A stretch of 51,091 bases of DNA from a virus. The stretch is taken from IMG/VR virus record IMGVR_UViG_3300044908_000033, positions 1-51,091 of that record, one strand, 5' to 3'. The stretch's first letter is position 1. Each line of letters opens with the position of its first letter. Below, in pieces: positions 1 to 51,091 of this stretch. The translations under genes and the position numbers were made by a program. Below the pieces are notes generated by a model. That model saw only the letters and a program-made list of their open reading frames with translations. It made no database searches and was not told the DNA's origin.

Positions 1-29
1 CCACCGAACAGGACCCGGTGAAGTTGTGC
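1..29. repeat. Terminal direct repeat (circular-assembly overlap), left copy
   Basis: These 29 bases are identical to the last 29 of the window (51063-51091). A reading frame continues through the join without interruption. The simplest reading is that the contig closes into a circle of about 51,062 bp and the repeat is an assembler overlap. A true short terminal repeat cannot be excluded from sequence alone. Confidence 0.9.
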
Positions 30-308
30 AAGAAGCTACGGCGGCTGGAGATCGAGGGCAACGAGTTGGGCCTGCGCCTCTGCAACGGCCCCGAGTTCCC
101 CGGCGGCTATGATGAGGCCGATGCGGTCGGCAATGCGATCTTGGCGAAGGTCAACCGGCTGCTGGGCATCGGCAAAGTTGGCGTGATGCTGAACCGCGAC
201 CCGCGCGGCTACGCTCTCAAGATCGGCGATGTGATCATGCGGAAGCAGAACCTCACGCTTCACACCGACATGGGGGGCTACGGCATCCTGGCCCCCGAAA
301 TCGACTGA
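1..308 (+). CDS. Hypothetical phage protein, 3' part of a gene crossing the circular junction
   Basis: The gene starts at 50984 and its last 92 codons lie here (30-308 after removing the 29-base overlap), giving a 128-residue protein. No start is needed inside this piece: the frame is open back to base 1, and the apparent GTG at 18 is internal. The protein is charged, with a leucine/arginine-rich first third and a C-terminal half that looks alpha/beta, including an NRDPRGYAL stretch. I recognise no family. It is the last of the small rightward genes before the tRNA-like element. Confidence 0.75.
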   Translation, partial: TEQDPVKLCKKLRRLEIEGNELGLRLCNGPEFPGGYDEADAVGNAILAKVNRLLGIGKVGVMLNRDPRGYALKIGDVIMRKQNLTLHTDMGGYGILAPEID

Positions 309-360
309 CCGGCCCCGGAGAGGCCGAGGAACGGGGGACTGGGGACTCGGGGCCACTTTA

Positions 361-459
361 GCCGGGTAGCAGGTAGCGCGGATTCGTAACGGGTTCACGC
401 GCTGCATGGGCGAGCCGATTCCAGTGGGCTCACAGAGGGTTCGATCCCCTCGCCCGGCA
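361..459 (+). tRNA. tRNA-like gene with non-canonical D/anticodon region
   Basis: The acceptor stem pairs 361-367 with 452-458 (six Watson-Crick pairs and one G-U), followed by A459. A perfect five-pair T arm is at 435-439 and 447-451 with the canonical loop TTCGATC. The 67 bases between (368-434) are about 25 too many for an ordinary tRNA. A possible anticodon arm is 412-417/425-431 with one bulged G and loop ATTCCAG (T33, TCC, A37), which would read glycine. The bases before it form a long arm (369-371/405-407 plus a GCGCG/CGCGC helix) where a D arm should be. CCA is not encoded. It may be a functional odd tRNA, a decayed tRNA or a tRNA mimic. The isotype is uncertain. Confidence 0.45.
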
Positions 460-487
460 CTGACCACTTTTCCAAGGAGAACCCGAA

Positions 488-1351
488 GTGAAGAAGCTCG
501 ACCCAACGAAGCCGGCGCTGCTCGATCCTGAGCCGCCGCCGGCCGAACCAGTGACGTGTACGAACCAGGCCGCCGACCAGAAGCAAGCCGAGGAAGAGGA
601 CAACGCGCGTTATCTGGGCAGAGTAGCCCGGGTAGAGGAAGCGGCCAATTACGGCAAACCGCCAGCCGATCCCATGCTGGCCCTGTTGTCGAGGGCCGTA
701 GAAAAGGGATTCGATGCCGATCAACTCGGCCGACTGGTGGACCTGCAACGCCAGGTGAAGGCCGATCAAGCGGCCGAGGCTTACGCCCAGGCGATGCGGC
801 TGGCCCAGCAGGAAATGCCCACCGTGGTACGCGACAAGGTGAACGCGGGGGTGTCGAAGAAGTACGCCACCCTGGAGAATGTGCAGCGCGCGATCAAGCC
901 GATCTACACGAAACACGGCTTCGCGCTCTCTTTCGGCACGGCCGACTCGCCCCTACCCGATCACATTCGGGTTGTGTGCGACGTCCACCACCAAGGGGGC
1001 AAGACTGCAGCCTACAAAGGCGACTTCCCCACGGACGCGCAGAACAAGGCCAAGAGCGGCATCCAGGCCACGGGCTCCACAATGTCATACGCGAGGCGTT
1101 ACTTGACGCTGCTGATCTTCAACGTCACCGTGGCCGACGAGGACGACGACGGCGCGGGCCCCAAGATCACCGAGGCCGACTGGAACGAGATCAAGGGACT
1201 GATCGACGAGTTGGCCAAGCTGGGCCGCCCTGTGAACGAGGCGAAGCTGCTGGAGTGGCAGCGGATCGAGCAACTTTCCGATCTGCCGAGCAAGAAGTTC
1301 GGCGAGGTTATTCACTACCTGAACCGCAAACGAAGGGAGCCGGCAAAGTGA
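488..1351 (+). CDS. erf: ERF-family single-strand annealing protein (recombinase)
   Basis: The protein has 287 residues. After a low-complexity N-terminus (1-60) it shows the ERF core: a helical AEAYAQAMRLAQQEMP segment near 97-111, KKYATLENVQRAIKPIY at 124-140, and the glycine-rich GSTMSYARRYLTLLIFNV region at 196-213, followed by acidic DEDDDG. A short C-terminal domain begins with ITEADWNEIK. Proteins of this family anneal complementary single strands in phage recombination. The GTG start at 488 follows AAGGAGA at 474-480. The stop overlaps the next start by four bases. The exonuclease at 1916 would supply the resected ends. Confidence 0.9.
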   Translation: MKKLDPTKPALLDPEPPPAEPVTCTNQAADQKQAEEEDNARYLGRVARVEEAANYGKPPADPMLALLSRAVEKGFDADQLGRLVDLQRQVKADQAAEAYAQAMRLAQQEMPTVVRDKVNAGVSKKYATLENVQRAIKPIYTKHGFALSFGTADSPLPDHIRVVCDVHHQGGKTAAYKGDFPTDAQNKAKSGIQATGSTMSYARRYLTLLIFNVTVADEDDDGAGPKITEADWNEIKGLIDELAKLGRPVNEAKLLEWQRIEQLSDLPSKKFGEVIHYLNRKRREPAK

Positions 1352-1593
1352 GTTGTCCAACCTGCGATCACACGATGCACAGCATGGGCTGCAGGGTAAC
1401 CGAGCTGCCCTTCTTCTGGTGCCCAAGGTGCGGCACGATCAAACCGTGCGACGATACGCCGGCCGTTGTTCCGCTGTTGGTGGAACGCTGCCGAGAATTT
1501 CAGGCCAACATGAAAGATTACCGCGGCCCGATGCTGGAGTGGAAACGAACCGGCATCGCTGAAAGCATCAACACCCCGGAGGAGCGCCCTTGA
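1348..1593 (+). CDS. Small two-CxxC zinc-ribbon protein
   Basis: The protein has 81 residues with two knuckles, CPTC at 3-6 and CPRC at 25-28, spaced like a zinc ribbon, then a helical C-terminal half. It starts at a GTG that overlaps the recombinase stop (GTGA) and follows a GAAGGGAG ribosome-binding site. Its function is unknown. Zinc ribbons of this size usually bind nucleic acid or protein, and its place between the annealer and exonuclease genes suggests an accessory role in recombination. Confidence 0.75.
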   Translation: MSCPTCDHTMHSMGCRVTELPFFWCPRCGTIKPCDDTPAVVPLLVERCREFQANMKDYRGPMLEWKRTGIAESINTPEERP

Positions 1594-1919
1594 CCCCACA
1601 ACAACTCTTCGACCTCGAGAAGACGGCCCGCGATGCGCTGCACAGTGCCGCCTACGATCCGACAAACGATTGCGACATGGAAGAGACGATCGCGCGGCTG
1701 TTCTGGGAGCGGCACATCAAGGTCCTGCAACGCGAAAAGGACGCGAGGATTTACTATCAGAACATCGTGTACGCCGTCTGTAATGCGCTCGACAAGATCA
1801 ACCGTAAAAAGCCGGGCCAAGGTGTTGTCTGTGGCACTCCGACAACTCAAGTGCAAGACCAAATGAGCAATCTAGCAACAATCCTCGACACCCTGAGACA
1901 GGAGGCGGAATCTCTGTGA
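1590..1919 (+). CDS. Hypothetical helical protein
   Basis: The 109-residue, largely helical protein is not recognised. It starts at a TTG overlapping the previous stop (TTGA), with a strong GGAGGAG at 1578-1584, and its own stop overlaps the exonuclease GTG. The tight coupling on both sides indicates co-translation with the recombination genes. Confidence 0.7.
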   Translation: MTPQQLFDLEKTARDALHSAAYDPTNDCDMEETIARLFWERHIKVLQREKDARIYYQNIVYAVCNALDKINRKKPGQGVVCGTPTTQVQDQMSNLATILDTLRQEAESL

Positions 1920-2683
1920 AGATCATCCAATGCGACCAGTACAGCCCCGAGTGGTGGACCGCCCGCCGGGGCGTCCCCACGGCCAGCGAGTTCCACAAGC
2001 TGCTGACCGCGAAAACCATGAAGCTCTCGGCATCGGCCGACGGCTACGCCGCCCAACTGATCGGCGACGTCTTCGACCCGCTTTACCCCAGGGTCGATCG
2101 CGCCGTTTCGGAGGCCATGCGCGTCGGCACCGAACGGGAGCCCGAGGCCAGAAGCTACTACGCCCTGGAGCGCGGGGTGGACGTTCAGCAGGTGGGGTTC
2201 TGCCTCGACGACACGGGCCGGTTTGGATGCTCGCCGGATGGCCTTATCATGCCGAGCCTCCCAGACGTCTCATGTGGACCTGGCCACGTTTCCGGCGAGC
2301 CGATGCCGGCCGGCTGCCTCGAGCTCAAAAATCCGGAACCAAAGACCCAGGTTGAATACCTCCTGGACACCGCCTACTGCCCAATGTGCAAAGGCCGATC
2401 CAAAGCCCTTGCGCTGGTCGATCCTGGGCCGTGTCCTCAATGCCAGACCCCGCATGGAGGAATCGGCAAGCTGCCCGTTCTGCCCAGCGAATACCGCGCC
2501 CAGTGCCACGGCCATTTGATCGTCACCGGGGCCGCGTGGGTGGACTTCCTCAGCTACTGCCCAGGTCTGCCGCCGCTGTTAGTCCGCGTCGTGCCTAACG
2601 AGTTCACGGACGCTTTGAGAGACGCCCTCGATGCGTTCTACCCACGATTCCAGGCGGCGCTGGAGAAAATCCGCAATGCCTGA
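1916..2683 (+). CDS. YqaJ/lambda-type exonuclease with an inserted zinc knuckle pair
   Basis: The 255-residue protein has the PD-(D/E)xK order of phage recombination exonucleases: SPEWWTARRGVPTASEF at 10-26, GTEREPEA at 71-78 (E74/E76), CSPDGL with D108, and E136-L-K138 in CLELKNP. The conserved PSEYRAQCHGHLIVTG segment follows at 190-205. Such enzymes resect double-strand ends to load an annealing protein, here the ERF protein. Unusually, about 40 residues between the ExK strand and the YxxQ helix carry C155-x2-C158 and C173-x2-C176, which looks like a zinc-binding insertion. The GTG start overlaps the upstream stop. Confidence 0.88.
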   Translation: MKIIQCDQYSPEWWTARRGVPTASEFHKLLTAKTMKLSASADGYAAQLIGDVFDPLYPRVDRAVSEAMRVGTEREPEARSYYALERGVDVQQVGFCLDDTGRFGCSPDGLIMPSLPDVSCGPGHVSGEPMPAGCLELKNPEPKTQVEYLLDTAYCPMCKGRSKALALVDPGPCPQCQTPHGGIGKLPVLPSEYRAQCHGHLIVTGAAWVDFLSYCPGLPPLLVRVVPNEFTDALRDALDAFYPRFQAALEKIRNA

Positions 2684-2861
2684 CACCTTCGCCGAATACT
2701 GGCGCCGCCGTGCCCACCTCGACCGAGCCTACAAGAGCGGCAACGCGAGGATCGAGACCCAGGCCGACCGCGATGCAATCGCGGCCCACGAAGACGAGGT
2801 GAACCCCGATGACGGCTGGGTGCCGTCGGAACTGGACTATCCTTTTCGAGGACAACCATGA
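2676..2861 (+). CDS. Small hypothetical protein
   Basis: The 61-residue charged protein starts at an ATG inside the last codons of the exonuclease gene, behind GGAGAAAA. Its stop overlaps the next ATG (ATGA). It has an N-terminal amphipathic helix and a Trp/Pro-rich tail. I recognise no family. Confidence 0.65.
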   Translation: MPDTFAEYWRRRAHLDRAYKSGNARIETQADRDAIAAHEDEVNPDDGWVPSELDYPFRGQP

Positions 2862-3439
2862 ACGCACCCAGACTACGAGCCGTTCGGCGACCTTTCTCAG
2901 GGAGACGATCAATGTGGACGAAAACACAGCCAACGTGCGCTGGCAATTATGGATGGCGCGAAACGCCGGAAAGCGATCCGGTTTTCGTCATCATTTACAA
3001 CACGCGGGGAACAGGCGTGCAAGGTGGCGAATGGTACGGGCCGTTTCAGATGCCGTGGGCATGCTATTGCGGCGACCAGGCACGCTGCCGGGAAATGCCG
3101 TGCGGTCTCTGCCCGATTCGCGCCGCGCTCGCCGCATTCGACGCCGCGCAACCGCAGCCAGCATGTGATTGCGAGCGGCTGCGGGCGGCGCTGGAGAAGA
3201 TCGCAAGCTTTTGTGTACTCAGCGATGCTCGCAAGATCGCCCGCGAAGCCCTCGGGGAGGCTCTGACTCCGTTCAGTAGCGTGCCGCAGTATTACCCGGT
3301 CATTCCTGCCGATCCGCTTCCCAAGGAGCCGCCATCCCGATCCGTGCCCAGCGACGAAGCCCTGGAAGCCGCTAGCTGCGGCAAGGGTGGTTGCGTGCGC
3401 GACATCGGCCACGGCGGGGACTGCTGGTTTCCGGATTGA
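2858..3439 (+). CDS. Cysteine-rich hypothetical protein
   Basis: The frame encodes 193 residues from the ATG that overlaps the previous stop. The first 18 residues are Arg-rich and unlike the rest. A second ATG at 2912, with AGGGAGA six bases upstream, gives a 175-residue protein and may be the true start. The protein has a beta-like part (FVIIYNTRGTG), a Cys cluster (CYCGDQARCREMPCGLC) and a C-terminal CGKGGCVRDIGHGGDC motif suggestive of metal binding. Its function is unknown. It ends the first transcription block, since a promoter-like sequence overlaps its end. Confidence 0.65.
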   Translation: MNAPRLRAVRRPFSGRRSMWTKTQPTCAGNYGWRETPESDPVFVIIYNTRGTGVQGGEWYGPFQMPWACYCGDQARCREMPCGLCPIRAALAAFDAAQPQPACDCERLRAALEKIASFCVLSDARKIAREALGEALTPFSSVPQYYPVIPADPLPKEPPSRSVPSDEALEAASCGKGGCVRDIGHGGDCWFPD

Positions 3440-3464
3440 CACCGCCTCAGCCGCGCGGTACAAC
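3436..3464 (+). promoter_or_regulatory. Sigma-70-like promoter ahead of the DUF3102/helicase block
   Basis: TTGACA at 3436-3441 (perfect -35) lies 17 bases before TACAAC at 3459-3464 (four of six -10 positions). It sits at the end of one gene and 120 bases before the next start at 3584, in the only sizeable gap (3440-3583) of the early operon. Nothing else was seen in that gap. Confidence 0.5.
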
Positions 3465-3583
3465 CTCTTCACGAGCCCCGCGAAGGCATCCCGATCACGA
3501 GCGACTCGCCAGCCGGCCGCGCCTCTTTCCTTTCGCGGGGCAAGATTCTTGCCGGCGGCTGGCGAACCTTTTGGGACGGAGCC

Positions 3584-4411
3584 ATGCTGAACGACGATCC
3601 TCTTGGAATCGAGCCACCTGCCATCATCAGGAAGGCCGAGGAATCCTTGAACAGCCTGCGGGAGAAGGCCAGGGAGCTTTTTCCCATCTACCTGCGGCAT
3701 CGCAAGCAATACGCCGCGCACGGTTTAACCCTCGGCGACATCCTTCTCGGCATCAAGGAGAAAACGCCGAAAGGTCAATTCAAGGCTTGGGTTGAGGAAA
3801 ATCTTGGGTGCGATTACCGGCACGCAAACAGGCTTGTACGGGCGGCTCGGAAGGCTAAGGAGACAGTGGGCGCTGCGCCCACCGAAGATTCCCTAGAAAA
3901 CAACCTGAAAATCCTTTGCGAAGACGCCCCAGACGAGGACGGTTTGCCATTCTCGAACGCCACGGCGCCGGCGCCATATTCCAATACGACGCAGGCACCA
4001 AGCCGCGAGCCCGGCCAAGACGACGAATACCAGCAGCGCGAGGCCAAGAAACAAGAGGTTCTGTGCCCCAGGTGCAAGCGGCTCAAAGCCCCAGCGTGCG
4101 ACCAGTGCCGGGTGAAGTGGTTCAACCTCGACAACGCCAAACCGAAGGCCGATCAGACGCCAGCCGCGGCGGCGCTTCCGAAGCCGCCGCCAAAGAAGCC
4201 GACCGAGAACGGCCAACCCCTGTTTCTCTGGAACGACTGGAAAAACGGGTTCGGCGTGGTGGTCCGCGGCATCGACCAGTTGGCCACGATAACCGGCACA
4301 ATGATCGTGTCCCCGAAGCTCGAAGGGCTCCGACGCAAGGCCGAGGAACTGCGGAAGGAGTTCGTGCAAGTGGCGGAAGAGATGACCAAACAGAAGGCCC
4401 CGAAGTGGTGA
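3584..4411 (+). CDS. DUF3102-type protein
   Basis: The protein has 275 residues. Residues 8-90 resemble the DUF3102 family common in phages and plasmids: a long helix (EESLNSLREKARELFPIYL), then GLTLGDILLGIKEKTPKGQF, then WVEENLGCDYRHANRLVRAA. A low-complexity linker, a zinc-knuckle pair (CPRCKRLKAPACDQC, about 150-164) and a helical C-terminus follow. DUF3102 proteins have no settled function; DNA binding is often supposed. The ATG start follows a GGGACGGAG stretch. Confidence 0.72.
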   Translation: MLNDDPLGIEPPAIIRKAEESLNSLREKARELFPIYLRHRKQYAAHGLTLGDILLGIKEKTPKGQFKAWVEENLGCDYRHANRLVRAARKAKETVGAAPTEDSLENNLKILCEDAPDEDGLPFSNATAPAPYSNTTQAPSREPGQDDEYQQREAKKQEVLCPRCKRLKAPACDQCRVKWFNLDNAKPKADQTPAAAALPKPPPKKPTENGQPLFLWNDWKNGFGVVVRGIDQLATITGTMIVSPKLEGLRRKAEELRKEFVQVAEEMTKQKAPKW

Positions 4412-4415
4412 GCCG

Positions 4416-4574
4416 ATGCGCTGTGACTGCGGACACGAAAGGTCATCCCACGCGAACGGCCTTTGGGAATGCAAATGGTGCGATTGCAAGTCGTTTACCG
4501 AGCCAGTGATTCCAGACATTTTCGAGGACGAACCCAAGGAGAATCCCAATGGCGAGCCGAAAGAAAACCGATGA
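4416..4574 (+). CDS. Tiny Cys-rich (zinc-knuckle) protein
   Basis: The 52-residue frame begins four bases after the preceding stop and runs 26 bases into the next gene. Its N-terminus holds C3, C5, C19, C22 and C24 with two His nearby (MRCDCGHERSSH, CKWCDC), a compact zinc-binding pattern. The remainder is acidic. The gene is short but well formed, and the composition supports a real product of unknown function. Confidence 0.55.
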   Translation: MRCDCGHERSSHANGLWECKWCDCKSFTEPVIPDIFEDEPKENPNGEPKENR

Positions 4575-4917
4575 GCCAGCCCGCAGCCGAGGCCGACCAA
4601 AGAAGGACCGCCCCGAGCCGCCACCCCGCAAACCGCGAGCGAAGCAGGGATACCTCGACCCCGACATGGCCCCGAAGTCAGTGCCTGAGATCGACGCCAA
4701 AGCCGAGCGGTACGTTGCCGCCCGCGATGCCCGCATGTCGATGGGCCTCACTGAGATCGAGGCAAGCAAGGAACTGCTGGCGGTCATGCAGGAGCATGGA
4801 TTCGCTGAGTACGAATACGACGGCAAGATGGTCACCGTCGAGGGGATTACCAAGGTAAAAGTGCGGAAGAACAAGGACCGCGATGCGGAGTCGAACGGGG
4901 ATGACAGCGAGGAGTGA
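4549..4917 (+). CDS. AT-hook-like DNA-binding protein
   Basis: The 122-residue protein has an N-terminus with an AT-hook-like core (RSRGRPKKDRPEPPPRKPR, residues 13-31), a class that inserts into the minor groove. A helical and beta middle region (about 40-110) and an acidic tail follow. The ATG has a strong AAGGAGA at 4536-4542. It directly precedes the helicase gene, so a DNA-loading or partner role is plausible but unproven. Confidence 0.6.
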   Translation: MASRKKTDEPARSRGRPKKDRPEPPPRKPRAKQGYLDPDMAPKSVPEIDAKAERYVAARDARMSMGLTEIEASKELLAVMQEHGFAEYEYDGKMVTVEGITKVKVRKNKDRDAESNGDDSEE

Positions 4918-4920
4918 ACA

Positions 4921-6507
4921 GTGCAAAGGTGGCCCCACCAAATCCGGTTCGTGCCCGACGTCCTCGCCCTCATCGGCGCGGGCAAGCGCCGGATCGTGGT
5001 CCAGTCGCCGACCGGCATGGGCAAAACGGTGATGATGCAGGACCTGGCCCTGGACTACCTCAACCGCAAACTGACGGCCATCCTGTACACGAACCGGCGG
5101 CTGCTGATCGACCAAACCTCGCGCGTGATGGACGCCGCCGGCATCCCGCACGGGGTTATCTCGCCCGAACACGACGACCAGGCCAATCGACCGTTTCAGA
5201 TCGCCATGGCGCAAACGGTGTTCAGCCGAGTGTTCAAGCTGAAACGGCAGAAGATGCACGATGCAGACCTTGTACTGGTGGATGAAGCTCATCTCCAGAC
5301 AGGGGACACCACGAAGGAGATCCTCGATGCACACGCCAACGCAGGCGCGGCGATTGTGGGATTCACGGCCACGCCGATCGACCTGGAGGATACCTACGAC
5401 CATCTATTGGTCGAGGGGACCCCCTCGGAAGGGCGCGCGTGCGGCGCGCTGCTGCTGGCCCGGCACTACGCCCCGGATGAGCCGGATTGGGCCGAGTTCA
5501 ACCGAAAGAAGAAGGGCAAGAAGATCGGCGAGGAGTGCCAGGCAATCAGCGAGCGCGAGGCCAAGTCGGCCATCATGCGGCCCGAAGTGTTCGGCCGGGT
5601 GCTGGCCGCTTACAAGGAACTGAACCCCGAGCAGAAGCCGACAATCCTATTCGGGCCCGACCTGGCGGGCTCGATGTACTTCGCCGAGCAGTTCACCCTG
5701 GCCGGAATACCAGCCGCGCACATCGACGGGGAGAACGTGTGGGCTGCTGGCAAACTATATTCGAGCGGGAGGACGCAACGTGAGTCTGTCATTGGTGCGG
5801 TACGTGATGGGCGATGCAAGGTCGTCTGCAACAGGTTTGTTCTCAGGGAGGGCCTGGATATACCGGAGATCGGCCATTGCATCCTTGCTACTTTATTCGG
5901 GTCACTGTCAAGCTATCTTCAGTCCGTCGGGCGTGCGCTACGCTTCTGCCGTGGCTATGATTCTGTGACCATCCAAGACCACGGCGGACATTGGTGGCGA
6001 TTCGGAAGCCCCAACATAGACCGCCGCTGGGTGCTCGGCGCGACCAACACGATGATGCTGGGCCTGCACGCCGACCGCCTCAGGGCCACGCGGAGCGAGG
6101 GGAAGCCCAGGCCGTGCCCGCAGTGCAAGGGAGTGCAGGTCTGGAAAGGGCCGGTGTGCCAGTTCTGCGGCTGGACCGCCAAGGCCGGCCAGAAGTGGAG
6201 TCGGCCGGTGGTGCAAATGGACGGCACACTACGCGAGATGGTCGGCGACGTTTTCCGGCCGCATCGGACCTACGCCCAGGCTAACGGCCCGGCGCTTTGG
6301 AAAAGGATGTACTTTCGCTCGCTCCAGCCGAAGGCCAAGGGCCGCACCTTCCGGGCGGCGGCGGCTCTGTTCGCCCAGGAGAATCATTGGAGCTGGCCCG
6401 ATAGACGCTGGCCGCTGATGCCGAGGACGGAGCTTGACTTCTACCGGAGCGTTCGAGATGTTCCGCAAGACGAGTTGATCCAGGAAGAGGAGTGGCAAAC
6501 CGCGTGA
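4921..6507 (+). CDS. SF2 DEAH-type helicase / ATPase with C-terminal zinc ribbon
   Basis: The 528-residue protein has Walker A SPTGMGKTV at 29-37, DEAH at 121-124, FTATP at 148-152, and motif VI QSVGRALR at 334-341 with the arginine finger. This is the type III restriction/RecG-like branch of superfamily 2. After the motor, CPQC (399-402) and CQFCGW (about 414-419) form a zinc ribbon. No nuclease or methylase domain is fused, so it is probably a stand-alone phage helicase for recombination or replication. The GTG start lies three bases after the previous stop behind GAGGAG. Confidence 0.88.
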   Translation: MQRWPHQIRFVPDVLALIGAGKRRIVVQSPTGMGKTVMMQDLALDYLNRKLTAILYTNRRLLIDQTSRVMDAAGIPHGVISPEHDDQANRPFQIAMAQTVFSRVFKLKRQKMHDADLVLVDEAHLQTGDTTKEILDAHANAGAAIVGFTATPIDLEDTYDHLLVEGTPSEGRACGALLLARHYAPDEPDWAEFNRKKKGKKIGEECQAISEREAKSAIMRPEVFGRVLAAYKELNPEQKPTILFGPDLAGSMYFAEQFTLAGIPAAHIDGENVWAAGKLYSSGRTQRESVIGAVRDGRCKVVCNRFVLREGLDIPEIGHCILATLFGSLSSYLQSVGRALRFCRGYDSVTIQDHGGHWWRFGSPNIDRRWVLGATNTMMLGLHADRLRATRSEGKPRPCPQCKGVQVWKGPVCQFCGWTAKAGQKWSRPVVQMDGTLREMVGDVFRPHRTYAQANGPALWKRMYFRSLQPKAKGRTFRAAAALFAQENHWSWPDRRWPLMPRTELDFYRSVRDVPQDELIQEEEWQTA

Positions 6508-6854
6508 ACCCTTACGAGGAAGTCGAGAAGCTGCGGCAGCAGTGCAAGGCGATGGAGGCCCGCGCCAAGGCGGCCGAACTCAAGACCTACGACGCCTACA
6601 TGCAAGCGATCCTCAACGGCCTCTGTACCCGAGCTGTGCCGCCTCGACGTGCCGCGCTAACCCCGGTTGAGCTGCTTCCCGGCGAGGACGCTTACGGGAA
6701 AGCCCAGCCACGGGAATCTGCCGTGGACATCCTCGATGAGGCCGAGCGGCTCACTATCCGGGCGCTGCGAGCACGGAAGCGGTACTATGCCGGGCTTTCA
6801 CCGAACGAGCCGCCGAAGCCACAGTTGCCGAAGAAGACGGAGGCCAAGACGTGA
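6504..6854 (+). CDS. Hypothetical coiled-coil protein
   Basis: The protein has 116 residues from a GTG that overlaps the helicase stop (GTGA). A GTG at 6492 would add four residues, but the ribosome-binding site AGGAAGAGGAG (6482-6492) would then overlap the start. The N-terminal 40 residues form a charged helix likely to coil, and the C-terminal part is basic with a proline-rich end. Family unknown. Confidence 0.65.
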   Translation: MNPYEEVEKLRQQCKAMEARAKAAELKTYDAYMQAILNGLCTRAVPPRRAALTPVELLPGEDAYGKAQPRESAVDILDEAERLTIRALRARKRYYAGLSPNEPPKPQLPKKTEAKT

Positions 6855-7372
6855 ATTTTGAGACCTGCGACGCATGCGGCAACCTCATCCCAGGCAAACC
6901 TCGCTTGCTGGGCATGGGCCGTGTCTGCGAGATTTGCTTTAAAAGGTGGAAAAGAAGTGAGCCGTCACAACCGAGAACGCCGCCTGTTCCGAGCCATGAA
7001 GAAGGCCGGCCACACGCTAACCCCGTACCAGACGCTACGAACCAAACATCACGGGAAACGGCTGATCGCGGCGGCGCAAGCGAGCGCCGTCCGGTTGGCT
7101 GTGTTCCGGCTCGCCATTTGGAAGGAAACGGTGAAGGCCCTATGAGACATCCAGTGCCAGAACCAGCCGAGAAAAGCCCTGCCGAAGTCGATGCCACGCT
7201 GGACGGCATCGAACAACGGCAGGAGGAACGAACGAAGAAATCCCCGCGTCCAATGGACCCGGCCCTCCGAGCGACCGCGAAGCTGGACCGCCTCCTGGCC
7301 GACATGGACCCGGCGGTTCGCTGCTGGGCGGTGGCGTTTATCCAGCAGAAGTACGGGGCCAAAACGCCATGA
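6851..7372 (+). CDS. Zinc-finger-headed hypothetical protein (may be two genes in one frame)
   Basis: The open frame gives 173 residues from a GTG overlapping the previous stop. Residues 6-30 hold CDAC and CEIC, a two-knuckle zinc ribbon. The middle (about 37-97) is low-complexity and coincides with another plausible gene in a different frame (6957-7145). The end, from an internal ATG at 7142, is a good helical domain (DPALRATAKLDRLLADMD). The ATG at 7142 overlaps the stop of the 6957 frame (ATGA). Either this is one protein or the frame carries an N-terminal finger gene and a separate 76-residue gene at 7142-7372. Confidence 0.5.
   Translation: MNFETCDACGNLIPGKPRLLGMGRVCEICFKRWKRSEPSQPRTPPVPSHEEGRPHANPVPDATNQTSRETADRGGASERRPVGCVPARHLEGNGEGPMRHPVPEPAEKSPAEVDATLDGIEQRQEERTKKSPRPMDPALRATAKLDRLLADMDPAVRCWAVAFIQQKYGAKTP
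6957..7145 (+). CDS. Small basic protein in an alternative frame
   Basis: A GTG start behind AAGGTGG gives a 62-residue Lys/Arg-rich helical protein (LFRAMKKAGHTLTPYQTL). It lies entirely within the low-complexity middle of the 6851-7372 frame. Its stop forms ATGA with the ATG at 7142, the usual coupling in this operon, which favours it being translated. Function unknown. Confidence 0.45.
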   Translation: MSRHNRERRLFRAMKKAGHTLTPYQTLRTKHHGKRLIAAAQASAVRLAVFRLAIWKETVKAL

Positions 7373-7500
7373 CCGACGAACAGGTTTTCTGGTTTCTCCG
7401 CTTTCTTCTGCAGCATTCCATGATCGAGCGAACCCATGAGCGCCGCTGGAACCTGCAGTTTAAGGCGTATGCCATCCAGAGATGCAAGAGGGATGGATGA
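7369..7500 (+). CDS. Tiny hypothetical protein
   Basis: The 43-residue frame's ATG overlaps the previous stop and its TGA overlaps the next ATG (7497), in the same coupled style as its neighbours. It starts MTDEQVFWFLRFLLQHSM, an aromatic amphipathic helix, and ends basic. Function unknown. Confidence 0.5.
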   Translation: MTDEQVFWFLRFLLQHSMIERTHERRWNLQFKAYAIQRCKRDG

Positions 7501-7961
7501 AGCACAAAGACGAAGCCCTGCTCGACGAGTTCCGCGCGCGGCCGTGCGAAATGTGCGGCAAGCCCCCGCCGTCAGATCCACACCACCTTTGTTCGGTCGG
7601 AGCTGGCCGCGTCGACATCCGGTGCAACGTGGTTTCCCTGTGCCGGTTTTGCCATGTCCGCGTCGATGCTGAATCGGCTTTCCGGGCCCGGGTGTGGACC
7701 CGCGTTCTGCGGCGCGAGGGCATGCCGTTCAGCGAGGATCTACTGGCCGAGGTCAACCGCATCCGCCGACTGCCGAAAGGATCGAACCCCTATGAGCAAT
7801 CCAGTCCACGGAACGGCGAGGCACGAGCTGCATGTGACGGTGGAGACGGACAAGGGGCCGAAGCAGACGGCCTACGTGATCCGGTTCCTCGAGTCGGCGC
7901 CGAAGATCGGACAACCGGCCTGGGAGTTGGCGAAGTACGAGGAGGATGGCGAGCTTTCTGA
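7497..7961 (+). CDS. HNH-type (treble-clef) nuclease-like protein
   Basis: The frame encodes 154 residues. CEMC near 17-20, the DPHHL motif near 27-31 and CRFCH near 49-53 form a zinc-bound HNH/treble-clef core as in small phage HNH or NinG/DUF968-type proteins, which cleave DNA or process junctions. The recognisable domain ends near residue 97; the last 57 residues are Gly/Arg-rich and lie over the start of the next gene in another frame (170-base overlap), so the true C-terminus may be shorter through a frameshift or sequencing indel. The ATG is coupled to the upstream stop. Confidence 0.65.
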   Translation: MKHKDEALLDEFRARPCEMCGKPPPSDPHHLCSVGAGRVDIRCNVVSLCRFCHVRVDAESAFRARVWTRVLRREGMPFSEDLLAEVNRIRRLPKGSNPYEQSSPRNGEARAACDGGDGQGAEADGLRDPVPRVGAEDRTTGLGVGEVRGGWRAF

Positions 7962-8121
7962 GGCGGTCTACCATGTCATCGTCACGCCGAACGGCGTGGA
8001 GTGCGACTGTGCCGACTACACCTTCCGCCGGCACAACAAGCCGGGCGGTGGTTGCAAGCATATCAAGGCGTGCAGGGCCGGCGGGTTGCTGTCGGAGAGG
8101 TTGCTGGAGGTCATTCGCTAG
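7792..8121 (+). CDS. SWIM zinc-finger protein
   Basis: The protein has 109 residues. Its C-terminal third has the SWIM signature: CDCADYTFRRH followed by GGGCKHI, i.e. CxC-xn-CxH. SWIM domains bind DNA or proteins and occur in transposase, helicase and recombination-partner proteins. The N-terminal part looks beta-rich. The frame also has earlier start codons, but the ATG at 7792 begins the sequence of normal composition. It ends directly before the cytosine methyltransferase start, so both are probably made together. Confidence 0.75.
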   Translation: MSNPVHGTARHELHVTVETDKGPKQTAYVIRFLESAPKIGQPAWELAKYEEDGELSEAVYHVIVTPNGVECDCADYTFRRHNKPGGGCKHIKACRAGGLLSERLLEVIR

Positions 8122-9207
8122 ATGCTTGTCTTGTCAATCTTCCCCGGTATCGACATGCTCGGCACCGCATTCTCGCAAGCCGGATTCTGTGTCGTGCGCG
8201 GCGGTGACCCGATTTTCGGCGGCGACGTGCGCACCGAGCATTACCCGCCTGGCGTGTTCGCAGGCGTCATCGGCGGACCGCCGTGCCAGTCGTTTTCGTC
8301 GCTCGCGCATTTGGTCCGGGCCAACGGGCACGAGCCGAAATTCGGCAACCTAATTCCCGAGTTCGAGCGCGTCGTCACTGAGGCCCTGCCGGCATGGTTC
8401 GTGATGGAAAACGTCAGGGCCGCGCCGCTGCCCGTGGTGTCCGGCTATGGCGTGAAGTCGTTCCTGCTTGACAACGCGATGCTGGACAGCGGCGATGGCC
8501 ACGGGCAGGAGCAAACGCGGCTGCGGCGGTTCTCATTTGGCATGCGCGGACGTGCTGATGCCGACGTGCCGGACCTGCGCCGGTGGATCGACCTGGCTAC
8601 GTTTCTGCTGCCGGATGCCGCCGATGATAGCCGCGATACAGTGAGCGGCAGCGGCGGCGTGAATTGGAAAATGAACGAGACGGAGCTGCGGCGCACGTCG
8701 ACGAGAACCGTCACGGCGATGGGACCGGACCATTTGCAGGGCCTACGCGATTCCACCAACGAAACGCGCCGCACGCGCCGCCAAGCCGTCGTGAGCGACC
8801 CGAACACCGTGCCGGTCAAGATCGGCGGCTCGGAAAAGGTGAAGCGGACGCGAAAAGCCGGCATCACAGGTAGCGGTGGCGGCATCAGCGTACAGGGTTT
8901 GCCAGAGCCGGAATACCTGCGCCGGCGGAAAGCGGCTGCAGGCGGCAAGGTTGACCGCACCAATCACGAAGCGGTCAACGGTTCGCATGGGGTTCCGCCA
9001 TCGGCACGGGACAAGGGCAAAGGCCGCTACCGATTCGAGGATGCCTGCCGCTTGCAGGGCCTCTCTGCCGAGTGGTGCGCGGCGTTCGTCGAGCATTCGC
9101 AGATGACCGCCGAGGGGCGCCTGAAAGCTGTTGCCAATGGCGTTCCAATTTTTATGGGCGTGGCGATCGCCCAGGCTGTTAAGGAGGCCATCAATGCCAA
9201 CCTGTAG
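8122..9207 (+). CDS. DNA (cytosine-C5) methyltransferase
   Basis: The 361-residue protein has motif I as FPGIDMLGTAF (7-17), motif IV GGPPCQSFSS with catalytic C55, motif VI ENV at 96-98, and motif VIII QTRLRRF at 130-136. A target-recognition stretch of about 150 residues follows, then motif IX/X (FEDACRLQGLS and a late NGVPIFMGVAIA). It should transfer methyl groups to C5 of cytosine. All key residues are present. No restriction enzyme lies nearby, so protection of phage DNA from host restriction is the likeliest role. The ATG follows the SWIM gene stop directly. Confidence 0.92.
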   Translation: MLVLSIFPGIDMLGTAFSQAGFCVVRGGDPIFGGDVRTEHYPPGVFAGVIGGPPCQSFSSLAHLVRANGHEPKFGNLIPEFERVVTEALPAWFVMENVRAAPLPVVSGYGVKSFLLDNAMLDSGDGHGQEQTRLRRFSFGMRGRADADVPDLRRWIDLATFLLPDAADDSRDTVSGSGGVNWKMNETELRRTSTRTVTAMGPDHLQGLRDSTNETRRTRRQAVVSDPNTVPVKIGGSEKVKRTRKAGITGSGGGISVQGLPEPEYLRRRKAAAGGKVDRTNHEAVNGSHGVPPSARDKGKGRYRFEDACRLQGLSAEWCAAFVEHSQMTAEGRLKAVANGVPIFMGVAIAQAVKEAINANL

Positions 9208-9631
9208 CCGCAAGCAACTTGAAGCCATGCCCGGTTTCGACCCGGCCTTCCACCTCGGAGAGAAACCAGGAGAGGCCGCCCAGCGCGAGGCGTTCCGAGA
9301 CCTGGGCGTGCCGATGGACGACGACCGCGCGAAGTGGTCTGAGAAGGAGTTCCAGGCCCGCGTCACAGCCTACGCCGAGGCCCGTGGCTGGGTGGTCTAC
9401 CACACCTACGACAGCCGCAAGAGCCAAAAAGGATTCCCAGACCTTGTTCTGGTGCGCGGACCGCCTTCGTCGCCGGCACGCTTGATCTTCGCGGAACTGA
9501 AATCAGAAACTGGCAAAGAACGAAAAGAGCAAGCCGAATGGCGGCGCTTGCTCGAATGGGTGGGCGGCAATGTTGAGGCGTACCTGTTTCGCCCTTCGGA
9601 CTGGCCGAAGATTCTGGAGGTGCTCAAGTGA
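9194..9631 (+). CDS. VRR-NUC domain nuclease
   Basis: The protein has 145 residues from an ATG with AAGGAGG at 9181-9187. The PD-(D/E)xK-like core is visible as KWSEKEFQARV (E52), GFPDLVLV (D83) and FAELKSE (E101, K103), followed by a helix with EQAEW and a YLFRP strand. Stand-alone VRR-NUC proteins of phages are structure-selective nucleases related to the FAN1 nuclease domain. It probably trims junctions or flaps arising from the ERF pathway. The start lies inside the last codons of the methyltransferase gene. Confidence 0.87.
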   Translation: MPTCSRKQLEAMPGFDPAFHLGEKPGEAAQREAFRDLGVPMDDDRAKWSEKEFQARVTAYAEARGWVVYHTYDSRKSQKGFPDLVLVRGPPSSPARLIFAELKSETGKERKEQAEWRRLLEWVGGNVEAYLFRPSDWPKILEVLK

Positions 9632-9840
9632 AGCCGCGCTATTACGTGTACACCTGGGACATCGAGAAAGAGGACTTCACCCCCCAGAAAGGCGTGCGGT
9701 GCGGCCCCTACAGCCTCTTCGGACTGCGGAGGGCGCTCCGAGCGTTGCAGAGTTTGGGATACGAAGCCGATTACTACGGGCGAAGAGATGGCTTCGGAGC
9801 TGGCGATCCTTCGGTGAGCGTACAAAGGGTTGATCGTTGA
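9628..9840 (+). CDS. Small hypothetical protein
   Basis: The 70-residue aromatic, basic protein (MKPRYYVYTWDIEKEDF at the start) begins at a GTG overlapping the nuclease stop. Its stop overlaps the next TTG start. It looks alpha/beta. No family recognised. Confidence 0.65.
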   Translation: MKPRYYVYTWDIEKEDFTPQKGVRCGPYSLFGLRRALRALQSLGYEADYYGRRDGFGAGDPSVSVQRVDR

Positions 9841-10046
9841 GGCACTACACCCGCATCACTCCGCACCGCCAAGGCAAAGGCAACCAGGGCACGCGCCAGC
9901 GCTGGATCGAGTGCGACTGCGACGCTGCCAGGATCGGGGCGCCTCATTGCCCCCGGTGCGAAGGACGCGGGTTTGTGCGGATCGAGCGGATGAAAGCGCC
10001 GTCGATGGTACGGCATCCACTGGACGCGGGAGAAGATGATGGATGA
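9837..10046 (+). CDS. Small zinc-finger protein
   Basis: The 69-residue protein starts at a TTG in a TTGA overlap. CDC near 27-29 and CPRCEGRGF near 38-46 form a DnaJ-like zinc knuckle pair in a basic background. It runs 11 bases into the methylase gene. A nucleic-acid-binding accessory role is plausible but not shown. Confidence 0.6.
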   Translation: MRHYTRITPHRQGKGNQGTRQRWIECDCDAARIGAPHCPRCEGRGFVRIERMKAPSMVRHPLDAGEDDG

Positions 10047-11142
10047 TTGGCATGGCTGCTATGACGACGGCTGGAAGGGCCTCATCGTCGATGAAGCGTT
10101 CGCGCATCCCGCCAAGATCGCGCGCGGCCTTTCCCGTCGTATCTACACGCACGCCTTCGAGCAAGGCTGGCTGCGCGCTGGCGATTGCGTCGTTGACCCG
10201 TTCGGGGGGATTGCTGGGACCGCTTACTACGCTGCCCACATGGGCCTGCGCTGGGTCGGCTGCGAACTGGAGCCGCGCTTTCACGCGCTGGCCGGCGAGA
10301 ACTTCAAGCTGTGGGCACACCTGAGCCGGCACCATGCGGATTACGTGCCGCCGGTCATGGTGTGCGGGGATTCGCGCAAACTTGCGGAACTGGTGGGAGC
10401 GGCGGGGTGCGTGGTGTCGTCACCACCGTTTTCGCAAGCTGGTTGTCAACCGCCAGCGATACGCTCGCATGCTCCTGTTCGGTCGAAATGGATAGAAGAA
10501 CCGGACAGGCCGGACAATTACGGCGACACCCCCGGTCAACTCGGCCGGCTCCGCGAGGGGGACGTGGCGGCGGTGGTGTCGAGTCCGCCATTCGAGAAAG
10601 GCGCGGAAGGCGGTTTGCGCGGCAGCAAGTTCAAAGACCCCGCCGCTTTTGCTGCCGCCATGTCTGCAGCAGATGGCAAAAACGGCCGCCATGCTGCCAG
10701 CCCAGCGGCGCGACTGGCCCAGCTTTGGCGCGATTCCAACCGCGTTTATGGCGACACCAATGGCAACATCGGCAACGACACCGGCGAAACCTTCTGGAGC
10801 GCCGCCCGCGAGATCGTCGAGCAATGCTGGCACGTCCTGCGCCCCGGTGGACACGCGATATGGGTCGTCAAGGACTACGTGAAGGCTGGCCGCATCGTGC
10901 CATTCTGCGCCAACTGGCGGCTGCTGTGCGAGTCTGTCGGCTTCCGCACGCTCTGCGAGCATCGGGCGATGCTGGTGAAAGACCTGGGGGAAGAACACTC
11001 GCTATTCGAGGCCCCGAAGCGGCGGACGAAGGAGCGGAAGTCGTTCTTCAGGCGGCTTGCGGAGAAGAAGGGCAGCCCGCGGATTGATTGGGAGACGGTG
11101 ATTTGCATGGAAAGGCTGGACGGGAGTGAAGACGAGGAGTAG
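10036..11142 (+). CDS. N4/N6-type DNA methylase (double-SPPF family)
   Basis: The 368-residue protein has the SAM-binding motif CVVDPFGGIAGTAYYAA at about 51-67, before two catalytic-type motifs, CVVSSPPFSQAG near 128 and AVVSSPPFEKGAEGG near 181, and a late WHVLRPGGHAIWVVKDYV strand-helix. The motif order (SAM motif first) differs from the commonest DPPY-first layout. The double SPPF and the SFFRRLAEKKGSPRID tail match a phage methylase family I recall. It should methylate an exocyclic amino group of A or C. It ends the rightward operon and is followed by a strong hairpin. Confidence 0.85.
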   Translation: MMDDWHGCYDDGWKGLIVDEAFAHPAKIARGLSRRIYTHAFEQGWLRAGDCVVDPFGGIAGTAYYAAHMGLRWVGCELEPRFHALAGENFKLWAHLSRHHADYVPPVMVCGDSRKLAELVGAAGCVVSSPPFSQAGCQPPAIRSHAPVRSKWIEEPDRPDNYGDTPGQLGRLREGDVAAVVSSPPFEKGAEGGLRGSKFKDPAAFAAAMSAADGKNGRHAASPAARLAQLWRDSNRVYGDTNGNIGNDTGETFWSAAREIVEQCWHVLRPGGHAIWVVKDYVKAGRIVPFCANWRLLCESVGFRTLCEHRAMLVKDLGEEHSLFEAPKRRTKERKSFFRRLAEKKGSPRIDWETVICMERLDGSEDEE

Positions 11143-11150
11143 AAACGGAA

Positions 11151-11178
11151 CAGGCGACTTCTTTGGGGAAGTCGCCTG
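11151..11178. terminator. Perfect 11-bp hairpin at the end of the rightward operon
   Basis: CAGGCGACTTC (11151-11161) pairs perfectly with GAAGTCGCCTG (11168-11178) around a six-base loop. It lies nine bases after the methylase stop. No U tract follows on either strand, so it may be a weak bidirectional terminator or an RNA-end stabiliser between the two converging operons. Confidence 0.6.
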
Positions 11179-11239
11179 AACCTGCCGAATACCTGTAGAC
11201 GGCCCGCGTTGAGCCAATTCTACACGGCATTTCTCAGGT

Positions 11240-11600
11240 TGACAACCCTCTTAAAACCCGATTTGAACGGACACCGTGCTCCGGGTGTCATTACCCTGAC
11301 AGGGACGTGGGGCAGCAACGCTTACTCGATTAGCCAGCAACCGCGGCGGAAACACGGTGCTTGCACCGCTCGCCCCGGACTGCGATGAAGCGTGTTTCTC
11401 CGGTCGGCCCCAAACGACCGGCGCTGTGGGGGGATCAGGGTCGAGCAGCTAACCCGCGGGGAGAAACACCCCGGCCGTAGACAAACGCGGGGACCGATGG
11501 CCAGGCTCGATTGTTCACCGGCACAGCGAGAACAAAACTCGGGGGGGAGCGGTAAACGCTCCGGGGAGGCTTTAGTCAAAGTGCGCGCTGACATTCAAAC
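11240..11600. ncRNA. Structured non-coding stretch, candidate RNA
   Basis: No credible gene lies between 11179 and 11638. Several helices are visible: 11270-11275/11284-11289 (GACACC/GGTGTC), CGGTG-CTTG-CACCG near 11354-11367, 11400-11406/11415-11421 (CCGGTCG/CGACCGG), a long-range 10-bp pairing 11392-11401/11460-11469 that partly competes with it, and GGAGCG-GTAAA-CGCTCC near 11550. Together they suggest a folded RNA or a long leader of the small gene at 11639. Orientation is unknown and G+C richness alone favours chance helices. Confidence 0.3.
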
Positions 11601-11638
11601 GGGTACGATGGTTTCATGGGCTGGAGAGGGAAATAACG

Positions 11639-11881
11639 ATGCGACTCTGGGCCACCTACCACGCTGGAGACGACTCGGTGGTGCTGTGGGAGAAGCGGCC
11701 GACGGTCCACACGGCCCTGGAGTGGCGCGGGGACGGGTGCTGTGGGTGGATCGGCGTCGAGGTGTTCAAGGCGTTGTTTGGGCGCGTGCCGAAGCCTTCA
11801 CGTCCAGAACGAATCACTTCACCTGCGGCCAGCGCTTGTACTGCGGCCCAAACGGACCCAGCAGGCGGAAAGCGTCAGTAG
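11639..11881 (+). CDS. Small hypothetical protein convergent with the late operon
   Basis: The 80-residue protein has GGAGAGGG (11622-11629) in front. Its first 55 residues look like a folded domain (MRLWATYHAGDDSVVLWEKR and Trp/Cys-rich continuation), while the last 25 are low-complexity and lie over the 3' end of the giant late gene (68-base overlap, opposite strand). Function unknown. It could be transcribed from the structured region upstream. Confidence 0.5.
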   Translation: MRLWATYHAGDDSVVLWEKRPTVHTALEWRGDGCCGWIGVEVFKALFGRVPKPSRPERITSPAASACTAAQTDPAGGKRQ

Positions 11882-14800
11882 CGTGCTGCTGCTGGCGTGG
11901 CCGGTCAAAGCCGCCCAGGGTGGCGATCGGCGGGTTGGCCGTGCGAAGGGCAGCGATGGCGTTGTTCAAGATCTGATGCTCATCGGCGTAGGCGCGATCG
12001 GCCAGCCTGTGACCGCGCCAGTCCTCGCCGGTGATGGCGGTGTGGATGGCGGTCGGGTAGGGGCCGAGGGACGGGTGGACGGCGCTCATTGCGATGTCGC
12101 TCACCATCCGCTGGCTGATCTGCGGCCCGGTCTTGCCCTCGCGGAGGCCCTGGATGGCGGCGCCAGCTCCGGTGACGTTGAGGGCGCGGCGGCCGCCGAC
12201 CATGCGGAGCGGGTCGAGATAGATCGTCTCGCCTTCCGGTGACTCGCCGAGTTTGATGGAGCCGACCGGCGTGTTGTCGTCGCCGTCCCACTTGCCCCAC
12301 AAGATCAAATTCACGGCGCTGGTGCCGATCAGGAGGCCAAGGAACTTGCACAGCATCGAGGCCCGCAAGCCGGCCGACTGGAGAGGCGTGAGGTTGCGGA
12401 CGCCGGCCCGCAGGAGCATGGCCTTGTCGATGGCCCGCATGTTGAAGTTGAAGCCGGCGACGGCGAAGGGGCCGATGCCGGTGTCCTTGAGGAACTTCAC
12501 AAGGCGGCTGTAGGTGAGCCGGTTGTAGTTGCCGGCCCCCTTGTTGATCCAGTTGGCCCGGTCGAGCTGCGTATCGGGCACGCGGCCAGCCTTCGCCAGA
12601 CGGGTGTAGGCGTCATCCAGGGTGAGCCGCATGGCCCGCCCGAACGTGTCGAGCAGCTTGCCCACCCAATACGTCGGGTCGGTCTGCGGCGGGATCGGCT
12701 TCGTCAGCAGTCCCCCCATCGTCGAGCCGCCCCAGATGTTGCCTGTCTCATTGCCCTTGTCCTTCATGGCGCCGATGCGGGCCAGCTCCACGATGGCATC
12801 CCGGATTCCCTTGTTGTCGGTCAAGATCTTGTAGAAGTTGGTCACGATGTCGCGGAACCGGACGCCAGGCTGCATCATGGCTGAGAGCAGGTTCGAGCCG
12901 TGGGACATGAACTCGGTGGTTGAGGCCAGGGAGATCTTGGTCAGGGCGCCGGCCACGTAGTCGGAGCCGGGGAACAGCTTCCACGGGTCGTCGATGTCGA
13001 GGACCTCGCGGTATTCGTTGTAGACGTCGGGATGCAGGTAGAGGCTCGTTTCGGATGGTGCGGCTTGCTGGGTGCCACGGGGAGGCTGGACGAACGGCAC
13101 CTCGCGGCCAGGGACGCCACGCAACTCGGGCACCTTGTCGCCGCGGGTTGCCCACTGGCCGAGCCCCTCAGCGACCAGGACGCGGTTCGCCTCGGCACGG
13201 TTGGCGATCGACACGCGCCGGTTCAGGCTGTTCTCGATCATCGCCGACATCCGCAGATCGTAGGCTTCGGCGTCGAGACCGGCTTCTTCCGCAAAAGGAT
13301 CCCTTTTTTGTTTGATGTTCCGCAGGTTGCCGCGCTTCGGTTTGAACACCGTGCCGGCACCGGTAAGGTCGCCAGGTTCCAGCACCTTCGCGTTGAAGGG
13401 CAAGCCGGGAATCTGGGTTATCGAGTCCGGCGGTCGGCCGTTGGCCTTCGTGTAAAGGTCATCCATCAGCCGGCCGAACTCGAGGTAGCGGTTCATAATC
13501 TGCCCGAACACGGGCGTCTTGATGAGGTACTGGAACTCCTTCTCGGTGTTGATGAGCGAGCCCGGCATCCCGAAGACGCTCGTGATCTTCTGGGCCCGGT
13601 TGTCGTAGTCGGCCGCCTTCGCCTTGTCGCCGGCCCGCAGCGCGTCGTTAGCCGCCTTGCGGAGTGCGGCCTTCGCGTAGCGGAAGCGAAGCTCGTAAAG
13701 GGCCGCGGCGGTCTTACGGTCCATGTTGTCGCTGTAGCCTTCGCCCATGATCTTCTTGGCCCAGATCGGAGCCGCTTCCTTGGCGTAGGTGGCCGAGGCT
13801 CCCCACTCGACCATCGAGGTAGCCGCCCTGGGGCTGAGGCGTTCCGTCTTGGGCATCTGGACGCCGCCGAGTTTCTCGGTCATGTCGTAGAACGAGTCCC
13901 ACCAAGACTTGAGCGCTGCCGGGGCATCCCGGAACACACTGATGTCTATGGCTCCTCGTCGGACGATTCGGCCGGGCCTGCCGCCGGGCTGCTGGGGTTG
14001 CTTGAGTCCGGGAGGCTGGGGGCTGACGCTGGGCTGAGGCTGGGGGCTTCGGAAGGGGATGTCGGAAAGGCTTCCGGCCTTCTCTGGTCGGGCGACTCCG
14101 CCGCCGGGTTGGGCAAGTTCGTCGGCTTGCCCCCCGCCGGTTTCCTCCGCCGCATCTTCTTGACCAGCGCTGCCAATTTCGTGCGCAAGCGCCCGAAGGT
14201 CGCCTTGTACCGTGGTGGGCGCGAGGCCAGCCGCTTGTCCAGCTCTGACGACATCGTTCACTGCCTCCGGTTCGAGGGTTTTCATTATGTCGAACGTGAT
14301 CTGTCCGCGGATGCCTTGCCGCAGGTCCGCAACGTAGTGCTGCCGGTCGTATGGCGAACCACCGCTCATCACCGGCGCGTCTTTGCGTGGCGGCGAGGTC
14401 GGAGGCCCAGCCGCAAGCCGAGCCTCCTTGATGACGGCGTTGACGTGGGGTCTGTCGAAGTTGAATTCGTCTTCGAGGATCTTCTTCCAGTAGCCGATGG
14501 CGTGCTCATCACCGCGTGCGATCGTCTTGCGGATGGCGTCCCGCGTGGCGAGCGGGATCGCCTGCTCGGTGTCTCTCAGGAGGTCGCCGGCGGCCGGCTT
14601 TCCACCGGCTCCGGCAGGCTGATTGGCTCCCCCGCCGGCTTGAACGGGGTGAGCGGTTTGGGTTGGCCCTGCAGGTGCGGCGACGGTTTGAAGCCCAGAG
14701 GCTCCCGGACCCGTAACCGGAGTTTGTCGTGCCGGAAGCCCCCCTGCAGTGGCACGTCGAACGGATGGCGGGCCCCCGGTTGTTCGTTCACCCTCGCCTG

Positions 14801-17798
14801 CAGGCGCTGCTTGACCCCCGGCAGTTTCAGGATTTTCTGCTGCAGGCTGTGGATGGCCTTCATGTGGCTCAACAGCACCTCCTGGGGCGAGGTGTCTCTG
14901 GTCTCTGGCATGGTTGAAATCCCCTTGCAGTTGTTCGTACAGCCGCACCGCCTCGTCGATCTTCGCCTCTGTCCACTTCCCTTCACCCACTTCGGCCACC
15001 AGGTCGGCGATCTTCTTCTCAATCTCGTCGTGGAAATCCTGGAAGACCTTGATGGCCCGGTCCGGGTTCTCGGTGATCTCGTCTACCGTGATGGTCCGGT
15101 AGGCCTCCCCGCCGAGGTGCCCCTGCTGCTTCTCGCGGAGGGCCTCGATCCGCTGCAGCTTCTCGGCCTTCCACTCTTCCGCGATCGACCGCTGCTTCTG
15201 CTGCTTCGCCAGGCCGCTTTTCTCCGCAAGCCGGGCCGTCTCGTAGCTGATGCCCATTCGCCGACCGATCTCGCGGAGGGACAGCGGCGGGTCGGCCGAA
15301 CGGAACGCCAGCACCTTCTGCTCGCGTTCGTCCAGCTTTTGCTCCTCGGGGATCGTGGGAGCCTCGGTCAGGTCCTGGGAGCGCACGCCGGGCTCGACCG
15401 CGACCGGCTTACTCGACTTCTGCCGCATCTTCTCCAGGAGCGACTTGCGACCCATGCCGGCGAGCCGATCTTGAGGCATCCCCTTCACCACGGGAGAAAC
15501 ACCCATCCCCGCCGGCGTGTTCGGCAACTCCAGAATCTTCCCCAGCGCCCCACGGGCGCCACGTTCGCCAGCCGCTTCTCGTTGGGCCTTGTGCTGGTGC
15601 ATCCCCTTCTCGGCGGTGCCCAGGTCGGCGCCCAGGCCATAAGAAAAATCGGCTCCCCTGATACGCCGATGCTTGCCGTGCGTGTCAGTGAACTCGATCG
15701 GCGTATCCCGCAAGATGGCCCGCGCGCGCTCCAGCTTTGCCGGGTCGGGGTTCCGGTACACGAACTCGTCTCCGGAGACGTGGTAAGCATCGAGTCCGGC
15801 CGCTTTGAGAGCATGTGCCTTGGCCCGCAGCAGCGCATCGCCGGCGGCGTGCCCATACTTGTCGTTGACCGCCTTCAACCCGTCCGCATCGGACATACCG
15901 ACTGGCCCAGGCTTGGCCTTCTGTATCCGGTCGAAAGCCGCCCGGTTGGGCAGATCGACCAGGGGCGATGTCTCAAGCCGCCGCGTTGCCTCGCGTCCGG
16001 TCTGTTCAATGGTCCAGCCAGGATGTTCCGCCCGGATTTGCTCCCAAAGGTCCTGCGGTGGCCGAGTTGATGACCTGCGCTCGGTCGGAGGGTGAGGAGG
16101 TTGCTGAGGTTGCGCCGCATCCCGCCGCACCTTTTCTTCCTGCAGTTCGGCGTGCAGACGGTCCCGTGCGGCGGTGCTTGCCTCTCTCAAACCTTCAAGT
16201 TGTGCCAGCAAAGAACCGTAAGTCTTGTCACTGACAACAGAACGGCCATTCTTCTGAACCTGTGCCTGCCGTGCGGCAAGTGCATCTGTAACGTCTTTCA
16301 GCTTCCGTTCGGCCTCATTGAAGCCCCAAAGAGCCGTCTGGAGCGGGTGCGGGGCCTCCGGAGCCGGTGCTGGCGCTGGCGCTGCTGCAGGCTGCTCTGG
16401 AGTGGTCCTTGATGGCTCTGGCGGCGCGCCCGCTGGCGGGGCTTGTGGGCGTTCTGGGGCCGCTTCTGCCTTCTCTGGGCCGCGCCGGATGATGTCGGCG
16501 AGCATGTCCATCATGCGCTGCGGGATGCTGCGCGTGTCGTTGGTGATCTGCTGTGCGGCAAAGATTGTCCTGCGCATCGCGGCCTGCGCCTGCTCCTCGG
16601 TGAATCCGGCCGCCTTAAGGTGGTTCGCACCCTGGGCGAAGGCTTCCATCACTGTTCTGGGCACTCGGCCCTGATATGGACGGTTCGGAGGCGGCTGGGC
16701 GCCCGGAGGCGGCTCTGGCGTTGGCCCGGCGCCGCCTGGAGGTGGTTGGCCACCGGGGGGCGCGCCGGGTGTCGGTTCAGGTCCCGGCAATCCCGGCGCT
16801 CGAGCTTCGGGCGCCGGCAATCCGAGCGGCCCTCGCTGAACAGGCGCCGGCCGAGGTGCGGTCGCTTCGTGCCACGCCGAGAATGTGGCCCCGACCATCG
16901 CCTGGATCGCCAGTTGCTTCCAGGCTTCCCCCTTGTCGCCGTTCACGAACTCGCCGATCGTGCCGTAGCCGGTCTGGAGATGGAGCGCGCCCCCCACGAC
17001 GTCGACGGCCGCCTGTTCAAGGGGCATTGCCACGGCGCCTGCCCCGACTCGGCCGAGGCGGGCGCCGATGCCCTGGCCCGGGATGACGGCCCGGGTCACC
17101 TCGCCGAGGCTGCCGAGGACGGCGTTCTCGGCCGCGGCCATGGCGATGGCCGGCGGCAAACCTCGCGGGTCGAGGGGATCCCGGCCAGCAGCGGCGTTGT
17201 CTTGCATCATCCTGGGGACGTAGGTACTCGGAATGAACGGTGTCGCTGCAGCACCCTGGAGCGCTCGGCCGCCGAGCCGGGCCAGCATCCCGCCGCCCCT
17301 ACCGATATTCCCGACGATGCCGGCGCCGGCCGCGTACTCCCCAAGGACCGCCGGCAGACTCGCCGCCGTGTCGAGAACAGCGCCGCCGAAGGTACTTCGC
17401 CGCTGCTGATCCTCGGCGTCCATTTGCTCCTGGGACGCGACGATATGGTAGTCCCACCGCTCGGGACGCCCCTCTTCGATCCGCTGCCGAGCCGCGGCTG
17501 AACGCTCGGCTGTGCCGGCGCTGACAACGCTGGAGAGGAACGGGACCGATCGGCCCATCCAGTAGGCCGCCTCTCTGATCGCGGGTTGCTCTGGGTGGTT
17601 CGCCACGTCCTGCCGTGCGGCAGCCATCCGGCGATGCGGCTCGGTGCGCGCATCGTACTGCCGCCGCATCTCCGCAGGATCGAGGTCGGGGAAAGCCTGG
17701 ATCATTTGCGGCGCAACGGCGTCCCACGTCGGCGGGGCGCCGGCGAGTGGCGCTGCCGGCGGCGGCGCTTCCATCACGTCGGGTTCGTCGTCGTTCAT
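11814..17798 (-). CDS. Giant virion/polyvalent protein with GGDEF and sigma-4-like HTH domains
   Basis: The protein has 1,994 residues from an ATG that overlaps the previous stop (a GTG at 17822 would add eight). The N-terminal 320 residues are Ala/Gly-rich with hydrophobic helices, followed by a Pro-rich linker. Residues about 615-730 form a GGDEF domain: DLPNRAAF, DADGLKAVNDKYGHAAGD (from D637) and SGDEF at 675-679. No RxxD inhibitory site is seen. At about 820-870 an HTH (LSLREIGRRMGISYETAR) with flanking helices resembles sigma-70 region 4. Further linkers lead to a large helical C-terminal domain whose end (IGPFAVAGFNFNMRA, later LLGPFG) recalls large phage polyvalent/ejection proteins. 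As the last late gene it is probably packaged and injected. The enzymatic roles are inferred, not shown. Confidence 0.7.
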   Translation of the reverse strand: MNDDEPDVMEAPPPAAPLAGAPPTWDAVAPQMIQAFPDLDPAEMRRQYDARTEPHRRMAAARQDVANHPEQPAIREAAYWMGRSVPFLSSVVSAGTAERSAAARQRIEEGRPERWDYHIVASQEQMDAEDQQRRSTFGGAVLDTAASLPAVLGEYAAGAGIVGNIGRGGGMLARLGGRALQGAAATPFIPSTYVPRMMQDNAAAGRDPLDPRGLPPAIAMAAAENAVLGSLGEVTRAVIPGQGIGARLGRVGAGAVAMPLEQAAVDVVGGALHLQTGYGTIGEFVNGDKGEAWKQLAIQAMVGATFSAWHEATAPRPAPVQRGPLGLPAPEARAPGLPGPEPTPGAPPGGQPPPGGAGPTPEPPPGAQPPPNRPYQGRVPRTVMEAFAQGANHLKAAGFTEEQAQAAMRRTIFAAQQITNDTRSIPQRMMDMLADIIRRGPEKAEAAPERPQAPPAGAPPEPSRTTPEQPAAAPAPAPAPEAPHPLQTALWGFNEAERKLKDVTDALAARQAQVQKNGRSVVSDKTYGSLLAQLEGLREASTAARDRLHAELQEEKVRRDAAQPQQPPHPPTERRSSTRPPQDLWEQIRAEHPGWTIEQTGREATRRLETSPLVDLPNRAAFDRIQKAKPGPVGMSDADGLKAVNDKYGHAAGDALLRAKAHALKAAGLDAYHVSGDEFVYRNPDPAKLERARAILRDTPIEFTDTHGKHRRIRGADFSYGLGADLGTAEKGMHQHKAQREAAGERGARGALGKILELPNTPAGMGVSPVVKGMPQDRLAGMGRKSLLEKMRQKSSKPVAVEPGVRSQDLTEAPTIPEEQKLDEREQKVLAFRSADPPLSLREIGRRMGISYETARLAEKSGLAKQQKQRSIAEEWKAEKLQRIEALREKQQGHLGGEAYRTITVDEITENPDRAIKVFQDFHDEIEKKIADLVAEVGEGKWTEAKIDEAVRLYEQLQGDFNHARDQRHLAPGGAVEPHEGHPQPAAENPETAGGQAAPAGEGERTTGGPPSVRRATAGGLPARQTPVTGPGASGLQTVAAPAGPTQTAHPVQAGGGANQPAGAGGKPAAGDLLRDTEQAIPLATRDAIRKTIARGDEHAIGYWKKILEDEFNFDRPHVNAVIKEARLAAGPPTSPPRKDAPVMSGGSPYDRQHYVADLRQGIRGQITFDIMKTLEPEAVNDVVRAGQAAGLAPTTVQGDLRALAHEIGSAGQEDAAEETGGGQADELAQPGGGVARPEKAGSLSDIPFRSPQPQPSVSPQPPGLKQPQQPGGRPGRIVRRGAIDISVFRDAPAALKSWWDSFYDMTEKLGGVQMPKTERLSPRAATSMVEWGASATYAKEAAPIWAKKIMGEGYSDNMDRKTAAALYELRFRYAKAALRKAANDALRAGDKAKAADYDNRAQKITSVFGMPGSLINTEKEFQYLIKTPVFGQIMNRYLEFGRLMDDLYTKANGRPPDSITQIPGLPFNAKVLEPGDLTGAGTVFKPKRGNLRNIKQKRDPFAEEAGLDAEAYDLRMSAMIENSLNRRVSIANRAEANRVLVAEGLGQWATRGDKVPELRGVPGREVPFVQPPRGTQQAAPSETSLYLHPDVYNEYREVLDIDDPWKLFPGSDYVAGALTKISLASTTEFMSHGSNLLSAMMQPGVRFRDIVTNFYKILTDNKGIRDAIVELARIGAMKDKGNETGNIWGGSTMGGLLTKPIPPQTDPTYWVGKLLDTFGRAMRLTLDDAYTRLAKAGRVPDTQLDRANWINKGAGNYNRLTYSRLVKFLKDTGIGPFAVAGFNFNMRAIDKAMLLRAGVRNLTPLQSAGLRASMLCKFLGLLIGTSAVNLILWGKWDGDDNTPVGSIKLGESPEGETIYLDPLRMVGGRRALNVTGAGAAIQGLREGKTGPQISQRMVSDIAMSAVHPSLGPYPTAIHTAITGEDWRGHRLADRAYADEHQILNNAIAALRTANPPIATLGGFDRPRQQQHATDAFRLLGPFGPQYKRWPQVK

Positions 17799-19078
17799 GG
17801 GCGGTTGACCCACCAATCCCACGGGTTGGAATACGTGCGCTGTGTCGGCGGCGCGTTGGGTGCCGGCGCAGGCGCTGGAGCGGTCGCCTGCCTCGCCGGG
17901 CCGAGTTGGTTCAGGATGGCATCATAAGCCTGCTGCTGTTCGGAGCGCGTGCTGCCAGGTCCCGCTGGCGGCCCACCCTGAGTTCCCTGAGAGGTGGCCG
18001 GGAATCTCGCATCGGGAGTTCCAGGGGGCGGCGTGGTACCGTTTATGTAATGCTTATCGGCGACTAAATGAGCTATTCGACGCTCAACCGGCGTGCGGTC
18101 TCGGCCCCCAGGACCGTAATTGTCTGAGTGTTGCATCCATTCCTCGGGCGCCGGCGGAGGCGGCGTATGATTCTGCCGCGCGTGCTGGACTTGATCCTGC
18201 CAGTGCTGGTAGGCGCGCGTGGCTTCGAGTGTGGCTTCCCGGACGTAACGCTGATGGTCGGCGAGTTGGCGTTGCTGCTGCCGATCTTCGCTGTTGTCCG
18301 GTCGTTCCTGCCGCGGCTCGATGTGATGCCAGTTGCCGTCTCGGTTCTGGTACATCGACATTTGCGTGCCGTCCGGCATCGTGATCCGCGCCTGTGGCAG
18401 CCGCCCCTGAGCCGTCGTAGCGTCGTGCATCTCCTGCTGCACGCGGAGCCCTTCCATCATCGCCGTCTGGTGCTGGAGCTGCTGGTACTGAAGCTGCATC
18501 GCCAGAGCCGGCAACTCCGACTGTCGCACCACGAGCGGCTGGGCCTGCTGCATGATCCGCTGCCGCATTTGGTCGGCCGTCTGCGTGTCGATGTTGCCGT
18601 TGGCCGCCTCCTCCTCGATCGTGTTGAGGCCCTGCTGGAGTCTGGCGAGGCGAAGGTGTTCTGCCGGGGAAAGCGTGGCCTGGGCGACGGCGTTCTGGGC
18701 GCGTGTAAGGCTCGCGTATTGATCGGGGACCTGGGGCGCCGGCGGCTGCTGCGGAGACTGCGGCGCCAGCACCATCGGCTGCAAGCGCTGGGGCCGCTGT
18801 TGGCCGCCCATGTCGCCGCGCTGGAAGTCGCCGGGCGTGAACCGTGGAGCGGAGGGATCGTACCCCCGCTGCATCATCGCTTCGTCTTCGGGATGATACC
18901 TCGATGAAGACGGTTCATCCGGCGGCGGCGCAACACTGGCGGCTGACGCCTGGGCCGGCGGTGGGCCACCCTGGAGCGGTTCGGTCGGCGCGAGCCCGGT
19001 CGGTGGCGGAGGCTCGACGGCTCCTCGCGTATCGGCCGCTTCACGTCGGCGGCGTTCTTCTTCGGTTTCGTCGGCCAT
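17795..19078 (-). CDS. Gln-rich coiled-coil virion protein (probable internal/ejection protein)
   Basis: The protein has 427 residues. The first 130 are Pro/Gln-rich and disordered; from about 130 to 330 it is helical and Gln/Arg-rich (QMRQRIMQQAQPLVVRQSE, LQYQQLQHQTAMMEGLRV), typical of elongated internal proteins. It ends with a Pro-rich tail and a WDWWVNRP terminus. The ATG at 19078 follows the fibre gene stop by two bases; earlier start codons in the frame lie inside that gene. Its position just before the giant gene fits an ejection protein of a podovirus. No sequence family recognised. Confidence 0.6.
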   Translation of the reverse strand: MADETEEERRRREAADTRGAVEPPPPTGLAPTEPLQGGPPPAQASAASVAPPPDEPSSSRYHPEDEAMMQRGYDPSAPRFTPGDFQRGDMGGQQRPQRLQPMVLAPQSPQQPPAPQVPDQYASLTRAQNAVAQATLSPAEHLRLARLQQGLNTIEEEAANGNIDTQTADQMRQRIMQQAQPLVVRQSELPALAMQLQYQQLQHQTAMMEGLRVQQEMHDATTAQGRLPQARITMPDGTQMSMYQNRDGNWHHIEPRQERPDNSEDRQQQRQLADHQRYVREATLEATRAYQHWQDQVQHARQNHTPPPPAPEEWMQHSDNYGPGGRDRTPVERRIAHLVADKHYINGTTPPPGTPDARFPATSQGTQGGPPAGPGSTRSEQQQAYDAILNQLGPARQATAPAPAPAPNAPPTQRTYSNPWDWWVNRP

Positions 19079-19080
19079 GG

Positions 19081-21663
19081 TCACACCACCAGTTTCCAAA
19101 TCGCGGCGCCGTTGGCGTTCGACACGCACACGTAAAGCTGATTGGTCGCCGTGTCCACCCAGAAGCTACCTACAGCGTACCCGTGCGCCGCATCGTTGGC
19201 GATACCCGGCGCCCCGTTGAAGACGTAGGAGCCCAGCCCGGTCAAGGTGAAGTCGGCCGGTGCAACCTGCTTCAACTCGTTCCGGCCAAAGAGGGCGTTG
19301 ATGATCGACGTGATGATGTCCGTGTGCCGCGTCAGGTTCCGCGCCTGCTCGGGGGTCAATTCCCCCTTGTTCAGCGGCACGCGATTCAGGAACGGCTTCG
19401 AGTGGCCCAGCGGTTCCGTGCCCGGCTGCACCGGAATCGGGATGATGATAGGCGGTGGATAGGGCCGGACATGGACCGCGATCGACGCCGAGGCCGCGAA
19501 GGTCAGCACCATCGGCTTCGAGGCGATCTTTGTTGCTCCCACGAACGGCACGTAGCCAAGCAGCTTGAGTGTCGTCGGGTGAAGGATGCGACCGTAAGCC
19601 CGCGTTGCGGCCTGCTGTGCCTGCCCCTTCGGGAAGATAATGTGCCCGGCTTGCGGCCTCGCCCCGAGTTTGTTGATGATGACCTTTTGCCGGCGGCGGT
19701 AGTACATAGCTGCCGCCACCGCTTGCTCGTAAATGATGAGCGGAATGCCGGCGATCGGAGGGCCGCCCGGCAGCGGATGCGTCTGCACACCAGAGAAGGT
19801 CTGAACCCTGGTGTGGCTTGTGAACCGGGCCAGTGCCGCCTGATAAGGAGAGATGATCCGCAGGGTGCCCACAATGGCCTGATGGCCGGCAACGTAGATG
19901 TTCGTCTTGGCTGGCTTGCGGCGGAAGGCATTGATGGCCTCACGCACTGCCCCGGCACCCTGGACCTCGATTCGCTTCGCCACGATTGCCGGGCCACCAC
20001 CTCGGAGGATGATCGGCTTGTAGCGGTCCCGCTCCAAATATTCTTGCGTGGATGCCGCGCGGTTGGTGACGAGGGGCCTGGCTATCGGCGGTGGCTGGCC
20101 CCCCTGCTTGAGGATCAGTTGGAACAGTGGGTGGTGTGCCCGCCCCGTTGCAGCCTTCGACGCTGCGCCCCCCTTCGGCGAGATATACGCGCCAGCAGAC
20201 GGCACCGTGTTGCAGATGGCCCGGTAGCTGACCGCCATACCCGCCCAGGTGGTCGACGTCGTGGTGCTGAACACCGCTTGCTCGTTCACCAGCGCGTTAA
20301 CGTTGTCGGCCGTGCCGAGGCCCTGCAACGACCCGCCATTGAGGAAGGCAGTCCGGACAAGGAACGGGTTGGCGACCGTGCTCTGTGCCACGTTCGCCGA
20401 TCCCTGCGTGTAAGCCGCCGTCACCAGATTCTCAGGCGCGGAGATCGTCACAACCCCGGTGTCCGGATTGGCGCCTGTGCCCGCATCATGGGCGGTGCCT
20501 ACCACGGGATTCGCTGGCGTAACGCCGGTATACTCGGCGAGGTCCACGGTCGGCAGGACCGAGATGCTTGGCGTGATCGTCACTGTGCAGGCGCCAGCGG
20601 CCGTGTTGGGGAAATAGAACTTGCAGACACGCACCGCGCCGTTCGTCGAGTAGTTGCCGGCCTGGGAGTAGACCTGGCCCAGGCTGTCCGTCACCGTGAC
20701 GGTCGCATTCCCGAACATGCCGATCGTCACTTCGAGCAGGCTCCCAGCCTGCACATTCTGGTTGTAGGTCAGCGCGAAAGGCAGAGCGGTCTGGGCGAAC
20801 TGTCGGGCGTTATGTGACGCCGGCACGAACCCCACGCAGCCCGTGATGCCTTGCGGCGGCATCTCAACAAAGGTATGGACCGGCGGCCGCCGCGAGAAAG
20901 CCGCTGCCGCTTGTGCAGCCGCCTGTCCCTTGGGGGCAACGAAGGTTGTGACCGGCGCCTTCCCGAGCGTCAGGCTGCTTTCGATGGTGACGTGGCCACG
21001 CGAGCGCCACGGGAAGAGGTTGCCCTGCTGGGACTGGCCGACAACGAGCGACTTGGCGACCGGGTTAGCAATGTGCAGAGACGACTCGACGCTAACCGCG
21101 CCCCGCTTGCCCCAGCGCAGCACGGCCGCCTGGATCGCCGCATTCGTCCCGATGAAGCGTGCCGAGGACGGGTAGGCCGCGAGATACTGTTCGGCCCCCT
21201 TGATAATGACAGCTCCGCGTGGCCGGCTGGGGATGGTATCGACCTGGGCAGCGCTGACGCCGAGGAATCGAGCGGTGGACGGCTGGCTGGGCAACAGCGA
21301 CGACCGCAGCACGATTGCCCCGCGTGGCCGTCGGGGAAAGATTGCCGCTTGCTGGGAGACGACCCCAACAGTGGTTGATCGCGCCACGGATGGCGGAGCA
21401 CCGCGGCGAAGGATGATGACTTCCCCGTGCGGTCGCCGCGGATAGATCGCCGCCTGTTGGGAGATGACGCCTACGTTGGTCAGGCGAGCAACTGACTGCG
21501 GAGCACCCCGGACCTTGATGATGGAGACCCCACGCGGACGGCGCGGGTAGATGGCGGCTTGCTGAGAGATGACCTGGACGTTAAGGACTTGCGCAGTCGA
21601 TTTCCGGCCCCCCGAGCGCAGGATGATTGGGCGAAACGGTTGCCTGCGCCCGAGGAGCGACAT
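19081..21663 (-). CDS. Repeat-containing tail fibre / receptor-binding protein
   Basis: The protein has 860 residues. Residues 1-270 are imperfect 35-residue repeats with core VISQQAAIYPRRPRG followed by a VIILRxGxPxSxAR-like half. Residues about 290-490 form an Ig/lectin-like beta domain (ATVTVTDSLGQVYSQAGN, TVTITPS, EYTGV). A second, degenerate repeat block covers about 560-740. The last 50 residues (SYVFNGAPG, VGSFWVDTATNQLYVCV, AAIWKLVV) match the ends of many phage fibres that contact the host. The ATG has GAGG seven bases upstream. It most likely forms the main adhesion fibre. Confidence 0.72.
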   Translation of the reverse strand: MSLLGRRQPFRPIILRSGGRKSTAQVLNVQVISQQAAIYPRRPRGVSIIKVRGAPQSVARLTNVGVISQQAAIYPRRPHGEVIILRRGAPPSVARSTTVGVVSQQAAIFPRRPRGAIVLRSSLLPSQPSTARFLGVSAAQVDTIPSRPRGAVIIKGAEQYLAAYPSSARFIGTNAAIQAAVLRWGKRGAVSVESSLHIANPVAKSLVVGQSQQGNLFPWRSRGHVTIESSLTLGKAPVTTFVAPKGQAAAQAAAAFSRRPPVHTFVEMPPQGITGCVGFVPASHNARQFAQTALPFALTYNQNVQAGSLLEVTIGMFGNATVTVTDSLGQVYSQAGNYSTNGAVRVCKFYFPNTAAGACTVTITPSISVLPTVDLAEYTGVTPANPVVGTAHDAGTGANPDTGVVTISAPENLVTAAYTQGSANVAQSTVANPFLVRTAFLNGGSLQGLGTADNVNALVNEQAVFSTTTSTTWAGMAVSYRAICNTVPSAGAYISPKGGAASKAATGRAHHPLFQLILKQGGQPPPIARPLVTNRAASTQEYLERDRYKPIILRGGGPAIVAKRIEVQGAGAVREAINAFRRKPAKTNIYVAGHQAIVGTLRIISPYQAALARFTSHTRVQTFSGVQTHPLPGGPPIAGIPLIIYEQAVAAAMYYRRRQKVIINKLGARPQAGHIIFPKGQAQQAATRAYGRILHPTTLKLLGYVPFVGATKIASKPMVLTFAASASIAVHVRPYPPPIIIPIPVQPGTEPLGHSKPFLNRVPLNKGELTPEQARNLTRHTDIITSIINALFGRNELKQVAPADFTLTGLGSYVFNGAPGIANDAAHGYAVGSFWVDTATNQLYVCVSNANGAAIWKLVV
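20850..21630 (-). repeat. Seven to eight imperfect ~105-bp coding repeats
   Basis: Each unit encodes about 35 residues beginning (V/A)xSQQAAIxPRRPRG. Units start near residues 31, 66 and 101 of the fibre protein and become more diverged toward residue 270. The period is kept without frame shifts, so the array evolved in-frame and may vary in copy number. Confidence 0.75.
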
Positions 21664-21672
21664 CTTTTAACC

Positions 21673-21993
21673 TCACGCGCCCAGGGCGGCGAGCTGGGCC
21701 TTCAACGCCTCGATCTTCTTGGCCTTCGCGTTGTCCACCACCGCTTGCTCAACCTCGGCGAAGCTGTCGTCCGGGTGCGGCTTATCCGGCCCGTGACCCA
21801 TCGACTCCCACTCGGCCCGCATGACCGGGTGATGTTGTTCCCAGGGCGCATTGTGCGGCCCCTTGAAGCAGGGCTTCGTCTTGCGGGCCGACGCCTGGGC
21901 ATCGGCAACCTCTTCCTTGGTCATGTCCGAAAAGGGGGAACCTTCCGGAGCGCGGTAGCCGCCGTTGGGCAGCAGCTTGAGAATCTCGGCCAT
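21673..21993 (-). CDS. Hypothetical small virion-operon protein
   Basis: The 106-residue protein has a strong AGGAGG eight bases before the ATG. It is charged and helical (ARKTKPCFKGPHNAPWEQHH, then an Ala/Lys-rich C-terminal helix). It lies just before the fibre gene and might be a fibre chaperone or connector, but nothing in the sequence proves this. Confidence 0.65.
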   Translation of the reverse strand: MAEILKLLPNGGYRAPEGSPFSDMTKEEVADAQASARKTKPCFKGPHNAPWEQHHPVMRAEWESMGHGPDKPHPDDSFAEVEQAVVDNAKAKKIEALKAQLAALGA

Positions 21994-22091
21994 GTCAAAC
22001 CTCCTGGGTGGACGGATGCTGTTGTTTCCAGGCGACCCCGCGGAGGATCTTGCTTACCTGGGTTAGCACACGCCGCGAAGAAGTCTAGTTA

Positions 22092-22604
22092 TCAACCTTC
22101 CACAATAACGTAGCAGTACATGTTCACCGCAGTCCCGAAGGTGACACGGATGCGGAGCGCGTCCCCGGCCTGCACGAGCGGCCGGTAGCCGAGCGGGAAC
22201 TGCTGCACGAACTGGTTGGTGGGTGCCCCAAGCTGAGGGCCGGCCAGGTTGCGGACAGCCGTGATCGAGCCTTCCGACGTGCAGGTGTAGCCCGACGCCG
22301 AGGTGCCGACGTTGAACAGCACGCTGGAGGCGGTGGGATCGCCGAACAGCAGGGCCTCGCCGTCGTACCGCGTGATGTCGGCGGTGGCGTAGGCAGTGAC
22401 GGTGCCGAACACCGTGCCCGTCTCGATCAACTCGATCTCGCCGGGGGTGGCCGCTGCGGAGCCGTCAAACGACCAGCCCCACTCGACGATGCGGATGGGG
22501 AGAGTGGTCTTGACCTGGAGCATCGTTTTTACCGCGGTGCCCGTGGTGACCTTGGCGAAGGCCGCCGTGGTCTGCATGGGTCCGTTTGCCATCGAATACT
22601 GCAT
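22092..22604 (-). CDS. Beta-rich structural protein
   Basis: The 170-residue protein is almost entirely short beta-strand segments with a Gly/Thr/Ser-rich composition (MQTTAAFAKVTTGTAVKT, VTAYATADITRYDG), as in phage decoration or tail-associated jelly-rolls. It has GGAAAGGTGA in front of the ATG. Family not recognised. The neighbouring fibre and tip genes suggest an external virion component. Confidence 0.62.
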   Translation of the reverse strand: MQYSMANGPMQTTAAFAKVTTGTAVKTMLQVKTTLPIRIVEWGWSFDGSAAATPGEIELIETGTVFGTVTAYATADITRYDGEALLFGDPTASSVLFNVGTSASGYTCTSEGSITAVRNLAGPQLGAPTNQFVQQFPLGYRPLVQAGDALRIRVTFGTAVNMYCYVIVEG

Positions 22605-22650
22605 CGGATCACCTTTCCTTTACTGGCCGCCACCTACGGCAAACAAACCC

Positions 22651-23667
22651 TTAGAACGAAGCCGCGTTTGAGACTGATTGACCCACGACGATGATCTTAT
22701 TGGGGATGGCCGCGATAGGGACGTAGGTTATGACGATGCAGCCAGCGGCGCCCGAGCCGCCCGCCTCACTCCCTGCGAGTCCACCGCCGCCGCCCCCGCC
22801 TCCGTAGAGACCACCCTGACCACCAGCTCCGAGATGGCCGCCTCCACCGCCGCCGCCTCCCGCACCAGCAGAGCCGCCGCCTAACTCGCTGCCAGCATTA
22901 CCGCCCGCGCCTGGCGTCCCGGTTAAACCACCGATGCCGCCTGTGCCGCCTGTTGTCCCGTCGCCTTGGCCTCCAGTGCCGCCTTGCGTTGTGCTTGAGG
23001 CGCCTCCGTTGTTTCCGCTTCCATGAACGCCACCCGCGCCACCGCCAGCGCCGCCTTGATCTGTAGCCAGTGCGGGAGTGCTGCCGCTGCCGCCAATGTT
23101 TTGTACTGTTCCTACTATTGGTTGGCCGCCGGGACCTCCAGACCCCGGAGTCGTGCCTGACCCGGCGTTGCCGTTGTTCCCGCCGTTTACCTGTAATAGC
23201 TCAGTGGACGATGAATTGAAAAACTGGGTTTGTCCTCCACCGCTTATTCCGGTGCCACCTGCCCCGACATTGATGACGTTATTCCCGGAGAGAGTGACGT
23301 TTGATACATTAACGTAGCCACCACCACCACCACCACCACCGGCCGCGCCTGTAACCGAAGCGCCGCCCTTGCCACCGCCAGATATGGCCTCAATCGTGTT
23401 ATTCGCGTTGTTCCAGTCTGATGGAGTGGCCCACGGCGACGTACTGATAGTCGTCAGCACTACCACCGTAGCCCCAATGAGCCGCGCGTCGATCCCGTGC
23501 TTGAGGCAATCCGAACACGTCGGCGACCAAACATGAGCTGGAGGCAGCCGCAGGGCGAATGGCGAGAACTGGAACAACTGAGTGAGGCACAGCGCGAGAG
23601 GCGCGAGACGACGGAGCCAACGGCCTCTCCTGCCGGTCTGCGTCGTCAGTGTGCGAATGGTCGGCAC
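22651..23667 (-). CDS. Glycine-rich fibre-tip-like protein
   Basis: The protein has 338 residues. Residues 1-95 include a hydrophobic, signal-like stretch (LRRLAPLALCLTQLFQF) and a TPSDWNNANNTIEAI segment. Residues 95-305 are glycine-rich repeats that should fold as packed polyglycine-II-like helices, and GAAGCIVITYVPI closes the domain. Similar Gly-rich domains occur in phage adhesin tips and in many fibre ends. The GTG start has GAGGA upstream. It probably binds the host surface or caps a fibre. Confidence 0.68.
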   Translation of the reverse strand: MPTIRTLTTQTGRRGRWLRRLAPLALCLTQLFQFSPFALRLPPAHVWSPTCSDCLKHGIDARLIGATVVVLTTISTSPWATPSDWNNANNTIEAISGGGKGGASVTGAAGGGGGGGGYVNVSNVTLSGNNVINVGAGGTGISGGGQTQFFNSSSTELLQVNGGNNGNAGSGTTPGSGGPGGQPIVGTVQNIGGSGSTPALATDQGGAGGGAGGVHGSGNNGGASSTTQGGTGGQGDGTTGGTGGIGGLTGTPGAGGNAGSELGGGSAGAGGGGGGGGHLGAGGQGGLYGGGGGGGGLAGSEAGGSGAAGCIVITYVPIAAIPNKIIVVGQSVSNAASF

Positions 23668-23677
23668 TGCCGCGTCC

Positions 23678-24283
23678 TCAAGAGTAAGCGTTCCACATCG
23701 AGGCGACCGCGTTGTTTATGTCCGTGTCCGTCACGGACGCCTGCTGACTCTCACCGCCGAGGTAGTCCGTCTGAACCGCCGTTGCCGCAGCAACTCCGAC
23801 CGACATCAATTGGGCATAGCCTTGCGTGTTGGCCAGAACCTTAGTCCCCAGAGCGGCCCGCTTGGTGTGGTTGACGATCCACGTCCCGACCGTGGTGTGC
23901 GTGATCGTTGCCACCCCGCCGGTCAAGGTGTCGGTGTGAGTCATCGGCGTTTGGCCACCGATCATAAGGCTCGTGAAGTTGACGACAACGCCGGTTCCAG
24001 GCAAAGGCCCACCTGTGCATTCGACTCCGCCCGCTCCGATGGTGGTGAGCAGGTTGAGTGCCGCCTGGATTGCCTGAGCGCTGCTGTTCCATTGGAGGGC
24101 CGTCGTGGTCTGCCCGAGGAAGGTGAGCGTGAACGTGCCGGCGGTCACGGCTCCCATCGTGATCGTCTGTTGGTCTACCAGCACTTCGTTGTAGATGGAG
24201 ATGGCGGCTGCGATGATGGCAGCCTGAACGCGGGCCTGAAAGGCGCCGTTGCCCGCGAGGATTGCTACGTCGCTGAGTGCCAT
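23678..24283 (-). CDS. Structural beta-sandwich protein
   Basis: The protein has 201 residues. The first 45 form an Ala-rich helix (AFQARVQAAIIAAAISIYNE). The centre (AGTFTLTFLGQTTTALQW, GTGVVVNFTS, LTGGVATITHT) resembles an Ig-like repeat found in phage structural proteins, and the C-terminus is helical. AGGAGA precedes the ATG. It is probably a tail or head accessory component. Exact role unknown. Confidence 0.6.
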   Translation of the reverse strand: MALSDVAILAGNGAFQARVQAAIIAAAISIYNEVLVDQQTITMGAVTAGTFTLTFLGQTTTALQWNSSAQAIQAALNLLTTIGAGGVECTGGPLPGTGVVVNFTSLMIGGQTPMTHTDTLTGGVATITHTTVGTWIVNHTKRAALGTKVLANTQGYAQLMSVGVAAATAVQTDYLGGESQQASVTDTDINNAVASMWNAYS

Positions 24284-24291
24284 CGGTTCTC

Positions 24292-25299
24292 CTAAGCGTA
24301 GCTGCCGGAATAAGTAGGCGTCCCGTCGCCCTGGATCGACGCCTGAGCGTTGGGATCATAACTGTAACCGCCGCCGCTGCTCGAACCGCCGAGATCGGCC
24401 GGACTGCCGAACCCTCCCGGCTGGCCGTAGCCACCGCTGTCGTTGAAGGGGCTCATTGCCCCCTGGCCCGCGCCAGCCCCGGCACCGTAGTCAACTTGGC
24501 CAGCCGCCCCGAATGTGGACGGGTCATAGATGGACTGGCCGGTTTGTTGGTTGACGTATGCTTGCGGACTCATGCCATAGGCGCTGAGCCCAGGCGTGGC
24601 CAACATTCCTGTGTAGTCCGGGCTTGTCTGTACCTGTGGCCCGCTCGGAATCGTGTTTGGCCCAAGCTGGGGAACGCCCCCCCCTCCTCCACCGCCGCCA
24701 GTCCTGTCGTAGTTCCCAGCACTGAGGCCCGCAGGAATTCCTGGATCACTGACGCTCGGCGTGCCGCTCGGTCCAAACGGCTGGGTCTTGTTCGCATTCT
24801 GTGCCAGGGTCTGCTGCAACCCCGACTGGTATCCAAGCTGCGCGTTCTGCAGCGCTGTGTTCTGCTGAACGGCTTGGTTGGCATAGTTCAGTCCCGCTTG
24901 TCCGAGGTTCGATTGGTAGCCGGCATAAGTCTGGGCCAACTGTGCCCCGAGGGAGCCGTAAGCCTTGGCCGCGTCCAAAGCGTTGCCGCGCTGCATGGCC
25001 CCGAGGACGGTGGTGTTGCCTAGCCCCGAGTTGATGAGGCCCTGCGTCGTCGTTCCCTGCTGCTGCTTGTAGAGGTCGGCGATGGCTTGTGCCGCGGGCG
25101 CCGCGACTCCCCAGGGTGTGCCGCCGTAGCCGAGGGTGGTGGCGACCTGGCCGTAGAGCTGGTTGTAGCCCGTCTGGATGTTCTGCTGGGCCGCTTCCTG
25201 CCCCTGCAGCGCAACCTGGTAACCGTTCATCACGTTGGCGTAGGAGTCCTGCGCTTGGTTCAGGAGTGCCAGATATTGACTGCCGCTGTTCAGGTCCAC
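24292..25299 (-). CDS. Probable internal/ejection virion protein
   Basis: The protein has 335 residues from a GTG with AGGAG five bases upstream; a GTG at 25365 would add 22 residues but lacks a ribosome-binding site. Residues 1-180 are helical, Ala/Gln-rich and small-residue patterned (YANVMNGYQVALQGQEAAQQ, GLGNTTVLGAMQRGNALDAA), as in podovirus ejection proteins. The remainder is Gly/Pro/Tyr-rich and disordered. The homing endonuclease gene lies immediately upstream on the other strand. Confidence 0.6.
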   Translation of the reverse strand: MDLNSGSQYLALLNQAQDSYANVMNGYQVALQGQEAAQQNIQTGYNQLYGQVATTLGYGGTPWGVAAPAAQAIADLYKQQQGTTTQGLINSGLGNTTVLGAMQRGNALDAAKAYGSLGAQLAQTYAGYQSNLGQAGLNYANQAVQQNTALQNAQLGYQSGLQQTLAQNANKTQPFGPSGTPSVSDPGIPAGLSAGNYDRTGGGGGGGGVPQLGPNTIPSGPQVQTSPDYTGMLATPGLSAYGMSPQAYVNQQTGQSIYDPSTFGAAGQVDYGAGAGAGQGAMSPFNDSGGYGQPGGFGSPADLGGSSSGGGYSYDPNAQASIQGDGTPTYSGSYA

Positions 25300-25382
25300 G
25301 ATGGCTCCTACAATAAGCGGAACGCCGGCAGGCTGCAACCCGCCGAGCGTTCCCACAACCACCACAGTCGAGGGTGATGGTC

Positions 25383-25937
25383 ATGTCTGACGGCAATTCT
25401 ACCGTAACGTACCGGAATGTCGAAGGTTTTCCCGGCTACCGCGTTGGCGACGACGGCAGCGTGTGGACTTCGTGGAAGAGACAGGGCAACGGTCGAGGCG
25501 GCACCACGAAGTGGATATTGGGAACCGAATGGCATCGGTTGGCTCCCGGTATCGGCACACGCGGGCATCTTTCCGTGACCTTGTGCCCAGGACGCCACCA
25601 GCGCCTCGTTCATACTCTTGTACTCGAAGCATTCGTAGGTCCTCGCCCAAAAGGCATGCAAGCCAGACATTTCCCGGACAGGAATCCAGCTAACAACGCA
25701 GCGACAAACCTGCTTTGGGGCACTCCGAAGCAAAACTCAGCAGACCGCGTTTTTCACGGGACCGACATCCAGGGAGAAAAGCACGGCATGGCCAAACTGA
25801 CGGAAGCGCTAGTGCGTGACATCCGGCTCCGGTTGGCAAGCGGAGAGATGCAAGTTGCCATCGCGCGAGACGTCGGCGTGCATAAATCCCTGATTTCTTG
25901 CGTGGCGCGCAAGAAGATTTGGCGGCATGTCAGCTAG
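25383..25937 (+). CDS. HNH homing endonuclease (NUMOD4 + HNH + HTH)
   Basis: The protein has 184 residues from the ATG at 25383 with GAGGG eight bases upstream (GTG 25374 and ATG 25377 are alternatives). Order: NUMOD4-like YRNVEGFPGYRVGDDGSVW near 8-27; HNH_3 core near 75-120 (VHTLVLEAFVG, ARHFPDRNPANN, TNLLWGTPKQN); and a C-terminal HTH near 137-180 (LTEALVRDIRLRLASGE, GVHKSLISCV). Such enzymes cleave an allele lacking the insert and spread by repair. It is the only rightward gene within the late operon and overlaps its neighbour's stop by four bases, consistent with a mobile intruder. Confidence 0.9.
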   Translation: MSDGNSTVTYRNVEGFPGYRVGDDGSVWTSWKRQGNGRGGTTKWILGTEWHRLAPGIGTRGHLSVTLCPGRHQRLVHTLVLEAFVGPRPKGMQARHFPDRNPANNAATNLLWGTPKQNSADRVFHGTDIQGEKHGMAKLTEALVRDIRLRLASGEMQVAIARDVGVHKSLISCVARKKIWRHVS

Positions 25938-27535
25938 TAAGGTGTGCGCCGCCTAACTTTTCCTTGGGTTGCCAGTCGGCAGCGAATCGCCTCCAGCGCC
26001 CAGGGCGCCGATGCCGACAAGGTGATGTAGATGGCGTGCCCAGCCCAGCGCCCGGCAGGCTCCAGCGGGTTTCGACCCGGTTGCCACGTTCCGGTTGCAA
26101 CAGGCGTCGTGTTCAACGCGGCTTCGGCTGATCGACCAACGTAAACGGCGTAGGTAACCGGCGCCGATTCCTCTGCCAAGATTGCCTGAAAGTCCTTTGC
26201 CATTATCTCATCCAGGTTCTCCGTCACCAGCGGCCCGATCGTCACCGTGCTTTGAATCGGAATGCCGTCGTCATCCGGTGCCGCAGGGTCGAGGTAGCGA
26301 ATAAACCCATCCCACGAGCCGATGAGGGCCACGCGATCCCCCGGCAGGTTGCCGTCGAAGGTGACGCAGCAGAGCGGGTTGAACTGGATCGACGAGAACT
26401 GATCGAACCACCAGGCCCCCACCCGTTGCTCCCAGAACAGGTGCGTGGCCGGCGCTGGCCCGGCGACCGGCGTGAGGAAGACGTGCAGGCCCTGGAAGCG
26501 ATCATCCCAGATGAGCCGGATGCACGTTTGGCCGGTGTCGATGTCCTGGATGAACTGCTCGATCTGCTGGGACATGCGGGTTATCTGGCCGGTCCCCGGC
26601 TGGAGCGAGTAAATGCCCATCCGGTTCGACACGAAATACACCGTGCCGTAAGGATCTCGGCACCACGCCTGCCCCCACGCCATGCCGATTGCATCCGACA
26701 AGAGCCCAATCTGGCCCCCGAGCATGGGGTCGCCCTGGAGCATGTAGATGGTGTGGTCCCCGCCGAAGATCAGCACGTCATCGTTGTAGGGGATCAGATT
26801 CGTCACGATGTCGCCGACCAAGCCCTGCGGAGCGTTCTCTCCGGCAATGGCTTGTGTTGGGTCCACCGACTCAGGCCCATAGTCGAAGTCGGTGGGGTCT
26901 CCCACACGCGACATGAACCAGTCCTGCGGATCGAAGAACAGGCCGGAGAGAACGGTGCGGCCCCGCCAGGTGCAGATGAGCCGCGGCGTGTTTCCGGCAA
27001 TGTCCACGGGAAGCTGGCCCGCCGAGGCGATCCACGTCTCCACGCTGTTCGTGTTGGGGTCGTAGTAGCACCAGTTCGAGCCGTCCGCAAACCAGCACTT
27101 CTGATTGTTCACGGCCGAGAAGACGATGCCGGCGGCGTTGAGCGGCGGCGTGAAGAGGGTGTTGTTGGTCGGCGTCGAGAAGGCCGGGTCGCCTGGTGAT
27201 GCGGTATAGACGTAGCCCCCGGCAACGGCGATCACGAGGACAGAGCGGCCGGATTGGTTCAGTTCCATTGGGCTATCCTCCACCACGATTCCAAGCTGCT
27301 GAACCAACTGCGTCAGGTAGCCCACGGGGTTCGGGATGTACTGCGTCAGGCCGCCGCGTTGCCCTCCACGCATCCTATCCGTCGCCGGCTCGAAGGAGCG
27401 GCAGTTCATGGCCTGGCGGGTCGTTCTGGAGTATCGCCCCTGGATGGTCGGCCGGTTGGGTTGATCCTCGTAGCGCGCGGTCATGTCAATACCGGCGTGC
27501 GGGAAGTGGATCGACTTGAATTCTTCCTTGTCCAT
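25934..27535 (-). CDS. Tail beta-propeller protein (P22 gp10-like tail accessory)
   Basis: The protein has 533 residues from an ATG one base after the upstream stop. Repeating beta elements run from about 70 to 450 (RSVLVIAVAGGYVY, KCWFADGSNWCYYD, VLIFGGDHTIYMLQGD, GTVYFVSNRMGIYSLQPG). This layout, including a D/N-rich LIPYNDDVLIFGG strand, matches the packaged-DNA-stabilising tail proteins typified by P22 gp10, which sit under the portal. Its position two genes after the tail adaptor region fits. Similarity is by pattern only. Confidence 0.6.
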   Translation of the reverse strand: MDKEEFKSIHFPHAGIDMTARYEDQPNRPTIQGRYSRTTRQAMNCRSFEPATDRMRGGQRGGLTQYIPNPVGYLTQLVQQLGIVVEDSPMELNQSGRSVLVIAVAGGYVYTASPGDPAFSTPTNNTLFTPPLNAAGIVFSAVNNQKCWFADGSNWCYYDPNTNSVETWIASAGQLPVDIAGNTPRLICTWRGRTVLSGLFFDPQDWFMSRVGDPTDFDYGPESVDPTQAIAGENAPQGLVGDIVTNLIPYNDDVLIFGGDHTIYMLQGDPMLGGQIGLLSDAIGMAWGQAWCRDPYGTVYFVSNRMGIYSLQPGTGQITRMSQQIEQFIQDIDTGQTCIRLIWDDRFQGLHVFLTPVAGPAPATHLFWEQRVGAWWFDQFSSIQFNPLCCVTFDGNLPGDRVALIGSWDGFIRYLDPAAPDDDGIPIQSTVTIGPLVTENLDEIMAKDFQAILAEESAPVTYAVYVGRSAEAALNTTPVATGTWQPGRNPLEPAGRWAGHAIYITLSASAPWALEAIRCRLATQGKVRRRTPY

Positions 27536-27536
27536 C

Positions 27537-28247
27537 TCACAACCTGTAATTGACCTCGCTCGTGAGGCTGCCCGTGAACGTCGTCGTGCCCCCCGGCGTC
27601 GGCTGGTCGATGCTCTCCCAATTCTGGGCCGAGTTGCCGATGCAATACCACGCCGTTCCGTTCCACCCCAGCACGATCCCCTCGGCCGCCACCACACAAA
27701 CATAGTCCGGCGAGTTGAGGAGAAACTGCACCGTGAAGTTTGCCGTGGCAACTACCGCGTTGTCGCCTGGGATGCTCAGTTGGCCCACGTTCAGCACGAA
27801 GGGCGTGTTGAAGTTGGGCGGCGAGCCGATGTTGAGCGATGGGAAGCAGTCGTAGGGGATGGTCTTGTTGCTGAGGAAGAAGTAGTTGTAGGTGTTCGTG
27901 TCGATCGGCACCGTTGCCGAGAAAAGCTGCGTCCCATTCAGCTTGCCGGTGAACACGGTACTGCCGGGCCCCGAGGCGGGGTTCTCCGCCGAGGTGCCCA
28001 CCTTGACCTGATAATACTGCTGGATCGAGAAGGCCAGCGCGAAGTATAGGGTTATGTCCGTCGGCAGTGGTGGCAGCACGGGGTTCGCGGGAGGCGGGAC
28101 GATCTCCGGGTTCACCGGGTAGCGGATCGGCTGGTAGCCGCCGTAGCCGCCCATTGCGTTCCGGGTCGGACCCGTCTGCGGGCCGCTACCGCCGGCCACA
28201 GAAGGCGAGTTGGGGTTCACCATGACCTGTAGATGCTGGAGCCTCAA
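27537..28247 (-). CDS. Virion-associated beta protein
   Basis: The protein has 236 residues from a TTG overlapping the previous stop, with GAGGG seven bases upstream (ATG 28223 is an alternative). A Pro/Gly-rich N-terminal 60 residues precedes a beta-rich domain (DITLYFALAFSIQQYYQVKVG, VFTGKLNGTQLFSATVPID, FVLNVGQLSIPGDNAVVATA). It ends in a Trp-containing segment like those of virion surface domains. Family unknown. Probably a tail component, since it abuts the propeller gene. Confidence 0.6.
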   Translation of the reverse strand: MRLQHLQVMVNPNSPSVAGGSGPQTGPTRNAMGGYGGYQPIRYPVNPEIVPPPANPVLPPLPTDITLYFALAFSIQQYYQVKVGTSAENPASGPGSTVFTGKLNGTQLFSATVPIDTNTYNYFFLSNKTIPYDCFPSLNIGSPPNFNTPFVLNVGQLSIPGDNAVVATANFTVQFLLNSPDYVCVVAAEGIVLGWNGTAWYCIGNSAQNWESIDQPTPGGTTTFTGSLTSEVNYRL

Positions 28248-28513
28248 TCGGTGCCCTCGAAGGGTGGCGGCCCGTTGAAGATTTCGCCGTTATTGTTGGC
28301 GTCAAAGGGCGACTGAGCAAAGAAGCGTCGGAGCCCAGGGCGCTGCCCTCCACGCGCCCGGAACCCCAGCATGTCGTAGCTCCGTACATTCGTTCCCGTC
28401 TTACAGGTGCCCATCCGCTGCATCTGGAACTCCACCCCCTCATCCACACCCATCAGGGGGAAGAGAAGGTCCACGAACTGCTCGGGCATTGCTGGAGGTT
28501 TCGGCTTGGCCAT
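28244..28513 (-). CDS. Small hypothetical late protein
   Basis: The 89-residue protein has a hydrophobic N-terminal helix (FVDLLFPLMGVDEGVEF) and a Gly/Pro-rich C-terminus. Its stop overlaps the following TTG. It stands first after a hairpin-containing gap, so it may begin a translation block. Family unknown. Confidence 0.6.
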   Translation of the reverse strand: MAKPKPPAMPEQFVDLLFPLMGVDEGVEFQMQRMGTCKTGTNVRSYDMLGFRARGGQRPGLRRFFAQSPFDANNNGEIFNGPPPFEGTD

Positions 28514-28529
28514 TGTCCACCAAAGGGAA

Positions 28530-28561
28530 GGGCCGGAAGCGCTCGTAAGCGCCGCCGGCCC
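28530..28561 (-). terminator. Nested hairpin in the 28514-28635 gap
   Basis: GGGCCGG (28530-28536) pairs with CCGGCCC (28555-28561), and inside it GCGCT-CGTA-AGCGC forms a second helix. In leftward transcription it is followed only by a short TTT. It may be a partial terminator or processing site between late genes. Confidence 0.4.
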
Positions 28562-28635
28562 CGTTGTGAAATCCGCCCAAAGGACCGGCGCCGCAAGAGG
28601 TGGTCAAGAACGCCAGGACTCGGGGCGGAAGGTCG

Positions 28636-29082
28636 TTAGCGCGTAAGCACCTTACCGATGTTGGCCGCGTTGCGCTGGGCAGCTTGCATCCGAAGCATCT
28701 CCTCCTGTTGCGCCTTGGCCGCGTTCATGGCCAGGGCGTGCTTGAGGTTGAAGTCGGTCTGGTCTTCCGCCATGCCCAGAACGGCGTCCAGGAAGTCATC
28801 GTTTCGGAAGGTCAGGGGGCAGCGGCCGACCTTGACCATCTGATTCTTGGCGTCCCACTCCAGCAGGATTTCTCCCTTGTTGGGGATGTCGCTCGGCGTG
28901 GCCTTACGTGCCATACGGATGATGGCCTTGACCGCTTCCCAGGTCTTGAACTCCTTGGTCTCGAAGCCGCACCGCAGTTGCTGCGTCTCTTCGTCGAAGG
29001 CGATCTTGATGACGGGCAGCGGAGCGCCGGGCGGCATCTCCACTCGCTTCCCTCCCCGGTCGTCGTAAGTCGGCGTGTTCAT
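28636..29082 (-). CDS. Hypothetical alpha/beta late protein
   Basis: The 148-residue protein has GAGGTG before its ATG. An N-terminal alpha/beta part (VIKIAFDEETQQLRCGFET, VKAIIRMARKATP) leads to a long C-terminal helix rich in Ala, Gln and Met (AMNAAKAQQEEMLRMQAAQR). Such helices often mediate assembly. Family unknown. Confidence 0.62.
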   Translation of the reverse strand: MNTPTYDDRGGKRVEMPPGAPLPVIKIAFDEETQQLRCGFETKEFKTWEAVKAIIRMARKATPSDIPNKGEILLEWDAKNQMVKVGRCPLTFRNDDFLDAVLGMAEDQTDFNLKHALAMNAAKAQQEEMLRMQAAQRNAANIGKVLTR

Positions 29083-29133
29083 GGTTCACCTCTCGCTTCC
29101 GGATCACGGGCGACGTTTCTACGCCCGGCTGTT

Positions 29134-29652
29134 TTAGGTGTGGGTGAACGGGGTTGCAATGGTGCCGCTGCCGAACGCCTTGATCGAGACGAACCACTGG
29201 CCAGCGGCCATGTCGATCAACTCCACCGTATCGCCGCCGAGTCCGCCCGTCGTGGTGCCGTTCAGGGTGATAACGTTGCTGGTGGACGCGGTGAGGAACA
29301 TCGACACCAGGCCACTTGCGACCTCGCCGATGGTGGCGATGCCAACCATGACGTCGCCGGTCACCGACCGCGTGAAGACATGGGACGCCGAGGAAAGCGC
29401 CGTCATGTTGTAGAACTTGTACGAACTTCCCGAGCCAGACGGCTCCGGGAGGGCCACCGCGCAGCCGCCAGCCGCATTGATGGTGATTAACTTGCCGGCA
29501 TGGGCAGCCTGGGTCACGGTCAAGGTGGCAGCCGTGACATTGACCACAGACCCGGAGCCGCCCACGATCGCGCCCCCAATGGTAGTTCCAGCGCCAAGTA
29601 CCAGAGCCGCCGAGGTTTCGGCACCCGTCAGGACGTTGTACATGCTTGTCAT
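29134..29652 (-). CDS. Beta-rich virion protein, decoration-like
   Basis: The protein has 172 residues from an ATG with AAGGAGA. It is dominated by Val/Thr/Ala/Gly strands (ATLTVTQAAHAGKLITINA, YKFYNMTALSSASHVFT) and resembles small phage surface or decoration proteins that use one beta-sandwich. It lies close to the tail adaptor genes. Exact place in the virion unknown. Confidence 0.58.
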   Translation of the reverse strand: MTSMYNVLTGAETSAALVLGAGTTIGGAIVGGSGSVVNVTAATLTVTQAAHAGKLITINAAGGCAVALPEPSGSGSSYKFYNMTALSSASHVFTRSVTGDVMVGIATIGEVASGLVSMFLTASTSNVITLNGTTTGGLGGDTVELIDMAAGQWFVSIKAFGSGTIATPFTHT

Positions 29653-29681
29653 GGAATTCTCCTTGCGACGTCTGAGGGGAC

Positions 29682-29897
29682 TTACGCGATGGCAAGCCAG
29701 GTGGCCGAGGAGGTGGTGCCCTGGTTGATGTAGAGGATGGCGCCCGCAGCGCCGGCGGTGTTGGTCCACTCGCAGCCCACGCCGTAGCCGGCTGCCGCTG
29801 CGGTTGGGGCCGTGTTGGTGATGACCTTCATGATGCCATAGGGTTCGTCGTCGATCACAACCCCGGTGGCGTCCTGAATCTTAAATCGGCTGCTCAT
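29682..29897 (-). CDS. Small hypothetical virion-operon protein
   Basis: The 71-residue protein's ATG has GAGGAG upstream and overlaps the preceding stop. It is composed mainly of short strands with an Ala/Gly-rich end (YGVGCEWTNTAGAAGAILY). It is probably a small structural protein. Confidence 0.55.
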   Translation of the reverse strand: MSSRFKIQDATGVVIDDEPYGIMKVITNTAPTAAAAGYGVGCEWTNTAGAAGAILYINQGTTSSATWLAIA

Positions 29898-30052
29898 TTG
29901 ACTCTCCTCAACCGGGGATTCTTTCGCTTGGCCTTCTTTGACGCCTTCCGCGTGGCCGAGGCAAGGATGCGGCCCGCTGCCTTCATGCCATACTTCTTAC
30001 CGATCTTCTTCTGAACGGCTTTGAACCCAGGATGCTTCTTGCTCTTGGCCAC
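29894..30052 (-). CDS. Small basic protein of a common phage type
   Basis: The 52-residue protein starts at a GTG with GAGG six bases upstream; an ATG at 30082 is possible but overlaps the previous gene more. It is Lys/Arg-rich: AKSKKHPGFKAVQKKIGKK, then GRILASATRKASKKAKRKNP. I recall very similar short basic proteins in many tailed-phage structural operons. A DNA-condensing or virion-DNA-binding role is plausible but unproven. Confidence 0.65.
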   Translation of the reverse strand: MAKSKKHPGFKAVQKKIGKKYGMKAAGRILASATRKASKKAKRKNPRLRRVK

Positions 30053-30059
30053 GGCAGCC

Positions 30060-30644
30060 TCAAATGAAAGCGTACAGCGCATTGCAACTCGTCGCGCTGC
30101 TGTTCAGGTTGAACGAAAACTCGAATTTCTGGAACCCGTACAGCGGCACCACCACGAACGCAATGCCGTTGTTAGCCGGCGAGTTGACGATCGGCGTTCC
30201 CATGTTCGTAATGTGGGCGTTGCCGTCGCTGCCGATCGTGTATGGCTGTGTCGTCACCGTGATGGTGTCGGCGAACCGCTCCGTGTTGAGGACCTGCATC
30301 CCGGCAACGCCCGTCGAGGTGCCCGCCGTGCACGCCACGTCGATCAGCACCGAGGGCACCCACAGCAGCGAGATGGGCTGGCTGCCGATCACCCGCCAGC
30401 CGATCACCTGCATGTTGAACGTCACATCGTCCGCACCGATGCCATAAGGGAGAACCACCAGCGAATTCTGCCCCGTCCGCGTGCTGTCCCCGCCACCGTT
30501 GTTGATGGCTGCCGATCCGGTCGCGCTGGTGCCGTTGTCTGCCGCCGGCTCCGTGTTGGTCGGAACCTTGGAGACGTAGCTGGCCGAGGTCTGGTTGACC
30601 ACGCGAGCCTTGCTGAACCAGGTCGATACGACTTCGATTTCCAT
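30060..30644 (-). CDS. Structural beta protein
   Basis: The 194-residue protein's ATG overlaps the upstream stop by one base. It is beta-rich with Asn/Thr/Val composition (VTFNMQVIGWRVIGSQPISL, FADTITVTTQPYTIGSD, FVVVPLYGFQKFEFSFNL). It is co-translated with the tail adaptor gene and so is probably at the neck or tail. Family not recognised. Confidence 0.58.
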   Translation of the reverse strand: MEIEVVSTWFSKARVVNQTSASYVSKVPTNTEPAADNGTSATGSAAINNGGGDSTRTGQNSLVVLPYGIGADDVTFNMQVIGWRVIGSQPISLLWVPSVLIDVACTAGTSTGVAGMQVLNTERFADTITVTTQPYTIGSDGNAHITNMGTPIVNSPANNGIAFVVVPLYGFQKFEFSFNLNSSATSCNALYAFI

Positions 30645-31483
30645 TACGTCGGCAACACCCCGGCAAAGGTCACGGTCTGGTTCTGGTAAAGGTCGCGCCG
30701 CGTCCACCGTCTCTCTTCCGATCCGTCCCCGCAGTAGCCCAGGCGCTGGGGCTTCAAGTTGCGGTCGTAGCTGATCGAGGCCGCCAGAAGCTGCTGGTAG
30801 TGTTCTTCGTGAACACTCACCGCATCGTCCTGATTCCGCTCGGCCGCTGCCTTGCACGCTTCCAGGATCGTCTCCGAGTGCTGCGCCCCGCCGTAGCAGT
30901 ACGGCAACGCTCCGCTCAGGCAGTCCGGCAGGATTCGATAGGCGAACTGGATCGTGTACTCTTGGTCCGGGACCGGGTAGAAGAGAAGCTCGAACCGCTG
31001 GCCACTCTCAAAGCCGGTGCCCTTGATCGGCACCACGGCTACCATCGTGGGCTGGCCGGTCAGCGTGGGGAACTCGCTGTACTTCTGCCGGACCATCCCC
31101 TCGCCGTAAACGTGGATCGGCAGCCAGAGGGCTTGCGATGCCAGGAGGATCGAGCCGTCGTCTTCGAGGCCGCCGAAGTCGTCGGGCAGGCGAACCGTCA
31201 CGTACCCATTTGGGCCGGCACCAATGGGAAGGTCCAGGGTGGCAGTCGGCTTGAGGAACGACCAGTTGTAGGCGATCGGGATGCCGGGGAACATGGCCGA
31301 GAAGTAGAAGCGACGGAGGCCGCTCTTGGTCGCCGAGTCGATCGTCTGCTGCTTGCCGGCGTTGCCCGTGGCTGGATCGGTCCAGGGCGGCCCACCGTAG
31401 TACGTGCCCCTGCCGTAGCCGAGGAACTGGCCCAGCTCGGCTTGGAGCTCTCTGAACGCGATGGTGAGTGACGATTCGGGCAT
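30644..31483 (-). CDS. Tail adaptor / head-tail connector-like protein
   Basis: The protein has 279 residues. An N-terminal helix (LTIAFRELQAELGQFLGYG) is followed by a mixed region with strands (YVTVRLPDDFGGLEDDGS, ELLFYPVPDQEYTIQFAYR) and a C-terminal helix containing HSETILEACKAAAERNQDD. This helix-strand-helix plan and length resemble short-tailed-phage adaptor proteins that dock to the portal. No sequence signature is decisive. Confidence 0.5.
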   Translation of the reverse strand: MPESSLTIAFRELQAELGQFLGYGRGTYYGGPPWTDPATGNAGKQQTIDSATKSGLRRFYFSAMFPGIPIAYNWSFLKPTATLDLPIGAGPNGYVTVRLPDDFGGLEDDGSILLASQALWLPIHVYGEGMVRQKYSEFPTLTGQPTMVAVVPIKGTGFESGQRFELLFYPVPDQEYTIQFAYRILPDCLSGALPYCYGGAQHSETILEACKAAAERNQDDAVSVHEEHYQQLLAASISYDRNLKPQRLGYCGDGSEERRWTRRDLYQNQTVTFAGVLPT

Positions 31484-31492
31484 GGGTCAGTT

Positions 31493-31579
31493 TCAGCAGG
31501 AGCATTTCGACATCGGACGCCCGCAGCCTTTGCACTTCTTCTTGGACTTGGACTTCGGTTTTGGCTTTGGCTTCTTCAT
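31493..31579 (-). CDS. 28-residue Lys/Cys-rich mini-protein
   Basis: The ATG at 31579 overlaps the stop of the 51-residue gene (ATGA) and has GAGGAAG in front. The peptide is a run of K/P/S followed by CKGCGRPMSKCSC, a dense metal-binding Cys cluster. Short as it is, the coupling and composition support expression. Confidence 0.45.
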   Translation of the reverse strand: MKKPKPKPKSKSKKKCKGCGRPMSKCSC

Positions 31580-31731
31580 CGCTTCCTCTTGAGTTTGCGT
31601 TTCTTGACTCGACCCTTCTTCTTGACGCGCTTGGGGAGTTTGCCTGGGTTGTCGTAGTGGTGAGCCTTGGCCCACTTAGCGCCCTTGACTCCGAAAGCCC
31701 ATTTACGTTGCGCTTGGCTTTTGGCTGGCAT
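31576..31731 (-). CDS. 51-residue basic mini-protein of a common phage type
   Basis: It starts MPAKSQAQRKWAFGVKGAKW and ends in a Lys/Arg-rich tail. I recall many tailed phages with a near-identical N-terminus in their structural operons. It is probably a small DNA-binding or virion-core protein. It overlaps the upstream zinc-ribbon gene by 29 bases. Confidence 0.65.
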   Translation of the reverse strand: MPAKSQAQRKWAFGVKGAKWAKAHHYDNPGKLPKRVKKKGRVKKRKLKRKR

Positions 31732-31918
31732 AGGGCGTTTCCCAATAATGGCCGCAGGTCCGGCAACCCCACATTTCTCCGTCCCATTCCCCCAGCAACT
31801 CCGTCATCCACTTCTCGCCGCACTTCGGACAAGGCTTTGCCGAAAGCCTGCACATCGCCCAATGCAGGGGAATGAACGGCAGGAAGAGGATGAACAGCAC
31901 AGCCTGTAAAACTCGCAT
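31703..31918 (-). CDS. Membrane-anchored zinc-ribbon mini-protein
   Basis: The protein has 71 residues from an ATG with AAAGGA upstream. Residues 3-20 are a single hydrophobic segment (VLQAVLFILFLPFIPLHW), followed by two knuckles, CPKCGEKW and CRTCGHYW. This topology puts the zinc ribbon in the cytoplasm or at the membrane face. Function unknown. Confidence 0.55.
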   Translation of the reverse strand: MRVLQAVLFILFLPFIPLHWAMCRLSAKPCPKCGEKWMTELLGEWDGEMWGCRTCGHYWETPYASQKPSAT

Positions 31919-31986
31919 CCTTCGTCCTTTGGGCCGGTGCCCGGTATGCCAAGGGTCACACGCCGGTCTTTCCCGGACTCCCGGCC

Positions 31987-32889
31987 TTACGGATAGAGCT
32001 GAGCACACCGCCACCACTGCATGTAGACCGCCCCGGTCCCGGTGCCGACCACGGCCAACATCATCGCCAGCGCGTTGGCCTTGAGGTTGGTGGTGGCGAC
32101 CAGCGTTGCGTTGCTGATCGTCGTAGCGAACGGCAGGCCGTCCTGGTAGAAGGTGATGCAGTTCGCGGATAGCGAGGGGTCGTACACGAAGCCCAGCTTG
32201 GTGAACGTGTAAGCCGTTGCCCCAAAGGAACCGGCTGCCACGGGCGCGGTGGGCTCGAACGTCGGCGTGAGGCCCTGGGCCGCAGTGCCGGCGGTTCCGG
32301 CCTGGACCGTGGTAAACGACGTCGCCGAGTCGTTGTAGACGGTGTTGATGGCGAGCGGCCCGGTCTCGATCGACTGGAAGCCGATCATGGCGCCGCCAGC
32401 CGTAGGGGTGGCAGCGGTCCCGTTGAGCGGTACGCCGGTCGCCAGCGTAAAGCCTTCCGTCTCGGCCAGCCCGAGGAAGAACCCCTGTGTGGTGGCAACG
32501 ATGCCCTTGATCGCAACTCGCGCCTCAAACCACAGCTTGCCGTCCGTCGCGGGCACCCCAGAGAGCCGGGCCTGCTCGTAAGCCTGGGCGATCGTGGCCG
32601 AGGTGGAGACGACGACGCTGTTTGCCATCGCCGGAGCGCTTTGCTCCACCGAGTTGATGACCGACACGGGAACGACGGAGGCCGAGGCGGTGGCGAACAC
32701 CTTGTACTTGCCGGCCCCGATCTGGGTGGTCTGCGTGCCGGCCAACGGGAAGTCGCGGAACTCGTCGTAGAAGTGCCAGCCGCGAGCCGGGTTGTCGAGG
32801 ATGTCCCCGATGGGAGCGTTGCCCCAGATGGTCGGGCTCGGGTCGCGGGTGTTGTCGGGCACCAGAAACTGGATATTGTTCGTTCCCAT
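31987..32889 (-). CDS. Lectin-like/decoration-like structural protein
   Basis: The protein has 300 residues with AAGGAG before its ATG. It is strand-rich with a concanavalin-like flavour (WHFYDEFRDFPLAG, KLWFEARVAIKGIVATTQGFF, FTKLGFVYDPSLSANCITFY). In phages such proteins next to the capsid gene often decorate the head. Two genes lie between it and the scaffold. The assignment is by context and fold impression. Confidence 0.55.
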   Translation of the reverse strand: MGTNNIQFLVPDNTRDPSPTIWGNAPIGDILDNPARGWHFYDEFRDFPLAGTQTTQIGAGKYKVFATASASVVPVSVINSVEQSAPAMANSVVVSTSATIAQAYEQARLSGVPATDGKLWFEARVAIKGIVATTQGFFLGLAETEGFTLATGVPLNGTAATPTAGGAMIGFQSIETGPLAINTVYNDSATSFTTVQAGTAGTAAQGLTPTFEPTAPVAAGSFGATAYTFTKLGFVYDPSLSANCITFYQDGLPFATTISNATLVATTNLKANALAMMLAVVGTGTGAVYMQWWRCAQLYP

Positions 32890-32928
32890 CGAAAGCTCCT
32901 TGGAATCAGGGTCGCCCCTGGTTGTCGT

Positions 32929-33324
32929 TTACGCAACCCCGGCCGAAGCTGCCGCGTCGAACTCGTCGACCTCGATCTTCTCCCGCGCCTCGTTGCTGTT
33001 CTCGATGCGGAGCTGGTCGAGCAGGTAGCGCATGTCGGCGATGATCGCCGCCTTGATCCGCACGAACTTGCCCATCCTCACGGCCGCCCCGTACCGACGC
33101 TCCAGCGCCTGCAGGGACGTCTCGATCAGGCCCAGCGCCGCCTCGGGCTCCGTCTTGGTCCGCTTGCGGATCGACTTCACGCGCTCGATGAGGTAGCGGA
33201 CCTCGGGGAGGACCGTGGCGGTCATGTGAAGGTCCCCGCCCTCGGCGATCTTCTCCGCGCAGTCCTCTTCCATTGAGGCCACGCGGACCTCGATCGACTC
33301 GGGCGTGTATGTCGGCTTGTTCAT
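32929..33324 (-). CDS. Helical hypothetical protein between capsid and decoration genes
   Basis: The 131-residue protein has GAGGAAG before its ATG. It is almost entirely helical with heptad-like spacing (VLPEVRYLIERVKSIRKR, LGLIETSLQALERRYGAAV, IIADMRYLLDQLRIEN), suggesting a helical bundle. It might be a head-completion or assembly protein. Family unknown. Confidence 0.6.
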   Translation of the reverse strand: MNKPTYTPESIEVRVASMEEDCAEKIAEGGDLHMTATVLPEVRYLIERVKSIRKRTKTEPEAALGLIETSLQALERRYGAAVRMGKFVRIKAAIIADMRYLLDQLRIENSNEAREKIEVDEFDAAASAGVA

Positions 33325-33340
33325 GGCTTCCTCTTGCGAT

Positions 33341-33354
33341 GCGGCCGAAGCCGC
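33341..33354 (-). promoter_or_regulatory. UUCG-tetraloop hairpin after the capsid gene
   Basis: In leftward RNA, GCGGC-UUCG-GCCGC forms an exceptionally stable hairpin directly after the capsid stop codon. No U tract follows, so RNA 3'-end protection or processing is likelier than termination, which would fit high capsid expression. Confidence 0.45.
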
Positions 33355-33356
33355 GG

Positions 33357-34433
33357 TTAGACGGCGATGGCGGACGGCATCGTGACGTCGGTGGCGATGA
33401 CGCCGTTGCGACGGCGGTTCCTGCAGAACCAGTTGAAGCTGCAGTCGTTGTGAGTCGCCGAGACGTTGTGCTGGTTCGGCATGACGGGGATGACGGTCTC
33501 GTACATCCACAGCCCCCGCAGGCCCATCGCGTGGAACTCGCCCCAATTCAGGGCGTACAGCGGGTTCGTCGTGTCCAGGTCGAGTTGCCGAACCGGAGTG
33601 ACCGGCTTGCGGCGAAACTCGGTCTTGCCGTCCATGGAGGCGATGTCGTTGCCCAGGTCGTCGTTCTGGGCCTCCAGCAGTTCCTCGAGCGCGGCCACCA
33701 GCGAGTAATTGGCGTACAGGCCGTAGTCGTCGCCGGTGTTGTAGGTGGGGATTTCGTCCACGAGCGGCTGGAAGTCGATGTAGAACATCATGCGGCGAGC
33801 CTTCCGCACGAAGTCATTCTTCAAGACGTTGGTGTACTGCGTGGCGTAGTTCTGCCACCGCGGGAACGTGGTCGGGTTGATATTTCCGACCGTGGTGTAG
33901 CCGGTCGGGGCGCCGCCGTTGAAGCCGTTGTTGTTCGTCTGCGTGGCGGCCGTGTTGCTCTTGACCACCCAATACGGGATGCCGTAGGCGGAAACGGTGT
34001 CGGTCGAGGCCGGGCACTGCCAGCCCTGGATCTCGAACAGAATGATCCCGTCACCGAACGCGGCGATGCGCTGGGTCTGGAGAAGATCCACGATCCGCGA
34101 CGGCTCGCGGTTCATGGCGAGGATGCGGTTGTCGTGCGCCCAATTCCAGGTGCAATGCCGCCACGGGACTTCGCCCTTGGTCATCAGGTTGGGGATGTCC
34201 ACGTTGTCGACCTGGCCGATGCCGACCATCTTCGCGGAGTGGTTGGTGTCGGTAATGACGTTGAAATCGACCGAAGCGCCGCTCTCGAAGGTCATCTTGC
34301 CCTTCTTCATCGTGCGCTTGAGGATAATCGTGTTTTGGTAGTTGCTCATCAAGTCCGTAAACTTGAGCTTCCCGAGCTGGGGAAGAGTCATCGCAACCAG
34401 ATCGGCGATCCCGGACGATTGAAGGACAGGCAT
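33357..34433 (-). CDS. Major capsid protein
   Basis: The protein has 358 residues from an ATG with AGGAG upstream. It follows the scaffold gene and has a HK97-like pattern: an N-terminal helix (GIADLVAMTLPQLGKLKFTD), a strand-rich E-loop-like region (MTFESGASVDFNVITDTNHS), a long helix around LVAALEELLEAQNDDLG, and a late GLRGLWMYETVIPVMPNQ strand region. Size, position and flanking regulatory hairpins support capsid. No detectable signature is unique, so the assignment rests on synteny and pattern. Confidence 0.72.
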   Translation of the reverse strand: MPVLQSSGIADLVAMTLPQLGKLKFTDLMSNYQNTIILKRTMKKGKMTFESGASVDFNVITDTNHSAKMVGIGQVDNVDIPNLMTKGEVPWRHCTWNWAHDNRILAMNREPSRIVDLLQTQRIAAFGDGIILFEIQGWQCPASTDTVSAYGIPYWVVKSNTAATQTNNNGFNGGAPTGYTTVGNINPTTFPRWQNYATQYTNVLKNDFVRKARRMMFYIDFQPLVDEIPTYNTGDDYGLYANYSLVAALEELLEAQNDDLGNDIASMDGKTEFRRKPVTPVRQLDLDTTNPLYALNWGEFHAMGLRGLWMYETVIPVMPNQHNVSATHNDCSFNWFCRNRRRNGVIATDVTMPSAIAV

Positions 34434-34444
34434 GGCGTACTCCT

Positions 34445-34461
34445 AAAACCGGCAACGCCGG
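34445..34461 (-). terminator. Short hairpin with U tract between scaffold and capsid genes
   Basis: In leftward RNA, CCGGC-GUU-GCCGG is followed by UUUU. The stem is only five pairs, so termination would be partial. It lies in the 30-base gap before the capsid start and may tune relative scaffold and capsid output. Confidence 0.4.
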
Positions 34462-34463
34462 GG

Positions 34464-35537
34464 TCAGTCTGGGAGGTCTTGTTCTTCCTGGGCCCGCGAC
34501 GTGCCGTTGGTGCTTGCGGCGTCGATGGCGGCCAGATTCTCTTTCAGGAATTGCGTGGCCCGCTCGGTGCCGGGGGGCAGAGGCGCCGTCGTGCGGTGGG
34601 TTGGCCGTTCGACGCGAGACGCGGCCCACTGGTCGGGCGTGATGCGGCCGGTGATGCGGCCGTTGGCGTCCCGTTGAATGAGGTCGGCCGGTGTGGGTTG
34701 CGGCTGCGCGGCAACTGTCGGCGCTGGCGCAGCCGGGGCCGGTGGAGTGATGGTCGCTGCCGGCGCGCTGCCGCCGAACAGGGCCTCCACGGCGAGTTCA
34801 ATCTTCCGCTCGAAGGGGATGCGTGACGTGTCTCGGCCCGCCGTGTCGAGGACGGCTTGCCGCCGGCGCAGCTCGGGACCGTTCGGGGTCAACTCGGCGT
34901 AGCTCCCCTTGCCGAGGATGGTTTCGTGCTTGGAGAAGGCCCGGTCGCAGCGGCGCTGGAAGGACTCGTTTTCGCGGGCCTTCTCGCGCTGGCCCGATTC
35001 GGCGATTTGCTGCTTGAGGCCACTGATCTCCCCGGAGAGCCGCTTGAAGAGAGCCACTATGGACGGGTCAAGCTGCTCGGCGATCTCGGGCGGTATGCCG
35101 AGTTCATCCGGCGGTGGCGCGGGCGGTGCGGTTGGCTGAGGCGGTGGCGTCCTCGCCGGCAGCGTCAGAAGATGCTGCCGTTCGTCGAGGATCGTCCGGT
35201 TCAGGATCACCAGCGTCTCGTCGAGGGCGTCCGGCGTCATCGAGTCGATTTCGGCCTTCGAGATGCCGAAAGCCTCGGCCATGCGGACGGCCCGCTTCGA
35301 GTGGGCCGGCGTTGCGGGTGCTGGCGGCGTTGCGGGTGCTGGAGTCGGCGCCGGGGTTGTGGCAGCGGGTTGCGTCGTGTTGGGTTGACCCGGCAGGCGA
35401 AACTTGTCGGGGTCGATGTCGGAATTGGGCAACTCATACTCGGCCGCGAGTTGCTGAAAGGGCGCCCCCGGCTCGGGACTTGCCGGCGCCGTCGGGGTGA
35501 CAAGGTTGGCGACTGTGGTTTCTTCGGGGGCCGGCAC
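34464..35537 (-). CDS. Scaffolding-type protein
   Basis: The protein has 357 residues from a GTG. It begins with a Pro/Ala-rich disordered region, has a helix near SKRAVRMAEAFGISKAEIDS, a coiled-coil near VALFKRLSGEISGLKQQIAE (about residues 165-185), and a Pro/Ala-rich linker before a C-terminal helix with ATQFLKENLAAIDAAS. This is the usual build of podovirus scaffolds, with the C-terminal helix that binds capsid. It directly precedes the capsid gene. Confidence 0.68.
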   Translation of the reverse strand: MPAPEETTVANLVTPTAPASPEPGAPFQQLAAEYELPNSDIDPDKFRLPGQPNTTQPAATTPAPTPAPATPPAPATPAHSKRAVRMAEAFGISKAEIDSMTPDALDETLVILNRTILDERQHLLTLPARTPPPQPTAPPAPPPDELGIPPEIAEQLDPSIVALFKRLSGEISGLKQQIAESGQREKARENESFQRRCDRAFSKHETILGKGSYAELTPNGPELRRRQAVLDTAGRDTSRIPFERKIELAVEALFGGSAPAATITPPAPAAPAPTVAAQPQPTPADLIQRDANGRITGRITPDQWAASRVERPTHRTTAPLPPGTERATQFLKENLAAIDAASTNGTSRAQEEQDLPD

Positions 35538-35548
35538 CTTCGCTCTCG

Positions 35549-35567
35549 TTTCTCCACCACTTGCTGC
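35549..35567. repeat. 19-bp direct repeat, copy 1
   Basis: TTTCTCCACCACTTGCTGC is found exactly here and at 45729-45747. Here it is just upstream of the scaffold start; the other copy is inside the portal-gene N-terminus. A shared regulatory or recombination role is possible, as is chance. Confidence 0.5.
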
Positions 35568-35614
35568 GGTGCATCCTAACCGTGTCGTTCAGAGATGGCA
35601 AGGGCGCGTCCCGG

Positions 35615-35992
35615 TCAGAACTGGATAATCAGGTACTCTAAAAGGCACGCCGCGGTGTTGGCGATGGCCCACGGAACCACACTGGAATCGAGCGAGACGA
35701 AGCAGAATTCGCTCGGCCCCATGTGCATGAAGGGCTGGTCGCCCTGCACGTTTGCCACGGTAATGAAGTTGTTCGTGTCCATGTTGTGCCACACCGAGAA
35801 ATGCGGCGCGGTGACCTGGCCGAGGGGGACCGCGATGCCGCCGGTGGGCACGAGGATAGTCTGGTTGACGAAGGCATTGCCGTTGACGTTCCAAGTAAAG
35901 CCGGGCGGGACCTGGATCGTGAGGGGGTTCGCCATCAGGGACGCCTTGAAGAAGGTGAAGGCGGCTTGACCGAGGCTTACTTCGTTGGCCAT
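35615..35992 (-). CDS. Small head-accessory protein, paralogue A
   Basis: The 125-residue protein has GAGGG before its ATG. Its second half, with IAVPLGQVTAPHFSVWHNMD and a LIIQF end, is clearly similar to the protein at 38351-38734 (MAIPLGQVSSPGWSFWLNVD, MVLSF end). It is beta-rich and probably a decoration or spike-base protein. It follows the large paralogue A gene. Confidence 0.65.
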   Translation of the reverse strand: MANEVSLGQAAFTFFKASLMANPLTIQVPPGFTWNVNGNAFVNQTILVPTGGIAVPLGQVTAPHFSVWHNMDTNNFITVANVQGDQPFMHMGPSEFCFVSLDSSVVPWAIANTAACLLEYLIIQF

Positions 35993-35999
35993 GATTCCC

Positions 36000-37355
36000 T
36001 CAAATGCAGACGACACTCTTTTCGACGCTGGCCGACCCGGAGCCGGCTTGGTTTACGGGAACGACGATGTACCAGTAGGAGGTAAGCGGGATGCCGGTGT
36101 CGAGCAAAAACGATGTCGGGACCGAGCGGTAAGGCACAATTCCTTCGCCGCCAGAGGACGTGCCGCGGAACACATTGTACGACGTGGCGAGCGGAATGTT
36201 CGGCCATGTCAGCAACATCAAGCCGCCGCCCTCCGCTGTGATCGAGACAGTCGGCGCCGTCGTCGGGGCACCGTATGGGACCACGCCCACGACATCGAGT
36301 TGCGTGTAGCCGAGCCGCACGCTGTTCCTGAGTCGATACGTCCCGTTGGAATAGGGGGGATAGGTCGGGGGCGGCGATGGCGGCGGCGGATTATCGGCGC
36401 GAGGGAAGCCTGTCCGAATGTTGTTCCTTAGCCTGGTCTGCCCTAGCGTGAGAAGGTAATCGTCATTGCCTAACCCATCGGCTGGGTTGACGACCGGAGG
36501 AGGTACTACAGGAATCCCTGCATTTGTTCCGTTGAGTTGCATCCGGATCGTATACGGCGGGGTCGATCCCGTTTCCATGCCGTAGTTCTGCCCGAAGGCG
36601 ATCGAGAAATCCGATGGCACACTCATCGCCTGAGTGACGTTCAAGATTTGATAACTCGTGCCGCCAAGGCCACCGTCGAGCTGCAGAAGACTTGGAGCGG
36701 AGGCCATGTAAAGCTGACCACCCACGTTCAGTTGCGCGTTGGAATTGGTCATCACGCTAAACGAGGCAAGCATTCCGGTGTGTACGTCACCCGTGACGGT
36801 GCTGTTCGGTCCGTGGAAATGCTGCACGCGAAGTTGGCCGCCAGCGTTCAGGTTGCCGCGTACCGTTCCACCGTCGAGGATGATGACAGAGAGACCGCTG
36901 CCGTGGACCGTTCCAGAGAAACTGCTGTTGGTCACATCGACCGTGCCACCGACGACCACCAATCCGCCGAAGCCGAGAACCTCAATGGGCGCGCCGCCGG
37001 TAATCCAAGACGATCCGGCAGGAACAATGACAACCGCTCCGGCCGAGATGGTCGCCGGCCCCGTGGTCAACGTCACCGGCGCAGTCGGCGTGCCAATTTG
37101 CATCGTGCCGGCACCCGTCACTACGAGATGGCCGATGCTCGCCGGGACGTTGAGTTGTAAGGAAGCGTCGGTGACGATGAGCGACCCGATCTTGCCGACC
37201 GAGGCGCCGAGTGTCACGGTGTTGGACGCCCCGTTGATGATGCAAGTCCGGTTGTAGTCGTTGTCGTTCTCCGACCAGTTGGCCCGCGCCTCGAAAGCGC
37301 CCGAGGCCGGGTTCTGGATGCTGCCGCCGGGCCCGATGTAGGTTGTAGCGCTCAT
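36000..37355 (-). CDS. Large head-accessory/adhesin protein, paralogue A, with FN3-like tail
   Basis: The protein has 451 residues. The N-terminus, TYIGPGGSIQNPASGAFEAR, closely matches that of the next gene upstream (IYLGPNGTINNPVSGQWNVR). The first 280 residues are short Gly/Val/Asn-rich strands suggestive of a beta-solenoid. A linker with DNPPPPSPPPTYPPYSNG leads to a fibronectin-III-like domain at about 355-451 (APTVSITAEGGGLMLLTWPN, SYNVFRGTSSG, YWYIVVPVN). Its start overlaps the paralogue B stop. It may bind carbohydrate on the host or extracellular matrix from the capsid surface. Confidence 0.65.
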   Translation of the reverse strand: MSATTYIGPGGSIQNPASGAFEARANWSENDNDYNRTCIINGASNTVTLGASVGKIGSLIVTDASLQLNVPASIGHLVVTGAGTMQIGTPTAPVTLTTGPATISAGAVVIVPAGSSWITGGAPIEVLGFGGLVVVGGTVDVTNSSFSGTVHGSGLSVIILDGGTVRGNLNAGGQLRVQHFHGPNSTVTGDVHTGMLASFSVMTNSNAQLNVGGQLYMASAPSLLQLDGGLGGTSYQILNVTQAMSVPSDFSIAFGQNYGMETGSTPPYTIRMQLNGTNAGIPVVPPPVVNPADGLGNDDYLLTLGQTRLRNNIRTGFPRADNPPPPSPPPTYPPYSNGTYRLRNSVRLGYTQLDVVGVVPYGAPTTAPTVSITAEGGGLMLLTWPNIPLATSYNVFRGTSSGGEGIVPYRSVPTSFLLDTGIPLTSYWYIVVPVNQAGSGSASVEKSVVCI

Positions 37356-38341
37356 AGGTATTTCAACCCGCCAACAGTGTTCCCGTCCGTGACTGGCGAC
37401 GTGAGATAGTCAATTGCAATCTGCACCGGCGGCTGCACGTTGATGATCTGCGCCAGTTGCAGGGGAGGATGCCCGACAGCGAGGGACCACTGCAGCAGGT
37501 TGCCGTTCTGGATCGTGTTATACTGCTGCCCGAAGATCGTGACCTGGGGTGCTGGCGAGGCGATGGTGCCGAAGCTGGAAGTGGCGAAGGTGTACACCGG
37601 CTGACCTGGCCCAGCGCCGATGCAGTTAGGAGTTGCTGCTGCTGCGAGGGTAAGGTCCCCCTCGACCTGCAGGATAGCGCAGCCCGAGGAAAGCACATCA
37701 ACCACCATGCCGTTCAGGTTTGCGTTCAGGGTTACGACCGATAGGCCAACGAAACCCTGGGGCATTCCGTTGATGTTGATGGTTGACTGGACCACCTTCA
37801 AATTTGTTGTGCCGTTGGACACCAGGCTTCCGGTTATCTGGCAGTTCTGGAGTGTCACGGTACTGTTCACGTCTACAACGATCTCGTTATCCACCGTGAA
37901 GTAGCCGCCGATCGTCAGAAGGGCGGCGCCAGAAATAGTAACGGCTTGACCGTTGCTATTCCACTCAGCACGCCTGCCAATGTAGAGTTGGGAGCCGGTC
38001 GAGAAGATGACTTGGCCGCTGTTCACGTTCCACTGTCCAGGCACCTGCATTGTGGAGTTTCGCAACCCTACGAACGTCCCGCTGACATTGAGGACCGCGC
38101 CCTGCGGTGTATTCGATGTGAGGGCAAGCGACGAGTTATTAAGCGTCAGAGTCCCGATGGGGCCGATGTTCGCGTTGGCCGAATCCAGGCTCACCCCGCA
38201 ACCTATTCCAGTCGCCGTGCCAATGTCGCAGTCCACGTTGTAGTTGTTGTCGTTGTTCAGCCAGTTTGAGCGCACGTTCCACTGTCCGCTTACCGGATTG
38301 TTGATAGTGCCGTTGGGTCCGAGGTAAATGTTGAAGGGCAT
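37352..38341 (-). CDS. Large head-accessory/adhesin protein, paralogue B
   Basis: The 329-residue beta-solenoid-like protein is the tandem paralogue of 36000-37355 in its N-terminal 250 residues (NWLNNDNNYNVDCDI against NWSENDNDYNRTCII) but lacks the FN3-like end. Repeated short strands with Asn/Gly turns fill the body (TLTLNNSSLALTS, AVTISGAALLTIGGYFTV). Its stop overlaps the paralogue A ATG. The pair looks like an in-phage duplication followed by divergence. Confidence 0.65.
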   Translation of the reverse strand: MPFNIYLGPNGTINNPVSGQWNVRSNWLNNDNNYNVDCDIGTATGIGCGVSLDSANANIGPIGTLTLNNSSLALTSNTPQGAVLNVSGTFVGLRNSTMQVPGQWNVNSGQVIFSTGSQLYIGRRAEWNSNGQAVTISGAALLTIGGYFTVDNEIVVDVNSTVTLQNCQITGSLVSNGTTNLKVVQSTININGMPQGFVGLSVVTLNANLNGMVVDVLSSGCAILQVEGDLTLAAAATPNCIGAGPGQPVYTFATSSFGTIASPAPQVTIFGQQYNTIQNGNLLQWSLAVGHPPLQLAQIINVQPPVQIAIDYLTSPVTDGNTVGGLKYL

Positions 38342-38350
38342 CCGGCATCC

Positions 38351-38734
38351 TCAGAACGACAAAACCATGTACTGCAAGTTCGCCGCAAGGTTCCCGGTCG
38401 GGTTGGCACAGGCAAATGGCGTGCAGTTCTGATCGAGCGGCAGGCACGCGGGCTGGCCTGGGTACAGCGTCATAAAGACCGCCCCAGACGCCCCGTTGAA
38501 GAACTGGATGTAGGTCGAAGGGTCCACGTTGAGCCAGAACGACCACCCCGGCGAAGAGACCTGGCCGAGGGGGATCGCCATCGGCGTGTTGGCAACGGAA
38601 ATGGTTGTCGGCCCGATGAAGAACTGGCCGATCATGTTGATCTGGGTGTCCGGGACCTGCATACCGATCGGCGCGCCCATGACTGACGGCTTAAACGCCC
38701 GCAAGACCATCTGAACGTCGATTTCGAGCGCCAT
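38351..38734 (-). CDS. Small head-accessory protein, paralogue B
   Basis: The 127-residue protein has GGAG upstream of its ATG. It is similar to the 125-residue protein at 35615-35992 in its C-terminal 75 residues. It is first in a block following a strong terminator, so it probably has its own promoter, which I could not identify. Confidence 0.65.
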   Translation of the reverse strand: MALEIDVQMVLRAFKPSVMGAPIGMQVPDTQINMIGQFFIGPTTISVANTPMAIPLGQVSSPGWSFWLNVDPSTYIQFFNGASGAVFMTLYPGQPACLPLDQNCTPFACANPTGNLAANLQYMVLSF

Positions 38735-38751
38735 CGGCTGACTCCAAATGC

Positions 38752-38783
38752 AAAAACCCTCCAGAGCAGGTGCCTCTGGAGGG
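38752..38783 (-). terminator. Strong intrinsic terminator (leftward)
   Basis: In leftward RNA, a perfect 10-bp stem (CCCTCCAGAG/CTCTGGAGGG, 38757-38783) with a seven-base loop is followed directly by UUUUU. It lies between the secreted-protein gene (38819) and the paralogue block. Confidence 0.85.
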
Positions 38784-38818
38784 CCGGATCGGAGAAGGCA
38801 TCAAGCGTTGCCAGTGTA

Positions 38819-39307
38819 TCAGGAACAACCCCCGCTGGCTGCGCCACGTCTTGCCGCTCGCCTGTCACGCATTCTTGAGAACAGGCCCTGGTGTGTACTG
38901 CCGGCGGTGGCCGACTGGCTTGCACCGCAGGCTGCCGCCGTCGCCGAGACGGTGGATTGCCCGCACGCTGCCGATGCTGGCAAGAACAACGTGCCGTTTA
39001 CGGTTATGGTGCCGTCCGCGTTGGTGACGACGTTGTTCACCGGAGGCGGCATCGGCACTGGCTGAGGCGGCGTCTGGATCGGCTCGGCGGTCGAAGTCTT
39101 CTGCTGGAGCAGCGTGTCGAGCTTCTGGCCGAGGATGAGCATTTGCTTCTCGATGATCGCGGATCTGGCCTGCAGCGCGGCAATCTCCGGGTTGGTGCTC
39201 ACCGGAACCACCGTCTTATCAGGCTGTGCATCGAGAGTCTGAACGCTTCCGGGAAAGGTGACGGCCGCGAGCAGGCCGAGGAACAGGAGACCGAGGAACT
39301 TCTTCAT
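38819..39307 (-). CDS. Secreted coiled-coil protein
   Basis: The protein has 162 residues with AAGGAGG before its ATG. The first 27 residues are a typical signal peptide (MKKFLGLLFLGLLAAVTFPG). A coiled-coil follows (IAALQARSAIIEKQMLILGQ, about 40-70), then a Pro-rich part and a Cys/Arg-rich C-terminus. It should be exported to the periplasm. It might act in lysis (spanin-like) or superinfection exclusion. No family recognised. Confidence 0.62.
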   Translation of the reverse strand: MKKFLGLLFLGLLAAVTFPGSVQTLDAQPDKTVVPVSTNPEIAALQARSAIIEKQMLILGQKLDTLLQQKTSTAEPIQTPPQPVPMPPPVNNVVTNADGTITVNGTLFLPASAACGQSTVSATAAACGASQSATAGSTHQGLFSRMRDRRAARRGAASGGCS

Positions 39308-39325
39308 GGGAAACCTCCTTGAGAG

Positions 39326-39368
39326 AAAAGCCCGAGCCGACCGGACGGGGAGAACGACCGACCCGGGC
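39326..39368 (-). terminator. Probable intrinsic terminator (leftward)
   Basis: GCCCG (39330-39334) pairs with CGGGC (39364-39368) with further wobble pairs inside, and UUUU follows in leftward RNA. It lies between the 39395 gene end and the secreted-protein start. Confidence 0.55.
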
Positions 39369-39394
39369 CGAACCACGGAACAACCGAAGTAACT

Positions 39395-39649
39395 CTACGC
39401 CGAAGGTGGCGTGATGGTCAACGTGTACTTGTTCTGGAAGGCCCCGACCGAGCCCGTCCCCTCGAGCGGTTGGACCACGGCATAGGTGTCGGGAATCTCT
39501 TCCGTCAGCACGGCCACGCTGCCATCGGGCAACGTAAACACGGCTTTGCTCTGGACGCCCTTGGCGGTCCAGTGGTTGAGCGATACGCCGGGCCTGACCA
39601 TCTCGCCCTTGGGAAAGTCCATGACGAACTGAATGTTTCCTTGCATCAT
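39395..39649 (-). CDS. Small beta-barrel-like hypothetical protein
   Basis: The 84-residue protein's ATG overlaps the upstream stop (ATGA) with GAGGGG before it. It is strand-rich (GNIQFVMDFPKGE, VFTLPDGSVAVLTEEI, KYTLTITPPSA). Family unknown. Confidence 0.58.
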   Translation of the reverse strand: MMQGNIQFVMDFPKGEMVRPGVSLNHWTAKGVQSKAVFTLPDGSVAVLTEEIPDTYAVVQPLEGTGSVGAFQNKYTLTITPPSA

Positions 39650-39999
39650 CCCCTCGCAGACGCGGCATCGGCGAGACAGGCCGCAATGACGTTATCATTG
39701 TTCGGGTCTTTCAGGGTTGCTGCGATCGCGGCGCAAACGCCCGGCCCGTCGTAGAGCTTCCAGGCGCCGAGGCCGTAATCGTCCCGCAGGCCGACGCGCA
39801 CGGCGTATGGCAGGTACTCCGGGTTGGTGTCGAGTTGGCCCCGCACATCGGCCGGCGTTGGCGTCGGCGTGGGGAAGCAGCCGGTGATGAGGCTCATCAC
39901 CAGGGCGATGATGTTCGCCCAGGGGATCGCCTTGGCGGTGCCCTTGTAGTTCTTCTGCAGAAGGGCGACCGCAGCTTTGAAGTTGCCGAGAGATAGCAC
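39646..39999 (-). CDS. Small hydrophobic-segment protein with lipobox-like cysteine
   Basis: The protein has 117 residues from a GTG with AAAGGAG. Residues about 26-43 are hydrophobic (PWANIIALVMSLITGC) and end in ITGC, which fits a lipobox though it lies far from the N-terminus; an internal ATG at MSLITGC would put it near a start. The rest is soluble with two further Cys. It could be a lipoprotein of the lysis cluster. Uncertain. Confidence 0.5.
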   Translation of the reverse strand: MLSLGNFKAAVALLQKNYKGTAKAIPWANIIALVMSLITGCFPTPTPTPADVRGQLDTNPEYLPYAVRVGLRDDYGLGAWKLYDGPGVCAAIAATLKDPNNDNVIAACLADAASARG

Positions 40000-40030
40000 A
40001 GGTTTCTCCTTTGAGTTGAATGGCGATGCG

Positions 40031-41584
40031 TTAATGAAACGGCCGCGGGCGGCTACCTCCCAGAGCCGTCTGCAACGCTTCCACGGCGGCGATGTATTGG
40101 TCCACCGTCAGGCCGCGCTTGGCCAGGATCGCCGCACTTGTGGACGAGATGAGTTCGTAGGTGCCCGCCTGCTGGACGACGAGTTGCACGCCAGACGGCG
40201 GCGGTGGAGGCGGTGTGACATTGGGCTGCACGGTCGCAGCCAGCGTGCCCTTGGAATCGCGGATGTCCACGGGGACCTGATCGGCGTTGGCCTGAATCTG
40301 GGCCGCCGTTGTCGCCGTGGGCACGTCGGCGAATGGGCCACCTTCTTCGGTCTGCCCCTCGAAGGTGTAGAACGGCGGCACGAATGTACCGGGTGCGGGC
40401 GGCGTGGGCGGGGTGGGTGGCACGGGAGGAACTGGCGGCGTCGGTGCGCCGGTCACGTAGACGGAATCTGGGGTCGGGGTCCCGGTTCCGCTTTTGGTGC
40501 TGTTGGGGTTCCTGATCCACGCCTCGCCGGTCATGTTCACGAACGCCTGGAACGTGCACCAGCCGATCGTACTCCAGGTGTACACGGCCACGCCAACCGC
40601 CGTTGGGTCGATCGGTGCGCCGTTGCCGTCCGACGTCGGCACCGGCAGGCTCGTTCCGAAGGCCGCATTGATCGCGGTGATGAACTGGCCGATCGTGCCG
40701 AACCCGCAGGCCCCCATGCAGTGATCTTCGTTGGAGTCCTGTTGGTCGGCAGCCAAAGTCCAGCCGTTGTTGTTGCCGGCGGTGTTAGGCAGTTGTTCCG
40801 AGGCGAGGCCGAACTTCACGCAGCCCGCCGGGGAAGCGGTTCCGGCTTGGTAGATGGCAGCGTTCAGGGTAGGTTGGTCGGCGTAGTTCACCGACTGAGC
40901 CGCGCCGTCGCCGTACACGTTGCTGTCCTGGCTGAACCCGCTCGCCTGCATTTGCTGGATCACGGGCTGGAGGTCGGCACCGTTCAGCGTGCCGTTGGCC
41001 ACGCACCATGCGTACAGCGTGGCGTCCTGGATGAACACGCCCGAGCAAGCCTTGTTGAACGCTTCCTCGGCCGAGACGCAATCGCCGTCGCCGTTGGGAT
41101 CGGGCCAGTTGGAATCGGGACCGTTGCCCCACATGCTCATCGTCTTCGGGAAGATGAAGAAATATGGCGGCAATGCGGCCGCGCGTGGGCGGAACGGCTC
41201 TGCGGCACAGAGCGCGGCCCGCGAGGTCGGCCGCGCCCCGGTCTTGAAAGGTTTGCCGGTGGCGTTGTGGATGTGCTGCTTCACTTGTGGTTCCTCTGGT
41301 TTCTTTCGTCTCAGGTAAGCTGCCGCTAATCCGGCGGCGATTGCTGCTGCCCCTCCCGCCGCGAGGGGTAGGGTTCCGTCAGGGGCGGCGGTGGTTTCGG
41401 TGGTCGCCGGTCCTTCAGTGGCGACCGGCGTTTGCTCTGCACCTTTGCTTGGAGTCGGCGTGCCCTTCGCATCTTTGGCCTCCAGTGCTTTGAAGTCCTC
41501 GGCCAGTCGCTTCCATTCGTCGTCGAGTTGCTGCAAACGCGGCGCTTGCCCAAGCAGCAGAGCGAGAGCAAGGAAGGCCCTCAT
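40031..41584 (-). CDS. Secreted/membrane papain-like cysteine-peptidase-fold protein
   Basis: The protein has 517 residues from an ATG overlapping the previous stop. Residues 1-15 are signal-like (MRAFLALALLLGQA), a coiled-coil follows to 40, and a transmembrane helix is at about 72-91 ahead of RRKK. The C-terminal domain begins near 150 and contains GDCVSAEEAF with candidate catalytic C169, a long insert, and EDHCMGACGFG with candidate H288, then a TW...W-I-N segment. This order resembles phage papain-like proteins carrying a GDC...H motif. A Pro-rich linker and a C-terminal domain (about 440-517) end it. It sits among membrane-protein genes and may act on the cell envelope. Confidence 0.55.
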   Translation of the reverse strand: MRAFLALALLLGQAPRLQQLDDEWKRLAEDFKALEAKDAKGTPTPSKGAEQTPVATEGPATTETTAAPDGTLPLAAGGAAAIAAGLAAAYLRRKKPEEPQVKQHIHNATGKPFKTGARPTSRAALCAAEPFRPRAAALPPYFFIFPKTMSMWGNGPDSNWPDPNGDGDCVSAEEAFNKACSGVFIQDATLYAWCVANGTLNGADLQPVIQQMQASGFSQDSNVYGDGAAQSVNYADQPTLNAAIYQAGTASPAGCVKFGLASEQLPNTAGNNNGWTLAADQQDSNEDHCMGACGFGTIGQFITAINAAFGTSLPVPTSDGNGAPIDPTAVGVAVYTWSTIGWCTFQAFVNMTGEAWIRNPNSTKSGTGTPTPDSVYVTGAPTPPVPPVPPTPPTPPAPGTFVPPFYTFEGQTEEGGPFADVPTATTAAQIQANADQVPVDIRDSKGTLAATVQPNVTPPPPPPSGVQLVVQQAGTYELISSTSAAILAKRGLTVDQYIAAVEALQTALGGSRPRPFH

Positions 41585-41829
41585 TTTGCCGCCGCCTTCC
41601 TCGCATCGAGGATTTGCTGCAACTCGGCCGGCGTCAGTTGCAGCGGCGCGGGCTGAACCGCCGGGGCTGGCGTAGTGGGCTTGGCTGGGAATGGGTTGTT
41701 GCTGGAGATGTAGCCCACCACCACGATGAAGAGTCCTACCAGCCAAGACTGGACGTTGGGATTCGACCAAAACGGCATGTGGGCGAAGGTGACAGGAGCG
41801 CTGGCTGGTGCGGGAAGTGGATCGGCCAT
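41581..41829 (-). CDS. Single-span membrane protein, holin candidate
   Basis: The 82-residue protein has GGGGGA before its ATG. Residues about 22-42 form one transmembrane helix (VQSWLVGLFIVVVGYI), and the rest is Pro/Ala-rich ending in a short helix. It overlaps the papain-like gene by four bases. Size and context fit a holin or holin regulator, but no family signature is visible. Confidence 0.5.
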   Translation of the reverse strand: MADPLPAPASAPVTFAHMPFWSNPNVQSWLVGLFIVVVGYISSNNPFPAKPTTPAPAVQPAPLQLTPAELQQILDARKAAAK

Positions 41830-41965
41830 GATTGTCCCCCAATCAGGAAAGAAGCGTCTGCCCGGCATCATACCCGGTTGCCGCCGAAATGACCAGCGGG
41901 CGGGACTGAGGGGCCAGGTTACGAGGGGGACTCGGCACTGGCGTTTCCTCAGCCCCGCGCGGTGG

Positions 41966-42181
41966 TCACAGCGGGCCACCTGGGGGCGTACTGTTGAACA
42001 CGTTCACGCACAGGTAGATCAGGCACAGCAGCCCGATCAGACCCACGAGGATCATGGCGATCTGAGCGATTGCCGCTGGCAGCGTCAGCATGGCGATGAT
42101 GAGGTTGGCCACGTACAAGACGATGGCCAGAACAAGGCAACCGACGAGGAACACGAGGACGGCGCGGATCATTGGCTTCAT
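41966..42181 (-). CDS. Two-span membrane protein, holin candidate
   Basis: The 71-residue protein starts at an ATG with AGGTG. Two hydrophobic helices fill almost the whole length (AVLVFLVGCLVLAIVLYVAN and AQIAMILVGLIGLLCLIYLC). This is a classical holin layout, though function cannot be assigned from sequence. Confidence 0.55.
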   Translation of the reverse strand: MKPMIRAVLVFLVGCLVLAIVLYVANLIIAMLTLPAAIAQIAMILVGLIGLLCLIYLCVNVFNSTPPGGPL

Positions 42182-42193
42182 GTGGCACCTGGG

Positions 42194-42227
42194 AAAACGA
42201 ACGGCCGGCCCTAGGAGCCGGCCGTTC
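42194..42227 (-). terminator. Strong intrinsic terminator (leftward)
   Basis: GAACGGCCGGC (42199-42209) pairs perfectly with GCCGGCCGTTC (42217-42227) around a seven-base loop, and leftward RNA continues G-UUUU. It separates the Ig-like gene from the membrane-protein block. Confidence 0.8.
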
Positions 42228-42257
42228 AACGGTAGGGCCTTTCGGCCAAACAGCAGA

Positions 42258-42752
42258 TCATGGCCCGAGGATCGGGATGCTGTGCGTGGCAACCAGGCTG
42301 CCCGGCGCGCCGGTGATGACCACCGAATCGGTCAGCGTCAGCACGGTCCCGTCCGGAAACGTCGCGGTGATGGCGACCGTGACGGTGCCAGCCTTGAGGA
42401 AGTGTTCGCCGTAGGTGGCACCCTGGGGCGCGTCCGTGGTCAGCGTGGTCGGGTCCGACGGGACGGCGGTAATCGTGGCCCCGGTCATGGGGAACGCCAC
42501 CGGCGGCGTCGAGTTGTCGAGGGCCGTGATGGTCACGGTGTCCTTGTCGCCGGAAGGGCCGCCGCCTGCTGCGGGCTTTGCTTTGGCCATTCCGATTTTG
42601 GCGGCTTTCGCCATGAGAGTCTCCTTCACAGGGGGCGTATGGGTCGCAACCAGTTTCAGTTGTGATTCTACCAACTGAGCCAGCAACTGCGCAATTTTCT
42701 CCAGGCTCAGTGCGATCGAGTGCAGGTCGGAGCGTTCGGTTTCATCCAGCAT
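42258..42752 (-). CDS. Ig-like domain protein with possible internal start
   Basis: The protein has 164 residues from an ATG with GGAGA five bases upstream. Residues 1-45 form an amphipathic coiled-coil (LHSIALSLEKIAQLLAQLVE). A second ATG at 42614 with AAGGAGA would give a 118-residue product beginning MAKAAKIGMAKAKP, i.e. the Ig-like beta domain alone (TVTITALDNSTPPVAF, GTVTVAITATFPDGTVLTL). Two products from one frame are known for some phage structural proteins. A virion-surface role is likely but not shown. Confidence 0.6.
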   Translation of the reverse strand: MLDETERSDLHSIALSLEKIAQLLAQLVESQLKLVATHTPPVKETLMAKAAKIGMAKAKPAAGGGPSGDKDTVTITALDNSTPPVAFPMTGATITAVPSDPTTLTTDAPQGATYGEHFLKAGTVTVAITATFPDGTVLTLTDSVVITGAPGSLVATHSIPILGP

Positions 42753-42936
42753 TGCCGTCTCCAAAAAGCGTTGCTCGCCGCTTCCGCTGTCCTTTGCCGA
42801 CCCGGTAGCCAGCCCGGTAATCCTTCGCTTCCTCGCTGTCGTAATCCCACGGGCCGGATTCCGGTCGCCCTAGAAACCCGTCGAACAGTCCCCACCTTTG
42901 CGAGCGGTTCAGGTTCGTGCAGGTTTTCAGGAGCAA
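42742..42936 (-). CDS. Small hypothetical protein
   Basis: The 64-residue protein starts at a TTG with GAGG five bases upstream; its stop overlaps the Ig-like gene by 11 bases. It is polar and Gly/Arg-rich (GLFDGFLGRPESGPWDYD, KDYRAGYRVGKGQRKRR). Family unknown. Confidence 0.45.
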   Translation of the reverse strand: MLLKTCTNLNRSQRWGLFDGFLGRPESGPWDYDSEEAKDYRAGYRVGKGQRKRRATLFGDGNAG

Positions 42937-43030
42937 ACTCGCCTCATCCAGTGTGCGGCAGTGAGGAAGAAGTCGGCAAGCCCCAGTCCTCCGTCACCCG
43001 GCCCCTGGTTTTGGGATCGTAAAGGGCGTG

Positions 43031-43243
43031 TCACCTGGAAGGAGGAGGCACCGGAGGACTTCCGTTCTTTGGCCCTGTGTAGACGAGGATGCCGACGAGG
43101 GCCCCGGCACAGGTGGACGCGATCTGGGCCAGAGACGAGGGAACTTCATGCCCGACCGCCGCCACGACCACGATACCACCAACGCACAGAAGGCAAATAG
43201 CAGCAAGGGCACTAACCAGAAGTCGAATATGTGAATCATTCAA
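43031..43243 (-). CDS. Two-span membrane protein
   Basis: The 70-residue protein starts at a TTG with GGAGGG upstream. Two hydrophobic helices are visible (RLLVSALAAICLLCVGGIVV and LAQIASTCAGALVGILVYTG), with VGHEVPSSL between them, a pattern I recall in small phage membrane proteins. A competing frame from the ATG at 43239 (MIHIFDFWLVPLLLF) also encodes a membrane segment. Holin-like. Confidence 0.55.
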   Translation of the reverse strand: MNDSHIRLLVSALAAICLLCVGGIVVVAAVGHEVPSSLAQIASTCAGALVGILVYTGPKNGSPPVPPPSR

Positions 43244-43283
43244 TGCACCCTCCGGGGCGAAGGCCCGCTGGTATCAGTTGCAA

Positions 43284-43553
43284 TTATGGAGCCGTTCGGT
43301 GGAATGGTTCGGGAGGCGGCGGCCGCAGTCTCTCTTCGCGCCCCTCTTGCCGCCCTTCCTTGCCTGCCTCTTTGACTTGCTGCTCGGCTTTCTTCTCGGC
43401 AATCTCCTTGCGAAGGGACTTGATTTCTTCCATCATCTCGGTTCGCTGGCTGTTGACGATCTTGTGTACGCTGCCGACATTGCGGTTCACCAGCCAGTAG
43501 CACAGGACCGTCACGGCGCCGCTGATGATGGCCAGCCAGAGTTGCTCCGACAT
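43284..43553 (-). CDS. Membrane-anchored coiled-coil protein (inner-spanin-like)
   Basis: The protein has 89 residues. An N-terminal transmembrane segment (LWLAIISGAVTVLCYWLV) is followed by a long charged coiled-coil (MMEEIKSLRKEIAEKKAEQQ) and a Pro-rich tail. This is the build of inner-membrane spanin subunits, although the outer partner is not evident unless it is the lipobox-bearing 39646 protein. The ATG lies one base after the upstream stop. Confidence 0.55.
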   Translation of the reverse strand: MSEQLWLAIISGAVTVLCYWLVNRNVGSVHKIVNSQRTEMMEEIKSLRKEIAEKKAEQQVKEAGKEGRQEGREERLRPPPPEPFHRTAP

Positions 43554-43554
43554 C

Positions 43555-43911
43555 TCAGTACCCCGTGAAGGAGTTGTTGTCGTGCCGGCCAAGAGCCTTG
43601 AGCACTCTACGGCGGTGCATCCGGTCCCGCAAGACCGGGTTGCCCATCTTGTCGATCTCGGTGTCCCCGATGCCCAGCTTCTTGAAGTGCTCGCGGGCCT
43701 CGGGGATTTGCTTGGGGTGGTAGCCGAGGGCATCCGAGTGGATCGGCCAACCCGTCAGCGCCGGACCCGCGGGCGCTTGAGATAACAGCAGTTCCTCGAA
43801 GCGCGAAGGAAACGCCGCAAGGTATTCATCTTCGGTGACCTCCACGCCGTCGATGAGGTACTTCCGCTTCGACGGGTCCACTGTGGACAGGGATATGATT
43901 TCGCCGCGCAT
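43555..43911 (-). CDS. Hypothetical protein following portal
   Basis: The 118-residue protein's ATG overlaps the portal stop by one base. An N-terminal beta part (GEIISLSTVDPSKRKYLIDG) is followed by helices (IPEAREHFKKLGIGDTEIDK). It may be a small head protein. Family unknown. Confidence 0.6.
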   Translation of the reverse strand: MRGEIISLSTVDPSKRKYLIDGVEVTEDEYLAAFPSRFEELLLSQAPAGPALTGWPIHSDALGYHPKQIPEAREHFKKLGIGDTEIDKMGNPVLRDRMHRRRVLKALGRHDNNSFTGY

Positions 43912-45827
43912 CAGTGAGCCGCTCCGTTCATTGGCGTCCCGTTCTGCGGCTGCCCCGTCGTCATTCGCTGGGCCGCCGCGTTCGCCTGACCACCAGGCGT
44001 CTTCTCCGAGGTCGATTGCCGCACGTAGTTCCGCGTCGTCTCCGGTGGCTTGCCCGCTGGGTCGGCCGCTGCCCCGCCTCCGCTCGGGTCGGTTGGCTGG
44101 CGGATGGTGATGATCTCGGCCAGGTCCGGCATGTTCAGCAGCTCGCCACGCTTCTTGAGGTAGGCGTTCAGGTCGATGTTGATTCCCTGGGCCTGCAATG
44201 CCTGCATCATGGGGGCCACGATTTGCGTCACTACCTTGTCCAGCTCGGCGGCGCGTGCTTGCGGAGTAGACCGCTGCAGCGAGTAGGGGTCAACGCTCAC
44301 GTCCATGTCTTCCCACGAAATCTGCTGCCGCTGCTGCGGAGTCACCTGCCGCGTCACCGCCGGCAGATCAGGAAGGCCCGGCAACGTGTAGTGCGACTTC
44401 ATCACCTTCTGCGGGTGGTGGTGGTGGAACCAGCACAATGTCTCCAGCACGTCGGAGACGAAGTTCAGTGTGGTTTCTTGCTTCGACTGGATCGTGCCCA
44501 CGGCCGAGGCTTCAAGCATCTTGTCCTGCGTGGCGGTCTTTGATTGTGGAGAGAGGCCACCCGCTGCTTCGATGTTGCCGGCCATGTAGTTGAACCGCTG
44601 CACGGCATCGACGAACATCTGGAAGTTGTTCTGGTCGGGACCGCCGAGGCGATATTCCTTCATCCCCTCGGGGTCGTCGACGCGGATGGCCTCGCCGTCT
44701 GGTGCGTTGACGATCCGGTTGCCGTCCGCGTCTGCGGCGCCCCGGACGTACAGGTTGGTCTTCTGACGCTGGGACTGCTCGATCAGCTTCCGGTAGAGCC
44801 GGTTCACGAAATCATGCAGATCGCCCAGGTCCTGGAGCGGCCCCTTGCCCATGATGTTGCCGGGAACCGGGGCGCCAAGGGCGAGAATGTGGTATGGCCC
44901 GTGGTCCGGGCCGATCCAGTCTTGCGTGCGGAGCGGATCGCCATCCTCGCACACACTGGCCTCGCCGGTCGGCCCCGACAGCAGCGTAACGATCGTCTTG
45001 TGCCGCGGCAGGAAGATTTCCCACAAGTCAACGTGATCCTCGAACTCCTCTTCGTACGACTGGTACACCGTGCGGCCGATGATCGAGATACGGGGGTCGC
45101 CGTGCTGGTTGTACAGCGAGTCCGGGGAGGCGCTCAGGTCCTTCCGGCCCTTGCTGTAGTTCTTGTCCGACATCACCGCCTGGAGAGGCCGGCGAACGCG
45201 GTGCCCGATGAACGTGACCTCTTCCCAATAGCGGGCGTGCAGATCGAAAACGAAATCGTCGAAGTCGATCGACTCGGCGAACGGCTCGCCGGCATCCACG
45301 TCCCACCCCATGAACGCTGACTCGGCGCTGGTGGCGATGCCCACCTTGCAAATCGACATCCCGAAAAGGGCATCGTTCACGCACCGGGCGAACATTTGGT
45401 CGAGGTTGGTCTTCTCGATTTCCTTGTTCACCCACGTCTGCATGGCCGAGATGATCGGCTTGGCCTGCTGGTTGAACGTGGACAGGAGGACGCGAGGGGA
45501 CTTCGGGGCGAGCTGGCGGGCGACGATCTCGACGTAGAGGGACAGGAGGTTGATCGGCTGGGTCCGGTCGGGGCCTTGCTCGGAGTAGCGCTGGCCCACG
45601 AACTTCTCGACGAGGTTGTACCGGATCATCCGGGGGGCACGGAGGGCCAGCCGGGCGCGCTCGATGGCCTTGCACAGTCGGGTTGGGTCGGCGGCTACGT
45701 CAGGTTTGCGGGCCACGGGCTCCGGGGCTTTCTCCACCACTTGCTGCACGGCATTGTACAACAGCGGCCGACCTATGCCCAAGACTCCTCTTGCCGCATC
45801 CGTTCCTCGCGTAGCGCCCGCCGCCAC
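43911..45827 (-). CDS. Portal protein
   Basis: The frame encodes 638 residues from a GTG overlapping terminase by 55 bases; a TTG at 45782 behind GAGGAG is an alternative. Portal hallmarks by pattern are a long N-terminal helix region (LLYNAVQQVVEK, RLALRAPRMIRYNLVEKFVG), the wing (DFDDFVFDLHARYWEEVTFI), the stem/clip region around LHDFVNRLYRKLIEQSQRQK and the helix AAELDKVVTQIVAPMMQALQ, and a disordered C-terminal tail. It lies between terminase and capsid, at typical size. Confidence 0.8.
   Translation of the reverse strand: MAAGATRGTDAARGVLGIGRPLLYNAVQQVVEKAPEPVARKPDVAADPTRLCKAIERARLALRAPRMIRYNLVEKFVGQRYSEQGPDRTQPINLLSLYVEIVARQLAPKSPRVLLSTFNQQAKPIISAMQTWVNKEIEKTNLDQMFARCVNDALFGMSICKVGIATSAESAFMGWDVDAGEPFAESIDFDDFVFDLHARYWEEVTFIGHRVRRPLQAVMSDKNYSKGRKDLSASPDSLYNQHGDPRISIIGRTVYQSYEEEFEDHVDLWEIFLPRHKTIVTLLSGPTGEASVCEDGDPLRTQDWIGPDHGPYHILALGAPVPGNIMGKGPLQDLGDLHDFVNRLYRKLIEQSQRQKTNLYVRGAADADGNRIVNAPDGEAIRVDDPEGMKEYRLGGPDQNNFQMFVDAVQRFNYMAGNIEAAGGLSPQSKTATQDKMLEASAVGTIQSKQETTLNFVSDVLETLCWFHHHHPQKVMKSHYTLPGLPDLPAVTRQVTPQQRQQISWEDMDVSVDPYSLQRSTPQARAAELDKVVTQIVAPMMQALQAQGINIDLNAYLKKRGELLNMPDLAEIITIRQPTDPSGGGAAADPAGKPPETTRNYVRQSTSEKTPGGQANAAAQRMTTGQPQNGTPMNGAAH
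45729..45747. repeat. 19-bp direct repeat, copy 2
   Basis: This is an exact second copy of 35549-35567, here inside the portal-gene N-terminus (reading QQVVEK on the leftward strand). Confidence 0.5.
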
Positions 45828-47644
45828 GCCATCGACCCAAACGGCGCCTCGTCGATCACCACCGCGCCCTCAGACCGGCCCCCCAGCTTGTCGATCATCT
45901 TGAGGCACTGCGCGTCGGCAATCACCATGTCGCCGTGGTTGATTCTAGCCCCCGAGGGGTTGTTCGGACTCGCTATGTTCGCGTGCTCCACGAAACCATC
46001 CGAGCCATACTTGAAGTTCAGGCAGTCGTCCATCGCCTCTTCCGAGCGGTTCACAAACCGCCGCGTCGACAGCGCACCCCGGTAGTCCTCCAGCAAATCC
46101 CGCTCGCTCGCCTTGGTGTTGTTCCAGCCCGGCATGTCCGAGATCGTGGGGTTCAGCCGGAACTCGTCTGTCTTGAAATAGACGTTGCGGTAGCCCAGGG
46201 CGATGATCTGCTTTCCGGCGGTCATGCCCGGGCCCGGCGTCTCCCAGCAGATGAGGGCCGGCATTCCGTTGTGATCGAGGAACAGCCAGCCCACGGCACA
46301 GTAGAAGGTGCCGAAGTCCTTGGGGTCCATGCGGGCGTTGGCATACTCGAAGATCTTCTCGCCGGTGTCCGCGTTCGCCACGCTGATCGTGCTCGGGGTT
46401 GCCCCGCTTCCTGCTGAGACGTCGGCCCCAGCCGCGTACCTGGCCTTCGGCGGCTTCCCGTGGTGGTCCGGGTTGAGCCACAGCTTCACCAGGCCGCCAG
46501 GGCGCCGCACCAGCGCCTTCGGTCGGCCTGTCTCCCGGTCGTACTCCAGGTCGCCTTCCCAGAACGGGGCGCGGCAGTAGGTCTCCTTGAGAACGCGGAT
46601 GGTCAAGGCGTCGAAGAACTGCTCGACTGCCCCCTTCGGGTCGATGTCCAGTTCCATCGAAACGCCGCGGCTAGATCCAATGTCTTTGCATTTCTGATCG
46701 TACCACGGCGAACGGATACCTGGGAAAGGTCCCCCGTTGGGAGTGCCATCAAGGACAAAGGGATAATCCGGATCGAACTTGAAGCTGCGGTCAAGGATTT
46801 CAGGCTGCCCAGTCGTAAGATTCGCACGGTACATCCCCTTCTTCTTGTCTGGGTGCTGAGTCCAGTGCATCACGATCTTCGTCAACTCGGGTGACTGCGT
46901 GAGGTTGTAAAACTCCGTCCCAACCCCCTGATGGGTCCCCGTGAAGAACCGGCAATCCGACGTGCCCGCCGTCCGGTGCCGCACCTGGGTCGCCTGTTTG
47001 ATGAGCGGGAATTCGTCGATGTTGATCAGCGACGTTCGGCCACCCACGCCCGCCTCTCCCGTGCTGGCCTCGCCGCCTTGCACCGAGCCGCTCCGGTCGT
47101 AGCCGATGTACATTTTCTCTTCGGTGACTTCCCCTCGCAGCCACACCGGAAGGTACTGGTGCATGAATCGCAGCTTCCAGAACAGGCTATTAGGGGACTT
47201 GGAATCTACCGCATCGGCCGACCGAGAAATGTTTAAGGTTTGCTCCATTTCCTGAAAGATGCAGAGCCAATCCTGCACGATGAGCAAAAGCCAACTCGCC
47301 CCCATCTCGCGGGACTTCTCGATCACCGCCGACCGCCCATGCTCGTAGCACCACAGAACCCCACGCCGCCCCGTCGTCTCTGGCCGGTCCAGCAAAGCCG
47401 CCTCCTGGAAGTCCCAGGTGATGAACGGCCCCACACGCTTCTTCGGCGGCTTCTTCGGATTGAACTGCCACACGAACGAGTTGATGTAGAAGAGGATGTC
47501 GTTCCGGCACATCTCGATGATGCCCTTGCGGAACATGGCGCTTCGCAGGCACTTCTCCAGCAGGCCGGCCCGGTAGATGCGGTTGTCCTTGGGATCGCGG
47601 GGAACGTCGAGGTGGTCTTTACCGGGCGAGAGCATTTTCGGCAT
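45773..47644 (-). CDS. terL: Terminase large subunit (packaging ATPase-nuclease)
   Basis: The protein has 623 residues. Adenine-binding-type WDFQEAALLD is near 77-86, a Walker A-like KSREMGAS at 110-117, and Walker B LINIDEF with D210/E211. The RNase H-like nuclease half has acidic residues D408 (GADVSAG), E468 (ICWETPG) and D577 (VIADAQC) in the right order. It translocates and cuts DNA at the portal. I chose the ATG at 47644 as the first in the frame not deep in the upstream gene; ATG 47635 is equally possible and neither has a clear ribosome-binding site. Confidence 0.9.
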   Translation of the reverse strand: MPKMLSPGKDHLDVPRDPKDNRIYRAGLLEKCLRSAMFRKGIIEMCRNDILFYINSFVWQFNPKKPPKKRVGPFITWDFQEAALLDRPETTGRRGVLWCYEHGRSAVIEKSREMGASWLLLIVQDWLCIFQEMEQTLNISRSADAVDSKSPNSLFWKLRFMHQYLPVWLRGEVTEEKMYIGYDRSGSVQGGEASTGEAGVGGRTSLINIDEFPLIKQATQVRHRTAGTSDCRFFTGTHQGVGTEFYNLTQSPELTKIVMHWTQHPDKKKGMYRANLTTGQPEILDRSFKFDPDYPFVLDGTPNGGPFPGIRSPWYDQKCKDIGSSRGVSMELDIDPKGAVEQFFDALTIRVLKETYCRAPFWEGDLEYDRETGRPKALVRRPGGLVKLWLNPDHHGKPPKARYAAGADVSAGSGATPSTISVANADTGEKIFEYANARMDPKDFGTFYCAVGWLFLDHNGMPALICWETPGPGMTAGKQIIALGYRNVYFKTDEFRLNPTISDMPGWNNTKASERDLLEDYRGALSTRRFVNRSEEAMDDCLNFKYGSDGFVEHANIASPNNPSGARINHGDMVIADAQCLKMIDKLGGRSEGAVVIDEAPFGSMAWRRALREERMRQEESWA

Positions 47645-47879
47645 CCACAAGATCGCTGCCGCGGCGCCATGTGTTGTTGTGGATCGCCGTCGACAGTGCT
47701 GCGGAAATTCGCCTGTCTCGATCCATGAGCTGGTCGATCTCCTCCACCAAAACGGCAACATCGTGGTTGAAGATTTCCGGCTCCGCTCGTTGCGAGCGTC
47801 CCACTCCCAGCGTGTGGTAGCGGCAATTCTTCTCAATCGCACGTCGCACATGCTCAGGGTATTGTTCCAGCGGCTTCAT
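47619..47879 (-). CDS. Hypothetical protein upstream of terminase
   Basis: The 86-residue helical, charged protein (EQYPEHVRRAIEKNCRYHT, HDVAVLVEEIDQLMDRDRR) overlaps the previous gene by four bases and terminase by about 26. It could be a small terminase-related factor by position, but no DNA-binding motif is visible. Confidence 0.55.
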   Translation of the reverse strand: MKPLEQYPEHVRRAIEKNCRYHTLGVGRSQRAEPEIFNHDVAVLVEEIDQLMDRDRRISAALSTAIHNNTWRRGSDLVDAENALAR

Positions 47880-48091
47880 CCGACAAACCTGTAGGTTGCT
47901 CCCAGAGGCGTGATGCACTCCAGGCGATAATTCCAAATCCTCACTTTGATCTCAGGCAGCCTGTCCACTTCCCAAAACCTCGCATCCGTATTTTCAAGAT
48001 GGCTCAGCTTCCACCAGCGCCGCGGCGGATCGGGAATCTCCATCGCGTGAATCTCGGCTCCAGGAGGACTCCCGAGGAAGAACGCCATCAT
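47876..48091 (-). CDS. Small hypothetical protein
   Basis: The 71-residue protein starts with two Met codons behind GAGGG. It is beta-like and aromatic (RRWWKLSHLENTDARFWE, IKVRIWNYRLECITPLG). Its stop overlaps the next ATG. Family unknown. Confidence 0.55.
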   Translation of the reverse strand: MMAFFLGSPPGAEIHAMEIPDPPRRWWKLSHLENTDARFWEVDRLPEIKVRIWNYRLECITPLGATYRFVG

Positions 48092-48255
48092 CCCTCGCCC
48101 CCCGTGTCCTGGTTCACCTCGTCAAACAGGTCCCGCTGCAACGCCCGTAACATCTCGCTCGGCCGGTAGTTCATCTCCATCACCGGCAACTTCCGACCCA
48201 ACAGCAGCCCCACGATCTTCCGCGCCGCCGCCGTTATCAGCCTCCGTACCCGCAT
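48088..48255 (-). CDS. Small basic helical protein
   Basis: The 55-residue frame has AAGGGG in front of its ATG, and its TGA overlaps the next gene's ATG, as is usual here. It has an Arg-rich N-terminal helix (RRLITAAARKIVGLLLGRK) and an acidic C-terminus. It overlaps the tail of the 48122-48646 frame, so one of the two may be shortened. Confidence 0.5.
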   Translation of the reverse strand: MRVRRLITAAARKIVGLLLGRKLPVMEMNYRPSEMLRALQRDLFDEVNQDTGGEG

Positions 48256-48646
48256 CTTCCCACCCCTTCTCTTTCAACCATCCCCGGATCATCACCAGGC
48301 ACTTCTCGCTCGGCACGTCCTCCACCATCTCACCATCGGGCTTCCCTGCCCCCGCTTCCTCCTGGGGTGGATTTCGCATCGCCGTCTTCGCCGCAGTCCA
48401 CTCTACCTCCAACTTCCCTAGCCGGTCAAGGAACCTCTCAGGCGTCTTTTCCTTGATCGCTCTTACCGTACGCTGCAACTCCGTCTTGTCCGCACTCGCC
48501 TTCTTCTTCGCCACATGACGGTAGACGGTTAGAATCTCCGGAGGTATCTCCCGACCAGCCTGCTTTCCATGCTTCCCACGGCCGTCCTTGTTACCGCCAT
48601 CATCGTTTTCCGCCGTTTCAGGGGCTTCTTGGACCACCGCTTCCAT
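48122..48646 (-). CDS. First gene of the late operon, small-terminase candidate
   Basis: The 174-residue charged, helical protein (ILTVYRHVAKKKASADKTEL, PERFLDRLGKLEVEWTAAKT) occupies the position of a small terminase subunit at the head of the operon. Its last 45 residues are Gly/Ala/Asp-rich and lie over the 48088-48255 gene in another frame, so the true end is uncertain. A TTTGACG-N12-TAG element stands 27-50 bases upstream of the ATG. Confidence 0.5.
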   Translation of the reverse strand: MEAVVQEAPETAENDDGGNKDGRGKHGKQAGREIPPEILTVYRHVAKKKASADKTELQRTVRAIKEKTPERFLDRLGKLEVEWTAAKTAMRNPPQEEAGAGKPDGEMVEDVPSEKCLVMIRGWLKEKGWEDAGTEADNGGGAEDRGAAVGSEVAGDGDELPAERDVTGVAAGPV

Positions 48647-48672
48647 GACTTACGCTTACTCCACGCCCAGCC

Positions 48673-48697
48673 CCCCTACAAGAGCACCCACGTCAAA
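48673..48697 (-). promoter_or_regulatory. TTTGACG-N12-TAG element ahead of the late operon
   Basis: On the leftward strand ATTTGACG is followed after 12 bases by TAGGGG, ending 27 bases before the ATG at 48646. It is the divergent counterpart of the rightward copies between 48939 and 50951. The 358-base gap 48647-49004 holds otherwise only a CCCCCGGGGG palindrome and an AGACATGTCT palindrome. Confidence 0.4.
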
Positions 48698-48938
48698 TTC
48701 ACCACTGTGCGCGCGGACCACAGACATGTCTATGCTCCACGCGCACATCGCCACAAATCGGAAGCGCATTGCCGATTTGCTTCCATAACTCCTTGCAGCC
48801 GTTCGTGTAGGATAAGCCGCCCCCACCACCCTTTCAGCCCCCCGGGGGCCGGGTTCAAGGCTCCAGCCAGCCTCCCCGAGCACCTGGCAGGGCCGCAAAC
48901 CCCCTCGGATCACGCGCCCGCACGTCGAAGAGGGCGCT

Positions 48939-48963
48939 TTTGACGGCGGTCCTTGGGTGTGAG
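48939..48963 (+). promoter_or_regulatory. TTTGACG element, rightward copy 1
   Basis: TTTTGACG is followed after 12 bases by TGTGAG and stands about 42 bases before the ATG at 49005. It shares the TTTGACG core and spacing with the other copies, but has TG rather than TA at the second box. Confidence 0.3.
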
Positions 48964-49004
48964 GCGATCACTTCGGTCGCCGTAAGGTCAAGCAGGAGAA
49001 GGTG

Positions 49005-49169
49005 ATGGACAACCGTGGCGAACGATACGGAGCGGCTCGACGGTGGGCAATCCTGATTGCGGGGGACGACACGGGGCTGCGGGTGGACGCTGAGAGCTAC
49101 GACGTGGCACTGCGGGCGGCGATGGCAGTGGTGGGGTGTCGGTATGTGGATGTGGTGCTGGAGCGGTGA
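49005..49169 (+). CDS. Small hypothetical protein
   Basis: The 54-residue protein has AGGAG six bases before its ATG. It is alpha/beta-like (RRWAILIAGDDTGLRVDAES, VALRAAMAVVGCRYVDVVLE). It opens the right-hand block of small genes. Confidence 0.6.
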   Translation: MDNRGERYGAARRWAILIAGDDTGLRVDAESYDVALRAAMAVVGCRYVDVVLER

Positions 49170-49285
49170 CCGAGATGCCGGCCATGTGCTGGGCCTGCTT
49201 GTGGCGGGCCTGGCACGGGCTGGCTGGAGGGCGTGCCGGTCAAGGCGAACGGCACGCTGCAAGCGGCGAAAGCGGGAGCGAAGTG

Positions 49286-49543
49286 ATGGCGTATTTTGCG
49301 AACAGTACCGAAGGCGACATCCTCGATCAGCAATGCGCTGACTGTATTCTCGGCCGCAAGCATTGCCCCGTGGCGAACGTGCAGCTAGTCCACAACTACG
49401 ACCAGTGCGGCATACCGAAGCTTCGGGAAGCAATGAATCTGCTGGTGAACGAGCAGGGGATTTGCCAGCTTCGGCCGCTGCTGGACCCGATGCCGCCGCA
49501 GGTCGATGAAGGGGATACCCTGTTTCCAAAGGAGCAAGCATGA
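49286..49543 (+). CDS. Cys-rich small hypothetical protein
   Basis: The 85-residue protein starts at ATG 49286. The frame is open upstream to a GTG at 49166 that overlaps the preceding stop (GTGA), so a 125-residue form is possible; that extension is Trp/Cys-rich and less convincing. The Cys pattern QQCADCILGRKHCPVA with a later C suggests metal binding. Its stop overlaps the next start. Confidence 0.55.
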   Translation: MAYFANSTEGDILDQQCADCILGRKHCPVANVQLVHNYDQCGIPKLREAMNLLVNEQGICQLRPLLDPMPPQVDEGDTLFPKEQA

Positions 49544-49599
49544 AACCCCAGACCGACGACGACCCGCGCGAATCCGCGAACAGCACGCCGGGACGATGA
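49540..49599 (+). CDS. 19-residue leader-like peptide
   Basis: AAGGAG precedes an ATG that overlaps the previous stop, and the TGA overlaps the ATG at 49596. The peptide is polar and acidic. It may only couple translation of the two flanking genes. Confidence 0.3.
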   Translation: MKPQTDDDPRESANSTPGR

Positions 49600-49811
49600 G
49601 CCTGGATTCGATGGCGACTGACGTGCGGTATGCACTGGAGGCAGCTCGGGCCGGCAAGCGGCACTGTCACTGCAAGGAGTCGAGCTGCATGAACTGCGAC
49701 AGGGCAACGCGGGCTATTGACGCCCTGGAGCGGGTGCAAGACGGCATCGAGGATCTGCGGCCGGTGCGACATGCGGATCTGTTCCCCGGCGAGACGCTGC
49801 GGTCGATTTGA
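49596..49811 (+). CDS. Small Cys/His-rich protein
   Basis: The protein has 71 residues. HCHCKESSCMNC (23-34) is a compact zinc-binding cluster, followed by a helix (RATRAIDALERVQDGIED). The ATG is coupled to the leader peptide stop. The stop codon itself lies in a TTTGACG element. Function unknown. Confidence 0.55.
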   Translation: MSLDSMATDVRYALEAARAGKRHCHCKESSCMNCDRATRAIDALERVQDGIEDLRPVRHADLFPGETLRSI

Positions 49812-49831
49812 CGGCGCCCCTGAGGTGTGGC
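49807..49831 (+). promoter_or_regulatory. TTTGACG element, rightward copy 2
   Basis: ATTTGACG is followed after 12 bases by TGTGGC, about 80 bases before the ATG at 49912. Confidence 0.3.
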
Positions 49832-49911
49832 CGCGGATTGGTCTGCCCTTCGTTGGGGACCGCGGCACTTGCCCTGACGCATCGTTGGGGCCTACTTGGA
49901 GGATCGAGACC

Positions 49912-50142
49912 ATGGAACCCGTGAACGTCGAGGTGTACGTGATCGTCAACGACGACGGTGATTACTCGTGCGGTGCCGACCTGGACGCCGCTACTGAGAA
50001 GTTCGAGGAGGAGTATGGAGGCACGGTGCGCCGCGTGCTGCTGCTGTCGGTCGAGGTGCCGCGGCCGGTGATCCAGGAGTTGCGGGGCAAGGCGACGGCC
50101 GAGCCCAGCGCGGTCGGCGGTTTGACGGTGCAGGACCAGTAG
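49912..50142 (+). CDS. Small hypothetical protein
   Basis: The protein has 76 residues; GGAGGATCGAGACC precedes the ATG, a leader nearly repeated before 50679. Alternating strands and one helix are visible (VNVEVYVIVNDDGDYSCGAD, ATEKFEEEYGGTVRRVLLL). Family unknown. Confidence 0.6.
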   Translation: MEPVNVEVYVIVNDDGDYSCGADLDAATEKFEEEYGGTVRRVLLLSVEVPRPVIQELRGKATAEPSAVGGLTVQDQ

Positions 50143-50145
50143 AGT
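50121..50145 (+). promoter_or_regulatory. TTTGACG-N12-TAG element, rightward copy 3
   Basis: GTTTGACG is followed after 12 bases by TAGAGT. It overlaps the end of the 49912 gene and precedes the 50213 gene by about 70 bases. A conventional 17-base spacing would instead give TAAGCT. Confidence 0.38.
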
Positions 50146-50212
50146 AAGCTCCCATGCCGGCCCTGCCGCTTGTTGCGGCGGGGCCTGGCGGGGGCCTCAA
50201 GAGGGTGAACCC

Positions 50213-50443
50213 GTGACGACTCAACAACTCTACGCACTGGGCGAGGAGCTGGCCCAGGCTGAACACTGCATACTGACGGCCCGCCGGTACGTGCAGCAGG
50301 AAAGCACGCTGCGGGCCCTGGAGGCTGTCCGCAAGGCGCGGGCTATCGCCGCTGGCGTGGCACTCCTGACGCAAGCCGACGACTCGACCGCGACTGGGCT
50401 GTGGGCGGCCGGCGGCACCGGGGTACGTGTGCGAGCTGTGTAG
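50213..50443 (+). CDS. Small helical hypothetical protein
   Basis: The 76-residue protein starts at a GTG with AGAGGG. It is almost wholly helical (QLYALGEELAQAEHCILTAR, ALEAVRKARAIAAGVALL) with a Gly-rich end. Family unknown. Confidence 0.6.
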   Translation: MTTQQLYALGEELAQAEHCILTARRYVQQESTLRALEAVRKARAIAAGVALLTQADDSTATGLWAAGGTGVRVRAV

Positions 50444-50449
50444 CGCGGG

Positions 50450-50581
50450 GTGATCGAGTGCCGGGCGCGGAAAGGGCAACGCTCTGTTGCGCTCTGTCCC
50501 ACCCGCCCGGCATTTGACGCCGCTGCAAGAGTAGAGGCCGAGGCCGGCTTGTGGAGTGCAGGCCGGCCGAGTGCATGGTAA
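50450..50581 (+). CDS. Possible 43-residue protein
   Basis: A GTG seven bases after the previous stop opens a Arg/Ala-rich frame (FDAAARVEAEAGLW). There is no ribosome-binding site and a TTTGACG element lies inside it, so it may not be translated. The rest of the gap to 50678 shows no other gene. Confidence 0.25.
   Translation: MIECRARKGQRSVALCPTRPAFDAAARVEAEAGLWSAGRPSAW
50513..50537 (+). promoter_or_regulatory. TTTGACG-N12-TAG element, rightward copy 4
   Basis: ATTTGACG is followed after 12 bases by TAGAGG. The next well-formed gene starts at 50679. Confidence 0.38.
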
Positions 50582-50678
50582 ACCCCCGATTGCGTAACCG
50601 GCACCTGTCGCGGGGCGGCGGGGGGATCGACTGACGCGGCCCCGGCGAGCAGGGGCACAACTGAGGGAGGATCGGACC

Positions 50679-50813
50679 GTGAACGTAATCACTGTGCAGC
50701 AGATCAGCGGCGGCTACGGCGTGTTCGCGGGTGACACGCTGATTTACTCGGCTCGCACCCGCGCCGAATGTGAGGCGTGGGCAGCTGCGCGGCCCAGTCT
50801 GAAAATGGGATGA
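50679..50813 (+). CDS. Tiny hypothetical protein
   Basis: The 44-residue protein starts at a GTG with GGGAGGATCGGACC. Sequence such as VQQISGGYGVFAGDTLIYSA looks like a compact beta fold. Its stop overlaps the next ATG. Confidence 0.55.
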   Translation: MNVITVQQISGGYGVFAGDTLIYSARTRAECEAWAAARPSLKMG

Positions 50814-50920
50814 CCACGAAAGCCCCCGCATCCAGCGTATACGGGAGTCGCGCACCCGGCGGGGGAATCGCTTGCGGCGAACGGTTCGCCTGCGAGCGGC
50901 CGCGGCGACCCGGGGCATGA
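50810..50920 (+). CDS. Possible 36-residue protein
   Basis: The ATG overlaps the previous stop (ATGA). The product is Gly/Arg/Cys-rich with no clear fold, so translation is uncertain. Confidence 0.3.
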   Translation: MTTKAPASSVYGSRAPGGGIACGERFACERPRRPGA

Positions 50921-50926
50921 GGCCGA

Positions 50927-50951
50927 TTTGACGCCGGCCCGTTAGTAGACG
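50927..50951 (+). promoter_or_regulatory. TTTGACG-N12-TAG element, rightward copy 5
   Basis: ATTTGACG is followed after 12 bases by TAGACG, 33 bases before the ATG at 50984. This copy has the cleanest promoter-like position. Confidence 0.4.
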
Positions 50952-50983
50952 ACCCACAACCCACTTTGAAAGGAACCCGTGCC

Positions 50984-51091
50984 ATGACCGAAACGAAACG
51001 AGCGACCAGGCTGGAGCGCATCGCCCAGCACGGCCGCAACCTGCTGGCGATCTTCCCGAACGCCACCGAACAGGACCCGGTGAAGTTGTGC
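50984..51091 (+). CDS. Hypothetical phage protein, 5' part of a gene crossing the circular junction
   Basis: The ATG has GAAAGGA at 50968-50974. The 36 codons here continue into 30-308 at the left end, giving 128 residues in all. The N-terminal part is basic and helical (TRLERIAQHGRNLLAIFPN). Family unknown. Confidence 0.75.
   Translation, partial: MTETKRATRLERIAQHGRNLLAIFPNATEQDPVKLC
51063..51091. repeat. Terminal direct repeat (circular-assembly overlap), right copy
   Basis: Identical to bases 1-29. Confidence 0.9.

Follow-up and report, generated by a model that had tools for sequence, protein, structure and literature searches.

A giant protein encoded on a 51,091-base viral record (hereafter, as a whole, the window) carries a domain that almost certainly has the GGDEF fold, and 46 copies of this domain, including that of the window, were found in open reading frames (ORFs) of more than 600 aa, mostly 1,300-6,000 aa, in viral contigs and prophages. 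Comparison of the sequences indicates that the domain moves between otherwise unrelated giant phage proteins while its catalytic residues are retained. The novelty implied by the first-pass annotation did not hold, since GGDEF domains in phage polyvalent proteins have already been published (Iyer et al., 2017; PMC5512222), and the window protein is a well-supported member of this known kind, not a new system. The present analysis adds how large the family is, how it separates from the cellular cyclases sampled, that its active site is conserved and that it behaves as a cassette.

The gene for the giant protein is located at 11814..17822 on the minus strand. Its longest ORF has 2,002 codons from a GTG, and the likely start is an ATG at 17798, which shares the sequence ATGA with the stop codon of the preceding gene and gives a protein of 1,994 aa; residues are numbered here in the 2,002-codon frame, from which 8 is subtracted for numbering from the ATG. 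The G+C contents at the three codon positions (0.70/0.51/0.78) fit a coding frame. A plus-strand frame at 13032-16070 (1,012 aa) was rejected as a real gene, having no Pfam match and a weaker position-specific G+C pattern. Both this frame and a second long plus-strand frame at 18844-20817 (657 aa) face real minus-strand genes and are probably by-products of high G+C.

From N- to C-terminus, the protein consists of a predicted long helical hairpin (residues 496-570; 16113..16337, minus strand), a proline-rich linker, the GGDEF domain and a sigma-70 region 4-type helix-turn-helix (residues 828-873; 15204..15341, minus strand), followed by an alanine/glycine/proline-rich stretch and a C-terminal third with one hydrophobic segment. 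The hairpin comes from a single-sequence AlphaFold2 model of residues 495-1041 (local pLDDT mostly 79-90 in the hairpin), which has a low overall pLDDT of 62 and was relied on for the helices of the hairpin and the helix-turn-helix only. The helix-turn-helix, which also matches Pfam PF04545 above the cut-off (E = 1.4e-7), starts approximately 60 residues past the GGDEF domain, and it occurs in the window protein alone among 11 proteins scanned together. The most hydrophobic stretch in a Kyte-Doolittle scan (residues 1823-1841; 12300..12356, minus strand) is a possible membrane segment. No match was obtained when relatives of the C-terminal 728 residues were sought by pattern in viral contigs, and the Pfam scan of the window protein found no classical LPD domain. 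Polyvalent proteins combine several unrelated domains of enzymatic or binding type, and the window protein joins a GGDEF and a Sigma70_r4 domain in this way.

The first-pass annotation had placed the GGDEF domain at 15620-15960. This location was correct, but the extent was not: an alignment with ten relatives lengthens the domain to approximately residues 595-766 (15525..16040, minus strand). The characteristic motifs lie on the minus strand between 15620 and 15960 and follow the canonical order originally described: DLPNRAAF (residues 623-630), DADGLKAVNDKYGHAAGD (residues 645-662; 15837..15890), which holds D645, K650, N653 and D662, and SGDEF (residues 683-687; 15762..15776), which holds the second metal ligand, D685. 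Pfam GGDEF (PF00990) matches residues 634-695 above its cut-off (E = 3.6e-6; 27.3 bits against 23.8), and the stricter NCBIfam model TIGR00254 matches below its own (24.1 against 37.4). A phmmer search of PDB sequences put diguanylate cyclases on top, with Dcsbis as the best match (E = 1.2e-5). When the alignment with ten relatives was used as input, AlphaFold2 modelled the domain with a pLDDT of 95.3 and a pTM of 0.86. Fold search of the PDB gave 82 matches with E ≤ 0.001 (best E = 4e-9), of which the best 50 are all GGDEF-domain proteins and nearly all diguanylate cyclases, although TM-scores to solved cyclases are mostly only 0.5-0.65. Among viral models, the best match was A0A516M277, an unnamed model covering 1,143 residues of a large protein (TM 0.83), followed by the GGDEF protein of Bordetella phage CN1. 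Structure prediction and comparison with solved structures thus strongly bear out the GGDEF/palm fold, and a chance resemblance is ruled out by Pfam, phmmer, the fold search and the 46 conserved copies.

On the basis of motif alignment, we take the metal ligands D645 and D685 to be the counterparts of PleD D327 and E370, the guanine contacts N653 and D662 to be those of N335 and D344, and K650 and K745 to be those of K332 and K442. The K745/R748/R754/R757 motif (KAQREAAGERGAR; 15552..15590, minus strand), which is conserved in relatives, corresponds to K442/R446 of PleD, which bind phosphate. The window copy keeps the metal ligands, the guanine contacts, K650 and the phosphate-binding lysine K745. 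Three readings of the first-pass annotation are confirmed: both metal-binding aspartates are present, the signature deviates in its first residue (S in place of G), and no RxxD precedes SGDEF at the position of the inhibitory site (I-site). This site is optional and not needed for cyclase activity, and diguanylate cyclases work as dimers. The SGDEF spelling alone does not settle activity: SGDEF is active in Pectobacterium ECA3270 and an A-to-S mutant of VCA0965 is inactive (PMC3974145), while VF_A0057, which also has SGDEF, is probably active (PMC11575326). An active cyclase is plausible on these precedents despite the VCA0965 mutant, and we consider it fairly likely that the module is catalytically active.

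To gather relatives, viral contigs were scanned twice and genome contigs once; seven further GGDEF copies are in small frames. Across the 46 large-ORF copies, D645, N653, G684, D685 and E686 are each invariant (46/46), K745 is kept in 45 and D662 in 39, with N or T in the other seven. The domain that the first-pass annotation had described in one phage is therefore present in others, with no loss of either metal ligand. As a check on search bias, we looked at the 34 copies without YHVSGDE, one of the search patterns, and every one reads GDE[FIL]; the six without the other pattern all keep D..L...ND. A plasmid-borne origin was considered and rejected; the plasmid matches were three weak ones, to annotated cyclase, EAL or GGDEF proteins. 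On a contig of a Microbacteriaceae-binned MAG, we observed a 157-aa protein (L063:6235-6705) that hardly differs from its counterpart in Pseudomonas phage Psa21-HRN; this is likely to be phage contamination of the MAG. One giant ORF (L033:5873-16213) contains two tandem GGDEF domains together with LPD5, LPD1, ART-PolyVal and LPD38, and this tandem could possibly form a built-in cyclase dimer.

In a maximum-likelihood tree, which was a quick search with 40 bacterial cyclases picked by similarity to the query, the sampled viral copies fall on one side of a branch from these 40 cyclases (SH-aLRT 99). The embedded copies branch apart from the stand-alone proteins of the Yuavirus type, and the window groups with its closest relative, L002, which is approximately 55% identical over the core. 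The L002 domain has lost LPNR, reads KGDEF, has N for D662 and matches Pfam below threshold. Because several positions have been lost in L002, catalytic activity may be decaying on the branch that it shares with the window. In the same protein (L002:7862-15643), a 2H phosphoesterase is found just ahead of this degraded-looking GGDEF domain and an ART domain after it.

The state of L002, with its KGDEF and without D662, is one of several observations compatible with a catalytically silent domain that would bind GTP or c-di-GMP and serve as a sensor, a sponge or a scaffold, as degenerate GGDEF domains do, for example by timing the processing of the giant protein or by soaking up host signal. The window's own signature is SGDEF and not GGDEF, and published work describes the loss of activity in the A-to-S mutant of VCA0965 as well as numerous degenerate GGDEF domains that serve as receptors (PMC3974145). 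However, neither metal ligand varies in any of the 46 copies, those spelled GGDEF included, there is no I-site, which many receptors use, and the pattern of conservation fits catalysis and not a receptor, all of which makes a silent domain a rather improbable alternative to an active cyclase. It is less probable still that the domain is an active cyclase with a different product (cGAMP or another cyclic or linear dinucleotide) serving as a decoy or agonist against CBASS- or Panoptes-type defence. Such a product would suit the separation of the viral clade from the sampled cellular cyclases, the N or T found in 7 of 46 copies at D662 (PleD D344), a position tied to base recognition, the 2H phosphoesterase and ART domains of relatives, which are aimed at nucleotide or protein signals, and the existence of GGDEF-like decoy cyclases in hosts (Panoptes). 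In the window, though, both guanine contacts, N653 and D662, are canonical, and nothing within it points to a specific defence.

We compared 51 genes of the window with a set of fetched loci of the relatives and found that the GGDEF stretch alone is common to many of them; the helicase (matched in L046) and the gene at 25934-27751 (matched in L050) gave the only other matches. Since almost nothing but the GGDEF domain is common to them, it is a swapped cassette that is kept for function. That it is swapped between unrelated proteins and yet retains its catalytic residues is our main argument for selection on catalysis. The relatives' proteins carry LPD38, LPD22, LPD1, LPD5, ART-PolyVal, InPase, RadC and 2H domains, which are the companion domains of polyvalent proteins. 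InPase (PF18823) lies near GGDEF in 11 giant ORFs (L022, L024, L025, L027, L029, L031, L034, L039, L043, L055 and L059), mostly with gaps of 17-460 aa, and is absent from the window protein. That InPase might clear the pyrophosphate which the cyclase releases was considered as the reason for this pairing and rejected, as InPase is very common in giant phage proteins; in a control, only 2 of 77 InPase-bearing large ORFs carried GGDEF, so the pairing is no specific sign of such a role.

The genetic context of the giant gene agrees with the first-pass description of it as the last gene of the structural operon. It is coupled through ATGA to the gene directly upstream (17795..19129, minus strand), which encodes a Q/A/P-rich protein of 444 codons; beyond this lies an 860-aa repeat-containing protein (19081..21663, minus strand) that weakly suggests a tail fibre or appendage. 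Upstream on the same strand are the terminase large subunit (TerL; 45773..47851, PHROG E = 2e-11 and tblastn) and a weakly matched SU10-like portal protein of podovirus type (43911..45827; PHROG E = 0.002; Pfam SU10_portal E = 1.4e-4, below cut-off), which together are consistent with a podovirus. TerL gave tblastn matches to isolate phages of only about 20-28% identity, and the portal gave no tblastn match in 50,697 phage records. The genes downstream of the giant gene are convergent and include a RecE-like nuclease, a helicase and DNA methyltransferases, the last with matches at 8122-9207 and 10036-11142 on the plus strand, near the nuclease and helicase. Between the convergent operons, a consensus scan picked out a terminator-like 11-bp stem (11151..11178, minus strand), in a scan whose number of stems was not above that in shuffled sequences.

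Upstream of the giant genes of several sampled relatives are genes for a podoviral tail protein (L006 and L010), a DNA ejection protein (L025), an internal virion protein (L016) and a head-closure protein (L040). Given these neighbours, the structural-operon position of the window gene and the polyvalent companion domains, packaging followed by ejection is plausible for the window protein; packaging itself we judge probable, and action of the GGDEF module in the host cytoplasm somewhat less so, though still favoured. The same evidence counts against a protein that is made during infection but left unpackaged, with a GGDEF domain acting late or in lysogeny in the manner of the small stand-alone proteins of Yuavirus and Vojvodinavirus: the giant gene ends the structural operon with ATGA coupling, the relatives' giant genes come after ejection, internal-virion and tail genes, and the companion domains are polyvalent. 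We regard this alternative as quite unlikely, even though phages possess a separate branch of stand-alone GGDEF proteins of 157-298 aa and lysogens of the GGDEF-bearing Bordetella phage LK3 overproduce biofilm, which is a correlation only (PMC8471281).

Among known systems, the closest in design is the giant prophage protein of Acetonema longum (WP_004096050.1), in which a GGDEF domain was reported by Iyer et al. (2017; PMC5512222); these authors described such domains in polyvalent proteins as “not very widespread” and suggested that they interfere with host signals. Like the window protein, it is a giant multidomain phage protein, presumed to be injected, that includes a GGDEF module and has a similar proposed role, but it carries SNF2 ATPase, methylase, MPTase and ART domains where the window protein has, besides GGDEF, the sigma-region-4 helix-turn-helix. 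Small GGDEF proteins with AGDEF, SGDEF or GGDEF signatures have been annotated in Yuavirus and Vojvodinavirus (PMC8471281). The stand-alone proteins YuA gp44, Psa21-HRN QVJ13049 and those of CN1 and LK3 share the viral GGDEF clade with the window. QVJ13049 has the same catalytic residues as the window domain but, unlike it, is a single-domain gene product of about 157 aa encoded away from structural genes. The bacterial enzymes PleD, Dcsbis, DgcZ and YfiN resemble the window domain in fold, metal ligands, guanine contacts and phosphate-binding lysine, whereas the window protein differs from bacterial diguanylate cyclases in that no sensor domain was found, the I-site is missing, the signature is SGDEF and the clade is separate from those sampled. 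The host defence protein Panoptes OptS/mCpol, in which the GGDEF motif is almost absent and whose product is 2',3'-c-di-AMP or 3',2'-cGAMP (PMC12657218), is comparable by description, through a related palm fold and the use of cyclic dinucleotides in phage-host conflict.

Our preferred reading, to which we give an even chance as a whole, is that the window encodes a giant polyvalent protein that would be carried inside a podovirus-like phage's capsid and ejected along with the DNA, with a GGDEF nucleotide cyclase as one module. Inside the cell, this module would join two GTP molecules to form cyclic di-GMP or a closely related cyclic dinucleotide, free of feedback inhibition because the I-site is absent, and would raise the signal level early in infection; the neighbouring helix-turn-helix and the other regions would be separate modules. 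The likeliest gain would be a changed host physiology (motility, envelope) or a jammed nucleotide-based defence. More tentatively, the cyclases could be a dedicated virus-only clade that serves as an interchangeable cassette of ejected proteins; many unrelated phages would then bring a finished second-messenger synthase into the cell along with their DNA, acting before phage gene expression, with a product possibly tuned against nucleotide-based immunity.

Should the domain prove to be both active and ejected, phages would be adjusting a host second messenger from the very start of infection, a form of control that has so far only been proposed (Iyer et al., 2017; PMC5512222). With 46 copies that share a near-invariant active site and are swapped between unrelated proteins, this proposal becomes testable on one small domain.
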